DNA of 64,000 nucleotides from Isoetes taiwanensis. Lineage: Eukaryota; Streptophyta; Lycopodiopsida; Isoetales; Isoetaceae. The notes below the pieces were generated by a model. It saw nothing but the letters and a program-made list of their open reading frames with translations. It was not told where the DNA came from and did not search any database. Each line of letters starts with the position of its first letter. Position 1 is the first letter of the stretch. The stretch lies in NCBI GenBank assembly GCA_021234155.1, contig JAJEKV010000075.1, positions 3,567,720-3,631,719 of the forward strand, written 5' to 3'. The position numbers were made by a program, and so were the translations under genes. Of the stretch, positions 1 through 64,000 are shown piece by piece.

Positions 1-544
1 TCCTTCTGGAATTCTAAAAAAGAAGGAGGTATAATGCATAGCATTAGCCTTTTTAGGACCATTGCATGATTACAAAGAGCTAAAGGTTCTTGGGGTTAGT
101 TTGGTTGTCTTCATGGACGAGCTTAAAAAAGCCCTTTTAATTACTCCTCATCATCACCTGTCATTCCAAGTTAGGACCTTATAGCTACAACATTGTAATA
201 CTATAACCATAGGACAACTATGACCATAGGACAACTTTGTGTGTCAGGTGTTTCTATGTTGATTCAATTTTTCACTAACAATAATTTTGAAATGTGATCA
301 TATGGTACATGAGCCACATCCATAGATCAGCAAAGAACATGCCTCTAGATCTCTAATTCACGTACCATAAATTCATGGATCAAAGAATACGCCTATAGAC
401 TTAATCTACAGCCATATGAATACGCTCTCATCATGTTTCATGGTAATAAAAACAACCATGCTCTTTTGACCTTGTAATTTATAGTTGGCATTGGTAATTC
501 AACTAATTTACCATGACCATACCATGACCATGGTAATATGCGTA

Positions 545-835
545 TAACCGGACGTTGATTCACCACCAAGACTATGAGGCAATATGCCTAATGTCCGAAT
601 TGTACCATAAAATGCGCCCTCATTTAGTTGACAACTTCATCGCTATCGCTATGCGTTTGCAAGGTAACAATGGTTCGCAAACAAATGGATATCTTTCCTA
701 TCCATATCACATTACAGTTGATGAACTTAAGTGAAAATAAGTACCAAAGATTAGGCGCTTTCCAAAGCCAATCATAACTACACTGAAATATATCAAGTTT
801 CATGATGGTCAAGCAGATAATATATTGCAAGGTTC
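545..835 (-). pseudogene. Degenerate MFS transporter-like exons (copy 1)
   Basis: This is the counterpart of the better preserved exons at 46,900-47,297. On the minus strand it still reads a hydrophobic stretch resembling the transmembrane segment of the second copy (ATMILS, then a run of I, F and L residues), but stops and frame changes interrupt it. It is recognised only through alignment by eye to copy 2. The MFS label is therefore indirect, and a non-coding origin remains possible. Confidence 0.28.
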
Positions 836-3800
836 GACAATATCATGGTCGCTTATAAAGATAAAGAAAGCCGAGACATATATTATCGCAAGAACCTATC
901 TTCATTTCACATCTTCAATTCCCATGATAAAAAGCAAATTAAACACATGATTCCTCGTGATAAACTCGATAAACGTGATAGCTTACAATTGCCTTTACCG
1001 ACAATCCCATTCAGAATCATCAATTAAATAGAATGCCAAAAAGCACCTCAGAATTGAAAGATGAATTTCATAACTTAAATTTCATAAATGCAGAAATGTT
1101 AGTGCATCTAAACCTCGCGGATACATTTGTAGAAAGTCTAGTCAACATGCGTACTAATACCACTTGGTAGTTAAGCCCAAAACGCAGCCGTGAGAGAGAA
1201 AGAGTCACAACCAACATATTGATAAGCATACAATTTAATGGAAGTCCCTTCATTGATCTCTAGTTAAAGATGCAACAAACCCATCATCATCATAAACGTA
1301 TTAAAATGCGATGTAGATTTTCATGATCATCTAACCTTCTGCAAAAATATTCTACATAAAACAACAAAAGTTAAAAGGTGAAAAAACAGTGAAAACAAAT
1401 AAGCTCATATAATGCATGGCAAGATTACCAAGTAGGATTCTAGCAGGCTGTCAAAAGCATCTATCGAGTGAACTAGAGGTGACGATCCCTACCGGGACTA
1501 AGTAATAGCTTGACTTGCTCATATCATGATGAAATCATCAAGGATAGCTTTTGCGTAAACATTTTGGAGCATTTAGATCTCATCTTCATTCTAAAGTTAT
1601 GCCCCACTGCATAGGTTTCTGCTTCAATGTACCCATCAAATCCACACATGCACATACTTTTAATTCTTTTCTCCTTTACCCCAAAATAATTGATATTCCA
1701 ATCGTAATGGTTGCTTTTGCCAGCCAGAGGAAGGCAGCAACTTCTAAAGGAAGCCAATATTAGAGAAAAGAAGTGCGTACTCGCGTCTCAAGAACTTAAA
1801 AAGTATTTGCAATAATGGATAATAATATGTGGCCTAAATAAAGCTGAACCAAATATTTAATTTGTTCTTATGATCACGAGTTGGTTACTGTATACACTTT
1901 TACGACAGAGAGCCACCATAGTTGCTTAAACTTACCGCTTGGTAACAACATCCAGGATAAAATATGTTCTACTATAACTTAAAAGCAACATCATATTTGT
2001 TATTAGAGGATTAGGAAATCACTGCCGTGATTAAATAACAACAAAGCACTCCGCCATATAATCGAGAGATGAGCCGGGCAAAAATAGGACATACATGGAG
2101 GAGGTTTGAATGTTCCAAGATCATGTAGGAGGAGGAATCATACGACGATCATATAACCGAAAGCAAAATGCATCACCGTGGAATCATAACAAAATTTAAT
2201 TTAGCTCGAGTTCCTAGTAAACTAACTCTAGATACTACCTTCCCCAACGAGTAAATGGTGTGGACGGTTGGGCTTATTGCAATGTGTTTTCAAAGAAGGC
2301 GTTGACGGCATATCTGATAAGAATCATTTAGCCACTTTGTAAATCAAGCCGCCATTGTGCTAGCTTCATGTTAGTCGAGAACAACTTGCAAACAAATAAT
2401 TCATTGAACGTGATAATAACGCCCTCTTTAAATATTTTATGACATGCCACAAAGAACACTGCTTGAAATTATTCCTAGCCGCGATCTCTTGTTCTCGACC
2501 TCACACTGTGATTCTAGAGGAGGAGTCCTTTATCATAATGTAATTGTAATCAACTTTCTTCTCACCATTAAAATGTTATTTACGGGTCCCTCGTGGATTG
2601 GCACCACAAAGCACACCCTTCTCAAATCATGTCGCTCCATCGTACCATCTACCAGATAAGTATTTCGCAGATTCACAACAACATGATAAAACAATTATTG
2701 TAACACCTAACAAAAATTGATTATGCATTCAATCTATAAAGGTTCGTGATAAAGGTACAATAACTCGCGACTCAATCATCACAAGCTTGGTATCCTTATA
2801 TTTCAGCTGTGGAGTTTTAAATTGTTCACTATTCCAATAGTTTTAGCATCGCTAACGATAATCTACAGAATACATTTAACCGATAATCTACAAGAATACA
2901 TTTAACTAGTTATAATAAGGGATGACATCAAAGCATAATCAATGCCACAACTAACCTTGTCAAATGCAATGCTTAAAAGATCACCGCCATGAAGGAACAC
3001 CTAATTGCTATGTGTAAAAATATTTTGCTTCCAAACTCCATACCTAACCGCAAAATTTACATTCCACGAGTTATACCCAATGCTATTGACCCATAAATTA
3101 AAAAAGAAAAAGGAGCTAGAACGTAGATTCTATGTTTTCCATGGAAAGAATGCACTCCAAAGGCTTTGAAATGCTAGTTCCGCTCAAGGAAACAACAACC
3201 ATGATATCCATATGACAATAGGTCATCTCGAGGATGCATCCTTTCAAAAATCTTCCTCAAATAACGACAACCTAATCAAGTCCGGCTTCGTGCAAATATT
3301 AAATCATAATGTATTCTGTTACCAGCATGATCTTCAAATAGGTACCCTTTGGCAAATTCCAAATACATTATTCATGCCAAATGCTGCTAAATTCTTATGG
3401 CTTTTCTGGGCCATCACTTTAGAGCATGAAGATTTGAGTTAGAAGTGAGATCTTGCCTAACTGAATTTCTCTCATTGTTTCCAAATGATGCCAGTGTCCT
3501 GACACATCAAAATCAAACTAATACCAAAGCCGGACAAAATCGTATGGCCTAATAAAGAACAAGTAAACGATGAAAACCCTCATTAATCCTACTTCCGGAT
3601 ACATTAATGGCCATCGATTTTTGACAAAACACAAGATCCCAACCTACCCTGGGCATGCAGGAGCCGGATCGACGGCCGATTTGTATCAGCCTAAAAGGAT
3701 CTTACCTCCTCCGTCACCATTGCCGCCTCCAATCGACCGAATCCCAAGGAAAGCCATTGGGGCTTATCGTCAATTCCATGGAGAAATCGAATTGGGCTTT

Positions 3801-4149
3801 TGAGCCAGGCCGGCCCAAATCCGAGGATGGACGGTCGAGATGAAATGCCCCAATATAAGGGTCGTAGATTAAAAGCCTCCCAAACTGTACGCTAGATTCG
3901 TGTCATCACCGCGACCGCCCATCTCGTGATGGACGACTTCTACCAACATTTGAGACACTCATATAACATAGTTACTTAGGTAAACATCATGCCTCACTGG
4001 GCCCATCCTATAGATGAACGGTCGATCAATCTCTACCAACATGTTGGTAGAGCTCATAATTGTATATTGATGAGTGATAAATGCATATAAGAGATAAGAA
4101 AAATATAAGAGATAAGAGATATGCAAGGGTAAGTAAATTACTATCATAA

Positions 4150-4325
4150 TTAGTAACGGGTGCCCTCACGCTGTCAGTCTTTGTTAAAAATACATTAGGT
4201 TGTGGGATGTTACTAGAATGGGTGTACTGACGCTGCCTGCCTTTGTTCAAACTATAATAGTTGGGGATGTTAATATTAGACCTGCAGTTCGACGCCTAAG
4301 TTTAACAAGAATATATTAGGTTGGG
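4150..4325 (-). repeat. Degenerate trio of Helitron-like 3' ends (copy 1)
   Basis: This block corresponds to the three-unit 64 bp array at 50,567-50,758. Each unit has the form TTAG/CTAG, ACGGGTGCCC, a short stem-loop, then ATTAGGTTGGGGATGTTA. In this copy the hairpin stems are damaged (for example CCTCACGCTGTCAG in place of CCGACGTTGCCGG). Read on the minus strand, the intact version gives a GC-rich hairpin followed by CTAG and T, the known pattern of plant Helitron 3' ends. Confidence 0.55.
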
Positions 4326-5205
4326 ATGTTGTATTAGTGTCATTTTGCAAAAGAGCAAAAGAATCATCAAATAACATTAATGCAAAATGAAATTGTGCAT
4401 AGGAATGTAAGATACCTAAGCCATGAGCTGCTCTTTGGAGGCAAATGCTTTATTTCAAACTTGTGATTAAGTGGAACTCATTTAGTGTAGAATGCATGAT
4501 AATTTGTATGCCCTCGAAATGATAATAGATTGTAGCATCATATGTATACCTCAGATTGTGTCATGCATAGTTATAGTTGATGTAGTAGCAACTGCTAAGA
4601 ATGATAGATACCTATAATGTATATGTAGTTAAAAGAAGGAATAAGTACGATTTAAAGGCCTATATATAAAGGAAGGTCGACGATGCAAGATGTATCAAGC
4701 ATAAGGACATTAATGTCTCTAATAGCATGAAATTCATTGAATCAACTGCCTTGAATGCAAGATTATGACGACTAGTTGTCTTTATAGAAAGGAGTATGGG
4801 CATAATGTAAATCATCGAGCAGGAAATGTTGCAGTGTCTTGAAGCCCTCGAGGTTTGGTAGTATAACAAACTTATTTGATGTTGTTAGAAGTATAAGGCT
4901 ATTTGTCTATTGAAGTGGAAGTGCAGAGTTGATGACCATGGAAACAATTTAGAAACTTTTGTAAACACCCAATCTAAATCATAAACGCAAGGGAGATATA
5001 AAGACATCAAAGCATTCAAATGAAAAGGAGGATGCTAAAGTGCATGATGGTTTGTTGTTAAAGATTTTGCATGGAGCATTTCCTCGCTAAAGTACAAATT
5101 AGAAGTTGTTCCATGTCGCTTATGCTGCCAAGCATATTGTAAAACAATTTATGAGCATGGTAGTACATTGGTGTTTTTGTTTTTACGTCAAAGATGTTAT
5201 TACTA

Positions 5206-8200
5206 ATTACAGGGTCCGCGTGATGCATATGGAACATTGATCATTCTAATGTCCACCACAAATGCAAGATAGGGCCGACCATTGAGTTGAATTGGGGAAA
5301 TGGTCATGACTTTATTCTTCACCACGGGGCCCAATCTCTAATTTTGACTACCTTAACTCCTGCACCATTTTCATCGGACATCCCCGCTTCTCCTATCCAT
5401 TATATCGTGACCTTACCTTTGGAACCATAATTTTGTTTTCATATAATTGCACATTGTAGTAACACCTCATCAAGATTCTCATCGACTTCATCGCATTCTT
5501 TATCTATGGCGGTGAATTATCTTGGACTGGCCTTGACTGGCTAAGGTAGATATTTAACTTTTTCAACTTTTTCAACAATGTTCTTCTCGCTTTGCAAAGA
5601 CAACAAACTTACCAAATACTAATAAGGCCGAGTAATATTTTGACACTACCAAGTGCTTATCAAAGCACTTACTCTTATATGTATTTTCTACTTTGCTTTC
5701 TATGAGTGGCTTAACTATAAAGGCTCACTAAGATAAGTTGTACCTTTTCCTATAATTAATGAAAACCATTCACTCAAAAAAAAAAAAAAAAATTAGAGAA
5801 TAGATGCTTAAATTATAACCTTTGGAATTAGCTTTCCTGTGAGTGTCTTGGACTTCTTCCAACAACCATCTCTTGTCACCTTCCTTCCAAATACCATCTT
5901 CTTGTCAACCTTCTTCCTTGTCAGCCGTCAGTCTTGTCTACTCACTTTCCTTGCAATTGTCTTCTTTTCTCGCTACTACCTTCTTCCGCGACCGCATTTA
6001 GGAATCTCTTCTTTCTCCTCTCAATTGTATTCTTGCTTGTCTTGAGCCGCCAAGAGCTAATGTCTCAGACCGTGGTGGTAAATGAATCCACGATATGCTC
6101 GTAGGTTGGTAGAGGTAAATGGTAGACATTATCTCACTCAGACAAGAATCAATTTATATTTGCAGATATTACGGTATTAATAGCAATTCACATCCGCATA
6201 TGGGTTAACAACTGTGATTCACCTTCTCCAATATACTTGTAATAATTTGCCGTAAGAATGACTCTCTTGTTCATCAATTTTGATCCCCAAAGGATCCTTG
6301 AATGCCGCCCACTATGTGTTTAGGTTCGTGCATTTAACAATCCAGAAATCGATTCTTCATTATTGGCTCTTCCGTGATTGATGAGAGAGAGAAATTGTCT
6401 CCAACTTGCAATGTTCCTTGCCTAATCGACATCTCCCTTCATAATGAATGGAGCCGAATCGCGTGTCCTCCCTATTATCCCAGGCTTCCAACTCTAATAT
6501 GTATAACGCTTTCACCCTTTATGTGCTTGCACCTCGCCCATAATCCCATCCAAAGTTAAATGGAAAGTAAAAGCAAAGATAGAGACTCAGGCCACCATGG
6601 TAGGTCTGCTTTTACATTGGCCTCGATAGTATGAATGTTTTGTGCCCTCTTCAAGGTGTCACAAATATATATCACTTCCTACAAACCTCAATTTAACTTT
6701 ATGAGCCAAAATACCTCGAACACATTCATCACAATAGCATTAAAAAACACGATATATGTGCATGCTTCTAAATTTCTAGAATTTGATCATACTCTAGTGA
6801 TTAAGTTGTCTTCACACCTCTTTTTCACTTGGAAATACTCAAATCGTAAATTGTACAACGCCCTCTCAGATTCCTTAGAGGCTGCTCTCCCTCTTCAACA
6901 TTTCACCGTAGTATTCTCTTTATGACGCATTCAACACTGCCATGCTCCCCTTGCCATGGCAAGATGCAAAGAAATTCCAATTTTACATCTTAATGATTAG
7001 ATTGATAAAATCTTCCTAGGTGGTAAAAGGACCTAGAGGATTTGAATTGTACCACAAGGCAACCATCGCACTGCAGTCACATGGTTTGTGTAGCATATAC
7101 CTTTTCCTTCAAGTAATTGGCATGCTTCAGAGGCGTTGTTGTACTTAATAAGCTATCATGCTTTCATCGCCCTGATATGTAAAGTGAGTCTCTTTTCACC
7201 AACTTACGACATCGCCAATTGAAAAGATTTGAGTCTCGCTTTCTTTGCATGTCCGTGGCATGTGCACTAGTATAGAACATCATCATTCCTCCAATGCATC
7301 AGTCTGGATCTCCCTGGCCGGAATTTTGAACGATAGCTCTCAAGAAAGTCTATAATGATACAATAAAGATTCCTCGAAATGTTTGCAAGCATTCCCTAAA
7401 CCGGACCGGCTCGCCACCTTGCCATATACTCATGGGGATAAATTGTTTGATAACCGTGATCAAAGATGCTCCATAAATTAGTTGTAATCGACGTGCTCTT
7501 ATAAGCCAACTTCATAACATCCTTCAAGGGTGACCATCGCTTCTCCCTTTGCCCGTGATTCTCCTTACGCGGAGTTTCAAGCGACCGCGAATGTAAGAGC
7601 AATGTAAAGGTCATAATCATATTTTAAGTTCACATTTAAGAAAAATCGCTATGTACTAATTAATTGAAGCTCATGTCAACATACTAGGCAAAAAGAGCTA
7701 CCACTCGATCCCATGTTCTCTCTCGCTATTGGTTCATCTTGTGGTCGAGCAACAATTTGAAAGACACTAGAGAGCACAGACAAGAAGGCAACAAACCGCC
7801 ATGAACAACCTTTTCCACTCAAGTTACCATCGTTTCAAAGATATTTGCAACAAATACTCTTGTTTAGCAACCCAAGTGTCCATAAGCCGATCCCGGTCTT
7901 GTTTAGCAACCCTATGCAAGCAACACTTACAAGAACAACTCTATAAATACTTAAAACATGCTACCTTATAAGATCAAATAACCTCAACGACCTAGCCGAG
8001 CATCCCGCAGATCTACAAACTCTAAAGATCAAAGAAAAGAATATCAATGCATGTAACTAATTGAATGCTCACCTTCTCGTTCTTCCAATCAAGCTTGATT
8101 GACTTGCTCCTCTCTTTGGGACATTCTTTGAACGCATTTCAAATTCATTAAGCATTACAATCCATGGTCAAAACATGTAGATTCTTTATACTAAGCCGCC

Positions 8201-9735
8201 GACTCTGGCCCCCAGATTACACTATAGTTTTCCACATTTCAATCGGTGCCGTTGAAAGTATGATTGTCACAGACATATTGGGCCCTGACCAGATATTACA
8301 TTTGCATGTACACCTAACACCATGCATGTTAGAATCTCGTCTCGCCTTTGCTGATTGCCCAATAAATCTATCTGCATGTGGTATATGCAAAGCAGCTAGG
8401 TCTCCCTCTCTTTAAGCCTTTTACAACTTAGGCTTCAAAGTCTGAACAACCCGAGACTCTATTTTCATGGTTCCGATATTGATGCTTAAACTCCTCCTAT
8501 AAAACGTGACTGAAGTCGTGTAATAAACAATATACATTTAGAGAAGCTTTTATTGTGAAAACATAAGCATTTACATACCCTCACTCTCCTCCAAATAATG
8601 AAGTGGTTGTAGTTATAAGGCTTGGGAATCTTGTCACCATTATTATTCCCTCCTCACCCCCATAACTTGCCTTTTATTTGGGCATACCCTAGTTTCAAAC
8701 TAAAGTTGTATACCTTCTCGCGATCTTCATCCGATAGTCTCATTAACTGTGATTTCCTTTTGAACATAGACCAATGGCCTCCCAAATTCAGAACTTCCTC
8801 CTCGGCCCAATGGCATAGACACTTTCTTCCTCATGTTCAAAACCTTGCAACTGGACGGTTGGTAGATCCATTAACCGCCATCATCAACGCTGATTGATGT
8901 CTTGTGTCCTAGCACGCTATTAGCTTCAAGAGTTTCCTTCATATTCTCAACAACATGTTGGTACACTTGTAATTTCTGTTTCCAATGATCCCAAACTCGT
9001 AGGTGTTCAAATTCTCGATATGATTTCCTGCCTATCGCCAGATGTACCTTTGAGGCAAAAACCTTGTTGATGTGATCAACAATAATTCTAACATGTTTTT
9101 ACCGTACTCAAATTCTTCCTTCACCTTTGTTTGCCTCTCTAAAGCCAACTTTTCAGACTCCTCTTCCCTCTTTCTTTGCAATTTCCTTTAGCAGATAAAA
9201 TTTTCCGCATGATAGGAGAAATGCACTGCAAACTTCTCTTGCACTCAACCAAACATACCCGAGGGTTTCAGAACCTTGTCATCAAGAATTGAGATAAGAC
9301 ACCAGACATGTCTCCATTGATGGATTTCAAATTGCATGCCATTGCAAATAATCTTCCTCTTCATCCACACTCAAAATTTGAATTCTATCTTGATGTCAAT
9401 TCCCAGTGAGAAGCAAGTTCTTCTGATCTTGGCCTCCAAATCGAAAGTGGCAACTTAAAGACATACCTTGCAACCAGATCCATTCAATTCCAAAATGAAA
9501 ATGACATAACCAAGAATTGTCCATTCGACGGCTTCTAGACCGAAGAGCGAGAACTAGCCTCCGAGTTTGGATCAATGACATGGCCAACTAACTTCCTAAA
9601 TTGGGGGAGGATTTGGCTCTTCCTACCGGCCCTAAGAAATACTCTAATGGTGACGCCAAACCTAGTTCAAGGGTCCAAAATATTCATAGGAAAGTACTTG
9701 GCACCCTAAAGTTAATTATATGTCGTTGACAAAAA
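5206..9735. other. Gene-poor degenerate sequence
   Basis: No intact gene is seen. A run of 17 A residues occurs near 5,777-5,793 and could mark an old retrotransposed 3' end, but no coding remnant was recognised in front of it. From about 7,400 to 9,590 the minus strand has short patches of protein-like reading frame, entered separately below. The rest is AT-rich with many stops in all frames. Confidence 0.5.
8600..9590 (-). pseudogene. Unidentified broken coding region, minus strand
   Basis: Read on the minus strand, several patches look like coding sequence interrupted by frameshifts. One patch reads LSDEDREKVYNFSLKLGYAQ. An upstream patch (about 9,110-9,200) is charged and helix-like, with EEESEKLALERQTKVKEEF, as in a coiled coil. 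Another near 9,280-9,350 contains HQWRHVWCLISILDDKVLK. I do not recognise the family. It may be the remains of a transposon gene, because such patches extend irregularly down to about 7,400 (LKDVMKLAYKSTSITTNLW). No start, end or splice structure can be defined. Confidence 0.25.
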
Positions 9736-9739
9736 ATAA

Positions 9740-12345
9740 CCCCCACCTCCACGCCACCCTAATGATAAACCTAACACTATGGGTATATCGATGATATACC
9801 AATGGTATAAAATACTCTGCATATTTATACCAATGGTATGTGATTAAAACCCTATTTATGAATTCCATGGTATGTGGTTCCAAGCCATGGTTTGTGTCCA
9901 TAAAACCACTAGTCTGGCCCGTGATAAACCACTAGTCTCAAGGTCCGTATTAAAACCATTGGGGTGGGACAACGGAATTGTGTATAAATACTAAGGTATC
10001 AATACTTGTTGTATTTATACCCATGTTATGTGTGATTCCAAGCCATACTCATACATTGTCCGTGATAAACCACAAGTTTCAGTCTCAGATAAACCACTAG
10101 TCCAGGTCCAGATAAACCACTAGTCCTGTCCGTGATAAACCATAATGGGGTAGATATTGGAATTGAGAGTAAATACTCAAGGTATCAATACTTGCTGCTG
10201 TATTTTATACCCATGTTATGTGATTCCAAGCCATACTCATACATTGGGTCCGTGATAAACCACTAACCAGGTCCGTGATAAACCACTAATCATGGTCCGC
10301 ATTAAACCATAATGGGTAGACATTGAATTGAGTATAAATAATTAAGGTATCAATACTTGTTGTATTTATACCCATGGTATTATCTAAAGCCATACTCATA
10401 CATTGTCCGATAAAACCACTAGTCCGTGGTCCAGATAAACCACTAGTCCAGGTCCGCATAAACCAATGGGTAGACATTGAATTGAGTATAAATACTCAAG
10501 GTATCAATACTTGTTGTATTTATGCCCAAGGTATGTGATTCCAAGCCATACTCATATCGCTAGTCCGTAGATAAACCACAAGTTTGTGTCCGATAAACCA
10601 CTAGTCCGGTAGTCCAGATAAACCAATGGGTAGATATTGAATTGAGTATAACACTCAAGGTATCAATACTCTGGTGGCATAGTATGATCTCCAAGCCATA
10701 CTCATACATTGTCCGTGATAAAACCACTAGTCCAGGTCCGTGACAAACCAATGGGTAGACATTGACTTTATATAACACCAAGGTATCAATATTTGTTGTA
10801 TTTATACCTGCTGCATGTGATTCCACCATCCCTCACATTGTCCGTATTAAACCAATTAGTTTGTGTCCGTATAAACCACAAGTTTGTGTCCGTGATAAAC
10901 CACTAGTCCGTGGTCCAGACAAACCAATGGGTACACATTGAACTGAGTATAACACCATGTATCAATACTTGCTGTATTTATACCCATGGTATGTGATTCC
11001 AAGCCATACCATATCGCTATCCGATAAACCACAAGCTTCCAGGTCCGTGATAAACCACTAGTCCAGGTCCGTGATAAACCAATGGGGCATACATTGAATT
11101 GAGTATAAATACTCAAGGTATCAATACTTGTTGTATTTATACCTATGCATGGAATGATTCCAAGCCGCATCACGTTGTCCGATAAACCACAAGTTTTGTG
11201 TCCAGATAAACCACTAGTCTCAGGTCCGTATAAACCAATGGGTAGATATTGAATTGAGTATAAATGATTCAAGGTATCAATGCTTGGTGGTTTTATACCC
11301 ATGGCATGTGACCTGCCTACACCATACATTGGTCCGATAAACCACTAGCTTCAGTCCAGATAGCACTAGTCCTGCGGTCCAGATAAACCACTGGGTCTCA
11401 GGTCCGCACACAAACCAATGGGTAGACATTGGAATTGAGCATAAATACCAAGGTATCATCATTCTGTTGTATTTATACCCAAGGCATGCGGATTCTATGC
11501 CATCCCCTCACATTACTGGGTCCGTGATAAACCACTACTTTGTGTCCAGATAAACCACTAGTCCGTCCGCACAAAACCAATGGGGTACACATTGGAATTG
11601 AATATAAATACCACTCAGATCAATACTTGTTGCATTTATACCTACGGTAATGTGATTCCAAGCCATACTCATACGCTGTCCATAAACCACAAGTTTGTGT
11701 CCGTGATAAAACCATTACGTTCAGGTCCGTGATAAACCAATGGGGTACACACATTGAATTGGAGTATAAATACTCAAGGTATCAATACTTGTTGTATTTA
11801 TACCATGGTATGTGATTCCAAGCCATACTCACGCTTGTCCGTGATAAACCACTAGTCCAGGTCCAGATAGTCCACTAGTCTCAGGTCCGCATAAACCAAT
11901 GGGGTATTACATTGAATTGAGTATAAATACTCAAGGTATCAATACTTGTTGTATTTATACCCATGGTATGTGATTCCAAGCCATACTATACGTTACCCAT
12001 GGTATGTGATTCTAAGCCCCCACTTTTGTGTCCAGATAAAACCACTAGTTTGTGTCCGATAAACCACTAGTCTCAGGTCCAGATAAACCATTGGGGTGGA
12101 TAATAATGGAATTGTGTATAAAATACTAAGGGTGTAAATACTTGCGTATTTTATACCCATGGTATTAAAATTCCAAGCCATACCTCTACATTGTCCGTGA
12201 TAAACCACTAGTTTGTGTCCGAGCAAACCCAATGGGGTAGACATTGAGTTGGGTATAATACTCAAGCGATAAATACTTCTGTGTATTTATACCCATGGTA
12301 CGCCATTCCATATACTTTATACATTGTCTAGGATAAACCAAGACT
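9740..12345. repeat. Satellite array, about 160 bp units with nested 20 bp subrepeats
   Basis: About 16 diverged units are recognisable by the landmark GGTATGTGATTCCAAGCCAT, recurring at roughly 150-180 bp intervals (for example near 10,025, 10,214, 10,530, 10,990, 11,650, 11,806 and 11,965). Each unit has a fixed part of about 95 bp (AATGGGTAGACATTGAATTG, ACTCAAGGTATCAATACTTG, TTGTATTTATACCCATGG) followed by one to four copies of a 20-24 bp subrepeat of the form GTCCGTGATAAACCACTAGT. The variable subrepeat number explains the variable unit length. The subrepeat differs at one spot (CCGTGATAAACC, CCAGATAAACC, CCGATAAACC, CCGCATAAACC), which may be sequencing error. Apparent open frames through the array are by-products. 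Confidence 0.93.
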
Positions 12346-12599
12346 TTTTATAACATAAACATGAAACTTCTTTATAACGTAAATTACGAGACTTTTTATA
12401 ACAAAGAACGCTACCTCATGGTGGTATGCCTAGGAAATGCATGGCCAATGTATCCCCGCCGAAGTCTTCCGGTCATCATTCGAGGACACATCAACGATAA
12501 CGGAACATTCTTTACACTCTTGGTTCGTGGTCTCACGTGCCGGGTGCTCTTGAATCAACATCGCTAATCATATGACTTCCTGACATCCTCAACAGCTAC

Positions 12600-12911
12600 A
12601 TCCGTACACCGATGGTAGTCTCCACATCTTGTCATCCAATGTATCGTGATAGGGTTGATCGCACTTCAGGACTTCCCCGATCGTATCCTTCTTCGTCAGC
12701 TCCTCGCAGATACATTTTCTCAAGCAGCTTTTGTGTGTTGCCTTCTGCATTACGGTCCATAGCTAGCAAATACTTCAAAGCCTTGCCCTCGATAATAGAC
12801 TTCTTCAATTCACCAAGAATGCCCTTCGGGTTGGCCTCGTTAAGGTCAATGACCGAGGCCTGTGGGTCTCTCTCAATTCCCCATTCTCCACTTGCCCCGC
12901 ATGAACCATGA
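12600..12911 (-). pseudogene. Unidentified coding remnant, minus strand
   Basis: The minus strand reads open for about 80 codons with protein-like composition, including ERDPQASVIDLNEANPKGIL, then KSIIEGKALKYLLAMDRNAE and QKLLEKMYLRGADEEGYDRG. Codon-like structure is lost beyond 12,600, where stops appear. A preceding minus-strand exon around 13,000-13,070 (LRMSHPLE, LADCNIKTF) ending at a possible GTAAGC donor could belong to the same gene. I do not recognise the family. It directly borders the satellite, so a fragment carried by a transposon is plausible. Confidence 0.4.
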
Positions 12912-13774
12912 GGGACTGGGTGAAAAGATTAATAATATGAAAGTAGAACATGAATAAGAAGGAAGACAAGAACATGCTTACTGAATGTTTTGATGTTACA
13001 GTCGGCGAGATCTAGCCCTACATCCTCTCAATTTCATTCAAGTGGATGAGACATTCTCAAGACTATGGGCCGATGGCACGCTTCACGGTCAGTTTGCTCG
13101 TCCCTCACCATCCGGCCACTTCATTTTGAACAAGTAGCGTGCTGAACCTCGAATCGCTAATCAACTCAACCGCAACCAACCAAGAATAACTAAGAATAAC
13201 TAAGGGGTATATATAGCTTGGAGGCGCATGGATGGGCTGATGGCTATGAGATGGAGGGTATATATAGCTTCCGCTAGAAAGAACTCATAGAAAGAACCGC
13301 TATTTGGAATATTCCCTTCTATGTCATTCGGGTTAATTCAATTAGCTGCAAGGAGTTGAAATAGCTTTGAAATTCAAATACAACTTTGTTTTGATATTTA
13401 AATTCAACGGAGGGGATTAGTTTGGAAAATGAAATAAATGGCAATTATTATTTAAATTGAAATGGGGAGGGGAGTACAACGAATCCAAGATTTTGGGGCA
13501 GGAACGGCTCAAGGCTGATCCCGAATCTGATTCCTAGGTATGGAGTTTCTCGATCTAATGGCATTTAATGCTTGTCGCCGTAATTCGCCCGTCAGGAGCA
13601 AGAATGATTAACTTTGCCTCCGTCCTAAAACCACTGTGATGGGTCAAGTGGATGGCCGAAATGGATGGGCCATCATGGCGACATGGATGGGCGGATGGCT
13701 ATGGATGGGGGCTGCTGGATGTCCAAAACTAATCGAAAATGTCCCGATAAACCGTATCCCATCAGAGATATATC

Positions 13775-14010
13775 GCATCATTTTGAAGCTAATGGAAACT
13801 CGATTCATGTAAATAAATCATCAATTAGACTCCTTTATAAACATGCTTTTGCTGTGACCACTCACAAATAGAAGCCCCGAATTGCCATTATATGGCTATC
13901 ACATCATTTGAAGCTAACGGAAAACTCGATTCACGGAAGAAATCATTGATTGAACTCCTTTATAAATATGCTTTTACAGACTGTCAAATAGAAGCCCGAC
14001 GAATTGTTAC
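13775..14010. repeat. Two-copy tandem duplication of about 116 bp
   Basis: The first copy starts CATCATTTTGAAGCTAATGG and ends near AAGCCCCGAATTG. The second starts CATCATTTGAAGCTAACGG and ends near GAAGCCCGACGAATTG. They share ACTCGATTCA, AAATCAT and ACTCCTTTATAAA in the same order. No coding potential is apparent. Confidence 0.85.
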
Positions 14011-15620
14011 GCATATCCAACCTTTCTTAGCAAACTTCTTCTTTGGGGAAACTTATTAGCCCATCTTGAGTTTGAGATAAAGCTTTCAAAGTCATGCTAT
14101 ATAAGGTAATCGTGAGAGTTTCCAGCTGAGGCGTAATCCAAATGCTCCAAGTGGCAAGCATGCAAAGCTAAAAATGCACAGTATCCGGCTCGCAATTTGT
14201 ACACAATAGAATCATGTCAAGCCTTATCATTACTCGCATGACAAATCTAAAACAGAGCCCCACCCAAATGCGCTTCAAATGACTCATTTATCTTAAAGTA
14301 CCTCGCACGTGATTCCATGCAAGGGAACATCAACTCTCCACTTTAGATTTTATGCCTGCCCAGAAAGCTAGAAACTTAAGTATAATGGTGTTGGAAGTTC
14401 TAAGTCGCTGTGAGTAAACTTGCCCGACTACAAATCAAAGCAGTTTGGGAATTTTTTTTCTACTCTAGTCCAAGCATTACAAACTCACCACAAAATAGAT
14501 GATTGAATGCATTTATTCATATATATGAATAAATGCCAATAAACAGAAGAAGGGGCCTGGCTTTCTCCCACAAGATCTCCGTAACTGTACCACAACTCTC
14601 GTAGATAGTTTCCCCAACAAGTTGTCCAAATAGTTTCCCTACCATTGTCCAAATTTTGTGGTAAAATTGTAATTTTCCATCTCATAATAACTTGCATTCT
14701 TACAAAAGATATCACTTACTTGAAAAGATGGATTGGTTATCCTCCAATCCTTTGGAAAAAACTGCGGTGATGTAATATTTAATATAATGTATGGAATAAC
14801 CTTAAGCACTTCTAGATGAGCACCAAACACAAGCTTTAAGCTCGAAGAGATTCGCAAACAGCCAAGTGAGATGTATCAGCTTCAGTAGACAAACTCATGA
14901 AAATGGATGGGTTAGCTATGGTCTTACCTTCTCAAGAACCTGATGTTACTCACACAAACATTCATGCTAAGAAGAGCAAGGCAAAACCAATAGAACAATT
15001 CCATGGACTGCAAAAAAAAGAAGGAAAAGCTCGAGATCTTTCTAGTACTGCAGATACCCATACCATCTTCTAGATATTGGCTCTAATGGAGTTTCGGCAC
15101 AGATTATTCACAGAAGTTTCAACCGCAACTCTTTCCCAAAATGACATCGCCTCGACAACCTCCGCTATTTCAGAAGACCCGATCCAAGGCTAAAGAGGGA
15201 TTCGAGATGCTAGTTTCATTCAAAGATGAAGCATATGAATTCATGGCAAACTAAAGTCCCGGGCTTCACAATGCAAAATGCCGGATAAAACTTGATCCTC
15301 CTGATAGCCTATGAAATATTTCATTAATAAACTTCACACCAAGAATCCAAGAACCGAGCTACCAGATTAAATGCGCGAGTGCTCACGCCATATCGAGCCC
15401 TCGAACCGAGCAGGCAGCAACGAGATTTCAGAATTTACACTACTGCCTACATGCAAGATACGCTGAACAATAAAACCAAAGGGGATGAAGTATCTCCATG
15501 TGTTCGCGACATCGCCATACCATAAAAACTTCTATCTTCATCCCCCTTCCACTCCTATCAAAGCCGACTTATTCCATGGGCAATAACATTCCGACATCCC
15601 AAAACCGATTATAAACATCC
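14011..15620. other. Gene-free stretch
   Basis: No gene, RNA or transposon end could be recognised. Short open frames on the minus strand (14,485-14,857) are interrupted and resemble nothing I know. Confidence 0.45.
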
Positions 15621-15624
15621 AATA

Positions 15625-16204
15625 TTTAATAAACATTAAATATAAAATGCCCCAATTTCAAGGATGGACGGCCTACATAAAATGCCCCAAATTGAATCCC
15701 TAGATCTAATCCAAGCCACATCAAAAGCCCCAAATAAAGGCCGTTGGGTTGATTGATTGGGGTCACCGTTCTGACCGCCCATCTCAGAGATGGACGGGCC
15801 GAGATCAATCTCTACCAACAATTTCTTTGCACCTTCCTTAAGCTTAAAATCAAGGGGCAATGATTTCTCACGTGTCTCGAATCAGCTGGTGCAGGATGGG
15901 GTGGGTGCCATACCTCACCTTCTTTAAAGAAAACAAATTTAATATTAAAAAGTTAATAGCTTCGGATTTATGCTCACCTTTGATCTAATCTAAGAAGATC
16001 TACTACACCAAATATTGCCGCTACTCCTCATCACACGGCATATTTGTAGACATAACAAACGCATAAACTTGGGCCGTTGATACAACACATTCAACTGCTA
16101 GAGATCAATCTGATTGTCGCCTCCAGATGTAGACGGGACGGGCGGTCAGATGAACCGCCGATTTCACAATCGACTCGGCCAAGATCAAAATCTCTATGAC
16201 AAGG
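15625..16204. repeat. Dispersed repeat family member with CCATCTCAGAGATGG palindrome
   Basis: This block shares strings with several places in the window. GCCCATCTCAGAGATGGACG at about 15,778 matches 50,339 and, more weakly, 3,918. TTAAAAAGTTAAT...TTTATGCTCACCTTTGATCTAA at about 15,945-15,990 matches 40,700-40,750. GGGGGTGCTTAAGTTATT at about 16,203 matches 34,905-34,922. It therefore looks like a non-coding mobile repeat family with several fragments in this window. No terminal repeats or target duplications could be fixed. Confidence 0.6.
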
Positions 16205-16719
16205 GGGTGCTTAAGTTATTTATTGTATGATATGATATGATATGATATGATATTAGATATCATATGTCATATATTTCTTTATATACATGACATATATGAC
16301 ATATGACATATCATATGTCATATATCTCTTTTATATACATTTATTAAATATGACATATGACATATCATATGCCATATATCTCTTTATATATACACGACAT
16401 ATATGACATATGACATATAAATATCATATGTCATATATCTTTTTATATATTAATTTATGACATATGCATATATCATATGCCATATATTCTTATATATACA
16501 TGATATATTTGATATGACATATAAATATATGTCATATATCTCTTTATATACATGATAAATACATGACATATGACATATAAATATCATATGTCATATATCT
16601 CTTTATCTATACATGTCATATATGTGTCTTATATATAATGAAGATATAAATCTAACTTTCATGATATGTCATATGTCATATATCTCTTTATATACACGAC
16701 ATATTTCATATATTCTTTT
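16205..16719. repeat. AT-rich palindromic satellite, left part
   Basis: It begins with a short (GATAT)n run and continues as imperfect units of 60-80 bp built from ATATGACATATGACATAT, AAATATCATATGTCATATAT and CTCTTTATATACATGACAT. Each unit is largely self-complementary and could form hairpins or cruciforms. The same array resumes at 34,013-34,170, so the material between is an insertion into it. Confidence 0.92.
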
Positions 16720-16989
16720 GGTTCCCCAAACGTGGTCCCCCGGCCGTAGAATTGCTTAGTTTATTTTGGCCTGGAAAATGCTAGTTTATTTTTTCTGGCC
16801 TCTAAAAAGGTCACTAAAAAATCATAAGGGTTTAAAAAAAAAAAAAACAGAAATCGCTTTTTATTTTCGTATCGGCAAGGCGTTGAGCCCCCGCCTCATA
16901 CAAGACGAGTCCCCGGCGCCGGCCCGCCCAATCTCACCGTCGCAAGACGAGGTCTGAAGCGCCGAACGCTAGATGATTTCACCGCCGCA

Positions 16990-17360
16990 CATAACTGCTG
17001 CCAAGGCAGCCATAGGTGGACGCTAATTTATTTTCAAAATCGCCATATTTGAGGTTTTCTGCGCTAAAGCCATTTTCGTGGCTCTTTAATCGCCATATTT
17101 TCGCGCTTCGGACCGCATATATTCGAGGCTCGTGTTAAAAGCCGATTTTCGTGTTTTAATCGCCATTTCGAGGTTTTCCAGCTTCCACGCTTCCATAAGG
17201 TATTTAATATGTGCCCATTTGTATTCTAGATTTTGGCCTAGATTTTGTATTCTTTAATATGTGCCCAGATTTTGTATTTCTAGATTTTGTATTCTAAATT
17301 TTGTATTCCAGATTTTGTCTCGATATGCCTAGATTTGTCTTGATATGCCTTTTGTTGTAT
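16990..17360. repeat. Short tandem subterminal repeats of the outer element
   Basis: From 17,035 to 17,180 the string AATCGCCATATTTGAGGTTTT and close variants recur about four times. From 17,195 to 17,360 a unit like AGATTTTGTATTCT recurs about seven times. A further direct repeat of about 49 bp (GGTTCTAGAGTTTTTTCATT) lies at 17,690-17,765. Positioned just inside the left end, they resemble subterminal repeats that transposases bind; that function is inferred. Confidence 0.7.
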
Positions 17361-17499
17361 TCTAAAACCATGGGCCTTTGAACCATTGCCATTATAACCA
17401 TGGTCTCGGTAAGTTGAACATATTCTCGACTTCCCTTATACACCCTACCTTCATATGTTGTTTATGATAATTAGATTTACTTTTACTAACAAATACATT

Positions 17500-20400
17500 C
17501 CCGATATTCCCCAGTGTGCATTACAAACGGGCAACAAAGCGACCGGATGGGGCGTAGATTCATTTGCAGAGAGCCGCCCGACAGTGGATGGACGAGAGTG
17601 GGCTAATTACGCCAACCGCGACACCGCAGGTTGGGTACATCACTTTTGCAGCACCGGCCGCACTCCCCATTAGATAGCCAGATACCAGGTTCTAGAGTTT
17701 TTTCATTTGTACTTGCGCAGTTGTATTTGGTAGGTTCTAGAGTTTTTTCATTTGTACTTGTATGTTTGACAGGAATATCGAGGCATATGGTCGACTGTCG
17801 CCGCCCTGGGTCTCTAACAAGCCTCGCGGCACACATAGTTTGGGCACTTATCGGTACCGACGCACCCGGGTCCCCCCATACAGCGTACGCGTGAATCGGG
17901 TTCTGGGGCGTGTTCGATTTAGGGATCGCGCTATTGGGCACCATAATGCATATCACAGAGAGATATGTGGTGGCTATCGAGGGGAACGCGGGTCGCCCTG
18001 TGAATGACCCTTCGCAGCCCATCCCTCACGATGAGGAGAGGGAGCGCCAATGACATCGAACGGGCAGGATGCAAATGGAAAGCAAATGCGCAAGAGCGTA
18101 ATGTAATCCGCATGGCGACAAAGTGCAGACAGCGCGCAGCTTTTAACGCAGGACGACCGTCTCAACGCGCGGCTCCATGCCCGCATTTGCTAGGCCTGCA
18201 GAAGATACCCTCGGCCGCGTGATGAGGCATTGGACAGTCGCCCGCAAGATCGCCAGGCATAATGGAGGGTGATGCACCCTCTATACCTCGCAGCAGGAGG
18301 CCCTGCACGCTTATGATCATCGTGACGCAACAACGAGGGAGGATCTCGTGATGAACGCGGTACCAAGATGAGTGGATGAGCCACGGATAACGCAGAGCCC
18401 CCTCCCACCCTACACCCGAGGAGATAATGGAGTATGCAACAAGGCCGGGTGCGTGAAGAGGAGCAAAAGAAGGGGGGCATTATCGCATGAGAGCGTTAAC
18501 CGCGGCAGAGCGTACCACCGTGGTAGAGCATCCATCGGTCGACGCTAAATACTCAACCCCACACTATGGAGAGAAAGCAAATAATCCACAGCTATAGCTT
18601 TGAGACACAGATTTGCATTTCGGGCATGTCGCCCCACAAAGATAAAGACACTGACCGACAGGCCATTCTTACATCACGCCGCATTTACGCATGTGTCCCG
18701 AGCAGCCTATTGAGGACATACCGCACGCACTGCTTCATTCACACGCCACCTCCATCAAGATGTGATAGAGCCTCGGTTTTCGAGGCCCATCTTTGATGAG
18801 TCAGCGAGAGCCATCAAGCACATACGCCGAGGCCAGAGGAGAGGGTTCGCTCCCTAGCTTGGCATCATTGGTTTCACCTTTTCCTCCTACCGGCAGATGC
18901 ACATGACCGATACCGGCAGGCATAGGGATGTGGCTGAGGGTTCTTTCTCAGACCGGGATGGAGTTTGGGGCAAGGCACGCTTTATGCCTACTATTTGTCG
19001 CGCAGCCTATGGGTGGGTTTGAGGTGGCAGAGAGGCACGATGCACGGTAAACATTGTGGCTACATCCTGTTTGATGTTGCCTCTATTTCCTCGGGAGGAG
19101 GTTTATATTTTTGGGGACTCGCATAATGCATCGGATATGCCGCCGAGGTATGGCGGTAGCGCTGATAGCAGCACACCACCCCACGCACCCACAGATCTTG
19201 TGGAAGGCTCCTGGCCGAACGCATGTCATTGTTGGCCGCTTCTTTGCGGCGCTTGGATGCAGGAGCGCAGCGTAAGGCAATCGTTGAATCGCTGAAGAGT
19301 GGGAGGCGATCACGTCGTGGTAATTATCGAGCACGCGGTCCTAGCACGATTTCATTCATGTTTGTCAACCTTTTCCCCACCATGTAGCACGATGTGCAAA
19401 GGTCGATGCATCGGGCCTAACCGCATGATAGATCCACATTTGCAATGGTGGACCTCGCCGGGTTCGAAGATCACCAGACATGGCTCGACCTCGCCCCCCA
19501 CGCATTCGTGATACTTCATGGGAGAGCTTGAAGCATCATTTGGCCCATCCAATATGGTGCGGGCATAGTCCCTATCCCCTCTCTGTCTCCACAGTACTCA
19601 TGCAAAGGTGAGCTGCTGCGGGACACTGCACGCTCGGTGCATATTGCGCACTTTTTGAGTACGGAGAGACTCCCGTGGCCCAGCGCTTCGAGGGCTTTTT
19701 GGTGCATGGATTCCCCACCGCGTGGTGGGCCATACCGACTCAAATACGAAAAAACCCGCTGACGCATAACCGCGAGTTCTTCATGGCCGACTTCCTTTAC
19801 TTTTAGTTGTCTTCAATCGCGCAACAAGTCCTTACCGCGGTTGGGGCCGTGGTATTGCGGTACCGGGGTCGCATTTACACACTCATGCCCCGACCACCGA
19901 CGCCGCTTTGTAAATCGGTTGAGCCGCTGGGCGCCAAATCCCCAAAGACAAAACCAAAGATTGGTCTTAGGTGCCCATGTCTGCCTAAACATCCCGATGT
20001 CATGAAGGCTTTCCTATGGCCGAGACGCACATAGACTTGCGTGTTGACACTACCCTCCCCACCACCTCATTAATAATTTACATATGCCCCAAGATGACAT
20101 CCAAAGCCTTTCACCTTGCAGTGCACCAACATGCATATCGACGAGGGATGTGGCACGGCCAGCGAAACTTCTTTACACTCATTGCTTTGTTCCACGCCGC
20201 CGGTGGCATATTGGTTCAACTACCAAATAATGAGGCGCGCCATAGTGTACTTTTTTACTATGCAATAGAAACATTGTCATTGATTTAAATGCCATGTACC
20301 ATCCACATCATCACCGAAAGGATCGGGCAAATCGAGGCGACGCCGTGGAGCCTCCTCCCACGCGGTGGGCTGGCTACAAGCCAAAGGTATGAGGCTACAC

Positions 20401-21330
20401 GACGCGTGCTTGAAAAGTTACGCTAATCTGCGTTCTCACCGAAGTTGCATAGCCCTCGATTGGGGACGCTTTCTGCATAGATCACTAACGCCCTTAGCGA
20501 CGCCGCACCTCCGCAAGCAATGGAGCCGTGTCTTCTCGCCTATGTGTTCTTGGTTCATTACCTCCGCCCGCCAAGATTGCATTTTCACATTGCCCGCAAC
20601 CCACCGACTAACCACCAATCTCAACGGTTCGCCCACTACAAAAATGGGGCGCCGATGTGGCCGAGCTCCGCCCCGGCCCCGATATAGCACTTCAAGAGTT
20701 AGGGACGGTACCTAAAGAGAAACATATCTCCTCGCTATGAGGTGCTTGCACACCGGACATCAGTAGGGAAAGGTGCAATAGTGCTGCATCATCAAAACCG
20801 TGATAAGCGGACCCCATCATCATCCGCCTCGATGCGATGGACGCCTTCAACGGCCTCGCCGCCCACTACCATGATTGTGTTTGCATCTCCCTCAAACCGC
20901 TGCAGTTAGATCTTGTGCACTCAGACGCCGCTTGGCGATAGGATCGCTGGGTTGTACCTACCAAGTCACCGCAAAGGAAGGGAACGCGGATTAGAATGGA
21001 AGAGCATTCTTAACTATGTGCTTTGCTAGAGACATACCTAGGCTCCAACACTCCGCATTCCAAGGCCAAAATTGTGCCTCCTGGGATCATCACCATTTGG
21101 ATATCCTACTAGCCAACAAATTAGAGTGTACATCCAACAAGTTAACCTTGCAACCCAAAGTTTGCACCTTCAACACCCTCCAATGGGCCTCCACGAAGTT
21201 GGTAGTGTCCATGTATCCATGGGGCCACAACCTCCGTGTCGCCGCCATTTCCTTCCTTCCTTCCACAAACGGTTGTGGGCAAGATAGCTGGGATGCCAGT
21301 GTGTATTCTCGCACGCCAACTACGAAACGA
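17500..21330 (-). pseudogene. MULE-like transposase, C-terminal part (broken)
   Basis: The clearest part is 21,090-21,314, which reads GYMDTTNFVEAHWRVLKVQT on the minus strand. This resembles the conserved segment after the catalytic domain of MULE-type transposases (TTN, E, then WR.LK). Reading in the same direction, it continues the other transposase piece that stops at about 29,745 on the far side of the nested element. Downstream (20,690 to about 17,500) the sequence stays GC-rich and coding-like but I could not find a clear SWIM zinc finger, and all frames are broken. Some patches, such as GETPVAQRFEGFLVHGFPTA at about 19,650-19,710, read better on the plus strand, so a second gene of unknown type between 17,500 and 20,400 is possible. 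Confidence 0.55.
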
Positions 21331-21420
21331 TATTTCTAATCAAGAGCTCGACAAAGACACTTACTCAAGATCTCGCATCTACCATAGAACAAAGTTTAAA
21401 TGATAAACGGGCAAATCATT

Positions 21421-21464
21421 GAAACGAGAGCAAAAGGAATATTCTCAAAGATTCCCTTTTTTTT
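21421..21464 (+). repeat. Left terminal inverted repeat of the inner element
   Basis: AAACGAGAGC, then a variable spacer, then CAAAGATTCCCTTTTTTTTA. The inner half matches the inverted right end very well; the outer half matches only AAACG(A/G)GAG. The left copy seems to have lost the symmetrical hairpin seen at the right end. Confidence 0.6.
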
Positions 21465-21729
21465 ACAAAAAAGGGGTAAAATGAGGTTAAAAAAAAAAAG
21501 ATGCATGAAATTCTATTTTGACCCCGAAATGACTAATTTTTTTTTGCAAATCTAAGGAATTGACTTTTTAAAGTGTCACTTTTCTTAGCAAAAAAGAATG
21601 TTCTTAAAGTATGTTTTAAGAGAGAAACTCTAATTTCGTGAGGATAAAATATTTAACAAAAAAATTGAAGTAAGTCCAGAATTGAAACCTAGTATTCTCA
21701 AAATTTGAAGATAGAATCTTCATATTCAC

Positions 21730-24700
21730 ATCAAAATTCTATGCCTTTTTCTAAGACTCCGCTTATGTGCAAAAGTGTGAGGAGGATGAGAGAGGGATCC
21801 GTGACGCCCTCATGTTCATTTATGCCATCGTCATCACCTTCACTTCTTTCATTTGCCACCGAGGAAGTGCTTGAGTTATCTTCCTCATCACTATCAACGC
21901 ATCGGTGAAGCATTGTCACCACCTTCTTCATCATCTTCTTCATAATTACAAGCTTTTTAAGCAAATTGATAGTCTTCAAAGAGACGATTGTCGATTTCAA
22001 TTTAAAATCATAGCACAATATAGTCACGCTATTAAGGTTCAAATTTCGTCCCTACAACCCACCTTCTTGACTTTCTCCCTTTTCCTTGGCTTCTCATTTC
22101 TAACTCATATCTACCTTCAAAAGCATTTTTCGAGCGTGTTGCAAAGCCAATGAATCTTGAGTTTAGTGACTAAGCCTTCCTCCTTGACTGCGGTCAAGCA
22201 CTTTTTGCTATCCGTAATCCGGCCGACCTTTGTCATCCTCCTCCTCGAAAGAGCAATTAGCATACCTTTGGTAATTTCGCGATATTACCTTTTTGGGGCT
22301 CATTCCCCGCCTTGGTCCGAGGTACATGACTCGGGCCCCTCCTCGCCTTCTACTGCAGGTGCAAATGTAGCACCGCTTGGACCTTCTTGGTGCCGGGGTT
22401 GATGGAAGGTGTTAAGCCATTGAAATGGTTCTTGCAACCGCCTTAGAGCTATATTTTGTACAACAATTTTCTGCTCGAGAAAGAAATTACTCCACCACAT
22501 CCCATCTTCTTCTAAGAAGTACTTAAAGCCCGAGGAAATTCCATTTTCAATGGCTTTTAAGGATGACTCGGGGGTACTTTTCTTCCGCTTGGACTCCTTA
22601 GGATTTTTGAGAGGAAGTTGCTCAAAGACGCGCTCTATGAAGGAAGTGTCCGAATATATTTAAGGAAGCTGCATCCTCCGGGCGGACTCCAAATTTTTAG
22701 TTGTGGTATACTTCTTCCCTCAGAAGAAGCTTTGGCCATCCTTCAAGTAGAACTTGATATGATGTTGAAAGGTGAGATCATTCAACTTGTTCACAAATTT
22801 TGTTCTCTCGCTTGAACGTTGAGAGAAAACAAACTCTCTCAAATCAAAGCCAGCCTCTTTAAGAAGATCGACCACCGAGTAGGAGTGTAAGAATCTTCAA
22901 TAATTAACTAAAGAAGGAAGACAGAAAGCCTTCTTCCTTCTAAGGCGCATTTAAAAATCACAACATTTGGTCAACTGATCATGAGTGTGGCCTACAAGTA
23001 AGAAACCGAGCTTCACTTTTCTAAAGATCCCTAGCTCCACTAACATGGCACAAGACGCAAAAGAGTGTTTGATTCTTGTTCTCCCTTGTAGTATTGTCAA
23101 GCTGCAGATAAAGCACCGGTGGTAATTGCTCTTGCTCGCACAGACCTTGTTAAGAATTGTAATTGTGAGGTTCGGGTCACCATGCAAGTTTGATACGCCA
23201 AAAATACTTTGCACCTTAGACTTCCTTTGAAGACCATAGCTCCTACAAGGTGGACTTTAACAAAACATTCCTCCGCACATCTTTAGGAATGTTCAAGAAA
23301 TGTGGTAGAGTTGTTTTTTTTTTGGTCCATTCCATCAATCACAAATGTATATGTATTGCAAAGGACGCTCAAGAGCTTTTTTTTTTATGCTTGGCAAGCT
23401 TTCTTCTCTCTCTCGCTTGTTGTTCACGATGTCTTGCAAGGTTCTCATGTACAATATCTCAGAGAAGAAATCAAGTCAAAGCATTTTCTCCAAAACAAGT
23501 GAGAGATTGAGAACATGAACTTACTTCTTTCGACCTCTCGCCTTTTGCAGCTTCGTTGACTTTAATTCTCGCACACCTCGAAAGCAAAATGTGACATTCT
23601 ATGTTTTCTAGGAATTTTCACAAGACCGAATTCACTTTTCCACAAATCGGGTGAAGTGTGAGTAAGAGATGTGCCAAGCCGAAAGTGCAAGTCTCTTTGT
23701 ACTCATTAAAAACATCTTTTTGGTGATGTTATCATTTAAATGATACATGTTGTCTGTTAGGTAGCTTCTCACATGTTTCTCTAAAAATATTTCTCCATCC
23801 ATGACACAAAGAAGAAGGGCATGCATGGTTACAACTCTTCTTGGTCCACAATGATCATCGATTGTGGATTTTTGTCCAGCCTTTTTGTGTATTCTAGACA
23901 TTCTTGTGGACCCTAAACGGTGGACAACCATAAAACATTTCTCGCAAACTTTTGACGGTTAATGTAGTGCAAGAAGGTGTTGCGGTCCGGTCTTTACATG
24001 ATAAGCTAAGTAGGCATTCGATTCCGCCAATGTCATGGAACTCAGAAGTTGTCTCTAATCGCCAGAATTTAGCCATGTTAAATTGTTGATGCAACCCAAT
24101 GAGCAAAGATTTAGTTCTCAAAAGTCTCCTCATTTTCTGCTCATCCATAAGATTTCTTCTTCTTACAGAGGAGCAAGCCCTCAAACCAAAATCCACCTTG
24201 AATTTCTTTGAAGATTGGTCGAGAACATGTAATCTCTTTGTTCCTCGCTGGTGTCCATCTTCTTCGATGAAACTTCTACTGGGGTGACTTCCTCCGTTCC
24301 GAGTGGTGTGCTTGTAGAGGAAAAACAATTCACGTGAAGTTGTTCCCTAATAGGCTGGGTACAAAGTGTTAAAGGGGTGGTGATGGCCCATAAGAGGTTG
24401 TGGCATCACCGTTTTTGTACCATCTTGAAAAGGAGTTCTTGCAAACATCTCCTTTAGAGCGGACCGAATTCTCGCAGAATCCATGTGTCACAACCATTGT
24501 TGTGTGAAGAGGAGTGCATGCCGAGCTTCGCCTTCATTTGTAGTGAAGTCCCGGTGAGAGAAATTGTAGTGAATCTCACAAATTTCTTCAGGTTTTCTGG
24601 TTCCTTGTATGTTTGCACGGCGAGGCTTAAACTACAAAAGGGGGGGGGTAGCTTGTTCTTGAGCACCCTTTGTTGTGGAGCTTCAGAGGTCCCGGATGGA

Positions 24701-25005
24701 ACAAAGGGTGGTGGCAACCTCGCCCGAACCGGTGGTGATTCTTTGGAAGGAGATGCCGCAGGCCGCCTACGTGACTTGGTGACGGCTGGAAGGGTGGTGG
24801 AAGTCCGTTACGTATCCGGACTCCTGACTTTTTCAAGAAGCAAGAACGATGAAGTAGAGGTAGGAGCTCTGAGAAAACCGGCCTTCGTAAGAAACGACGT
24901 TGGTCCCGAAAGTGTGTCCTCTAAACTAGACGAGCTTGAGACAAGGAAAGGTGGTGGAAGTTTGTTGACGGCGCGGTTTGTCATCTTAAGAACCGCAAAA
25001 CAAAG
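21730..25005 (-). pseudogene. DUF7869-like putative transposase (broken)
   Basis: Frames on the minus strand alternate through several frameshifts. The key block at 22,951-23,110 reads LQLDNTTRENKN in one frame, then SCAMLVELGIFRKVKLGFLL and VGHTHDQ in the next. This set (hydrophobic-QLDN, ENKN, GIF, FL.VGHTHDQ/E) is what I recall from the DUF7869 type of eukaryotic mobile-element proteins, which looks like an RNase H fold carrying acidic catalytic residues. Upstream (about 24,450-24,990) is a proline-rich N-terminal region with repeated LPPPF. Downstream (21,731-22,042) is an acidic, serine-rich tail. It diverges from the ParB-methyltransferase gene across about 1.2 kb. It is presumably the mobility protein of the element. 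Family assignment is by motif only. Confidence 0.6.
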
Positions 25006-25369
25006 CAGAGTTTAGATAATGTTTCTCATCACAGAGCTTTTCTTATTCCGTAATACAAGCCCGCCTACTACAAGTAGAAGTTCCCGCAACAATTAAGCCG
25101 AAAGGCAAACTAAAAGCTATTCCCCAATACACTAGAGCGTAAAAGAAGGCCAAACGTATTCCACTTCACATAGAAAACGAAAGCAAGACGGAATGGACAC
25201 CTTTAAAAGGAAATTTTGGCGCCTTCGGGCCATGTGATTCCGGGGCCTCGAAATGAAGTCAGCCACAAATACCTTCGATTATAATATATTCGTGAGTCAG
25301 ATTCGATACTCATAGAGAAAACATGGAGAGGTGAGTAAGAAAGTACAAGGTACAATCATTTGTGTGTTT

Positions 25370-25590
25370 GCTTATTCCCAATACACTTACCCCTTTCTCT
25401 CGGCGCGGTGTATTCCCCAATACACTTTCGCTTTCGAGGGGAGGGCGCACGCGTATTCCTAATACACTTTACGCCTCGAGGGAAGGCGACGTGTATTCGA
25501 ATACACTTACGCCTTTTGAGGGTAAGTGTATTCGAATACACTTTCGCCTTCCAAAGGCTTAAAGTGTATTCCTAATACACTTTCGTGTTC
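25370..25590. repeat. Array of GTATTC palindromes between the two divergent genes
   Basis: Five or six palindromes of the type AGTGTATTCCTAATACACTT are spaced 35-50 bp apart. Centres vary (GTATTCGAATAC, GTATTCCTAATAC, GTATTCCCCAATAC), and TTCGCCTT or ACGCCT spacers recur between them. Isolated members also lie at 25,032 and 25,107. Their position in the divergent promoter region suggests protein binding or hairpin function. Nothing similar was noticed outside the inner element. Confidence 0.85.
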
Positions 25591-26189
25591 TTATGTTTTG
25601 TAAGGTTATTTTTCCGTGATTTTGTAGTAACTTTTAGGTGTTTTTTCCGCTTCTAAAACTTGTTTAGACCTGCTTTTTGTCAAGATTGCAAAGTGTTGTT
25701 TTGGCATTTTTGTCCTCTTTTTGCCCTTTGTTTTTTCCTTTTCGCAAGACATTTTGTATTCTCGAATAGTTTTTTGCCACGCTTTCTAACAAGATCGTGT
25801 TTTACACACAATTTGCAATGCATAAGAAGGCAAAGAAACAACAACAGAGGACCGTTAAAATCCCAACGAAACCGCACCCACCCACAGAAGGGTTGAGGAG
25901 ACATCTCATACCGCTATCTACTTAAAAACTTTCAAACTCAATGGTTTTTTACAAGGGGTACTTCGAAAGTACAAAGACACTTACTTTCCTACATGTCCGG
26001 TTTGAGGCCGGAGCAAAAGGTAACGATGAGAGGGAATTTGTCCCGCATGGGCACCATCCGTGCCGCGGAGTGAAGTAGCCGGGGAGTCCTGGCCACCGAG
26101 GGAGACCGCCTTTTCGCACATCCCAAGGCTTTATTCATGTTGATGAATCCTATTTTAGAGTGGTGAAAGTAAATCCTCATCCTCTATAT

Positions 26190-29100
26190 AAGTATGTTTC
26201 ACTACTCAAGAAGAGGTCGCCTGCCCATCATCAACTACGCTCGGCAAATAACGAGCTTAAGACTTCCCCTACAAATGAAGTCATCACAAGGGGAAGAGGA
26301 TGACCAACCGAGCCCGAAAGCAAAGGCATCATCACAACTGGGAGTCCATCACAACCCGCCGAAAGGCCACCGCCACCACCACCAAAGAAGCGCCAAGGGA
26401 AACAGCTTGCCGCTAAAGAGCCTAAAAAAGCGTGACGGCTTTAATTGCGCAGAGGATATTTCCGAGGAACCTAAGAAGAAGAAGGGGAAGGGTAAAGCAC
26501 CCGTGTTGCTATTAAGGAAAAAAAAAAGTTGACAAAACAAATTTAAAAGATGGAAGAGATTAACCCGCACAAGTTTGTGCAAGGTGTCATTTATTTGCCG
26601 GGCCACTTCAATGAAGCTTCCAATCAAAAAAATGAAGCCGGTGAAAGGCCACTTCAGTGTTCGCAAAATTTATGCCGATCACTTAAGGAACCCGAAAGAC
26701 GTAATAAGGAGCAATCCAAATGCTCATGTGGCCCCAATAGTTGTCCTTGTTGACAGGAAGAGTGCAAAACCCCCAGACTATGACAGAGAAAACGCAGAGA
26801 CCTACACTCACTACGCCTTGGGAGGCAATCACAGCCTTTAAGGCAAGAAGGCAACTTTATAAAGAGAAGAAGAACCCGAGGTACCTCTCCGCCCCCTCCT
26901 CAAGGCCGCTTCATCGGGGTCTTACCGATGAAGAAGAAGCAAAATCGCTGCCAACACCCACAATGCCGACAACTAATATAAACTAAAGATGAGCTTCACG
27001 ACAATATCCGCTTCATGCATTGTGGAGTACGTAATTTTCAAGGAAAAGTACGGGTGAGGACCTCAAGAAGCCGCTTTTTTTCCTTGGAGCTTAAGGAGGC
27101 GTAGCCATTGAATGTCGCCGAAATATGACGAGGCCAACAAAAGGCGCTTCTCATTGGCCACGCATAACCGGTTCCAGCTTAGCTTTTAGAGATGGCAAGG
27201 TAAGCACAAAATGTATTCCGAATAGCAAATCAACTATTTAACGTGAATCGCCTTGAACAGATTTGGGAACCTGTGACCGATATTTACAATGTTCGAAATG
27301 GGGAGTTAAAGAGCAAGGGAAAGGAGACAAATTAAGAAAAAACCCTCGACGCACTCCAAAAAAAAAAATGACCATTACCGCCTCAAGGAAATGCAGTGGC
27401 TTCTCCGACACGAGCTTCTCGAGCAAAGCCTTCTCCAAAAGTTGTTGATAAGGAGTTTAGCCTAGAAGAAATGTCAAAGGAATTGCACAAGTAAGTTCTC
27501 CGGACACAAACATTAGTTATTGCATGTTAGATTCCCAAAAACATCTACAGAAGGTGTATTCCGTATCACACATGCCTTCCTTTACACGGGCAATGTGTAT
27601 TCCGGAATACACATTGCTTGTCTCTAGAAAGGCATTAGGTATTCCTAATACACATTGCCTGTGGAAGGAAGGCATGTGTATTCCTAATACACATTGCTCC
27701 TCCAATGTTGGCCTCGTATTTCCTGAATACGCATGCTCCCTTTAGAGAAGCAATCAGATTCCTGAATACACATTGCTTTTCTAGAGACAAGCAATGTGTT
27801 TGTCCCAGAGCGTAACTATTTTCTCGCATATTGTTTCGAGGTAGCATCACAAAGTTAACCGGTTTGTATTCCGTATACAAATAGCTTGACTTTTATTTGT
27901 TTTTCTTTTTACGCTGCCTTCATTCTTTCGCTTAAACTCATTGTTTCCTTAACGCCTTGCGCCCAAAAGAACGCCATAACATGTCAAACATGTTTGATGG
28001 AGCAAATAAACGCCGACACATGGGAAAGGTGCAAGGAACTCTACCCAATTGCCACATCCGACGAAGACATTTGTGCAATATTCACCAAATTTTGAGGGTC
28101 GGGTAATTACTCTTAGAATTCCTTTTCTCGCAGACAAACGATCTCTTGACAGCTTGTTGTTTTGTTTTTCTTTAGAGCAAAAAGAAAAATAAAGACCTAC
28201 CCGAGGGCTTTATGAATTTGGTTAGAACAAAGACGAAGAGAGAGGTCGTTAGTAAAGAAGAACTGTGGAGCCGTAACCATCCGACTACGAGAGATTCTCG
28301 CATGTTTGATCAAAACAATTTATATTCAATCATTCATGGTGATTGCACGAACCTTGTCTTTAATCGGTTAAGCCACGTGACTTTACTTTGGTTATTGCTG
28401 ATCTTCCCTATGGGTTTAAGCTTAAAGACAAAGCAGATACGACGACCAGCCCCTTCAAATTTTCGTGAGTTTAATGCTTTCATTGAAGGAATCAAGCAGA
28501 TCTCAACGCCAAACGCTCCATTCGAAAGCATGCACCGCTTGGTGGAATCAGCTTCAAAAATCACTTTGGTTCTCCGCCAGTGTGATATGAAAACCTTGTT
28601 CAGAAGTCTTATTCCGTATCACAATTACTTTTCTTTTAATTACGTGAGTGTGTATTCCTAATAGTATTTCCGCTTCGGTTTTCAAGTGTTTTCTTTGTTT
28701 TTGCTAACATCACTTTAAATGCTTCACTAGGTACAAAACTAACATCAACTACCATGGTGGAGGACCAAGGTTGCTCAGCAAGGTAGAGTACCTTCATGTA
28801 GCTTATTGGAGTTTTGATGGGAAGAGGACCATGGAACACTTTAACACCGCCACCAAAAACTTTTCAAACGCCCTAGAGTTTCCAGCAGCCTTACGTGAAT
28901 TGGCAGGACCCAAGTGCACAAGGCAGATTGTGAAATCACTACCGAAAACCACAAAGCTCATCAACCATCTCCGACATGTTCTCGGCCCGTGAGATTGGGT
29001 GCTTGATGCTTTCTTCCGGTTCGGGTACTACTATCGCATGTGCACTTAAGAAGGGCCGCGAACCGTAGCCGTGGATATTGATAAGGAGGTCAGCATTTTG

Positions 29101-29398
29101 TGAAGATGAGACCGGGTGCCTTTACCTACTTTACCGTGATGAAAATCAAGAGTTAGGGGCCAAGTCTTCATCCGATTATGCTAAACTAACGCCCTCGTGA
29201 GATACAAAATTTCCATTCTCCAAAATCACTAGACGATGAGGCAACCTTTGCAGAGCTTAAAGAAGTAGCTTTAGCTACCATTCCGAGGACAAGGAGGATA
29301 AAAACTCAAGTCTCCAAAGAAAGGAGCAGATAGAAATGTATGACGAGATGGCGAGAGCAAAGAAAAAGAATGAAGAGGACTATGATGTAGATCTTTGA
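26190..29398 (+). pseudogene. ParB-like domain joined to beta-class DNA methyltransferase (broken)
   Basis: After a lysine-rich N-terminus, 26,627-26,990 reads a ParB/Srx-type domain: GHFSVRKIYADHL, VAPIVVLVDRKS, HYALGGNHSL and NTHNADN, the usual order of a substrate or nucleotide-binding ParB N-terminal fold. A middle exon (27,240-27,490: NRLEQIWEPVTDIYNVRNGE) ends at GTAAGT, and an intron carries a palindrome array. A further exon (27,970-28,095) includes NADTWERCKELYP. The methyltransferase follows: YSIIHGDCTN, then VIADLPYGFKLKD (motif IV, DPPY-like) at about 28,392-28,430, an intron at 28,645-28,730, then DWVLDA and, one frame over, SGSGTTIACALKKGR (AdoMet motif I) at about 28,994-29,050. 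The order DPPY then FxGxG is that of beta-class N4-cytosine/N6-adenine enzymes. The C-terminus is charged and ends in EEDYDVDL. Several frameshifts and stops break it; some could be read errors. Confidence 0.72.
27553..27880. repeat. Intronic array of GTATTC palindromes
   Basis: Seven or so members of the form GCAATGTGTATTCC/GGAATACACATTGC occur about 40-50 bp apart between two methyltransferase exons. The longest, near 27,588-27,615, is a near-perfect 28 bp palindrome. The core is the same as in the 25,370-25,590 array but the flanking arm is CAATGTG rather than AAGTGT. Single copies also lie at 27,208, 28,610 and 28,650. Confidence 0.85.
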
Positions 29399-29684
29399 CT
29401 CATCGCATATAAAAAGTATCATTATTTATTAAATGAATCTTCAATATTGATGTACAACAATTTATTAAAAACATAATACTTTTTTTTCCTTTCTATTCCG
29501 TGCTTTTTTTTGTAATGCTTTCAGCCTCTTCAAGTCTATGCCTAAATTTCGCTATTTTATGATTTCTATTTCATAAGTACAAAGTTTTCGCTCTAATGAT
29601 GGGCCAAAATGGCATGAAAAAAAATTGCGAACCTCCATAAATTCTCAACAACTATCAAAAAAGGCTTATTTTAGAAACATGGTA

Positions 29685-29733
29685 TTTTTTTAAAGGGAAT
29701 CTTTGAAACGGGAGTGATGCAACACTCCCGTTT
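29685..29733 (-). repeat. Right terminal inverted repeat and hairpin of the inner element
   Basis: TAAAGGGAATCTTTG is the inverse of the left-end CAAAGATTCCCTTT. It is followed by AACGGGAGTGATGCAACACT and CCCGTT, a hairpin with a stem of about 11 bp at 29,707-29,732 that marks the outer end. The sequence then returns to the MULE-like transposase frame. Confidence 0.65.
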
Positions 29734-29744
29734 AATTTGCAATC

Positions 29745-31765
29745 GTGTTATAGGCATTGTAGAAGTGATTTTCCAAGTGCTCATACCGCCCGTGCCTGCT
29801 CCAACATGAGATTAGATAGCCTTTGCCGCACATCTTGGCGATGAGCTGGTCTTGTATCCTCTGCATGAGGTTGTCACGCCATGCTCGCTTGCAATGGAAC
29901 CAACAAGATATGACACAACCGGGACCGCACGGGCATTACATCTAGGAAAACGCAAATAGTGACAAGCAAAGTTCTTTACCGCCGCCGCCGGCTCGCTGAA
30001 ACAAGATGGGTCGCTGGCAACCGCTTTCTATGGCCACTCTCCCTCTCCGCCCATGTCAATGGTGATGGACCTTGGCCTTACATGCCCCATCCGCTCAAAC
30101 ACCGCTGTAAGCGCTTTTCGTGATTTTCTTTGTCCGCCGCGACCCATTCTTATGTGTACACAAAGATGTAGAAGACCGATATCCAACCCCGCGATGCAAT
30201 CGAACCACGGGCAAGCAGAGAGCGTATCCGCCACATGTTGGTGCCAATGTCGAAGTCGAGGGCCCACCCCGAAGCTTGTTTCATCAGACGCCGCCCCACG
30301 ATATACCGTCATCTTGCGTAATCCAGGGATCCATGGGCGCTGCTCCGATCCGCAGCCGCGGAGACGCTGAATGGTCGGTGGTAGAGGACCTTTTCCCGCA
30401 TGTGCCCAAATTCTCTATGTTCTCCTCAAGGTCGTCCCACGGGCCATCGCGCCACCGCCAAAACATAGTCACGCTCGGTGCCAAGGCAAGTGAGTGCTGC
30501 ATTACCATAAGCTTCCACTAGACATGACATTCGCCACCAAACATTCGGATACTTGTTGCGTAGACGCTACACATCCTCCCCGCTCATGTCAAACCGATAT
30601 GTGACGCTGCCGGGACCGCCGCGGGTCTCCTCCCCCGAGCATGGGACCCATCGCCGCCATGTCCCATTCGTAAATTTTGTGCCGCCGTTCACGCTTTCAT
30701 TAACCGCACAAAATTTCTATCGATTAGGGTGAACTCAGAGACCATACATTGGGCGCCAGATGGATCGTGCACTTAATGCGCCGTCGGGCTAAGAAATATC
30801 CAGTCCGCCACTGCCCTCCGCAGATGACCATTCGGCCGCATCAGGCGGTTTATACGCGGCGGTACCACGCCTCGCGGACTCGACCGCCCGCTGGTTGTGG
30901 GCTCATACCGATTCCTTCACCCAAGTGGCAAAGTAAAATCGCCCACCTCATTGCCGAATCACACCCCCTGGCCCCGAGCGCGCTGTGGATGTGCACAAGA
31001 CGGACACGGCCTCGCGACTCGCGACTCTCCCACTCGATGTCGGCCCGGCCGACAGCAGGTTAGTCTCATGTTGAGGGAAGTCATTATCCTTCATGTACAT
31101 GCGAACCTTTGCAACCGCACACACGCAGTAATCGGTCATGTATTCCCAAATGATCCTGTACTTCGCTATGCCCGCTCTCCCACCGGATCTTATTTCTTTT
31201 TGGGTTCTCCACAAGTGTCGCTATTGGCAATGTGGCATCAAGGCCACTAGATTGTTCCAATCCTCTACCCAAGGCACACACTTATGTGGATGCGATCCCA
31301 CCCTATGCAAATAGGAAACATGACCGACGACTCCCACGTGATAGCCCCTCACGGATTGCTCCCACCGCCCCTCATATCTATGCCACTTTCGGAAAGAACA
31401 TGCCCGTCCGTCTCTCGTGGAAGGGGAGGAAAATGGTCCGCGATCCCGATGTCGCGACTGACACGGGTCTACCTTCGCTGACTGAAGCAATCATAAGATC
31501 ATATGTTGCTTTCAAGAAATACCCATGCACACGAACTCCTGCCCGCTCTTTGCTTGCCACCGCATGACGGACGATACATCCGAACCACCTCCCCGCATTG
31601 CATTGAACCACCGGGCCACGAGGTGCACTTGTGGCAACCGGACGGTGTAGAGCAATCCAGATCCGAATGGTCGATGAATCCTCCCAATAGTCGCTATTGT
31701 CGCCATCCGAAAGCTCGCTCAAGGAACCCTCATCCTCATAATCAATCCGACATTCTAACAAAGCC
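29745..31765 (-). pseudogene. MULE-like transposase, N-terminal and catalytic part (broken)
   Basis: The minus-strand frame begins near 31,761 with an acidic start (DYEDEGSLSELSDGDNSDYW). It then runs through several frames to the catalytic region: KALTAVFERMGHVRPRSITID at about 30,050-30,130 (a candidate catalytic Asp), followed by ISCWFHCKRAWRDNL at about 29,870-29,915. The pattern P..I.tD, then C.fH.kRAW, is the one seen in MULE-type transposases between the second Asp and the helix that follows. The frame ends at the border of the nested element (HLENHFYNAYNT) and resumes at 21,330. Frameshifts and stops are frequent. The family assignment rests on these few motifs. Confidence 0.55.
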
Positions 31766-31859
31766 TATCAAACAAGCCGCACTATGCCGGGAGAACTTCG
31801 AACTAAGGCGGATCGCTTTGCCGCCTTTTCACGCATATGGTAGCCCCGGCTTGTTTTAT

Positions 31860-33975
31860 ATTGAATGCAAAATCGCTTTTGCTGATTTTCAAATTTTTAT
31901 TTTTTCCCCTCCTACTTTCTACAAATACGACAGACCTTATCTTCAAAAATCGCTTAAGCGATTTCAGATTTTTTTTGGGCGGTACCGATTGTCGACAAAG
32001 CCGACGAAAAATCGCTTTTGCCGATTTTCAAATTTTTTTTTTTCCTCTTGCTTTCTAAGACCGATATGCTTTTATAATGAAATTGAGTGAGACCACTTAT
32101 GTGCACCGACCACTAAATTACATAGATGTCAAAATTTTTGGTGCTACTCTCAAATGTTTCAGATTCTTTCACATGAAGAAAATACATAGGTCTCACAAGA
32201 CATGGCTAATTCAAACAAACATACTACATAATAGACAACGATAATAGAAAACACCAAAGCTTCACTCTATGCCCACTTCAAAGCCTCGATGAGATCCTCC
32301 ATATCGAACTCATCAATATGTCTTCGACCGATGATCCACCCAATCATCCAAATTCTTGATAGAATGACCACCGGCCGACGATGAGCTTGTTTACCATAGC
32401 CCCGCATTGTCTTTTTTGCTTCTTGTAAAGCTTCCTAAACAGAGGTCTAACGTATTGTGCATCCAAACCTCCTCCATCTTCAAAGAAATTTTTCGCCTTT
32501 GCCCCGTAAATAAAGGCGTTTCAAAGATATGAGGCACTCCTCCGCCCCCCTATCGAAGTTGTTCCTCGTCGCCATTCCTTATGAACCCATCGCCTTTGGA
32601 GGAGCTTTTGTGAATTGGGCGCTTAACTTCTCTCGCTCGGATCCCGCCTATCTCGCTTCACCTCCACCAAACCGATTCAAGATGGGCTAAGATTGGGGCC
32701 CACTAATATGAGACCGCATTTCTGTGATGGTGTGTCCCCGTCATGCGCCTTTGTTTCGCCATTTTGAGTGTTCTCGAGAAGAATGTAAGAGAGCACGAGG
32801 AGCAAAACCCTATAATCTTACCCCTATCAAACAAGCCGCAAAAACGAGGAGCAAAAACCCTATATTCTTACCCTATCGCTAATCGCTTAAGCACTCCTTT
32901 CACCTGAACACGATGCTTATTTTATATTGAATTGAAAATCGCCGAGCGATTTTCAATTTTTTTTGAAGGTGATTGTTGACATGACACTTGAAAATCGCTT
33001 TTTTATTTTCAATTTTTTTTTTTTTTTTCTTCGTTTTTTTTCCTCTTACTTTCTAAGAATGTATATGCTTCCATAGTCAAATTGAGTGTACTACTTTTTT
33101 TCCCATTCATAAAAGCAAATTACACATTGTCTTTTTGTCCATCCCCGTGACGCGACAATTTAACGCAAACCATTTGCATCATTATCCGCACATTTAACAT
33201 CGCTTCATCTCTCGCTTGGCTTGTTGAGCCATTCTACCACGCTCACGTTACCTTTAACGCCTGACGCTAAAGCAGCAGGACAAGCTCCCTTTCACTCATT
33301 CTTGCGACGATGGTGAAAGGAGCAGCAGGCAGTGGGGGGGTTCTTGCCCTCGAGGAGGAGCGCGGGATTGCCGGATGATGTCCCCTGAGGAGGAGGAGGA
33401 GGAGGAGGAGGAGGCTGACATCGGTAGAAGGGACATATTGTGCCCACACCCGCCTTTAACCGGCCTGGACCATTTCAACAAGATAGGCAGGGAGATTAGA
33501 GGCGCCAGCTTTGACGATATGGCAAGTCGCTTTTATATAGAATAGAAAATCGCTAAGCGATTTTCAAATTTTTTTTATTTTCCCGGCGTTATTGTGGCCT
33601 GACGCCGAAAATCGCTTTGCGATTTTCAAATTGTTTTTCTCTTACTTTCCTTTCTACGCTACTTTTTTGCTTTTTACTTTGGCTACCGACAGTCCGGTAA
33701 AATCGCTTTAAGCGATTTCGATTTTTTTTTTTTCACTGGGCAGCGATCGCCGACGGATCGATCACGACGGACGCGATAAAATAAAAATCGCTTTAAGCGA
33801 TTTTCGATTTTATTTAAAACCACCGAGGTGAGCCGAAGCTTCCTAGAACGAAAACTAAAAATCGCTTTTTATTTTCACCTTTCCTTTTTGAAAATCGCTT
33901 TAAGCGATTTTTACCAGTCTCTAAAAATCGCTTTTTAGTTTATTTTCCTAAATCGCTTTTAGCGATTTTCGTCCA
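31860..33975. repeat. Dispersed AAAATCGC/GCGATTTT palindromes
   Basis: About thirteen copies of GAAAATCGCTTTAAGCGATT or shorter variants lie at irregular spacing (for example near 31,868, 31,945, 32,010, 32,935, 33,543, 33,608, 33,698, 33,785, 33,889 and 33,949). They become dense in the last 400 bp. Some have lost one arm (CGCTTTTTATTTTC). The region lies between the presumed transposase start and the outer right end of the MULE-like element, so these may be subterminal transposase-binding sites. A (GAG)n-like run lies at 33,388-33,417. No gene is seen here. Confidence 0.85.
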
Positions 33976-34012
33976 TGTGACCCCCCGGATTCTTGAGCCA
34001 AAGAAGGCACCG

Positions 34013-34170
34013 TATATATGACATATGACATATAAATATCATATGTCATATATCCCTTTTATATACATGACAAATATGACATATGACATATAAATATCAT
34101 ACGTCATATATCTCTTATCTATACATGTCATATATGTGTCTTATATATACATAGCATATAAATCTAACTT
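34013..34170. repeat. AT-rich palindromic satellite, right part
   Basis: ATATGACATATGACATATAA, ATATCATATGTCATATATC and TATACATGACAAATATGAC repeat the units of 16,205-16,719 in the same orientation. This supports the view that the two parts were once one array. Confidence 0.9.
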
Positions 34171-34809
34171 TCATGATACAAGATAACCATTCGCCCCCAG
34201 CAAGAATAGTCGTTGCAAAATATGGCGCCAGAATGCCAAGGTAACTAGAGCCGAAAATACTTTATTCTAAAATCTTTGGCACAAAGCTTCTATATACTTG
34301 CAAAAGGAGCAACAGACATGAGCCATAGCAGGAAGCTCCATAGATTTAGTGCTTAACTTCCTTATCGGAGTTTGTTTTTTCCAAAGTTTCCAGATACATA
34401 TTGCATTGCCACATTGGTTTGAGATATGGTAAAAAGGCTAATCCAAGACCATGGCGCTTACTCATTCGCCATAGGCGCATGATGAATGTAAGAAATAACA
34501 AGAAGAACGATTCTTCCAGAATTTGTGGTTTTGTTATTAATTTAATTGATAAAAATATAAATAAACTATCTAATTCCTTTCGTAAGTCCATCTAGGGCGC
34601 ACAAGTGGCCAAATATGCCCAATTGATCAAGTGTGTTACGGCTGAGATCAACCCAACGTAATGGGCACCATTAATTCCCTTGCCACCTCACCATATGGGC
34701 AATTAAATGTCTTGCCACCTCATCATGTGGCATTGATTGCACGCAATACACGTGGCAACATCTAGGCCATTCATGCAGCACATTCGATGGCCGAGATCGG
34801 TTCAACTCA

Positions 34810-34916
34810 AGCTGCCCCCTTCTATATAGAGATTTTGGTGTCGCCAAGGTCCGATCTCGATCCGACAAATTCCGCATCCGGGCATAACTTAAATCTCTAT
34901 GTAGAAGGGGGGTGCT
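34810..34916. repeat. Inverted repeat of about 24 bp arms
   Basis: The left arm CCCCCTTCTATATAGAGATT and the right arm AATCTCTATGTAGAAGGGGG face each other across about 60 bp. The right arm runs straight into GGGGTGCTTAAGTTATTGTA, a string also present at the right edge of the dispersed repeat at 16,203. It may be an end structure of that non-coding repeat family. Confidence 0.75.
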
Positions 34917-34989
34917 TAAGTTATTGTATATATATTATGACGTGGTTCTACTATGAGGGACTGCACAAATTCGACTGGAAACCAATGCA

Positions 34990-35825
34990 AAGTCATTCAA
35001 TAAAGATTCTATAAGAATTCCCCTAGATTCTTTATGATTCTATGAAGATTCCCCTAGATTCTCAAAGATTTTATGAAGATTCCCTTAGATCTCCTATATT
35101 CACAAAGATTCTTTTTAGATTCTCCTAGATTTCTCTATGTAGATTCTCCTAGATTCTCCAAGATTTTATGAAGATTCCTCTAAATTTCTTTATATTTCGC
35201 TAGATTCAGAGAAGTTCTCTTAATATTCTCATAGATTCCCCAAGATTTCCCAAGATTTCCCAAGGTTCTCCAAGATTCCCCAAGATTCCCTCTAGATTCC
35301 CCAAGATTTTATCCCCATTCATTCTTCTTTGCGAAGATGCATGCAAGAAAGGGGGGTTTTTTTTACCATTCAGTATTTGTATACTTACCATTAGGGGGTT
35401 TTTTTGCCATTATCTGGGGCAAAATATATACTTTAGGGGTTAAATTAGCTTCCACAGATCAGTATACTAGGGATGTTTTTGGGCACACTTCGAACGCAGA
35501 TGTCCATACCCTTTTATTACTAAGTGCATCCCCCGGGGATTTTATATAGTTCTATTGAATTCTCCAAGATTTGATGAAGATTCTCCTAGATTCCTTTAGA
35601 TTATAGGAAAAATTCTCCATGATTCTCCAAGATTCTATCATGATTTCACTAGATTCTCAAAGCTTATAGAAAGATTCCCTTAGATTCCCAAAGATTCTCT
35701 TAAGATTCCTCTAGATTCTCTAAGATCGTATGAAGATTCCCTTAGACTTTACATGATTCCATCAAGATTCCTCTAGATTCTTAAAGATTCTATGAAGATT
35801 CCCTTGGATTCCCTTAATTTCTCCA
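34990..35825. repeat. GATTC-type minisatellite, left block
   Basis: Degenerate units of 16-25 bp built around AGATTC, CCTAGATTCTC, AAGATTCTATGAAGATTCC fill 34,990-35,325 and 35,555-35,825. The interruption at 35,330-35,550 contains GGGGTTTTTTT stretches and AACGCAGATGTCCATAC followed by GCATCCCCCGGGG. A similar interruption lies at 39,920-40,105 on the other side of the gene fragments. The two blocks have the same orientation. Confidence 0.9.
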
Positions 35826-36176
35826 AGGGGGGTTCACCATATGTACACGTACGTGCCAACTGCGTGAACGTAAAGGGTTTTTTTAGTGGTTTAGTCGGCC
35901 AGTATACGATTGAGCTCTCACGCTTTTGGTGTTCTTTTCCCAGCTTTGAACGTTAAGGGAGGAAAGGCGGGAAGGAGGGATCCGTAGGTGGAAGATTAGG
36001 GCAGCTTCAACCATTTCTAAGACCAGGAGCTATCCGTTTGCCTATTTGTGGTTTATTTAGTGGGCTTCATTTTCTTCTTTGGCAACAAGAGAGCTCAAGA
36101 AAACGGGTGATGGATGGCTCTTTTGATCTCTTTTGTCTTTATGGATTCTTTGTTACAATTGTGCATGTGTATGCAG

Positions 36177-36866
36177 AATGTACAACAGAAAAAATTGATA
36201 TCCTTGAAGTTGGGATCATCTCGCCATACTCTGGCCAAGTGAAAGCCATAGAAAGCCGTCTACAGGCTTTCAAGTTCAGTGTCTTGCAATTGGAGGTTAA
36301 GTCTATAGATGGATTCCAAGGGCGTGAAAAGGACGTCATATTAGTTTCGACTGTACGCTCTAATGGCTCGGGAAATATTGGATTTCTTAAAGATTATCGG
36401 AGATTAAACGTTGCAATAACTCGTGCCAGGTTTGAGACATTTTCTATTTGCATCCATAAGTATATCTGATTGATAGGGTTTCCATCGCAGGAGCTGTCTA
36501 TATATTGTAGGGCATGCAAGCACTTTAAGTGCAAGAGAATGCATCTGGAAAGAATTGATAGATGATGCAAAACGAAGGGATTTCTTTATGAATTTTGGAC
36601 GAAATGAGGAAGTATGTAAACTGGTAAAAAGAATAAAGATAGAACTCAATCAACTTGCGGATCTGCTAAATCCTTCTTCTATACTGTTCAATGACACCAC
36701 TTGGAAGGTACTTAGCATTTCTTTCTCTTTTTGACATGTAGAATAGATGGTAATTCTATGCTAAGTTTTGCAGGTTCTATTCAGCAAGGAGTTCATAGCA
36801 AGTTTTATTGGGATTAAATCTGTACATGTTAAGCAGAACACAGGAGGGGCACTCTGTTTCTTCGAG
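36177..36866 (+). pseudogene. C-terminal fragment of a SEN1/MAA3-like RNA/DNA helicase
   Basis: Three exons with good GT-AG borders are visible: 36,177-36,429, 36,491-36,707 and 36,772-36,866. The first holds the last helicase motifs of superfamily 1[39 protein letters not shown] and [12 protein letters not shown] (motifs Va and VI). The second continues LYIVGHASTLSARECIWKEL and LADLLNPSSILFNDTTWK, matching the tail of the plant SEN1/MAGATAMA3-like family. The ATPase motifs I and II are missing, so the fragment could not work as a helicase. A direct repeat (ACACAGGAGGGGCACTCTGT at about 36,839 and 36,888) follows the last exon. Its plus-strand neighbours are pieces of other genes. Confidence 0.82.
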
Positions 36867-37114
36867 GTACATCTTTCTTTCGAGGTAACACAGGAGGGGC
36901 ACTCTGTTTCTTCTTATCTTCTTTCTATTCTTCTGAAATGCAATAGACTGTGATCAACAATTGCTTCCCGCAGAAGGATGCTTTTCTAATCTAGAAGTGC
37001 AAGCATTGGGTTCTGAAGGTCAGGGATTTTTTTATTGAGTGTTGCTTGGTAGAATGTTCTGTGTTTCGGGCTTTTCTATATGTCATTGAGCTTCAGCATT
37101 GTGCTCTTTTTCAG

Positions 37115-38435
37115 ATCAATTCACTCATTGTAGACATCATAAAGCATTGGAAAATGATTGCCTGGAGTTTTGGGTTATCTGTACTAGTGTGTTATCTGTA
37201 CCATCTAATGTGCCTGTGTTGGAGAGACTGAGAATAGAGCTTAGTTCTTCTGACGAGACAGTAAGCTATTGTCTTCTGCATTTGAAGAACTATTGTCACT
37301 AGACCAATTTAGCCATACTGACTTAATAACACGCATTTATCAGTTGATGTGATTGACTAACTCAGTAGCTAACTTGCATGGATGCAGTTACAGCTGGAAA
37401 TTGATGAGTCTTATCAGCTACAAGTGCCTTCTCCTAACGATGGAAGAACAACATTGTTAAAAGTAAGACCCTTAATTCCAAAGGCTTCCTATCCTTCTAT
37501 CTCGATGATAACAATCCATTCCTTATATTGAGATTGTGATATTGACCTTCCATTGTAAGTTTACGCAGGCAAAAAATGTATATGGGGCTTTACATGGATT
37601 GCAGGTATGAGTAACAGAGATCTGATTGTCTGCCCTTTTCTACAATGGTGCACTTGCCTTGCTTATCTGCATTCTTTTGCAGACATTCAGTCAAATGTGC
37701 ATTTTCAACTTCCTAGGCATGGTGATTGAAGTACGCAATACACCATGGGATATTATGGATTCCCCAAGGTTTCCTTACAGGGGTCTTCTAATCGGTATAC
37801 TTTATTATGCTGTACGTCCAAGGCAAATAAGGCTTACTGTGTAATGGATATTGTAATGCTTTCTAGATACTTCTCGCCACTACCAGCCTTTGAAGGTCAT
37901 AAAGAGTGTCATCGATTCCATGCCATATGCAAAGTTGGTAAGGCTGATAAGTCAAATATGACATTTTTTTTTTTTGGGCATTAGAGAAAGTAATTGATAC
38001 TTTTTGGCAGAATGTTTTGCATTGGCATATTGTGGATACTCAATCCTTTCCCCTAGAGATACCTTCATTTCCCAAGCTTTGGGATGGTTCTTACACATTT
38101 ATAGAGCGCTACACTATGGAGGATGCAAAGGAAATTGTAGAGTAAGTTCAGTAACAAGTTAACTAGCCTTAATAAATCAAGCAATTTATTTCTTACATCC
38201 TTCGGATCTGCTTACTCAAATAATCAAAAGATGTATTGATACAAGGCATGCAAACTCTGAACTGTAGGTATGCACGGGTTAGAGGTATAAACGTCATGGC
38301 AGAGATTGATGTTCCTGGTCATGCTGCCTTTTGGTATTTTTGTGAACATGTTGCTCGTTTATAAGCAATGATTCCTTGTGTTACTACCAAGTCCATTACA
38401 GGGGTGTAGGATATCCATATTCGTGGCCAAGGAAA
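37115..38435 (+). pseudogene. Fragment of a GH20 beta-hexosaminidase
   Basis: Seven or eight exons with intact splice sites can be followed: about 37,115-37,260, 37,388-37,462, 37,569-37,604, 37,683-37,794, 37,867-37,937, 38,011-38,141, 38,268-38,333, and one starting at 38,402. They read LQLEIDESYQLQVPSPNDG, AKNVYGALHGLQTFSQMC, DSPRFPYRGLLI, DTSRHYQPLKVIKSVIDSM, HWHIVDTQSFPLEIPSFP and GINVMAEIDVPGHAAFWGVG. This matches the insert and first half of the catalytic barrel of plant beta-N-acetylhexosaminidases (HEXO1-like), which trim N-glycans in vacuole or apoplast. Similarity stops after GYPYSWP. The catalytic Asp-Glu pair and the rest of the barrel are missing, as is the N-terminal signal region. 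Exon reading frames are unbroken, so the copy is young. Confidence 0.88.
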
Positions 38436-38660
38436 TCACAGTTTAATGATGACTTGTGGTCCATTTTTTTAGGCAGGAAACCTTTGACAGCTTTGTTCTA
38501 ATTTTGTTCTAAGATCATTGTCCATTGGAAGCATCCAAACTTGTATTCAAGAAGAATAGTCTTATTTTTTAGGACTAATATTTTTTAATTTACTCCAGAT
38601 ATTCCTTTCTTAAAACTTAGATTGTAAGCTAACTGGCCTCTTCTTTATCCTCTTCTGTAG

Positions 38661-38790
38661 AACTATAAAGAAGAAACCTATGCAGAGGAAGGCACTGAAG
38701 ATACAGAAGAAAAAAGCCTTAGAGCGAGCTATTGCAGATTCTGAGAAGAGGCAGCAAAAGCATCAACAAGATGAACTGAAACATAATTAA
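38661..38790 (+). pseudogene. Lysine-rich terminal exon of an unidentified gene
   Basis: After a good polypyrimidine tract and AG at 38,660, one frame reads KKKPMQRKALKIQKKKALER, then AIADSEKRQQKHQQDELKHN and a stop. It looks like the last exon of a small basic nuclear or nucleolar protein. I cannot name the family. It sits between pieces of the hexosaminidase gene and STN1, in the same orientation. Confidence 0.5.
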
Positions 38791-38827
38791 ATAAGAAACT
38801 GTACTAACCTATTTGTTTTGTGTGCCA

Positions 38828-39372
38828 ATGGCAGATGAAAGTGTCTTATCTAAAGTTAAACACTCAAGCTCTGTATCAGAGTTGGAAATGGATCCTATGT
38901 ATTTTTCTAATCTTCGCCTTCTTGGCGTTGACATCCTCAGTGTTAAAAAAATATCCCATTTGAAGGGGTGGTTTGTCCGTAAGGGTCGTCCTGTTCGGAA
39001 GGTTGAAATGGTTGGTGTTATAGTATCTTTGGATCGGAAGACAAAGTATTGCAGGTTTGCATTAGATGATGGTACTGCATGTGTGCCATGTATTTTATGG
39101 ACGAATAACATCAAGCCAGATGCGTTACAAGCCAATTAGAAGCTGAGCAAACAACGGAGATAAAATTGGGTGCCATGTTGCGCATCCAAGGCCGTCTGAC
39201 AACATTTAACAATAAGCTTCAAGTAACAATCTCCTTCATTTGCCAGGAAGACGATCCAAATGCAGAAGTACTGCATTGGATGGATTGTATGTATCTATCT
39301 AGATATTGTTACAATCTGCCATCTCCTATGGGTTCTACATCAGGCTCCATTGAACAATGTTGTTTTACTTGA
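38828..39372 (+). pseudogene. STN1-like CST complex subunit, frameshifted
   Basis: It reads MADESVLSKVKHSSSVSELE, then LRLLGVDILSVKK, GWFVRKGRPVRKVEMVGVIV and FALDDGTACVPCILWTNN. After a one-base frameshift near 39,125-39,140, it reads KLGAMLRIQGRLTTFNNKLQ and PNAEVLHWMDC, ending at a stop at 39,372. This is the OB-fold of STN1, the telomere end-protection subunit that pairs with TEN1 and CTC1 in plants. Length (about 180 codons) is close to that of known plant STN1, and there is no intron in it. Its only visible damage is the single frameshift, which could be a read error, so it may be an almost complete gene copy. The start chosen is the first Met in the OB-fold frame; a Met five codons upstream (38,813) is also possible. 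Confidence 0.8.
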
Positions 39373-40109
39373 TTGATTAATTATCATGTGTCAATGACGT
39401 GGATTGATGAGATCTGATGATGTTGTTTTTTTCCTTGTGTTTAATGCGGGTACTTGTACGATCAAATGCTCATAAATGTTTCCCCTTAGACTATGATTCC
39501 TCTCCTTAAGAAGATACCTTTAACCTTTAACAAATATCTTCCCTATTTAACCTTTAACCTATTCCCTATTTCTCAATAGTTCAATAGTTCTCAATTCCAT
39601 ATTTCAATAGTTCTCAATACCATAGTTCAACAGTTCTCATAGTTCAATACCATATTTCAATACCATAGTTCTCATACATCATTCTAATAGTAATAGCATT
39701 TCATTCTAATAGCATTCTAAGCTAGTTCTCAAGTCCAATGGTGTAATGGAAAAAATATTTCGATTATTCACCTCCTCTGTTGCATAGACCCCGTGATCAA
39801 TGTGCCATGTTTACCCTGGAACGTGACCAACTCAACGTGACCAAGGTCCATGGGGGTCCATGCAAGCATATGTGGCCTCTAAATGGAATCCTAGACCTAT
39901 GTCCTCACAAAAGGTAGAAAGTCGGAAAGGGGTTATATAATTTGGCACAATCAATCGTAAATCTACGGATAGGGGCTATAATGTATGTTAATTTGAAAAA
40001 CCGTATGGTATGGGTTTTTTACTCCAAAAGCCAGATATCTGTGGGTTTTTTTCTGCAGGACTCTAACGCAGATGCCATCTGTCCATATATAGAGGTGCAC
40101 CCCCCGGGA
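39373..40109. other. Spacer with short-repeat and GC-poor sequence
   Basis: No gene is seen. From 39,560 to 39,730 short units such as CAATAGTTCTCAATACCATA repeat irregularly. From 39,920 to 40,105 the sequence resembles the interruption at 35,330-35,550, sharing ACGCAGATG and the CCCCCGGG string. Confidence 0.6.
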
Positions 40110-42770
40110 ATTTCTCAAAGATTCTCTCGTGATTCCTATAGATTCCCTTCGATTTTCCAAAGATTCTCTTGAGATTCCCTTTGATTCCCAAAGATTCTCT
40201 TGAGATTCCCATAGATTCTATAAAGATTCCTCTAGATTCTCCAAGATTGCATCAAGATTCCTCTAGATTCTCTACGTATTTATGAAGATTCTTTTTAGAT
40301 TCCCTCAGATTCCTATGGATTCCCTTTAGATTCCCTAAGATTCTCTTGGAACTCCTCTAGATTCTCTAAGATCTCTGAAGATTCCCCAGATTCCTATAAA
40401 TTACCATGAATTCTGTAAAATTCTAAGATTCCAAAAAGATTCTTAGTGTTCGATCGTGTTGACTGCAACTGCGACGAAATAGTGCTAAAGCACCACTCAT
40501 TGGAAAGCTCTCGACGAGAGGAATCCAATGGTGTGGGTCCCACCTTCATCCGACCCCTCTACCGCAAGCTACGTGTCTTTGAAGGCGATTAAACAAAAGG
40601 AAGCTTTATAGAAAGTCTAATCATAAATGTTTTGCCACCTCATTACCTTTTTATTAATGAGGGTGCCACCTCACCTCTTTTAAATAAAAAAAAATCAATT
40701 TAATGTTAAAAAGTTAATGGCTAGGATTTATGCTCACCTTTTGATCTAACGGCTAAGATCTGCTACACCAAATCTACTTTAAGGGACCTTCCTTGCACCT
40801 TCCTTACAAAAAATCAAGGGCTAGGATTTATCCTTCCCTTTTGATCCAACGGTCCAGGGATGTGGTGCATGCCCCCATGCATGACCCATGCATGCCCTGA
40901 TGCTGCCACCTCACTGGCCCCACCTTAAATGGACGGCATCCGGGCATGTACGAATCAAACACATTATATACCAAAGTTTCATGATATACCTTTATCCTTA
41001 TACAAGTGGTTATACTATGAGGGAGTACACAAATTCTGAGCCATCCAATGAAGATTCTCTCTCTTAAGATTCCCTTAGATTCTCAAAGATTATCTTAAAT
41101 TTTCTCTAGATTCCCCAAGACTCGATATAGATTCCCTTAGATTCTATCAAGATTCCTCTACTAAACACACTTACTGTAAAAGATTCTCTAAGATTCCACA
41201 AGCTTCCCTACATTCTTAAGATTTTATAAAGATTCCTCTAGATTTTCAAACATTGTCACAAGAATCCTCTAGATTCTCCAAAATTCTATGTTGATTCTCC
41301 TAGATTTCGTTAGATTCTATGTAGATTCCCTTAGGTTCTATGTAGATTCCATTAGATTCTACAGAGATCCCCCTAGATTCTCTTAGATTCTACAGAAGTT
41401 CTCTTAGATTCTTCAAGATTCAGGAAAAGGTATCCTAGATTCTCAAAGATTTAATGCCCTTAGATTCTCTTAATCCCATAGATTACTTAAGATTCTCTTA
41501 AGATTCCCCTAGATTCTCAAAGATTATCCCAAATTTTCTCTAGATTCCCCTAGATTCTTATAGATTCTCTTAGATTCTATGAAGACTCCCTATTAAACAC
41601 ACTTGTTGTGAAAGATTCCCTAGGATTCCGCAAAGCTTCCCTAGATTCTTAAGATTCTATAAAGATTCCTCTAGATTTTCAAATATTATCACAAGATTCC
41701 TCTAGATGCTCCAAAATTCTATGTAGATTCTCCTAAATTCATTAGATTCTATGTAGATTCCCTTCGATTCTATTTAGATTCTTAGATTCTATAAAGATTC
41801 CCCTAGATTCCCAGAGAATCCACTAAGGTTCCTCTAGATTCTCAAAGATTTAATGAGGATGCGCTTAGATTTTGCTAGATTCTCTACGATTCGCTTGAGA
41901 CTCCCATAAATTCCCTAGTTTTGCTAAGGTTCCCCTAGCTTCCTAAAGATTATCTCAAGATTCCTCTAGATTCCCCCTTCTATGTAGATTCTCCTAGATC
42001 CCCTTAGATTCTATGAAGATTCCCCTACATTCTCAAATGTTTTATAAAGATTCCCATAGGATCTCAAAGATTCCTTTGTGATTCTCATATATTCTCGAAG
42101 ATTCTTTTGAGCTTCCTCTACATTCTCTAAGATCCTATGAAGATTCTCCTAGATTCTCTTAAATTCCATAAATTCTGTAAAATTCTAAGTTTCCAAAAAG
42201 ATTCTTAGTATTCGATCACATTAGCTCCAACTGCGACGGAACGATGCCAAAGCACTACTCATTGGAAAGCTCTCGATGAGAGCAATCCAAGGACGTCGGT
42301 CCCACCTTCATCCGACCCCTCTACTGCAAGTTACCAGCCTTTGAAGCCGATTATAAAAAAGAAGCTTCATAGAAAGTCCATCTATTAATGGTGGTGCCAC
42401 CTCATTACCTTTTTATTAAATAAGGGTGCCACCTCACCTCTTTTAATAAAAGAAATTGCTATTTAATAAAAAATTTAATGGTCAGGATTTCTCCTCCTCC
42501 CTTTTGACCCAACGGCAAGATTGACTGCACCAAAAAGCACCTTTTTTCCTTGCACCTTCCTTTTACAAAATCAAGGGCCAAGATTTCTCACGTGCCCGAT
42601 CAACGGTCTAGGGATGGGGTGCATGCCCCATGCATGCCCCATGCATGTCCCATGCATGCCTCCCATTTAATCCAAGGGCCATTATCGTGCCACCTCACAA
42701 AATGGACGGATGGGATCAATCTCTACATAACTTTCACCCCCCCATGGGCACATTAAATAATTGTATATAT
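40110..42770. repeat. Composite repeat: GATTC minisatellite plus 600 bp block, twice
   Basis: A GATTC-type minisatellite at 40,110-40,440 is followed by a non-repetitive block at 40,445-41,035. A second, longer minisatellite (41,040-42,195) is followed by a second copy of the block (42,200-42,760). The blocks share AAAGATTCTTAGT(G/A)TTCGATC, CATTGGAAAGCTCTCGA, CCCACCTTCATCCGACCCCT, TGCCACCTCATTACCTTTTT and GGTGCATGCCCC. The minisatellite has also internally duplicated, since CTAAACACACTT(A/G) recurs near 41,160 and 41,593. No coding sequence is visible. Confidence 0.88.
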
Positions 42771-44388
42771 ACAAGTCTTTGTACTATCAGTGGGTTTAAC
42801 AAGTTTTTGTACTATCAGTAAGATTTTGGCAAGAAAGTTGGAAGTCAAAGGCATTCTATGAAGCACACGCAATAAAAAAAGTCAAGCTAGACTTGAATAA
42901 AAGCCAAACTATAGTCAAAGAAGTCAAAGGCAAAAGTACATTTCAGATACTAATATGCTTTTCTATTTTGCTTGTCATAAGCTGTTAAGATAACAATGAC
43001 ATTAAATTCATCTTGTTCAGCTCATTATGTAATAGGCATTGCATATAAAGCTGGGGTCTTTTAAATACATTGTAAAACCAATAACAAGTGCCAATTCGAG
43101 CTTAAGACACAGAGTCCATATGGTGTCTAGTTCGAGAATAAGATTCTATATGAAGATCAGCTATATTTCTTAAGATTCCATAATAATTGCCCTAGATTCT
43201 GAAAGATTATATGAACATTACCCTAGATTTCCTAACATTTTAAAAGGATTTTGCAATCCTTATATAACCTCCTTAGAATCCCCTAAGATCCCCTAAGGTT
43301 CCATGGAAAATCACGAAGTCCGAATCGACCATCTTAACCCAATGTACTTCTAATTTATTGCTTAGCATTTATGGTCCAATTGATATTATTATTTCAAGAT
43401 ATGCAAGACAAAACACCTAGTTGTGTTCCTTCACTTCCTTTTGCATTGAAGGTCGGAAAAATGAAGAATCTTCAAAATACCTATAGTAAAACCAATAACA
43501 TTCTTCATTAAATGCTCCTTCAGACATAGGTTAAACTCTTAGTCAAAATTTTTAGTCAAACACCGGTCAAACTCTTCGTTGGAAAACCTACTATTGTTTC
43601 TAGTGCAATTCAACTTTATTTGCAATTAAGAATTTTGAAATCTTGACTTTAAGGAGAGTATACCAAAGCAAGAACCTGGTCATTTCACATCTGATTTTTT
43701 GAATGAGCTCTATATTATGTAGCAACATTGATATTGTAGTTGCGTGGGCGTGTGTGAGATATGATGTTGCTATAAGTGGCACATCCTTTCATTTGAAGAG
43801 AGCATATGTGCCCTAGAATGCCTGTATATTTGATATCCAAATCTATATATCCAGTTGTATGGCAGGTATCGGTCAGGCTCGATATACAGTTTGATACGGT
43901 GTCTATTGCCTTCGAGTCAACTTCAGTCAACTCCTTCATCTAAAACCCAATCAAACCTCCTCGACCAACCACCAATCAAACCTCAAGTCAAACTCTTAGT
44001 CAACTTCTAGTAATTGCTGAACTCAAAAGTTCCTATCATCACCCATATGCCAGAATGCAACATTGAAGTTGACAAAACTATTATTTGCGCAAGCATTCAT
44101 ATTTTATATAATCACAAGAAAAAAAAAAGGGAAAAAAAAAAAAAAACCCTTGCTTCTTTATACTAGAATGCAACATCAAAGTTGACTAAAACTATGATCA
44201 GCACAAGTATTTAGCTTTTATAAGCACTAAGGTCTGTGTGTTTGCAAAAATTGCCTGTTCAAACCAATTTAGACGATTTTTCGCTGAAATTTTTTCGTTT
44301 TGCCATGATTTAAAACCACCTTACACACTATTCAATCATTTTGAACAAAGTCCCAAAGCAAATAATATATATTAAATAGCAGATTGGG
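42771..44388. other. AT-rich stretch without genes
   Basis: A small outlying GATTC-like patch lies at 43,135-43,300. Runs of A lie at 44,118-44,145. Strings of GTCAAACTC-like repeats occur around 43,540-43,580 and 43,930-44,010. No gene could be recognised. Confidence 0.6.
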
Positions 44389-44732
44389 TTAAAACTTAGC
44401 GCAAAACACGAAATTGTAGAAAAGGCCAAATATCATAACATCAATTTCAACTTTGGATGCACGCTTCTTTGCAGACATGAGCAATTCTATAACATCATTT
44501 CCTCCTGGAAAATCTGTAAGCAGAGAACATAATGAAAAGATGCCCTTCGTGTCGGCTTCCATAAGCTGGTTAAAGTTGCGCACGTTAGCTGAAAATCCAA
44601 CCTGACGCATTCTGCATAAAGCCGAGGTTGCTTTTGCATAGAGACCTTTGTAATGTCTACAAAGTACATCAACCATTGAGCATCAAACACCCTAACCAAA
44701 TTCAAATGTGTAAGCTTTTTCCACATGCACAC
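44389..44732 (-). pseudogene. Unidentified gene fragment, minus strand
   Basis: One minus-strand frame is open for 95 codons and reads TKGIFSLCSLLTDFPGGNDV, IELLMSAKKRASKVEIDVMI and FGLFYN. It looks like part of a conserved, mostly helical plant protein. A 3' splice-like string (TTTGAATTTGGTTAG) precedes it on the minus strand. I do not recognise the family and see no matching neighbours. Confidence 0.4.
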
Positions 44733-44872
44733 TCAAAAAGTAATTGCATATCTAAAAATGGGGCACTATTTATCACTGTGGCAACAAAGCTTAACTTGCA
44801 ACAAAGCTTAACTTGCAACACAATCAATGCCTTTAGAATATGCAATATAGCATCATCAAATAATTATAGCAA

Positions 44873-46063
44873 TCGCATCGATCCGCGACAGCGGATCGGC
44901 ATTCTAGAATAGGGCGAGCATGCATGTCTTGCATGCATGCGGGCGGCGCATGCCCTTTCTGGCTAGGGTTTCGCTATTTTAGGCGTGGTTCTGCATCTTC
45001 GTCTCATCGGCGCTTCCTCTTCTCTCAGCAGTACCTTATTCTCTTTGAACCCACCCTCCCCCCCTTCTTTGTTTATTGTATTGTGCATAAATTTTTGTTT
45101 ATCATGTTCTTCTTCCACCCGCTGGGTGATGCTATCCTCTGGTATGTTCGTGTTGTCTCGTTTGTTGTGTTGGTGATGTGCGGGTTCGGGGTTGGCGGCG
45201 GCATCTGTTTGACTTCTCCATGCGGGGGTTTTGGGGCGATTTTTATGCCTTCCGTTTGTCTAAGCCCCTTCTCAAGGCTTATCACTAGGGTTTTTCCTCG
45301 AAAACCCGAAAGGGAGGGTTTTTTAATCCGTTGATAAGCTTTCGGCGGTACATCGACCACTCATCTATTAGCATTGTATTTTTGGGGTCCAAATGATATA
45401 ATTGGATTTCCCCTTTATTTTTGTGGAATAGATAGGCTTCTCATTCATCTCGTGATTTTCTACAATGGTGGGCCGGTGGGTAGCCGCACATCGCGAACTA
45501 CCCACGAAAATAAAGGGAAAATCCAATTATATCATTTGGACCCCAAAACAAATACAATGCTAAATAGATGAGTGGTTGATGTACCGCCGAAAGCTTATCA
45601 CCGGATTAAAAACCCGCCCTTCGGGTTTTCGAGAAAACCCTAGTGATAAGCCTTCGAAGGGGCTTAGACAAACGTAAAGGCATAGAATCGCCCCAAAACC
45701 CCCGCATGGAGAAGTCGAAACGGATGTCGCCGCCAACCCTTGCACCGCACATCACCAACACAACAAACGAAAACATACCAGAGAATAGCATCACCCAGCG
45801 GGTGGAGAAAAAGCATCACCCAGCGGGTGGAAAAACATGATAAACAAAACTTGTACAATAAACAAAGAAGGGGGGGAGGGTGGGTTCAAAGAGAATAAGG
45901 TACTGCTGAGAGAAGAGGAAGCGCCGATGAGACGTGGATGCAGAAACACGCCTGAAATAGCGAACTCCCAACCCAAAACGGGCATGCGCCGCCCGCATGC
46001 ATGCATGACATGCATGCTCGTCCCATTCTAGAATGGCGATCCGATGTCTCGGATCGATGCGAT
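44873..46063. mobile_element. Foldback-like inverted repeat with arms of about 550 bp
   Basis: Left arm 44,873-45,424 and right arm 45,503-46,063 are reverse complements with scattered mismatches and small indels. They start from AATCGCATCGATCCG at the outside and run to CCCTTTATTTTTGTGG at the inside. The loop is about 80 bp and contains a small hairpin. The right arm has a local tandem repeat of AGCATCACCCAGCGGGTGG. Open frames inside (44,924-45,334 plus; 45,560-45,998 minus) mirror each other and are by-products of the symmetry. Each arm contains CTAGGGTTTTTCCTCGAAAA, similar to AAAGGTTTTTCCCTTGAAAA in the LINE 3' region at 56,741. The arms may therefore be two opposed LINE-derived tails, but a foldback transposon is equally possible. 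Confidence 0.85.
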
Positions 46064-46899
46064 TCTAGAATGGGACTCGCAAGAAACCAACAAAGCGCCC
46101 GACTACCAGAGAACTTCCTTACAAACTAGGATCAAGGACGAGGTCACAGGACGAGGCCAAAGGCCAGTAAAGGATAGCAAGAAAGATACGCCAAATTGGC
46201 TAAACCAGGCAGGAAGAAGCCCCTCCCCTGCCTGGAAACAATTCAAAGCAATCAAAAGATTAAAGAACATGCCCTTATAAGAAAATCATTCTTGCACTAA
46301 ACTGAAACTACCCCCTACAACCAGCCTAAAATTTTAGAAAAGGAAGGACCTACTTGGAATTCTAAAAAAAGAAGGAGGTATAATGCATAGCATAGCCTTT
46401 TAGGACCATTGCATGATTACAAAAGAGTTGGGAAGGTTCTTGGGGTTAGGTTGGGTTGTCTTCATGGGACGTAGCTTAAAAAAAGCCCTTTTTTAATTAC
46501 TCCTCATCAATACCCATCATTCCAGAAGTTAGACCTATAGCTACAACATTGCAATACTATAACCATAGGACAACTATGACCATAGGACAACTTTGGTGTG
46601 CTGTGTGCTTCTCATGTTGATTCAATTTTTCACTAACAATAATTTTGAAATGTGATCATATGGTACATGAGCGACATCCATAGATCAGGCAGCAACATGC
46701 CTCTAGACTTAATTCACAGCCATAACCATGGATCAGGCAGCAACATGCCTATAGACTTAATTCACAGCCATATGAACATGCCTCTACTGTTGTTTCATGG
46801 TAATAAAAAACAAACTATGCTCTGCTTTTTGGACCTTGTACTTATAGTTGGCATTGGTAATTCAACTACACGACCATGACCATGACCATGACCATGGCA

Positions 46900-47297
46900 T
46901 TATGTGCAGAAGCAACCGGACGTTGATTCAGTCACAGCCAAGACTATGAGGCAATATGCGTCTAATGTCTGAATTGTACCATAAAATGCGCTCCCCGCTT
47001 TTCTAGTTGACAACTTCATCAAAGTTGTCATTGCTATGCTTGCAAGGTAACAATGGTTCAAACAAATGGATATCTTTCCTATCCATATCTGTCATTACAG
47101 TGGATGAATCCAGAAGTGAAAATAAGTACCAGCATTAGGGCGTTTCCAAAGCCAATCATAACTACAATGAAATATATCAAGTTTTGCAGATGGCTGGGCA
47201 GATAATATATTGCAGTGCCTGACAATATCATGGTCGCCATAAAGAGCCAGCAAAGCTGGAGACATATATTATCGCAAGAACCTACATCTTCACACAT
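46900..47297 (-). pseudogene. MFS transporter-like exons (MFSD12-like?)
   Basis: On the minus strand 47,290-47,120 reads a strongly hydrophobic stretch, ATMILSGTAIYYLPSHLQ followed by LIYFIVVMIGFGNALMLV, ending at a GTACTT donor. A second exon at about 47,045-46,900 reads SIAMTTLM and GSAFYGTIQTLDAYCLIVLA. The G.ANALMLV and S.SM...G.AF.YG.L..LD pattern resembles plant members of the MFSD12 branch of major facilitator transporters. Two transmembrane helices are therefore likely. No other exons could be recognised with confidence in the duplicated block. The call is tentative, and copy 1 is more degraded. Confidence 0.38.
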
Positions 47298-50200
47298 ATC
47301 TTCAATTTACAGATAAAGCAAATTAAACACATGATTCCTCGTGATAAACTGATAAACGCATAGCTTACAATTGCCTTTACTGACAATCCCATTCGTAAAT
47401 CATCAATTAAATAGAATGCCAAAAGCACCTGTAAATTGAAAGATGAATTTCATAACTTAAATTTCATAAAATGCAGAAATGTTAGTGCATCTAAACCTGT
47501 GATACATTTGTAGAAAGTCTAGTCAACATGCAGACTAATACCACTTGGTAGTTGGTACCAACATGAGGAAATTCAAAGAACATACACAAATGTGAGAGAA
47601 AGAGTCACAACCAACATATTGATAAGCATAGGCCAATTTACTTGAAGTCTCCTTCATTGATCTGCAAGTTAAAGATGCAACAAAACCCATCATCATAAAC
47701 GGTATTAAACAGTATAGAGATTAAGATCATCTAACCTTCTAAAATATTCTACATAAAACAACAAAAGTTAAAAGGTGAAAACAGGTGAAAACAGTCAAGC
47801 TCATATAATGCATGGCAAGATTACCAAGTAGGATTCTAGCAGGCTGTCAAAAGCATCTATCAGAGTGAACTAGAGGTGACGATCCTGCTGACTAAGTGCA
47901 CAGTTGACTTACCATATCATGATGAAATCATCAAGGAGCAGTTTGCAGAAACATTTTGGAGCATTTAGATCTCATTCTCATTCTAAAGTTATGCCCCACT
48001 ACATAGGTTTCTGTTTCAATGTACCCATCAAATCCACACATGCACATACTTTAATTTTCTCCTTTACCCCCAGCTAATTGATATTCGCGATCAGAATGGT
48101 TGCTTTTGCCAGCGTAGAAGGCAACTTCTAAAGGAAGCCAATATTAGAGAAAAGAAGTGCAGACCAAGGTCTTCAAGAACTTAAAAAGTATTTGCAATAA
48201 TGGATAATAATATGTGGCCCAAATAAAGCTGTGAACCAGCACAGAATTTGTTCTTATGATCACGAGTTGGTTAATGTATACACTTACGATTAGACACCAT
48301 AGTTGCTTAAACTTACTGTTTGCAACATCCATAGGATAAACATGTTCCCCACTATAACTTAAAAGCAACATCATATTTGTTATTAGAGGATTAGAAATCA
48401 ATTGCCAGATTAAATAACAACAAAGCACGGCTTACATAATCAGAGAGATGAGCTGGGCAAAAATAGGACATACATGGAGGAGGTTTTGAATGTTCCGAAG
48501 ATCATGTAGGAGGAGGAATCATACGACGATCATATAACCGAGCAAATGCATCACTGTGAATCATAACAGCCAGACTTAGCTCAGAGTTCCTAGTAAACTA
48601 ACTCTAGATACTACCTTCCCCCAACGAGTAAATGGTGTGGACGTGTTGGGCTTATTGCACAGGTTTTCAAAGAAAGGCAGTGACGTGGCATATCTGATAA
48701 GAATCATTTAGCGCCACTTTGTAAATCAAGCTGCCATTAAAGAAGCTTCATGTTAGTCGAGAACAACTTGCAAACAACAATTCATTGAACAGATAATAAC
48801 GTCCTCTTAAATATTTTATGACATGCCACAAAGAACACTGTTGGAAATTATTCCTAGCCAGTATCTCTTGTTCTCGATTCCTGCTAATTCGTATCTCTAG
48901 AGGAGGAGTCCTTTATCATAATGTAATTGTAATCAACTTTCTTCTCAGCTTACCAAAATGTTACGGCGGTCCTGGTGATTGGCACCACAAAGCACACCCT
49001 CTCTCAAATCATCTTTGTCTTAATGTACCATCTACGCCATGGGCATTTCTGCATTCACAACATGATAAAAACAATTATTGTAACACCTAACAAAAAATTG
49101 ATTATGCATTCAATCTATAAAGGTTCAGACAGTGCACACAACTCTGCATCAATCATCACAAGCTTGGTATCCTTATATTTTGGGGCCAGGAGTTTTAAAT
49201 TGTTCACTATTCTGTAATAGTTTTAGCATCAGTTAACGATAATCTACAGTAATACATTTAACCGATAATCTACAGTAATACATTTAACTAGTTATAATAA
49301 GTGGATGACATCAAAAGTATAATCAATGCCACAAATAACCTTGTCAAATGCAAATGCTTAAAAGATCACCGTGCCATGAAGGAACACCCAATTGCCATGT
49401 GTAAAAATATTTTGCTTCCAAACTCCATACTGAACACCGCAAAAATTTACATTCCACGAGTTATACCAATGCTATTGACCCATAAATTAAAAAAAAAAAG
49501 GAGCTAGAACGGTAGATTCTATGTTTTCCATGGAAAGAATGCACTCCAAAGGCTTTCTTGAAAATGCTAGTCTGCTTCAAGGGAAACAACAAACCATGCA
49601 GATATCCATATGACAATAGGCTCTGTCTCGAGGATGCATCCCTTTCAAAAATCTTCCGAAAAGTCGAACGACAACCGCAATCAAGTCCGCCGGGCAAATA
49701 TTAAATCATAACAGAATTTGCTTACCGTGCACGGATCTTGACAAAATTTTTGCAGCTCCAAATTACAATATTCATGCCGAAATGCTAGCCTATGGCTTTT
49801 CGGCTACTTTAGAGCATGAAGATTTGAGTTAGAAGTGGAGATCTTGCTCTAAATCGGAATTTCTCTGCTTGTTTCAAGGTAAAAGCAGGTCTCGGACAGA
49901 CACATCAAAAATCAAACTAACAATACCAGAAAGCTGGACAAAATCGTGTATGGCCTAATAAAGAACAAGTAAACGATGAAAAAAACCCTGTCAATTCGGC
50001 CTGGATATTCACAATGGCCAGACGGATTTTTGACAAAAACACAAGATCCCAACCTTAACTTGGCCAGAGGAGCGGATCGATCGGTCGGATTTGTAACAGC
50101 GGCAGAAAAGGATCTACCTCCTCCGTCACCATTGCTGCTCCAATCGACTGAATCCCAAGGAAAGCCACAGGGGCGCCATCGTCGAATTCCATGGAGAAAT

Positions 50201-50335
50201 CGAATTGGGGCTTTTGTTGTGGGCCGTCCAAATCCGAGATGGACGGTCGAGATGAAATGCCCCAATATAAGGGTCGAGATTAAAAGCCCCAAATCAGGGG
50301 GCTGCTTGGGGTGATTCGAGGTGTCACCGTCTGCA

Positions 50336-50475
50336 CCGTCCATCTCAGAGATGGACGATCTCTACCAACATTTGAGACACTCATATAACATAGTTACGAG
50401 GTGTCACCGTCTCGACCGTCCATCTCATAGATGAACGGCCGAGATCAATCTCTACCAACATGTTGGTAGAGCTCA
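50336..50475. repeat. Palindrome pair of the dispersed repeat family
   Basis: CGTCCATCTCAGAGATGGACG at 50,339 is a perfect palindrome, and CGTCCATCTCATAGATGAACG at 50,418 is a near copy. They are followed by CTCTACCAACATGTTGGTAG, itself a 22 bp palindrome when extended to AGAG. GAGGTGTCACCGTCTCGACC precedes the second copy. Similar strings occur at 3,918-4,050 and 15,778. Confidence 0.8.
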
Positions 50476-50566
50476 TATAATTGTATATTGATGAGTGATA
50501 ACAGATATAAGAGATAAGAAAAATATAAGAGATAAGAGATATGCAAGGAAGTAAATTACTATCATA

Positions 50567-50758
50567 CTAGTAACGGGTGCCCGACGTTGCCGGTCTTTGT
50601 TAAAAATACATTAGGTTGGGGATGTTAATACTAGAAATGGGTGCCCGACGTTGTCGGGCTTTGTTCAAACTATATTAGGTTGGGGATGTTAATATTAGTA
50701 ACGGGTGCCCGACGTTGCCGGGCTTTAACAAGAATATATTAGGTTGGGGATGTTGTAT
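50567..50758 (-). repeat. Three tandem Helitron-like 3' ends, 64 bp period
   Basis: Units begin at 50,567, 50,631 and 50,695, each exactly 64 bp apart. On the minus strand each ends in a hairpin (GCCCGGCAACGTCGGGC or close variants), then ACCCGTTA or ACCCATTT, then CTAG or CTAA followed by T. This is the structure of plant Helitron 3' termini (hairpin, short spacer, CTRR, T). No Helitron 5' TC end or Rep/helicase gene was found nearby, so these are non-autonomous remnants. Confidence 0.75.
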
Positions 50759-51877
50759 TAGTGTCATTTTTGCAAAAGAGCAAAAGAATCATCAAATAAC
50801 ATTAATGCAAATGAAATTGTGCATAGGAATGTAAGATACCTAAGTCATGAGCTGCTCTTTGGAGGCAAATGCTTTATTTCAAACTTGTGATTAAGTGGAA
50901 CTCATTTAGTGTAGAATGCATGATAATTTGTATGCCTGAAATGATAATAGATTGTAGCATCATATGTATACCTGTATTGTGTCATGCATAGTTATAGTTG
51001 ATGTAGTAAAGTAACTGTTAAGAATGATAGATATGCCCATAATGTATATGTAGCTAAAAGAAGGAATAAGCATGAGATTTACAAAGGCCATATATAAAGG
51101 AAGGTCGACGTGATGCAAGATGTATCAAGCATAAGGACATTAATAAGTGTCTCTAATAGCATGTGAAATTCATTGAATCAACTGCCTTGAATGCAAGATT
51201 ATGACGACTAGTTGTCTTTATAGAAAGGGAGTATGGGCATAATGTAAATCATCGATAGGAAATGTTGCAGTGTCTTGGAAGCCTGAGGCTTGGTAGTATA
51301 ACAAACTTATTTGATGTTGTTATGAAGTATAAGGCTATTTGTCTATTGAAGTGGAAGTAAGAGTTGGATGACCATGGAAACAATTTAGAAACTTTTGTAA
51401 ACACCAATCTTAAATCATAAACGCAAGGGAAAGATATAAAGACATCAAAGTATTCAATGAAAAGGAGGATGCTAAAGTATGATGGTTTGTTGTTAAAGAT
51501 TTTGCATGGAGCATTTCCTTCTGTTAAAGTACAAATTGGTAGTTGTTCCATGCTGCGTTTGCGTTGCCAAGCATATTGTAAAAAACAATTTATGAGCATG
51601 GTAGTACATTGGTGTTTTTGTTTTTACATGTCAAAGATGTATCTGGAAACACAGGAATACATGAACTTCGTAAAAGGCGCTCTATGTAGTGTTGCAGTAT
51701 GAGGCAGAAGAAAGAAATCAAGGCAGTTCATGATAAGAACGGAGTTTGCTTCATTAAGAACAGCTGCGTTTGAAGAGAAGATGGAGTCATATCCGAGGCA
51801 AATCAATTATGATGTACGGCCTTTGTAGTAATGTTCTTGTGGAGACATTGGAGGCATGCAAAGTAAACATTGTTAAT

Positions 51878-52045
51878 AATATTCAAATGTAGAGTAATGT
51901 AAAGTGTATATGCATTAAGTGAAACACTTGTATCACCCGATTTTGAACGCCTCTTTACGTTGATAATATTCAAATGTCGAGTAATGTAAAGCATATGTGC
52001 ATTAAGTGAAACACTTGTATCACCGGATTTTGAACGCCTCTTTTG
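51878..52045. repeat. Two-copy tandem duplication of about 86 bp
   Basis: AATATTCAAATGTAGAGTAA at 51,878 and AATATTCAAATGTCGAGTAA near 51,965 start two copies. They share TGCATTAAGTGAAACACTTG and TTTTGAACGCCTCTTT. Confidence 0.85.
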
Positions 52046-53560
52046 ATGCCCTTGTTGCGATATATAAGATTAACCAGATGAGGAATGGCGTAGGAAAGAA
52101 TGTCCATATAAGTCCTGAAAATGAAAGATTGCTCCTATAGAAGTTTTATAATTTGGTATAGAGTAAGCAGCTATGCAACCTTAAGTTGGCAAAACAATAA
52201 CAACAATATGTTTTGTTGAGTGGTAAGGTGGCTGAACATAGGTATCCAACAATGCCTCTAGAAAATATGCAATGGCTAGAAGATGCATGGATCTTATGTA
52301 TGCATGGATCTCCAAACTTCGGAGTTTGGAGATCTTAAAGAACGTTAGGTTTTGTCTAGCTTCAGCATCACCTGTTCTCTCTAGTTTGAAGCACATTCTA
52401 CAACTAAAAAGATTCAAAGAGAAGAGAACATTAGAGCAATATATCGAAGGTAGAACATCAATCACATTTATCCGATCTTTAAAGGAAATGATCCTTCATT
52501 TAATTCTAAGTCTACACATTAGAGCATGCAAACACAGGTGAAATGATGGAATAACAGCACAATCAGTAAATCAGAGCTTGAACATGTGAGAATAGACATG
52601 TTTGCTAGCAAATTTCGAAAAAGATTTAGCTCACATCCATAGAACAATAACTTGATTATTGTTCAAGAATCCAAACCAATGATGGTAGTCCTTCCTGGCT
52701 ATCTAGGAAAAGAGAATATTGTCCATTACCTTGACCCTTTGGAACTTGATGGCATCTCCAGTTGCACAATGCTTGAAATTGGTTGCAAAAATACTTAGAC
52801 AATGACCATAAAAGCCATACTGGTTGTGCTACGACCCTTTGTGAAACAATTGAGAAGACTATTCTTGACGTACACAAAGTTAATACAAATAGAGAATGTC
52901 ACTCCCTAGAAGTTGTATCTCATATTTGCTAAGTTGTTGTGTTTTGCTGCAAGGATGTACACCTGAAGCATGGCACAATATTGCCTCATTGTCCAAATAG
53001 AGCAAAAGACGTACGATTTTTACTCAAATCATTGGCACAAAATATGAAGATTACCTGGAATACAAGAGAAGGGGTTCAAGTGAGGAAGCGAGCTTGAAGC
53101 TCAAAAGTCTTTTAAATTTAGAATACTGACCTTGCATGTTCATTGTCCAAGCCTGTAAAATCATTTAATGATATAAGATGCCAAATGTTCTTGCTTTACT
53201 TACGTATTCTGACACACAATGGAAATGGGGTAATTAGCTTCAAGGGTTAATGAGCTATGATGCAGCAGACAGTAGACAATATGCCTAGAACATCTTATTT
53301 GGGAGCATCCTACAAATCTGAACCAACTGCTAAACATCTCCAAATTCAAGCTGTATTTATAACAGTCATCGCACTGTCATATGCTTGCGTCATGATCATA
53401 AGTGAAGCAAAACTGCCTATGTTGCCTCGAAGATGATATCAAGGTACCTTAGTCTTGGCCAACTATATGTATTCCAGTGTGCTGGCAGAAGACACTCAGT
53501 GCATTGAGTGTTATATACTTGCTGGATTGAGTGCCAAGAGATCCACATCATATGCTTATA
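52046..53560. other. Gene-free stretch
   Basis: Only short interrupted frames are seen (for example 52,272-52,541 on the plus strand, 52,656-52,877 on the minus strand). No family was recognised. A 12-base inverted string CTCCAAACTTCGGAGTTTGGAG forms a hairpin at 52,310-52,333. Confidence 0.5.
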
Positions 53561-53574
53561 TCAGCTGTCAGATA

Positions 53575-53875
53575 ATATGATGAGCAAGAGGGTCCCCTCC
53601 ACCTCCATGTTCAGTGATCCAGTCCTCTATTCGATCAATATATAGCCCAACAACATGGGAAAGAATCGATGGTGTAGAAATCTCAGGCTTAGCTATCAGA
53701 AAAGTATCCTTACGCTTAGCAATGCCTTATATTTGCTTGTATCTTTTGTCTTCATTGTACCTTCTTCAACTTTTAATGTAGGATTCTTTGTATTTTCTTC
53801 AAGTTTGTAAGCATGATCTACATTCTCAGAATCTGTGTAGTGATGCATGTCCATAACATCATCACTTATAAGGCA
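53575..53875 (-). pseudogene. Unidentified coding remnant at a LINE insertion site
   Basis: On the minus strand one frame reads DDVMDMHHYTDSENVDHAYK up to a stop, and the next frame continues AKPEISTPSILSHVVGLYID and RIEDWITEHGGGGDPLAHH. The composition is that of a real protein C-terminus with one frame change. The LINE tail at 53,878 lies directly upstream, so the insertion may have hit this gene. Family not recognised. Confidence 0.35.
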
Positions 53876-53877
53876 AA

Positions 53878-54860
53878 TAAGATAAGATAAGATAAGATAA
53901 GATGAATTTTTACGTCCACGGGAACCCAACGGGTTATGGGATGGCACATGCAAGGACAACAACCCATCTAAAACCTGGGGACTAGGCCCCATCACCAAAC
54001 ACAATAACCATATATTAAAATACTACCAAGAAGAAGATAATGCTAATGCTAGTGGTAATTTTATGCTTCTAAAATTATCTAGACATAGCCAGTCCAAGGA
54101 TTAGAAGGCCATTTATTTAGAATAATTGTTGCGCCTCCCCTGTACACTGCCCATTTCTTTTGCAGGCGGACTGCCCTCACCTTGCAGAGCTCCTCCTTAC
54201 GGTTACACAATTGAAGAGGGGAGAGGTCCTCCCGTACTGAGAAACTAGTCCCTCTAAGATGGTTTCCATGATGAAGAACCTGTAAGCGGCTAAGAGTGTC
54301 TTGAAACCGAACCAAAAGATGGCGAGGACGATCAGGTCTTGCCGCTCCCACCCTAGTAGTGGAGACAACTCCACCAACCTTCACATGCATGACATCAGTG
54401 AAAAAATGCAAAGCCGCATCCATATCAGAATGGGCATCACCTTATGCCTCTGCAACCCTTATAATACGCAAGTTCAGGCTCCTGGTAATAGAAGATACTG
54501 AGACAGCCTGCTCATGTCTGCTAGTTCGACACTGCGACTCCTGGTCCCATTGGGATTGTGAAGATGTCTGTACGCCCACCTCAACATGTTCCCTTTCCAA
54601 TGTTTGCACTTCCGCTTCGACACAATGTTTCTTCTGTGGCTGTAATTCTGTATCTAGTGTCTGTACTGAGGCATTACTTGTGCCCACATTAGCTATAGCA
54701 GAATTAGCACGCAGGTCTGGAGGAGTATTTGTAATCTCCTCTAAAGCAGATCCAAAAGATTCGTTAACATTCAGGGCGCACCCATTTTTAAAACCTCAGA
54801 CCAGAACTAAGGTCTTATATAACACATGCGACATTTTAGCTAAACACTAAGAAAGGAAAA
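53878..54860 (-). mobile_element. ORF1-only L1-like retroelement with (TTATC)n tail
   Basis: The minus-strand element ends in five to six TTATC units at 53,878-53,903, as expected for a LINE-type 3' tail. About 170 bp before the tail lies the stop of an L1 ORF1-like gene (54,079). Between them is only a short 3' region (GGTTTTAGATGGGTTGTTGT and neighbours), with no trace of the endonuclease/reverse transcriptase ORF2. The element thus seems to be an ORF1 plus 3' UTR form. The 5' end is not defined; 54,861-55,560 could be its 5' leader. Confidence 0.65.
54079..54850 (-). pseudogene. L1-like ORF1 protein (RNA-binding), broken
   Basis: The N-terminal part (54,850-54,442) is polar and rich in Q, E and S (SVQTLDTELQPQKKHCVEAE), as in an ORF1 coiled-coil region. 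It continues RSLNLRIIRVAEA to an in-frame TAA. The core follows: DMDAALHFFTDVMHVKVGG, RPRHLLVRFQD, REDLSPLQLCNRKEELCKVR. The PRH(L/I).VRF motif and the later DLS...R pattern are those of the L1 ORF1p RRM and C-terminal domain, which coat LINE RNA. One stop and one small shift break the frame. Confidence 0.72.
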
Positions 54861-55938
54861 AGCTTCATGATTGAGAGCCTCCCCGACATCCAACTGCATG
54901 AAAACAACCTACACATAAAAAAGAAAAGAAAAACACTAGCACTAAATATAGAAAACTGCCAAGAAGTACTAAAGTCTTGCCAAAATTTTCAAGAAAACTC
55001 GTCAGAAAGAAAAATTCCGTTGCATCATTACTCATGATGCCAAAAACCCTAGCGCCAAAAGCAAAATGCCAAAAAAAATGAAAGCAAAAAACCTCAGAAA
55101 TTTTGCTAAAGACACTCCAGTAAAATATCGTTGTGCCTTCAAATCGCCGCTATTGCAATAATAATAGAGCAAGAAACAATGGTAGATTCAAAATTATTGA
55201 AATCTAACTCGAGATTTAGTTAAAAAAATGTGTAGCGACTCACCTTAGCTGCAAAAATGTCGTAGCTTCTTCATAGCGCCATAGCTAATGCCGGAAGAAC
55301 TTGTTGTACAAAGGGAGGAAAGAAAATGACAAGGAAGAGAAACATGAAGAATTTTGCCACATCAACGCCACATTCCCAGAAAAATTGCCACAAGAACATT
55401 CACTTTGCGAGAATGTTGCCCTCATGAAGCGTTGCTACCTGGACAAGTGAGAATATTGTGAGAATGTTGCCCTCGTGAAGTGTTGCCCTCGAGAATGTTG
55501 CCACTTGGACATTCATATTGCGAGATGTTGTCCTCGTGAAGCAACCCCTTGGGAACCATTGTTTAATCTTGTTTATAAATTGTGTCTAGTCCAGTCTTGC
55601 AAAAAACCCTCAAGTAGCATTAAGAACATCATAAGATAAGAAATGGGAAAAAAAAAGCATCCCTGTGTTCAAGCTGAGCTACAAACAGAACCATCATCAA
55701 GCTATTTACGGCGGGACATGCGGCCTTAGAGGTGGAGAACTAAATTTTTTTAATATACTGGGCTTGCAAAATCTCAACAAATATTCATTCGCCTTACAGG
55801 ATTTCAGTCACATGATTTAAAGAGCTGAATACCTCTCGGATATTTGACTTACAGAATAGGCATATGGATTTGCTAGTCCGAATACCTCCTTGTGCCAGAT
55901 ACACCCCTCCCCCCACCCCACCCTTTTTTTTTTTTTAA
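54861..55938. other. Non-coding stretch with a short direct repeat
   Basis: Between 55,390 and 55,540 the unit GAGAATGTTGCCCTC(G/A)TGAAG and truncated variants recur about five times. A pyrimidine/purine-biased run (CCCCTCCCCCCACCCCACCC then 14-16 T) lies at 55,907-55,936, just before local duplication copy A. No gene is seen. Confidence 0.6.
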
Positions 55939-56149
55939 TATGTATGCTTATTGCTGCACCTTACTAGCATTGTTCCCTAATGGCGGCAATATGAATGATC
56001 ATATTTGATCCAATAACATTCATGTGTTCAAGTTAGGACCATAATGGATATTTGGATTTGGGTAAATTGTATAGCTATATATATTTACCATGAAAACTTA
56101 CTGGGTCCTTATTTACTAGTAATATTACACTTTCGTAGGTTATGGGAAA

Positions 56150-56471
56150 GGGTGAAAGCATGCTAGGGTGTACCATCTAAAGTACTTTTTAGGGAGTGCA
56201 AAACTACCCAGAAAAGTACCCAACACTGGGTACTGGGAACTTGCATAAATGCCACAATAAATAATAAGTTTGAGAGTTAATTCATTTATTTTAGTCTCTA
56301 ATAGTATTGTTATCCTCTGGTACTATAGATTGGCATGTTACTGACCTTCAATTCAAAAAATTTCGATCGATTTTAATGGAAAGAAAAAACAGAAAGTACC
56401 AGTTTTAAAAGTACCCAGTGTAGGTACTTTTGAGGGTTCCAAAAGTGGTACACCGTAGCATGCTTTTACCC
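56150..56471. mobile_element. MITE with 26 bp terminal inverted repeats
   Basis: It starts GGGTGAAAGCATGCTAGGGT and ends with the inverse, read on the other strand as GGGTAAAAGCATGCTACGGT. The flanks are GAAA on both sides, a possible 4 bp target duplication. Copy B has the uninterrupted sequence TTATGGGAAAATCCCTAAAC at this place. Internal inverted repeats (GTACTTTT, GTACCCAGTG) strengthen the fold. There is no coding capacity. The superfamily is not clear from termini alone. Confidence 0.85.
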
Positions 56472-56499
56472 GAAAACCCCTTTTTTCCTTAACCAAAAC

Positions 56500-56881
56500 T
56501 TGGCCTGTTGCCAGTTACATGTTATTGAAGATGAAAGTCATACTCTTCTAAGTTGCCCTGCTTTTGAGATAGTCCAGAATCATTTTTTGACCTTAGCATT
56601 CCATTCCACGCTTCCACAACTTCTCAGAGCACCATCTGTGCATGACTTGGCATTATACATACTTGAGGTTCTAGATAAACATCTGCAATTACTGAGCCCT
56701 CAGTAGTCATTATCTCCGCTTGTCTAGTATCATCATTACTGCAAAGGTTTTTCCCTTGAAAACCTTTCGAGGCAGAGGTTTTTTAATCCTAGTAGTAATG
56801 ATTGTACTAGCCCATTGTATGGGTCCCATGACCTATTGGTCTCCATGGACGTTAAAAAAACTATTCTATTCTATTCTATTC
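56500..56881 (+). mobile_element. 3' end of an L1-like LINE, (CTATT)n tail
   Basis: A short frame to 56,706 reads ACCQLHVIEDESHTLLSCPA, the zinc-knuckle-like C-terminus typical of plant LINE ORF2 (C..C...EDE.H.L..C). The 3' UTR has a hairpin-rich part (GGTTTTTCCCTTGAAAACC) and ends in CTATTCTATTCTATTCT. It is cut at the 5' side directly after AACTTGGC, and copy B shows AACTTGGC joined to TCTCCATCTTTATG without it. This is a strongly 5'-truncated insertion. Confidence 0.8.
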
Positions 56882-58570
56882 TCCATCTTTATGAATGGAG
56901 ACCGCTATTATCAGTTTAGCATAAGCAAAGATTTGATAGGTGCTGCCCAAGGTCTTATGGCAGATCATATTCATGTAAGGGGGCTGTCTTGACTATTTTT
57001 CTCGGTGATCACGACATTCCTTTTGCCCTCTTGTGAGAATTAAAACTCAGATGGGGTGTTGCACAGCATATTCCCGAGGAGTGCAGGGGCATGGGATCTT
57101 GTATGCAAAGCACGGCTATGGCCATCGCATAAAGAAAATTATATGAAGCTTCCCATTTTCTGGGTAGCTCAAACGTATGGTGTCTTGGGACTGATAATGA
57201 GTTTAACCAGATATCACAATGCATTTTTCATTATTGTCAAGAAAAATAGCTGGTAGTAGAGTAAGGGATCTGCTATAACGTAAATGCACAAGGAAGATAG
57301 ACTTATAACAGTCTCAAACCTTATGTTAGAGCAGGAAAATTATCTTAGCGTCTAAAAGCTTAAAACTATATTTATGGTGCTAGTAAATCAAGTAACTCTT
57401 GCTGTAAATGCATGACAGATTTATGAGTTATGATTCCATATTTAATACATGTTTTTTGCCTAAACGATTGAATAGAGATTAGTATCTTGGGTTGTAAATG
57501 TCCATAACTGTATGTTTCTTCTCTAAACAATGTATATTAAAGCATTTTTTTTTTTTATATTAAAGGATTTTTGCCTTTGCTTACTATTATTATTGAAATC
57601 ATGTTGAGTTAGATCTCTCTCTTGTGTGTAAATTAGTTTTATATCTTATTGTGCTCGTTTTTGGGCATGGTTAACAACCGAAAATCCTAAGGTACCTTTT
57701 GGCCCCGTGCATTTTTACCCAGTCTATGGCTAATAATGTATTGATTGGCTAATAATGTATTGGTTGGCTTCTCTTCTTAATATTTTCCTTTGTCCACTAG
57801 GTCTTAGATGAGCAAGGAATTTGGCATCAGAAGACTACTTTGTCAAGGAAAGACTGAAGAAGTTCAAATATCTACACGTACATGGATGTGTCCAAACCTT
57901 TTGGAATCTATTACTTAGATACAAGGTTTGAGTTTGCACGTTAAATAAGCTGCTAAGGTACCTTATTAATTTTTGAGGTTCTACAAGCTATTACAACATG
58001 TTTTGACTAAGAATTTTTGGAGAGAAGGTACTAGTCTCTCACATAAACCAGTAACATCTTGAAGATCTACTAAAATATAGAGCCTTATACCTTATATCTG
58101 TATCTTGATGCTTGTTTATCTTGTTCTAATTCGGCCGCTTTGGCTTAAAAGTGAAATTCTTTTGAAGAATATGCCATGACAAAGCTGGCAACACACTGAT
58201 GAATCATTTTTTCCAGATATATATTGTTACAAATGGAAAAGCTGCTACATATAGCTGGTTTTTAAACTTAAGCACTTCTTTTGTGCTCATTATATTCTGA
58301 CTTAAATGCACAATGGGTCTCTAGTTTGCATTGACTGGAAGTCTTATTGCACATATAAGGTTTTTCGAACCATAGGCCTCTGGTCTAGCTTGTATCTTAT
58401 TTGCTGATTCCGAATAAAATTCATGGTACATTGGTAGAATAGGAATAAAATATTTTTCCTACATGGTCCTTTAATGGTAATTAGCTTTAAATGACACATT
58501 TTAGTCTGAAAACATCTTTAAATTGTAAAGGATAAAACATTGATCTTCCGTGGACTTTCTAAGATTGATT

Positions 58571-59070
58571 TAATAATAATAATAATAATTGTATTGATCT
58601 TGCCCTTTGGACCTTGAAGGTCACGAGGCAGCAATTTACAGTGTCTGATCATAGACTTAACAGAAAAGAACGATGTGAGTCTATATCCTTGATGTATCTA
58701 CCAAGGTTATAAGGCTCCATCTCAAGTATCCCATGTAAATGTACAAGATTTATGTTGTGTCTATCTCTGATATGTGAGTATTCAGGACATTCAAGTAAAA
58801 CATGTCCTTCGTCCTCCATGACTCCCAATGTGCAAAAAGAGCAGAGTCTGCTCTCTCTCGGGATCCCAGCCCATCTACCTGTTTCAGACATGAGACGATG
58901 CGAGCTTGTCCGGTATCTGGCCACCACATGCTTCATATGTCTCGAGATGTTTGACAACAGGTAATCAGGTTCCGTGTACATCACCAATTGATTTATGTCT
59001 TCAATATACTTCTGCATTCTACTCCCTTTTGAGTGCCATAACCGGTTGATTGCCAATTCTTGGACCAAAT
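58571..59070 (-). mobile_element. 3' end of an L1-like LINE, (TTA)n tail
   Basis: The minus-strand frame 59,068-58,649 reads ARYRTSSHRLMSETGRWAG and then CSFCTLGVMEDEGHVLLEC, the conserved end of plant LINE ORF2 (C..C then H....C). It ends in a stop, a short 3' UTR and TTATTATTATTATTATTA. Endonuclease and reverse transcriptase domains are absent, so this is a 5'-truncated copy; its 5' edge is not sharply defined and could extend towards 59,315. Confidence 0.82.
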
Positions 59071-60161
59071 CTCTTGGATTTGATACTATTACTTTGGTTT
59101 AAGGTTTTGGATGACATTAGTATATAGAAATCTGTAACTGTATAATGAAAGAATGGTATCATCTTGGACATTTTGTTCTTGTATGGCCAGATAAGACCGC
59201 AGAGGGACTGACCAATGCTGATGTTTGCGCTAGGATTAACAAGTTCAAGCCATATTCGTTTTTCCCCTTTTTCTTTTTTCAAATTTAGAGTATCTTGTGA
59301 GCCAAATATCCTCACATATTATTTGGCTTGAAGTTTCTTGGAATCGAGCCACACTTCGGAGCCAATATTTCGCTGGGTCGATCTTGGATCTAACTGTACT
59401 TATTTGACAATTGGATGAAATGAGTCTAATCTTAAACAAATAACCTCTATCCACAATTGGGCATTTTACCCAATTTATTTTGTCCAAGTTGCTGCTTTAG
59501 GCTAAGCAATGCATATTCATTTTTCTTCACGAAAAGTGTATACAAAGAGTATAACATTTTTTATCTAGGCTAGAGAAATTTTCCCTTCGAAAATGATTAG
59601 GAACAAAATGGAAATAGGGTCCCGTTTGTTCCCTGGCGACCAATCTCAAGATACACGTGGCATTGACCAATATTGTGGAATAGAAGTCGGGTTTCCTTAT
59701 TCCCTTAGGGTTCCTTGAGCAGGTTAGAGTTCTTGGAGCAAGTTAGGATTCTTCTGACCGCCGCCGCGAGTTCTTCACGAGTTCTTTACGCTTTCGTTCT
59801 TCAAGCCGATCGACATGGTTCTTGTTCTTGAAGCTAATCACAGTCCTTCATCAGGCCGACATATAGTAGTTCTTCATCAGCCCAACAATTCTTGGCAGGT
59901 AAATCTTCACTCAATTCCAACAGATTACAAAAACTGCCTGATCTTCGTTGAATCTCTTTAAATCTATTTAAAACTCTTGAAATCTGTTCAAAGACTCTAT
60001 GAATTGCGAGACAAAATTCAAAAAGCAGCTCCTCGATTTCCATTTTGTAGGGGAATGGAGGTTGGTCCTCCATTCTCAGTTTTGCAGGTGGGGTCCGGGA
60101 GCGGGTGACCCGCAAAATCGGGAATGGAGGACCAACCTCCATTTCCCTATATGTAAAGTCA

Positions 60162-60337
60162 GGGTGCCGTAGATTCAGCCCTTACATCCAATGGCGACGT
60201 GCCACGTGGCCGCCATTCTTTCCTGAATGTTGTCCAGAATTTTGGACGAGATTTCGTTTAACATTCAAAAATTTCATATGTGATTCTTCAATGTAGCCAT
60301 TGGATGCCCACCACGTGGCGTTGAATCTACGACACCC
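60162..60337. mobile_element. MITE of about 176 bp, copy A
   Basis: Inverted ends GGGTGCCGTAGATTCAGC and, from the other strand, GGGTGTCGTAGATTCAACGC are followed by further pairing (CCACGTGG, ATCCAATGG). It is present in both duplication copies, so it is older than the duplication. Target duplication unclear. Confidence 0.78.
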
Positions 60338-60616
60338 ATAACTCGAATGCCCCTCTACCTTGAATTACGACGAGTCAGGCAGGCCTCCGCGCTGCCGCCC
60401 GTCTGCCAGCCTTCCTCGCCGGAATTCAAGGCAGAGGGAAATTCATGTATATATAACACCCACAAACAAATGAGCATTTGAATGGTTTTGGATAATACAT
60501 ATTTAATTTTCTTTTAAAACACCTGGAAGAGCACGTTTTCCCTTGGGAAATGATTTTCCTTTGTGGAGAGTAGGCCTAGTGTAACGAAGAAAAAAGAGAG
60601 GGAAATGAAGGTGTGA

Positions 60617-60768
60617 GGGAAATGAAGGCCAAGTAAAGACACAAGCTAGGACATTAGCCCGGCAACGCCGGGCACATGTTTACTAGTTTATATTTACAAA
60701 TTTTATTGTTACGTCTTTCATCACACGCCCATAACTAATGCCCGGCATTGCCCGGCACACGTTTCTAG
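60617..60768 (+). mobile_element. Two Helitron-like 3' termini at the duplication junction
   Basis: First end: hairpin GCCCGGCAACGCCGGGC at about 60,657-60,673, spacer ACATGTTTA, CTAG at 60,683-60,686, then T. Second end: hairpin GCCCGGCATTGCCCGGC at about 60,740-60,756, spacer ACACGTTT, CTAG at 60,765-60,768, then T. Copy B starts exactly at that T (TATGTATGC), and copy A shows AATATGTATGC uninterrupted. This fits Helitron insertion between A and T. No 5' end was found, so the element is truncated. Confidence 0.78.
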
Positions 60769-62523
60769 TATGTATGCTTATTGCTGGACCTTACTAGCAT
60801 CGTTCCCTAATGGCGGCAATATAAGTGATCATATTTGATCCAATAACATTCACATGTTCAAGTTAGGACCATAATGGATATTTGGATTTGGGTAAATTGT
60901 ATAGCTATTATTGGGTCCTTATTTACTAGTAATATTACACTTTTATAAGTTATGGGAAAATCCCTAAACTTGGCTCTCCTCTCCATCTTTATGAATGGAG
61001 GCCGCTATTATCAGTTTAGCATAAGCAGAGATTTGGTAGGTGCTGCCCAAGGTCTTATGGCAGATCATATTAATGTAAGGGGGTTGTCTTGACTATTTTT
61101 CTCGGGCAAACAAAGCACAAACCTTTGTGATGTATACCCTGACCACGACATTCTTTTTGCTCTCTTGTGAGAATTAAAACTCAGATGGGGTGTTGCATAG
61201 CATATTTCTGAGGAGTGCAGGGGCATGGGCTCTTGCATGCAAAGCAAGGCTATGGCCATCCCATAAACGAAATTATATGAAGCTTCACATTTTCTGGGTA
61301 GCTCAAACGGATGGTGTCTTGGGACTGATAATGAGTTTAACCAGGTATCTGACAATATTTCGCTGGGCCGATCTTGGATCTAACCGTACTTATTCGACAA
61401 TTGGATGAAATGAGTCTAATCTTAAACAAATAACCTCTATCCACAATTGGGCATTTTACCGAATTTATTTTGTCCAAGTTGCTGCTTTAGGTTAAGCAAT
61501 GCACATTCATTTTTCTTCACGAAAAGTGTAACATTTTTTATCTAGGCTAGAGAAATTCTCCCTTAATGATTAGGAACAAAATGGAAATAGGATCCCGTTT
61601 GTTCCCTGGCGACCAATCTCAAGATACACATGGCATTGACCAATATTGTGGAATAGAAGTCGGGTTTCCTTATTCCCTTAGGGTTCCTTGAGCAGGTTAG
61701 AGTTCTTGGAGCAGGTTAGGATTCTTCGACTGCCGCCGCGAGTTCTTCACGAGTTCTTCACGCTTTCATTCTTCAAGCCGATCGACATGGTTCTTGTTCT
61801 TCAAGCTAATCACAGTCCTTCATCAGGCCGACATATAGTAGTTCTTCATCAGACCAACAATTCTTGGCAGGTAAATCTTCACTCAATTCCAGCAGATTAC
61901 AAAAACTGCCTGATCTTCGCCGAATCTCTTTAAATCTATTTAAAACTCTTGAAATCTATTCAAAGACTCTATGAATTGCGAGACAAAATTCAAAAAGCAG
62001 CTCCTCTATTTCCATTTTGTAGGGCGCAAAATCGGGAATGGAGGACCAACCTCCATTTCCCTATATGTAAAGTCAGGGTGCCGTAGATTCAACCCTTGCA
62101 TCCAATGGCGACGTGCCACGTGGCCGCCATTCTTTCCTGACGAGATTTCGCTTAACATTCAGAAATTTCATATGCGATTCTTCAATCTAGCCATTGGATG
62201 CCCACCACGTGGCGCTGAATCTACGACACCCATAACTTCATGTTGCACGAATGCCCCTCTACCTTAAATTACGACGAGTCAGGCAGGCCTCCGCGTTGCC
62301 GCCCGTCAGCCAGCCTTCGTCGCCGCAATTCAAGGCAGAGGGGCATTCATGTATACATAACACCCACAAACAAATGAGCATTTGAATGGTTTTGGATAAG
62401 ACATATTTAATTTTCTTTTAAAACACCTCGAAGAGCACGTTTTCCCCTTGGGAAATGATTTTCCTTTGTGGAGAGTAGGCCTAGTGTAACGAAGAAAAAA
62501 GAGAGGGAAATGAAGGTGTGAGG
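60769..62523. repeat. Local duplication, copy B
   Basis: It matches the three blocks of copy A but lacks the MITE, the plus-strand LINE end and the 2.15 kb segment with the minus-strand LINE. The last shared bases are GAAATGAAGGTGTGAGG. The ATAD2-like gene starts about 80 bp beyond its end, so the duplicated sequence may include part of that gene's upstream region. Confidence 0.9.
62076..62231. mobile_element. MITE of about 156 bp, copy B
   Basis: Same ends as the element at 60,162-60,337 (GGGTGCCGTAGATTCAAC and the inverse of GGGTGTCGTAGATTCAGC). It is about 20 bp shorter because of an internal deletion around the middle (TTTCCTGACGAGATTTCG). Confidence 0.75.
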
Positions 62524-62605
62524 TCGGAACCAGGGGCAAAGGAAAGGGAGCTCGGCATACCTGACCTTGTATTTGTTAGTGCATAATAAAAGGGAAGGCT
62601 AGGCT

Positions 62606-63983
62606 ATGGAGACTGGCGATGGTGGTGGCGGATCAGACGGAGCCAGACCACGGCGGCATCACAAATCGCAAGCTTCTGCAGCTGACGATTCTGTGCCATT
62701 GGCTCTTTCAAGACCTATTCGATCTGCCCGTCTCAGATCGCATCCTCAATACCATTCCTTCACCCGCCTTTCAATGTATCTTACACGCCGGAAGGCCAAG
62801 GCCAAGGCCAAATCCAAAGGCCGCAGCCGTAGCCGCTCCGTTGCTTCCCGCATGGCTACCATGTTGCGGTCTTCCCATCGATTGCCTTCTTCTCAGGTTT
62901 ACATTGCGCCCATACGTTCCGTATATGGCAAAAGCTTTGTTTCAATTGGAATATTGTCTTACAGGTTATGGGCACCAGTACCTTGCGCAGGTCAACGAGA
63001 AAACGGCGGATTTCCTCCGCATTAGCGTATGATTCATACAATAGTGATGCTGAAGATGCTGAACTTCTGGTAGGATTTAACAATCATGGGTTCAATTAAC
63101 ATATCTGGTTTGGCCTTATTATGGATGCTCTGGATAGGCTGTGTGTTTAATAATGAAACGGTTTAAGTTCCTCTCAAGTACATAATGCGTTGGAAAAGAG
63201 ATTGATAATCGAAACGCTTGAGTTCTCTTATGTACGTTAAAGGGACTTTGAATGGCTCTCTACAGCAACCTTATACTCAAGGAACAACGGGACAAAGACT
63301 ATAGTTTTACTGAAATCATTTCTGGATTGTCCAGATATATGTTTTAGCTGATAGTTTTTCAAAAGCTCTTGGAATTATGTTATTACGAACATATTAACGG
63401 ATCTAGATAGATAGCCAAGGACGTAATTACATGTGATTGAAAAAAATTATCATAGTTGATCAAGAAAAATCTCCTCTAGTAGGGAGGAACATAGTCCCGT
63501 AGTTTATTGCAGGAGTATATTCTAGCCGTTGCATCAAAGCTTTACTCAAAGAGGATAATGCTGGTCAAGTTTGAATATGTTAAACATGGTTGATGTTTTC
63601 ATTACTGAAAATTCGAGTGTCACGTGTGAAACTTTTGTGAAAATATAAAGGTGTTCTGCGTTTTGGAGGATAAAGGAGCCTTACTAAAATCTGTGCAAGT
63701 CAAAGACCATGATGATAGACTCAGAATATAGGATTTGCAGTGGGACAGAGGTTCATTTTGGGTCCTCGGTTTAATTCTTCTGTAAGGAAATTACAATCAG
63801 TGCATGCCATGGTATTATCTGTATGAGTAATAGGTCACAATGACCTGACTTATAGATCTTATACATAATAACGTACTTTGTCTTGATTTTATTCAATTCT
63901 GTTTCATCATTTTAGTTTCTCTGCAGGAGCGGGCATATAGGGCTTCCACTTGTGTCAAGAGGGGACATAGTCCTGATGAGCAA
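62606..63983 (+). CDS. ATAD2/YTA7-like AAA ATPase, first three exons (gene continues past window)
   Basis: Exons 62,606-62,896, 62,965-63,069 and 63,927-63,983 are all in frame (97, 35 and 19 codons) and are bordered by GT and AG; the next donor CAA/GTGAGT is just before the window end. The protein starts METGDGGGGSDGARPRRHHK, then has SRPIRSARLRSHPQY, a K/R-rich stretch (RRKAKAKAKSKGRSRSR), ASRMATMLRS and LRRSTRKRRIS followed by an acidic YDSYNSDAEDAEL and ERAYRAS. This order matches the N-terminus of plant ATAD2 homologues (the At1g05910 type), chromatin-bound AAA ATPases with a bromodomain that help histone turnover. The AAA and bromodomain parts lie outside the window. The start is the first Met in this frame. 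This is the only undamaged gene seen here. Confidence 0.78.
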
Positions 63984-64000
63984 GTGAGTCCGGTGGACAA

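Follow-up and report, generated by a model that had tools for sequence, protein, structure and literature searches.

Two divergent genes lie between inverted repeats in a 64,000-nucleotide stretch of the Isoetes taiwanensis genome (contig JAJEKV010000075.1; hereafter the window), one with DUF7869 motifs and the other with motifs of ParB and of DNA methyltransferases. This locus raises the question of whether both genes belong to one mobile element, how this element moves, and what a ParB-methyltransferase would do in it. The explanation that we find fairly probable as a whole is that of a dead copy of a cut-and-paste transposon, probably Sola-type, with a DUF7869 protein as transposase and an accessory protein that would bind arrays of sites on the element and methylate it.

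The element, its ends and its copies

The preliminary description had placed the element, enclosed by inverted ends, at 21421-29733. A 15-bp perfect inverted repeat is real (21445-21459 on the plus strand and 29692-29706 on the minus strand, 15/15 in the window sequence) but subterminal: judged from 20 genomic copies, the element reaches 33 bp further on its left side and 16 bp further on its right side. The window copy is a single DNA transposon of 8362 bp (8.36 kb; 21388-29749), of subfamily A, delimited by termini common to genomic copies with differing flanks. Comparison of copies places the target-site duplication ATAG at 21384-21387 and 29750-29753, and imperfect terminal inverted repeats of 25 bp inside it: the left one (21388-21412, plus strand) is damaged here and has the family form AACAAGATTGCGTATTAAACGGGAG, while the right one (29725-29749, minus strand) is AACACGATTGCAAATTAAACGGGAG reading inward. 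A hairpin-capable sequence, AAACGGGAGTG-ATGCAA-CACTCCCGTTT (29706-29733), adjoins the right terminus on its inner side and is present in copies. A chance inverted repeat is ruled out, the ends being common to many copies.

A 4-bp target duplication is found at 16/16 independent insertions, against a mean of 0.95 and a maximum of 6 with shuffled partners. Sixteen sequences enter this count, from 20 stretches with flanks plus the window; it excludes L034, which is the same insertion as L028, and L030, L031, L033 and L037, with an end missing or rearranged, does not cover L048-L052, and includes one end, in L043, assigned by eye. L031 and L037 overlap and represent one rearranged place. The preliminary description had named some KDZ elements as transposons carrying methyltransferases. 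KDZ target duplications are of 8 bp and Pfam includes KDZ models; here nothing points to that group, since the duplications are of 4 bp and DUF7869 is the sole Pfam family above cut-off in the putative transposase gene, so that KDZ membership was rejected, its probability being practically nil.

That a single element pairs both genes, as first proposed, is borne out by the conserved termini, the target duplications and the association of the genes in the genome. Both DUF7869 and methyltransferase DNA occur in 25/25 further stretches, with the full layout in 22/25; these stretches were chosen by a methyltransferase match, so that the sample is a selected one, and the co-occurrence is far beyond chance. 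None of these methyltransferase-selected stretches shows the genes in separate elements. Two further DUF7869 loci, picked for their long open frames, were compared. L056 is a complete related element (target duplication AATT) with an 857-aa open DUF7869 frame and a 469-aa open frame containing the ParB region; L055 has an open DUF7869 frame of 987 aa, and only the N-terminal part of the accessory gene within the 9.8 kb seen. Genome-wide, 9,902 first-look DUF7869 candidates were found; 40 methyltransferase places set against the best 150 of them gave by eye 2 pairs within 10 kb, which says little on coupling either way because this top fraction consists mostly of other copies. The element belongs to a high-copy family in I. 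taiwanensis.

Relation to Sola transposons

The 4-bp target duplication suggests that the element is probably of the Sola type. The Sola superfamily has target-site duplications of this length, in the available parts of PMC10741241 and PMC3627910, and terminal inverted repeats reported at 11-1124 bp (PMC10741241); the Isoetes family shows the 4-bp duplication at all 16 insertions and in L056, and 25-bp repeats whose left and right family forms match at 22/25 positions (24/25 in L056). Sola transposases are of the DDD type, to which the motif aspartates of L055 described below may correspond. As far as the accessible text of PMC3627910 goes, the Sola2 elements of Dictyostelium fasciculatum and Polysphondylium carry Fanzor1 genes and have AT-rich 4-bp duplications and short terminal repeats, of 12-13 bp or imperfect of 21 bp. 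The Isoetes element resembles them by its 4-bp duplications, its short repeats and its captured accessory gene; it differs in that the accessory gene of Sola2 is Fanzor1 and that Sola2 duplications are AT-rich.

A further likeness is with Sola1-1_Ec32 of Ectocarpus, for which the available part of PMC12477816 describes a gene for a ParB-like and N4C/N6A-methyltransferase protein on the strand opposite to the transposase, and suggests that this protein binds and modifies its own transposon. The Isoetes element likewise has a methyltransferase gene of N4C/N6A type on the strand opposite to the probable transposase, the likeness to Sola1-1_Ec32 being one of gene layout. By contrast, Sola1-1_Ec32 measures 21.5 kb and resides in a brown alga, against 8.4 kb and another host lineage for the Isoetes element, and palindrome arrays, present in the latter, are not mentioned for the former in that part of the source. 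For similar ParB-methyltransferases on transposons of green and red algae, the same part cites Iyer 2011 and Petroll 2025; their accessory protein architecture, as cited, resembles that of Isoetes. The gene combination is therefore not new in kind, the Ectocarpus precedent and the idea of self-marking being already published, and the term "undescribed" first applied to this transposon is weakened to that extent; the phased palindrome arrays are the new element of this analysis.

The putative transposase

All the motifs named in the preliminary description (QLDN, ENKN, VGHTHDQ, ALGGNH, HNADN, DLPYGF and SGSGTT) are present in the translated window, on two divergent genes: DUF7869 on the minus strand and the ParB-like/N6_N4-methyltransferase on the plus strand. 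Set beside its two open relatives, of 857 and 987 aa, the broken DUF7869 gene, encoding a probable transposase, spans approximately 21755-24560; translation places the domain region at about 22860-23350, with QLDN and ENKN at 23149-23024 and VGHTHDQ within 23256-22954. The DUF7869-like identity is confirmed by Pfam, at 98.8 bits for the stitched window pieces; a consensus stitched from several copies scores 162.4 bits.

Both genes of the window copy are split into many short frames by frameshifts and stops, and this copy is dead through frameshifts. An uninterrupted DUF7869 frame was found in 0/26 sequences (25 stretches and the window), whereas elsewhere in the genome L056 has such a frame of 857 codons and L055 one of 987 codons. 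Even the majority consensus, from 10 type-A and 6 type-B sequences, remains frameshifted; indels are frequent (47-93 deletion and 77-125 insertion events in each of the 10 type-A sequences), some of which may be residual errors of the nanopore assembly.

Could DUF7869 not be the transposase, another family mobilising the element in trans and both genes being accessory? We hold this unlikely. It would agree with the lack of any link between DUF7869 and a known transposase in Pfam, PHROGs, NCBIfam and PDB sequences; against it stand the presence of DUF7869 in all 25 stretches, the size of the family in the genome (the 9,902 first-look candidates), a constraint on DUF7869 that is the strongest among the genes tested (between-subfamily pN/pS of 0.078 for its core), and the motif aspartates of L055, spaced D-80-D-39-D. 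We thus retain DUF7869 as the probable transposase, which would cut at the 25-bp terminal repeats and insert by a 4-bp staggered cut.

The ParB-like methyltransferase

The divergent second gene, broken as well, extends approximately over 25890-29397, with putative introns, according to translation and copy comparison; its product would combine a ParB-like DNA-binding part with a beta-class amino-methyltransferase. Of the proposed ParB-methyltransferase identity, the second half is well founded: Pfam PF01555 (N6_N4_Mtase) scores 35.1 bits on the stitched window and 38.4 bits on the stitched consensus, above the curated cut-off of 26.7. Translation gives one exon with IIHGDC and DLPYGF (28176-28579; DLPYGF at 28364-28465), a putative intron (28580-28730) and, with one frame step, a second exon with YKTNINYHGG and LDAFSGSGTT (28731-29100; SGSGTT within 28934-29065), all on the plus strand. 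The SGSGTT region, IIHGDC and the D-x-PY motif are shared with the beta-class enzymes MboIIA and CcrM, from which the Isoetes protein differs by its junction to a ParB-like part, its location on a eukaryotic transposon and its motif IV, DLPY/DIPY. Judged from the DLPY/DIPY motif, the target is probably N6-adenine. Phage sequences gave weak tblastn matches to the methyltransferase part (73 records, best E 0.006); for viral contigs, scans for relatives were uninformative and tblastn (L001-L019) yielded one match of 24 residues at E 0.62.

The ParB half of the claim is indicated by remote matches. The domain, with its GGNH box, HNADN and LKMSF, is located at about 26640-27180 on the plus strand (ALGGNH within 26533-26838, HNADN at 26932-26973). 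"ParB family protein" is the name of 6/6 and 10/13 plasmid records matched by this part (E 0.05-10); TIGR03764 matches at E=0.0021 and 17.8 bits for a curated cut-off of 143.75, and phrog_723 (ParB-like) at E=0.4. With PFGI-1-type ParB (TIGR03764) and related plasmid proteins, the GGN box, H-x-A-[DE]-N and the next helix align over about 80-125 residues, at about 25% identity; these proteins have a partition role, and no methyltransferase part is named in the matched records. No Pfam ParB family matched the window pieces or the stitched consensus, nor in a further profile search, and phage tblastn yielded either nothing or 7 records with E near 2; single-sequence AlphaFold on the window ParB piece reached a pLDDT of 52, too poor for fold comparison. 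We call the domain ParB-like because the curated ParB cut-off is not reached.

Between subfamilies, pN/pS is 0.225 and 0.12 for ParB and 0.171 for the methyltransferase exon, calculated from proportions since the BioPython dS was not computable for three pairs. With the DUF7869 core, the range is 0.08-0.23, which shows purifying selection on transposase, ParB and methyltransferase; the accessory gene is hence not mere cargo.

Palindrome arrays and self-marking

An 18-bp palindrome, GTGTATTCCGGAATACAC, occurs at 2,585 exact places in the genome, against 0 for the reversed control and a chance expectation of about 0.06. Repeat comparison locates two arrays in the window copy: one between the genes (25370-25580, period of about 40 bp, decayed here) and one of GTGTATTCCGGAATACAC-type palindromes behind the ParB part, in a putative intron (27550-27880); 3 sites with at most 4 mismatches are found in the window, whereas shuffling gives 0.04 on average. 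For the 50 places listed, 22 neighbour spacings are below 300 bp, 10 of them at 40-44 and 6 at 80-86, and 11/50 have no second exact palindrome within 3 kb.

A neutral captured gene accompanied by minisatellites would account for the tandem repetition and variable copy number of the arrays, for the broken state of 26/26 sequences examined and for the absence of most of the ParB-methyltransferase gene from the L055 stretch. It is nevertheless highly improbable given the pN/pS of 0.12-0.23 for ParB and methyltransferase, at saturated synonymous sites, and the identical 18-bp palindrome present across subfamilies that otherwise show scarcely any alignment between their two genes. We regard the palindromes as candidate binding sites of the ParB-like protein.

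In another reading, their ligand would be the transposase or a transcription factor of the host, and they would drive the divergent promoter; the ParB-like part would then recognise something else, such as termini or chromatin, and the methyltransferase modify ends or excised intermediates. This we consider possible but rather doubtful. One array does lie between the divergent genes, and the column test finds half-sites better conserved than spacers in this array only; in the second, conservation is 0.902 for half-sites against 0.951 for spacers in A, and 0.977 for both in B. By the same test the palindrome centre is the most variable portion; the information content is biased, units having been selected at no more than 2 mismatches. 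Moreover L055 retains the intergenic palindromes, although its sequence, as far as it was covered, lacks the ParB-methyltransferase part. The position of the second array inside the ParB-methyltransferase gene, on the other hand, speaks against this reading.

Under the explanation that we prefer, the ParB-like part would bind the phased palindromes of both arrays, and the methyltransferase would methylate the DNA of the element; this putative methylation might keep the element expressed or competent for transposition against silencing by the host. A more specific, parS-like form of self-recognition, in which the ParB-like methyltransferase would bind the element's own 42-bp-phased palindromes, load onto its chromatin and write adenine marks that set the many copies apart from host DNA and resist silencing, is put forward tentatively, as a speculation that may well prove wrong.

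A transposon-borne methyltransferase of bacterial type, for which the available part of PMC12477816 cites algae, is thereby extended to a vascular plant, where it occurs in many copies. Selection has retained the accessory protein, and the 18-bp palindrome offers a concrete sequence for the published idea of proteins that would bind and mark their own transposon.

Structure and ends of the element

The region 21388-29749 of the window is one single transposon copy. A candidate transposon had indeed been noted there in the preliminary description, which placed it at 21421..29733; comparison of copy ends moves its limits outward, the first estimate lying too far inside because the left terminus of this copy is damaged. 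The genome searched amounts to 1,658,258,908 bases (1,110 contigs). For Isoetes taiwanensis, the published assembly combines nanopore and Illumina reads with optical maps and comprises 1658.30 Mb, with 204 scaffolds plus a further 909 contigs, 1,113 in total (PMC8566536). A methyltransferase probe of 401 bases gave 1,005 first-look candidates genome-wide, and the 40 of them that were scored, the window included, showed 91-100% identity.

When 20 more genomic copies were aligned to the window, similarity began at 21402-21404 in 18 of them and stopped at 29749-29754 in 18. In the copy ends inspected, the left terminus reads AACAAGATTGCGTATTAAACGGGAG, with the variant form AACAAAGTTGCG, and the right one, read inward, AACACGATTGCAAATTAAACGGGAG, identical to the left at 22/25 positions. 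A matching 4-bp target-site duplication (TSD) was found in 16/16 independent insertions—the window counted in, and the end of one (L043) placed by eye—and a 5-bp duplication in none of the 16; shuffled partners gave a mean of 0.95 and a maximum of 6 matches. The duplications vary in sequence (e.g. AGAG, AAAT, CACT, TGAA; ATAG in the window). The conserved terminal inverted repeats (TIRs) and target duplications that the preliminary description asked for as support are present.

The transposon is surrounded by GC-rich DNA (17000-21000 and 29800-32000, up to 55%, most of the window having ~36-42%), which may be a different insertion split by this one. Elsewhere in the window, 7-5197 and 46355-51640 form a direct repeat of 5.2-5.3 kb (85% identity), probably a further large repeat present twice; 59363-60618 and 61353-62523 are a ~1.2-kb duplication (88% identity, 2 kb apart), and 9865-12310 is a long tandem array of imperfect units with GATAAACCACTAGTCC.

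The two genes and their association

On the minus strand, the stitched window pieces match Pfam DUF7869 with 98.8 bits, and the stitched protein of a 24-sequence consensus with 162.4 bits. There are 9,902 first-look DUF7869 candidates genome-wide; the best 150 were scored, every one above cut-off and with surrounding open frames of up to 987 codons, and the same search of 14 control genomes gave no match. From the loci with the longest frames we chose two, L055 (987 aa) and L056 (857 aa), which are 96.3% identical across 748 codons (dN 0.016, dS 0.058); in L055 the three motif aspartates are spaced D-80-D-39-D. The DUF7869 proteins encoded at L055:1349-4309 and L056:6299-8869 have a C-terminal stretch (ITKGMLIALPTEEDDKGRPFWIAKVLDT...LKIHWL) that looks by eye like a chromatin-reader fold, with no match in Pfam.

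The accessory gene, on the plus strand, consists of an N-terminal part (no family match above cut-off), a ParB-like part and an amino-methyltransferase over at least two exons. The latter carries the motifs IIHGDC, DLPYGF and LDAFSGSGTT, and reaches 35.1 bits (window pieces) and 38.4 bits (consensus) for Pfam N6_N4_Mtase, whose cut-off is 26.7. L056 reads DIPY in place of DLPY. Motifs of the DLPY/DIPY type go with methylation of N6-adenine rather than N4-cytosine, which points to adenine as the predicted target.

The ParB part found no match in Pfam or PDB sequence searches. Among 72,556 plasmids, 6/6 records matched by the subfamily-B consensus (E 0.8-10) and 10/13 matched by L056 (E 0.05-8) are annotated ParB family protein, many of these records belonging to the same few plasmid families and so not independent; the other three L056 matches fall on an ATP-binding protein, on a record without annotation and on a place where no gene lies. 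The aligned part includes the GGN box, H-x-A-[DE]-N and the helix that follows. NCBIfam TIGR03764, the ParB of PFGI-1-type elements, gave E 0.0021, far under its cut-off, and PHROG 723 (ParB-like) E 0.4. "ParB-like", rather than ParB family member, is a fair name for this domain.

That both genes belong to one element, as first proposed, holds across copies: the DUF7869 region is present in 25/25 stretches fetched with the methyltransferase probe, and 22/25 have all four tested modules in identical layout, the exceptions being L036, without ParB, and L031/L037, which overlap in one rearranged place. L056, whose long DUF7869 frame was the sole reason for selecting it, is a related element, complete over 7,978 bp (TSD AATT, TIR 24/25), with ~77% DNA identity to the window's family in the transposase half, ParB within a 469-aa frame and methyltransferase matches spread over more than one frame. 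L055, selected likewise, retains just the start of the accessory gene, and nested insertion or loss are both possible. From there to the stretch end (L055:5770-9800) the DNA is unrelated to the element and has several open frames without Pfam match.

Decay and selection

The copies form two subfamilies, A (with the window copy) and B. Six of the first 20 copies (L028, L034, L035, L038, L045 and L046) differ: over window 24585-26462 they show no match of at least 100 bases, except that L038 has a single one of 185 bases. Across aligned sites the window copy diverges from the A consensus by 6.2%, more than any other of the 10 sequences in the comparison, and it shows 93 deletion events and 125 insertion events. 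In 26/26 sequences (25 fetched and the window) the best single open-frame DUF7869 match covers at most ~170 of 454 consensus residues; the best ParB frame, in L046, covers 184/190. At 35957-36466 of the window, a 170-aa open frame matches AAA_12 (112.9 bits), a piece of a gene without breaks in this same assembly.

Between the window's family and L056, pN/pS (95% bootstrap ranges) is 0.225 (0.17-0.30) for the ParB consensus, and 0.12 (0.08-0.17) for ParB of the single copy L046. Over the 68 codons of the first methyltransferase exon it is 0.171 (0.12-0.25), and over the 108 codons of the DUF7869 core 0.078 (0.04-0.13). Synonymous differences are saturated or nearly so (pS 0.63-0.86). The accessory protein, with values of 0.12-0.225, has therefore been retained for its function as the elements multiplied.

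A candidate target site

The element carries two palindrome arrays, one intergenic and one behind the ParB part; the second sits in what we take for an intron, and the ParB frame of L056 continues through that stretch. The intact palindrome is GTGTATTCCGGAATACAC. With up to two half-site mismatches allowed, 24/25 fetched stretches hold 7-14 sites each and the window copy holds 7; L036, having lost the region, has none. Sites without half-site mismatch number 6 in L055 and 4 in L056, and those at L055:4736 and L056:5333 lengthen to the 32-bp palindrome GGCCAAAGTGTATTCCGGAATACACTTTGGCC. Genome-wide, the exact palindrome occupies 2,585 places (~0.06 by chance) and the same letters reversed none.

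The 50 places listed include 22 pairs of neighbours less than 300 bp apart, ten at 40-44 bp and six at 80-86 bp, i.e. one or two ~42-bp steps of four helix turns. Four more pairs are 2.0-2.65 kb apart, matching the distance between the arrays, and 11/50 places have no other exact site within 3 kb. Column conservation of half-sites vs spacers is 0.915 vs 0.64 (A) and 0.98 vs 0.85 (B) in the intergenic array, whereas it is 0.902 vs 0.951 and 0.977 vs 0.977 in the second, which supports half-site constraint in the first array and not in the second. Variation is greatest at the centre of the site, which would fit deamination of methylated CpG or palindrome-centre deletions.

In our view the element transposes by cut and paste through its DUF7869 protein, and the ParB-methyltransferase may bind the palindromes, as candidate sites, and mark the element. 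Alternatively, the arrays may be binding sites of the transposase or of a host factor.

Relation to known elements

TSDs of 4 bp are found in Academ and Chapaev as well as in Sola. Sola elements are described with such TSDs (PMC10741241, PMC3627910) and a DDD transposase (PMC10741241); TSD length, TIRs and accessory gene of the present element, probably of Sola type, all fit this group. In the open-access literature searched, DUF7869 is not named, and the papers listed showed no land-plant ParB-methyltransferase transposon. The kind of element is already known; what is new here is the evidence of selection on the accessory protein and a candidate target site for it.
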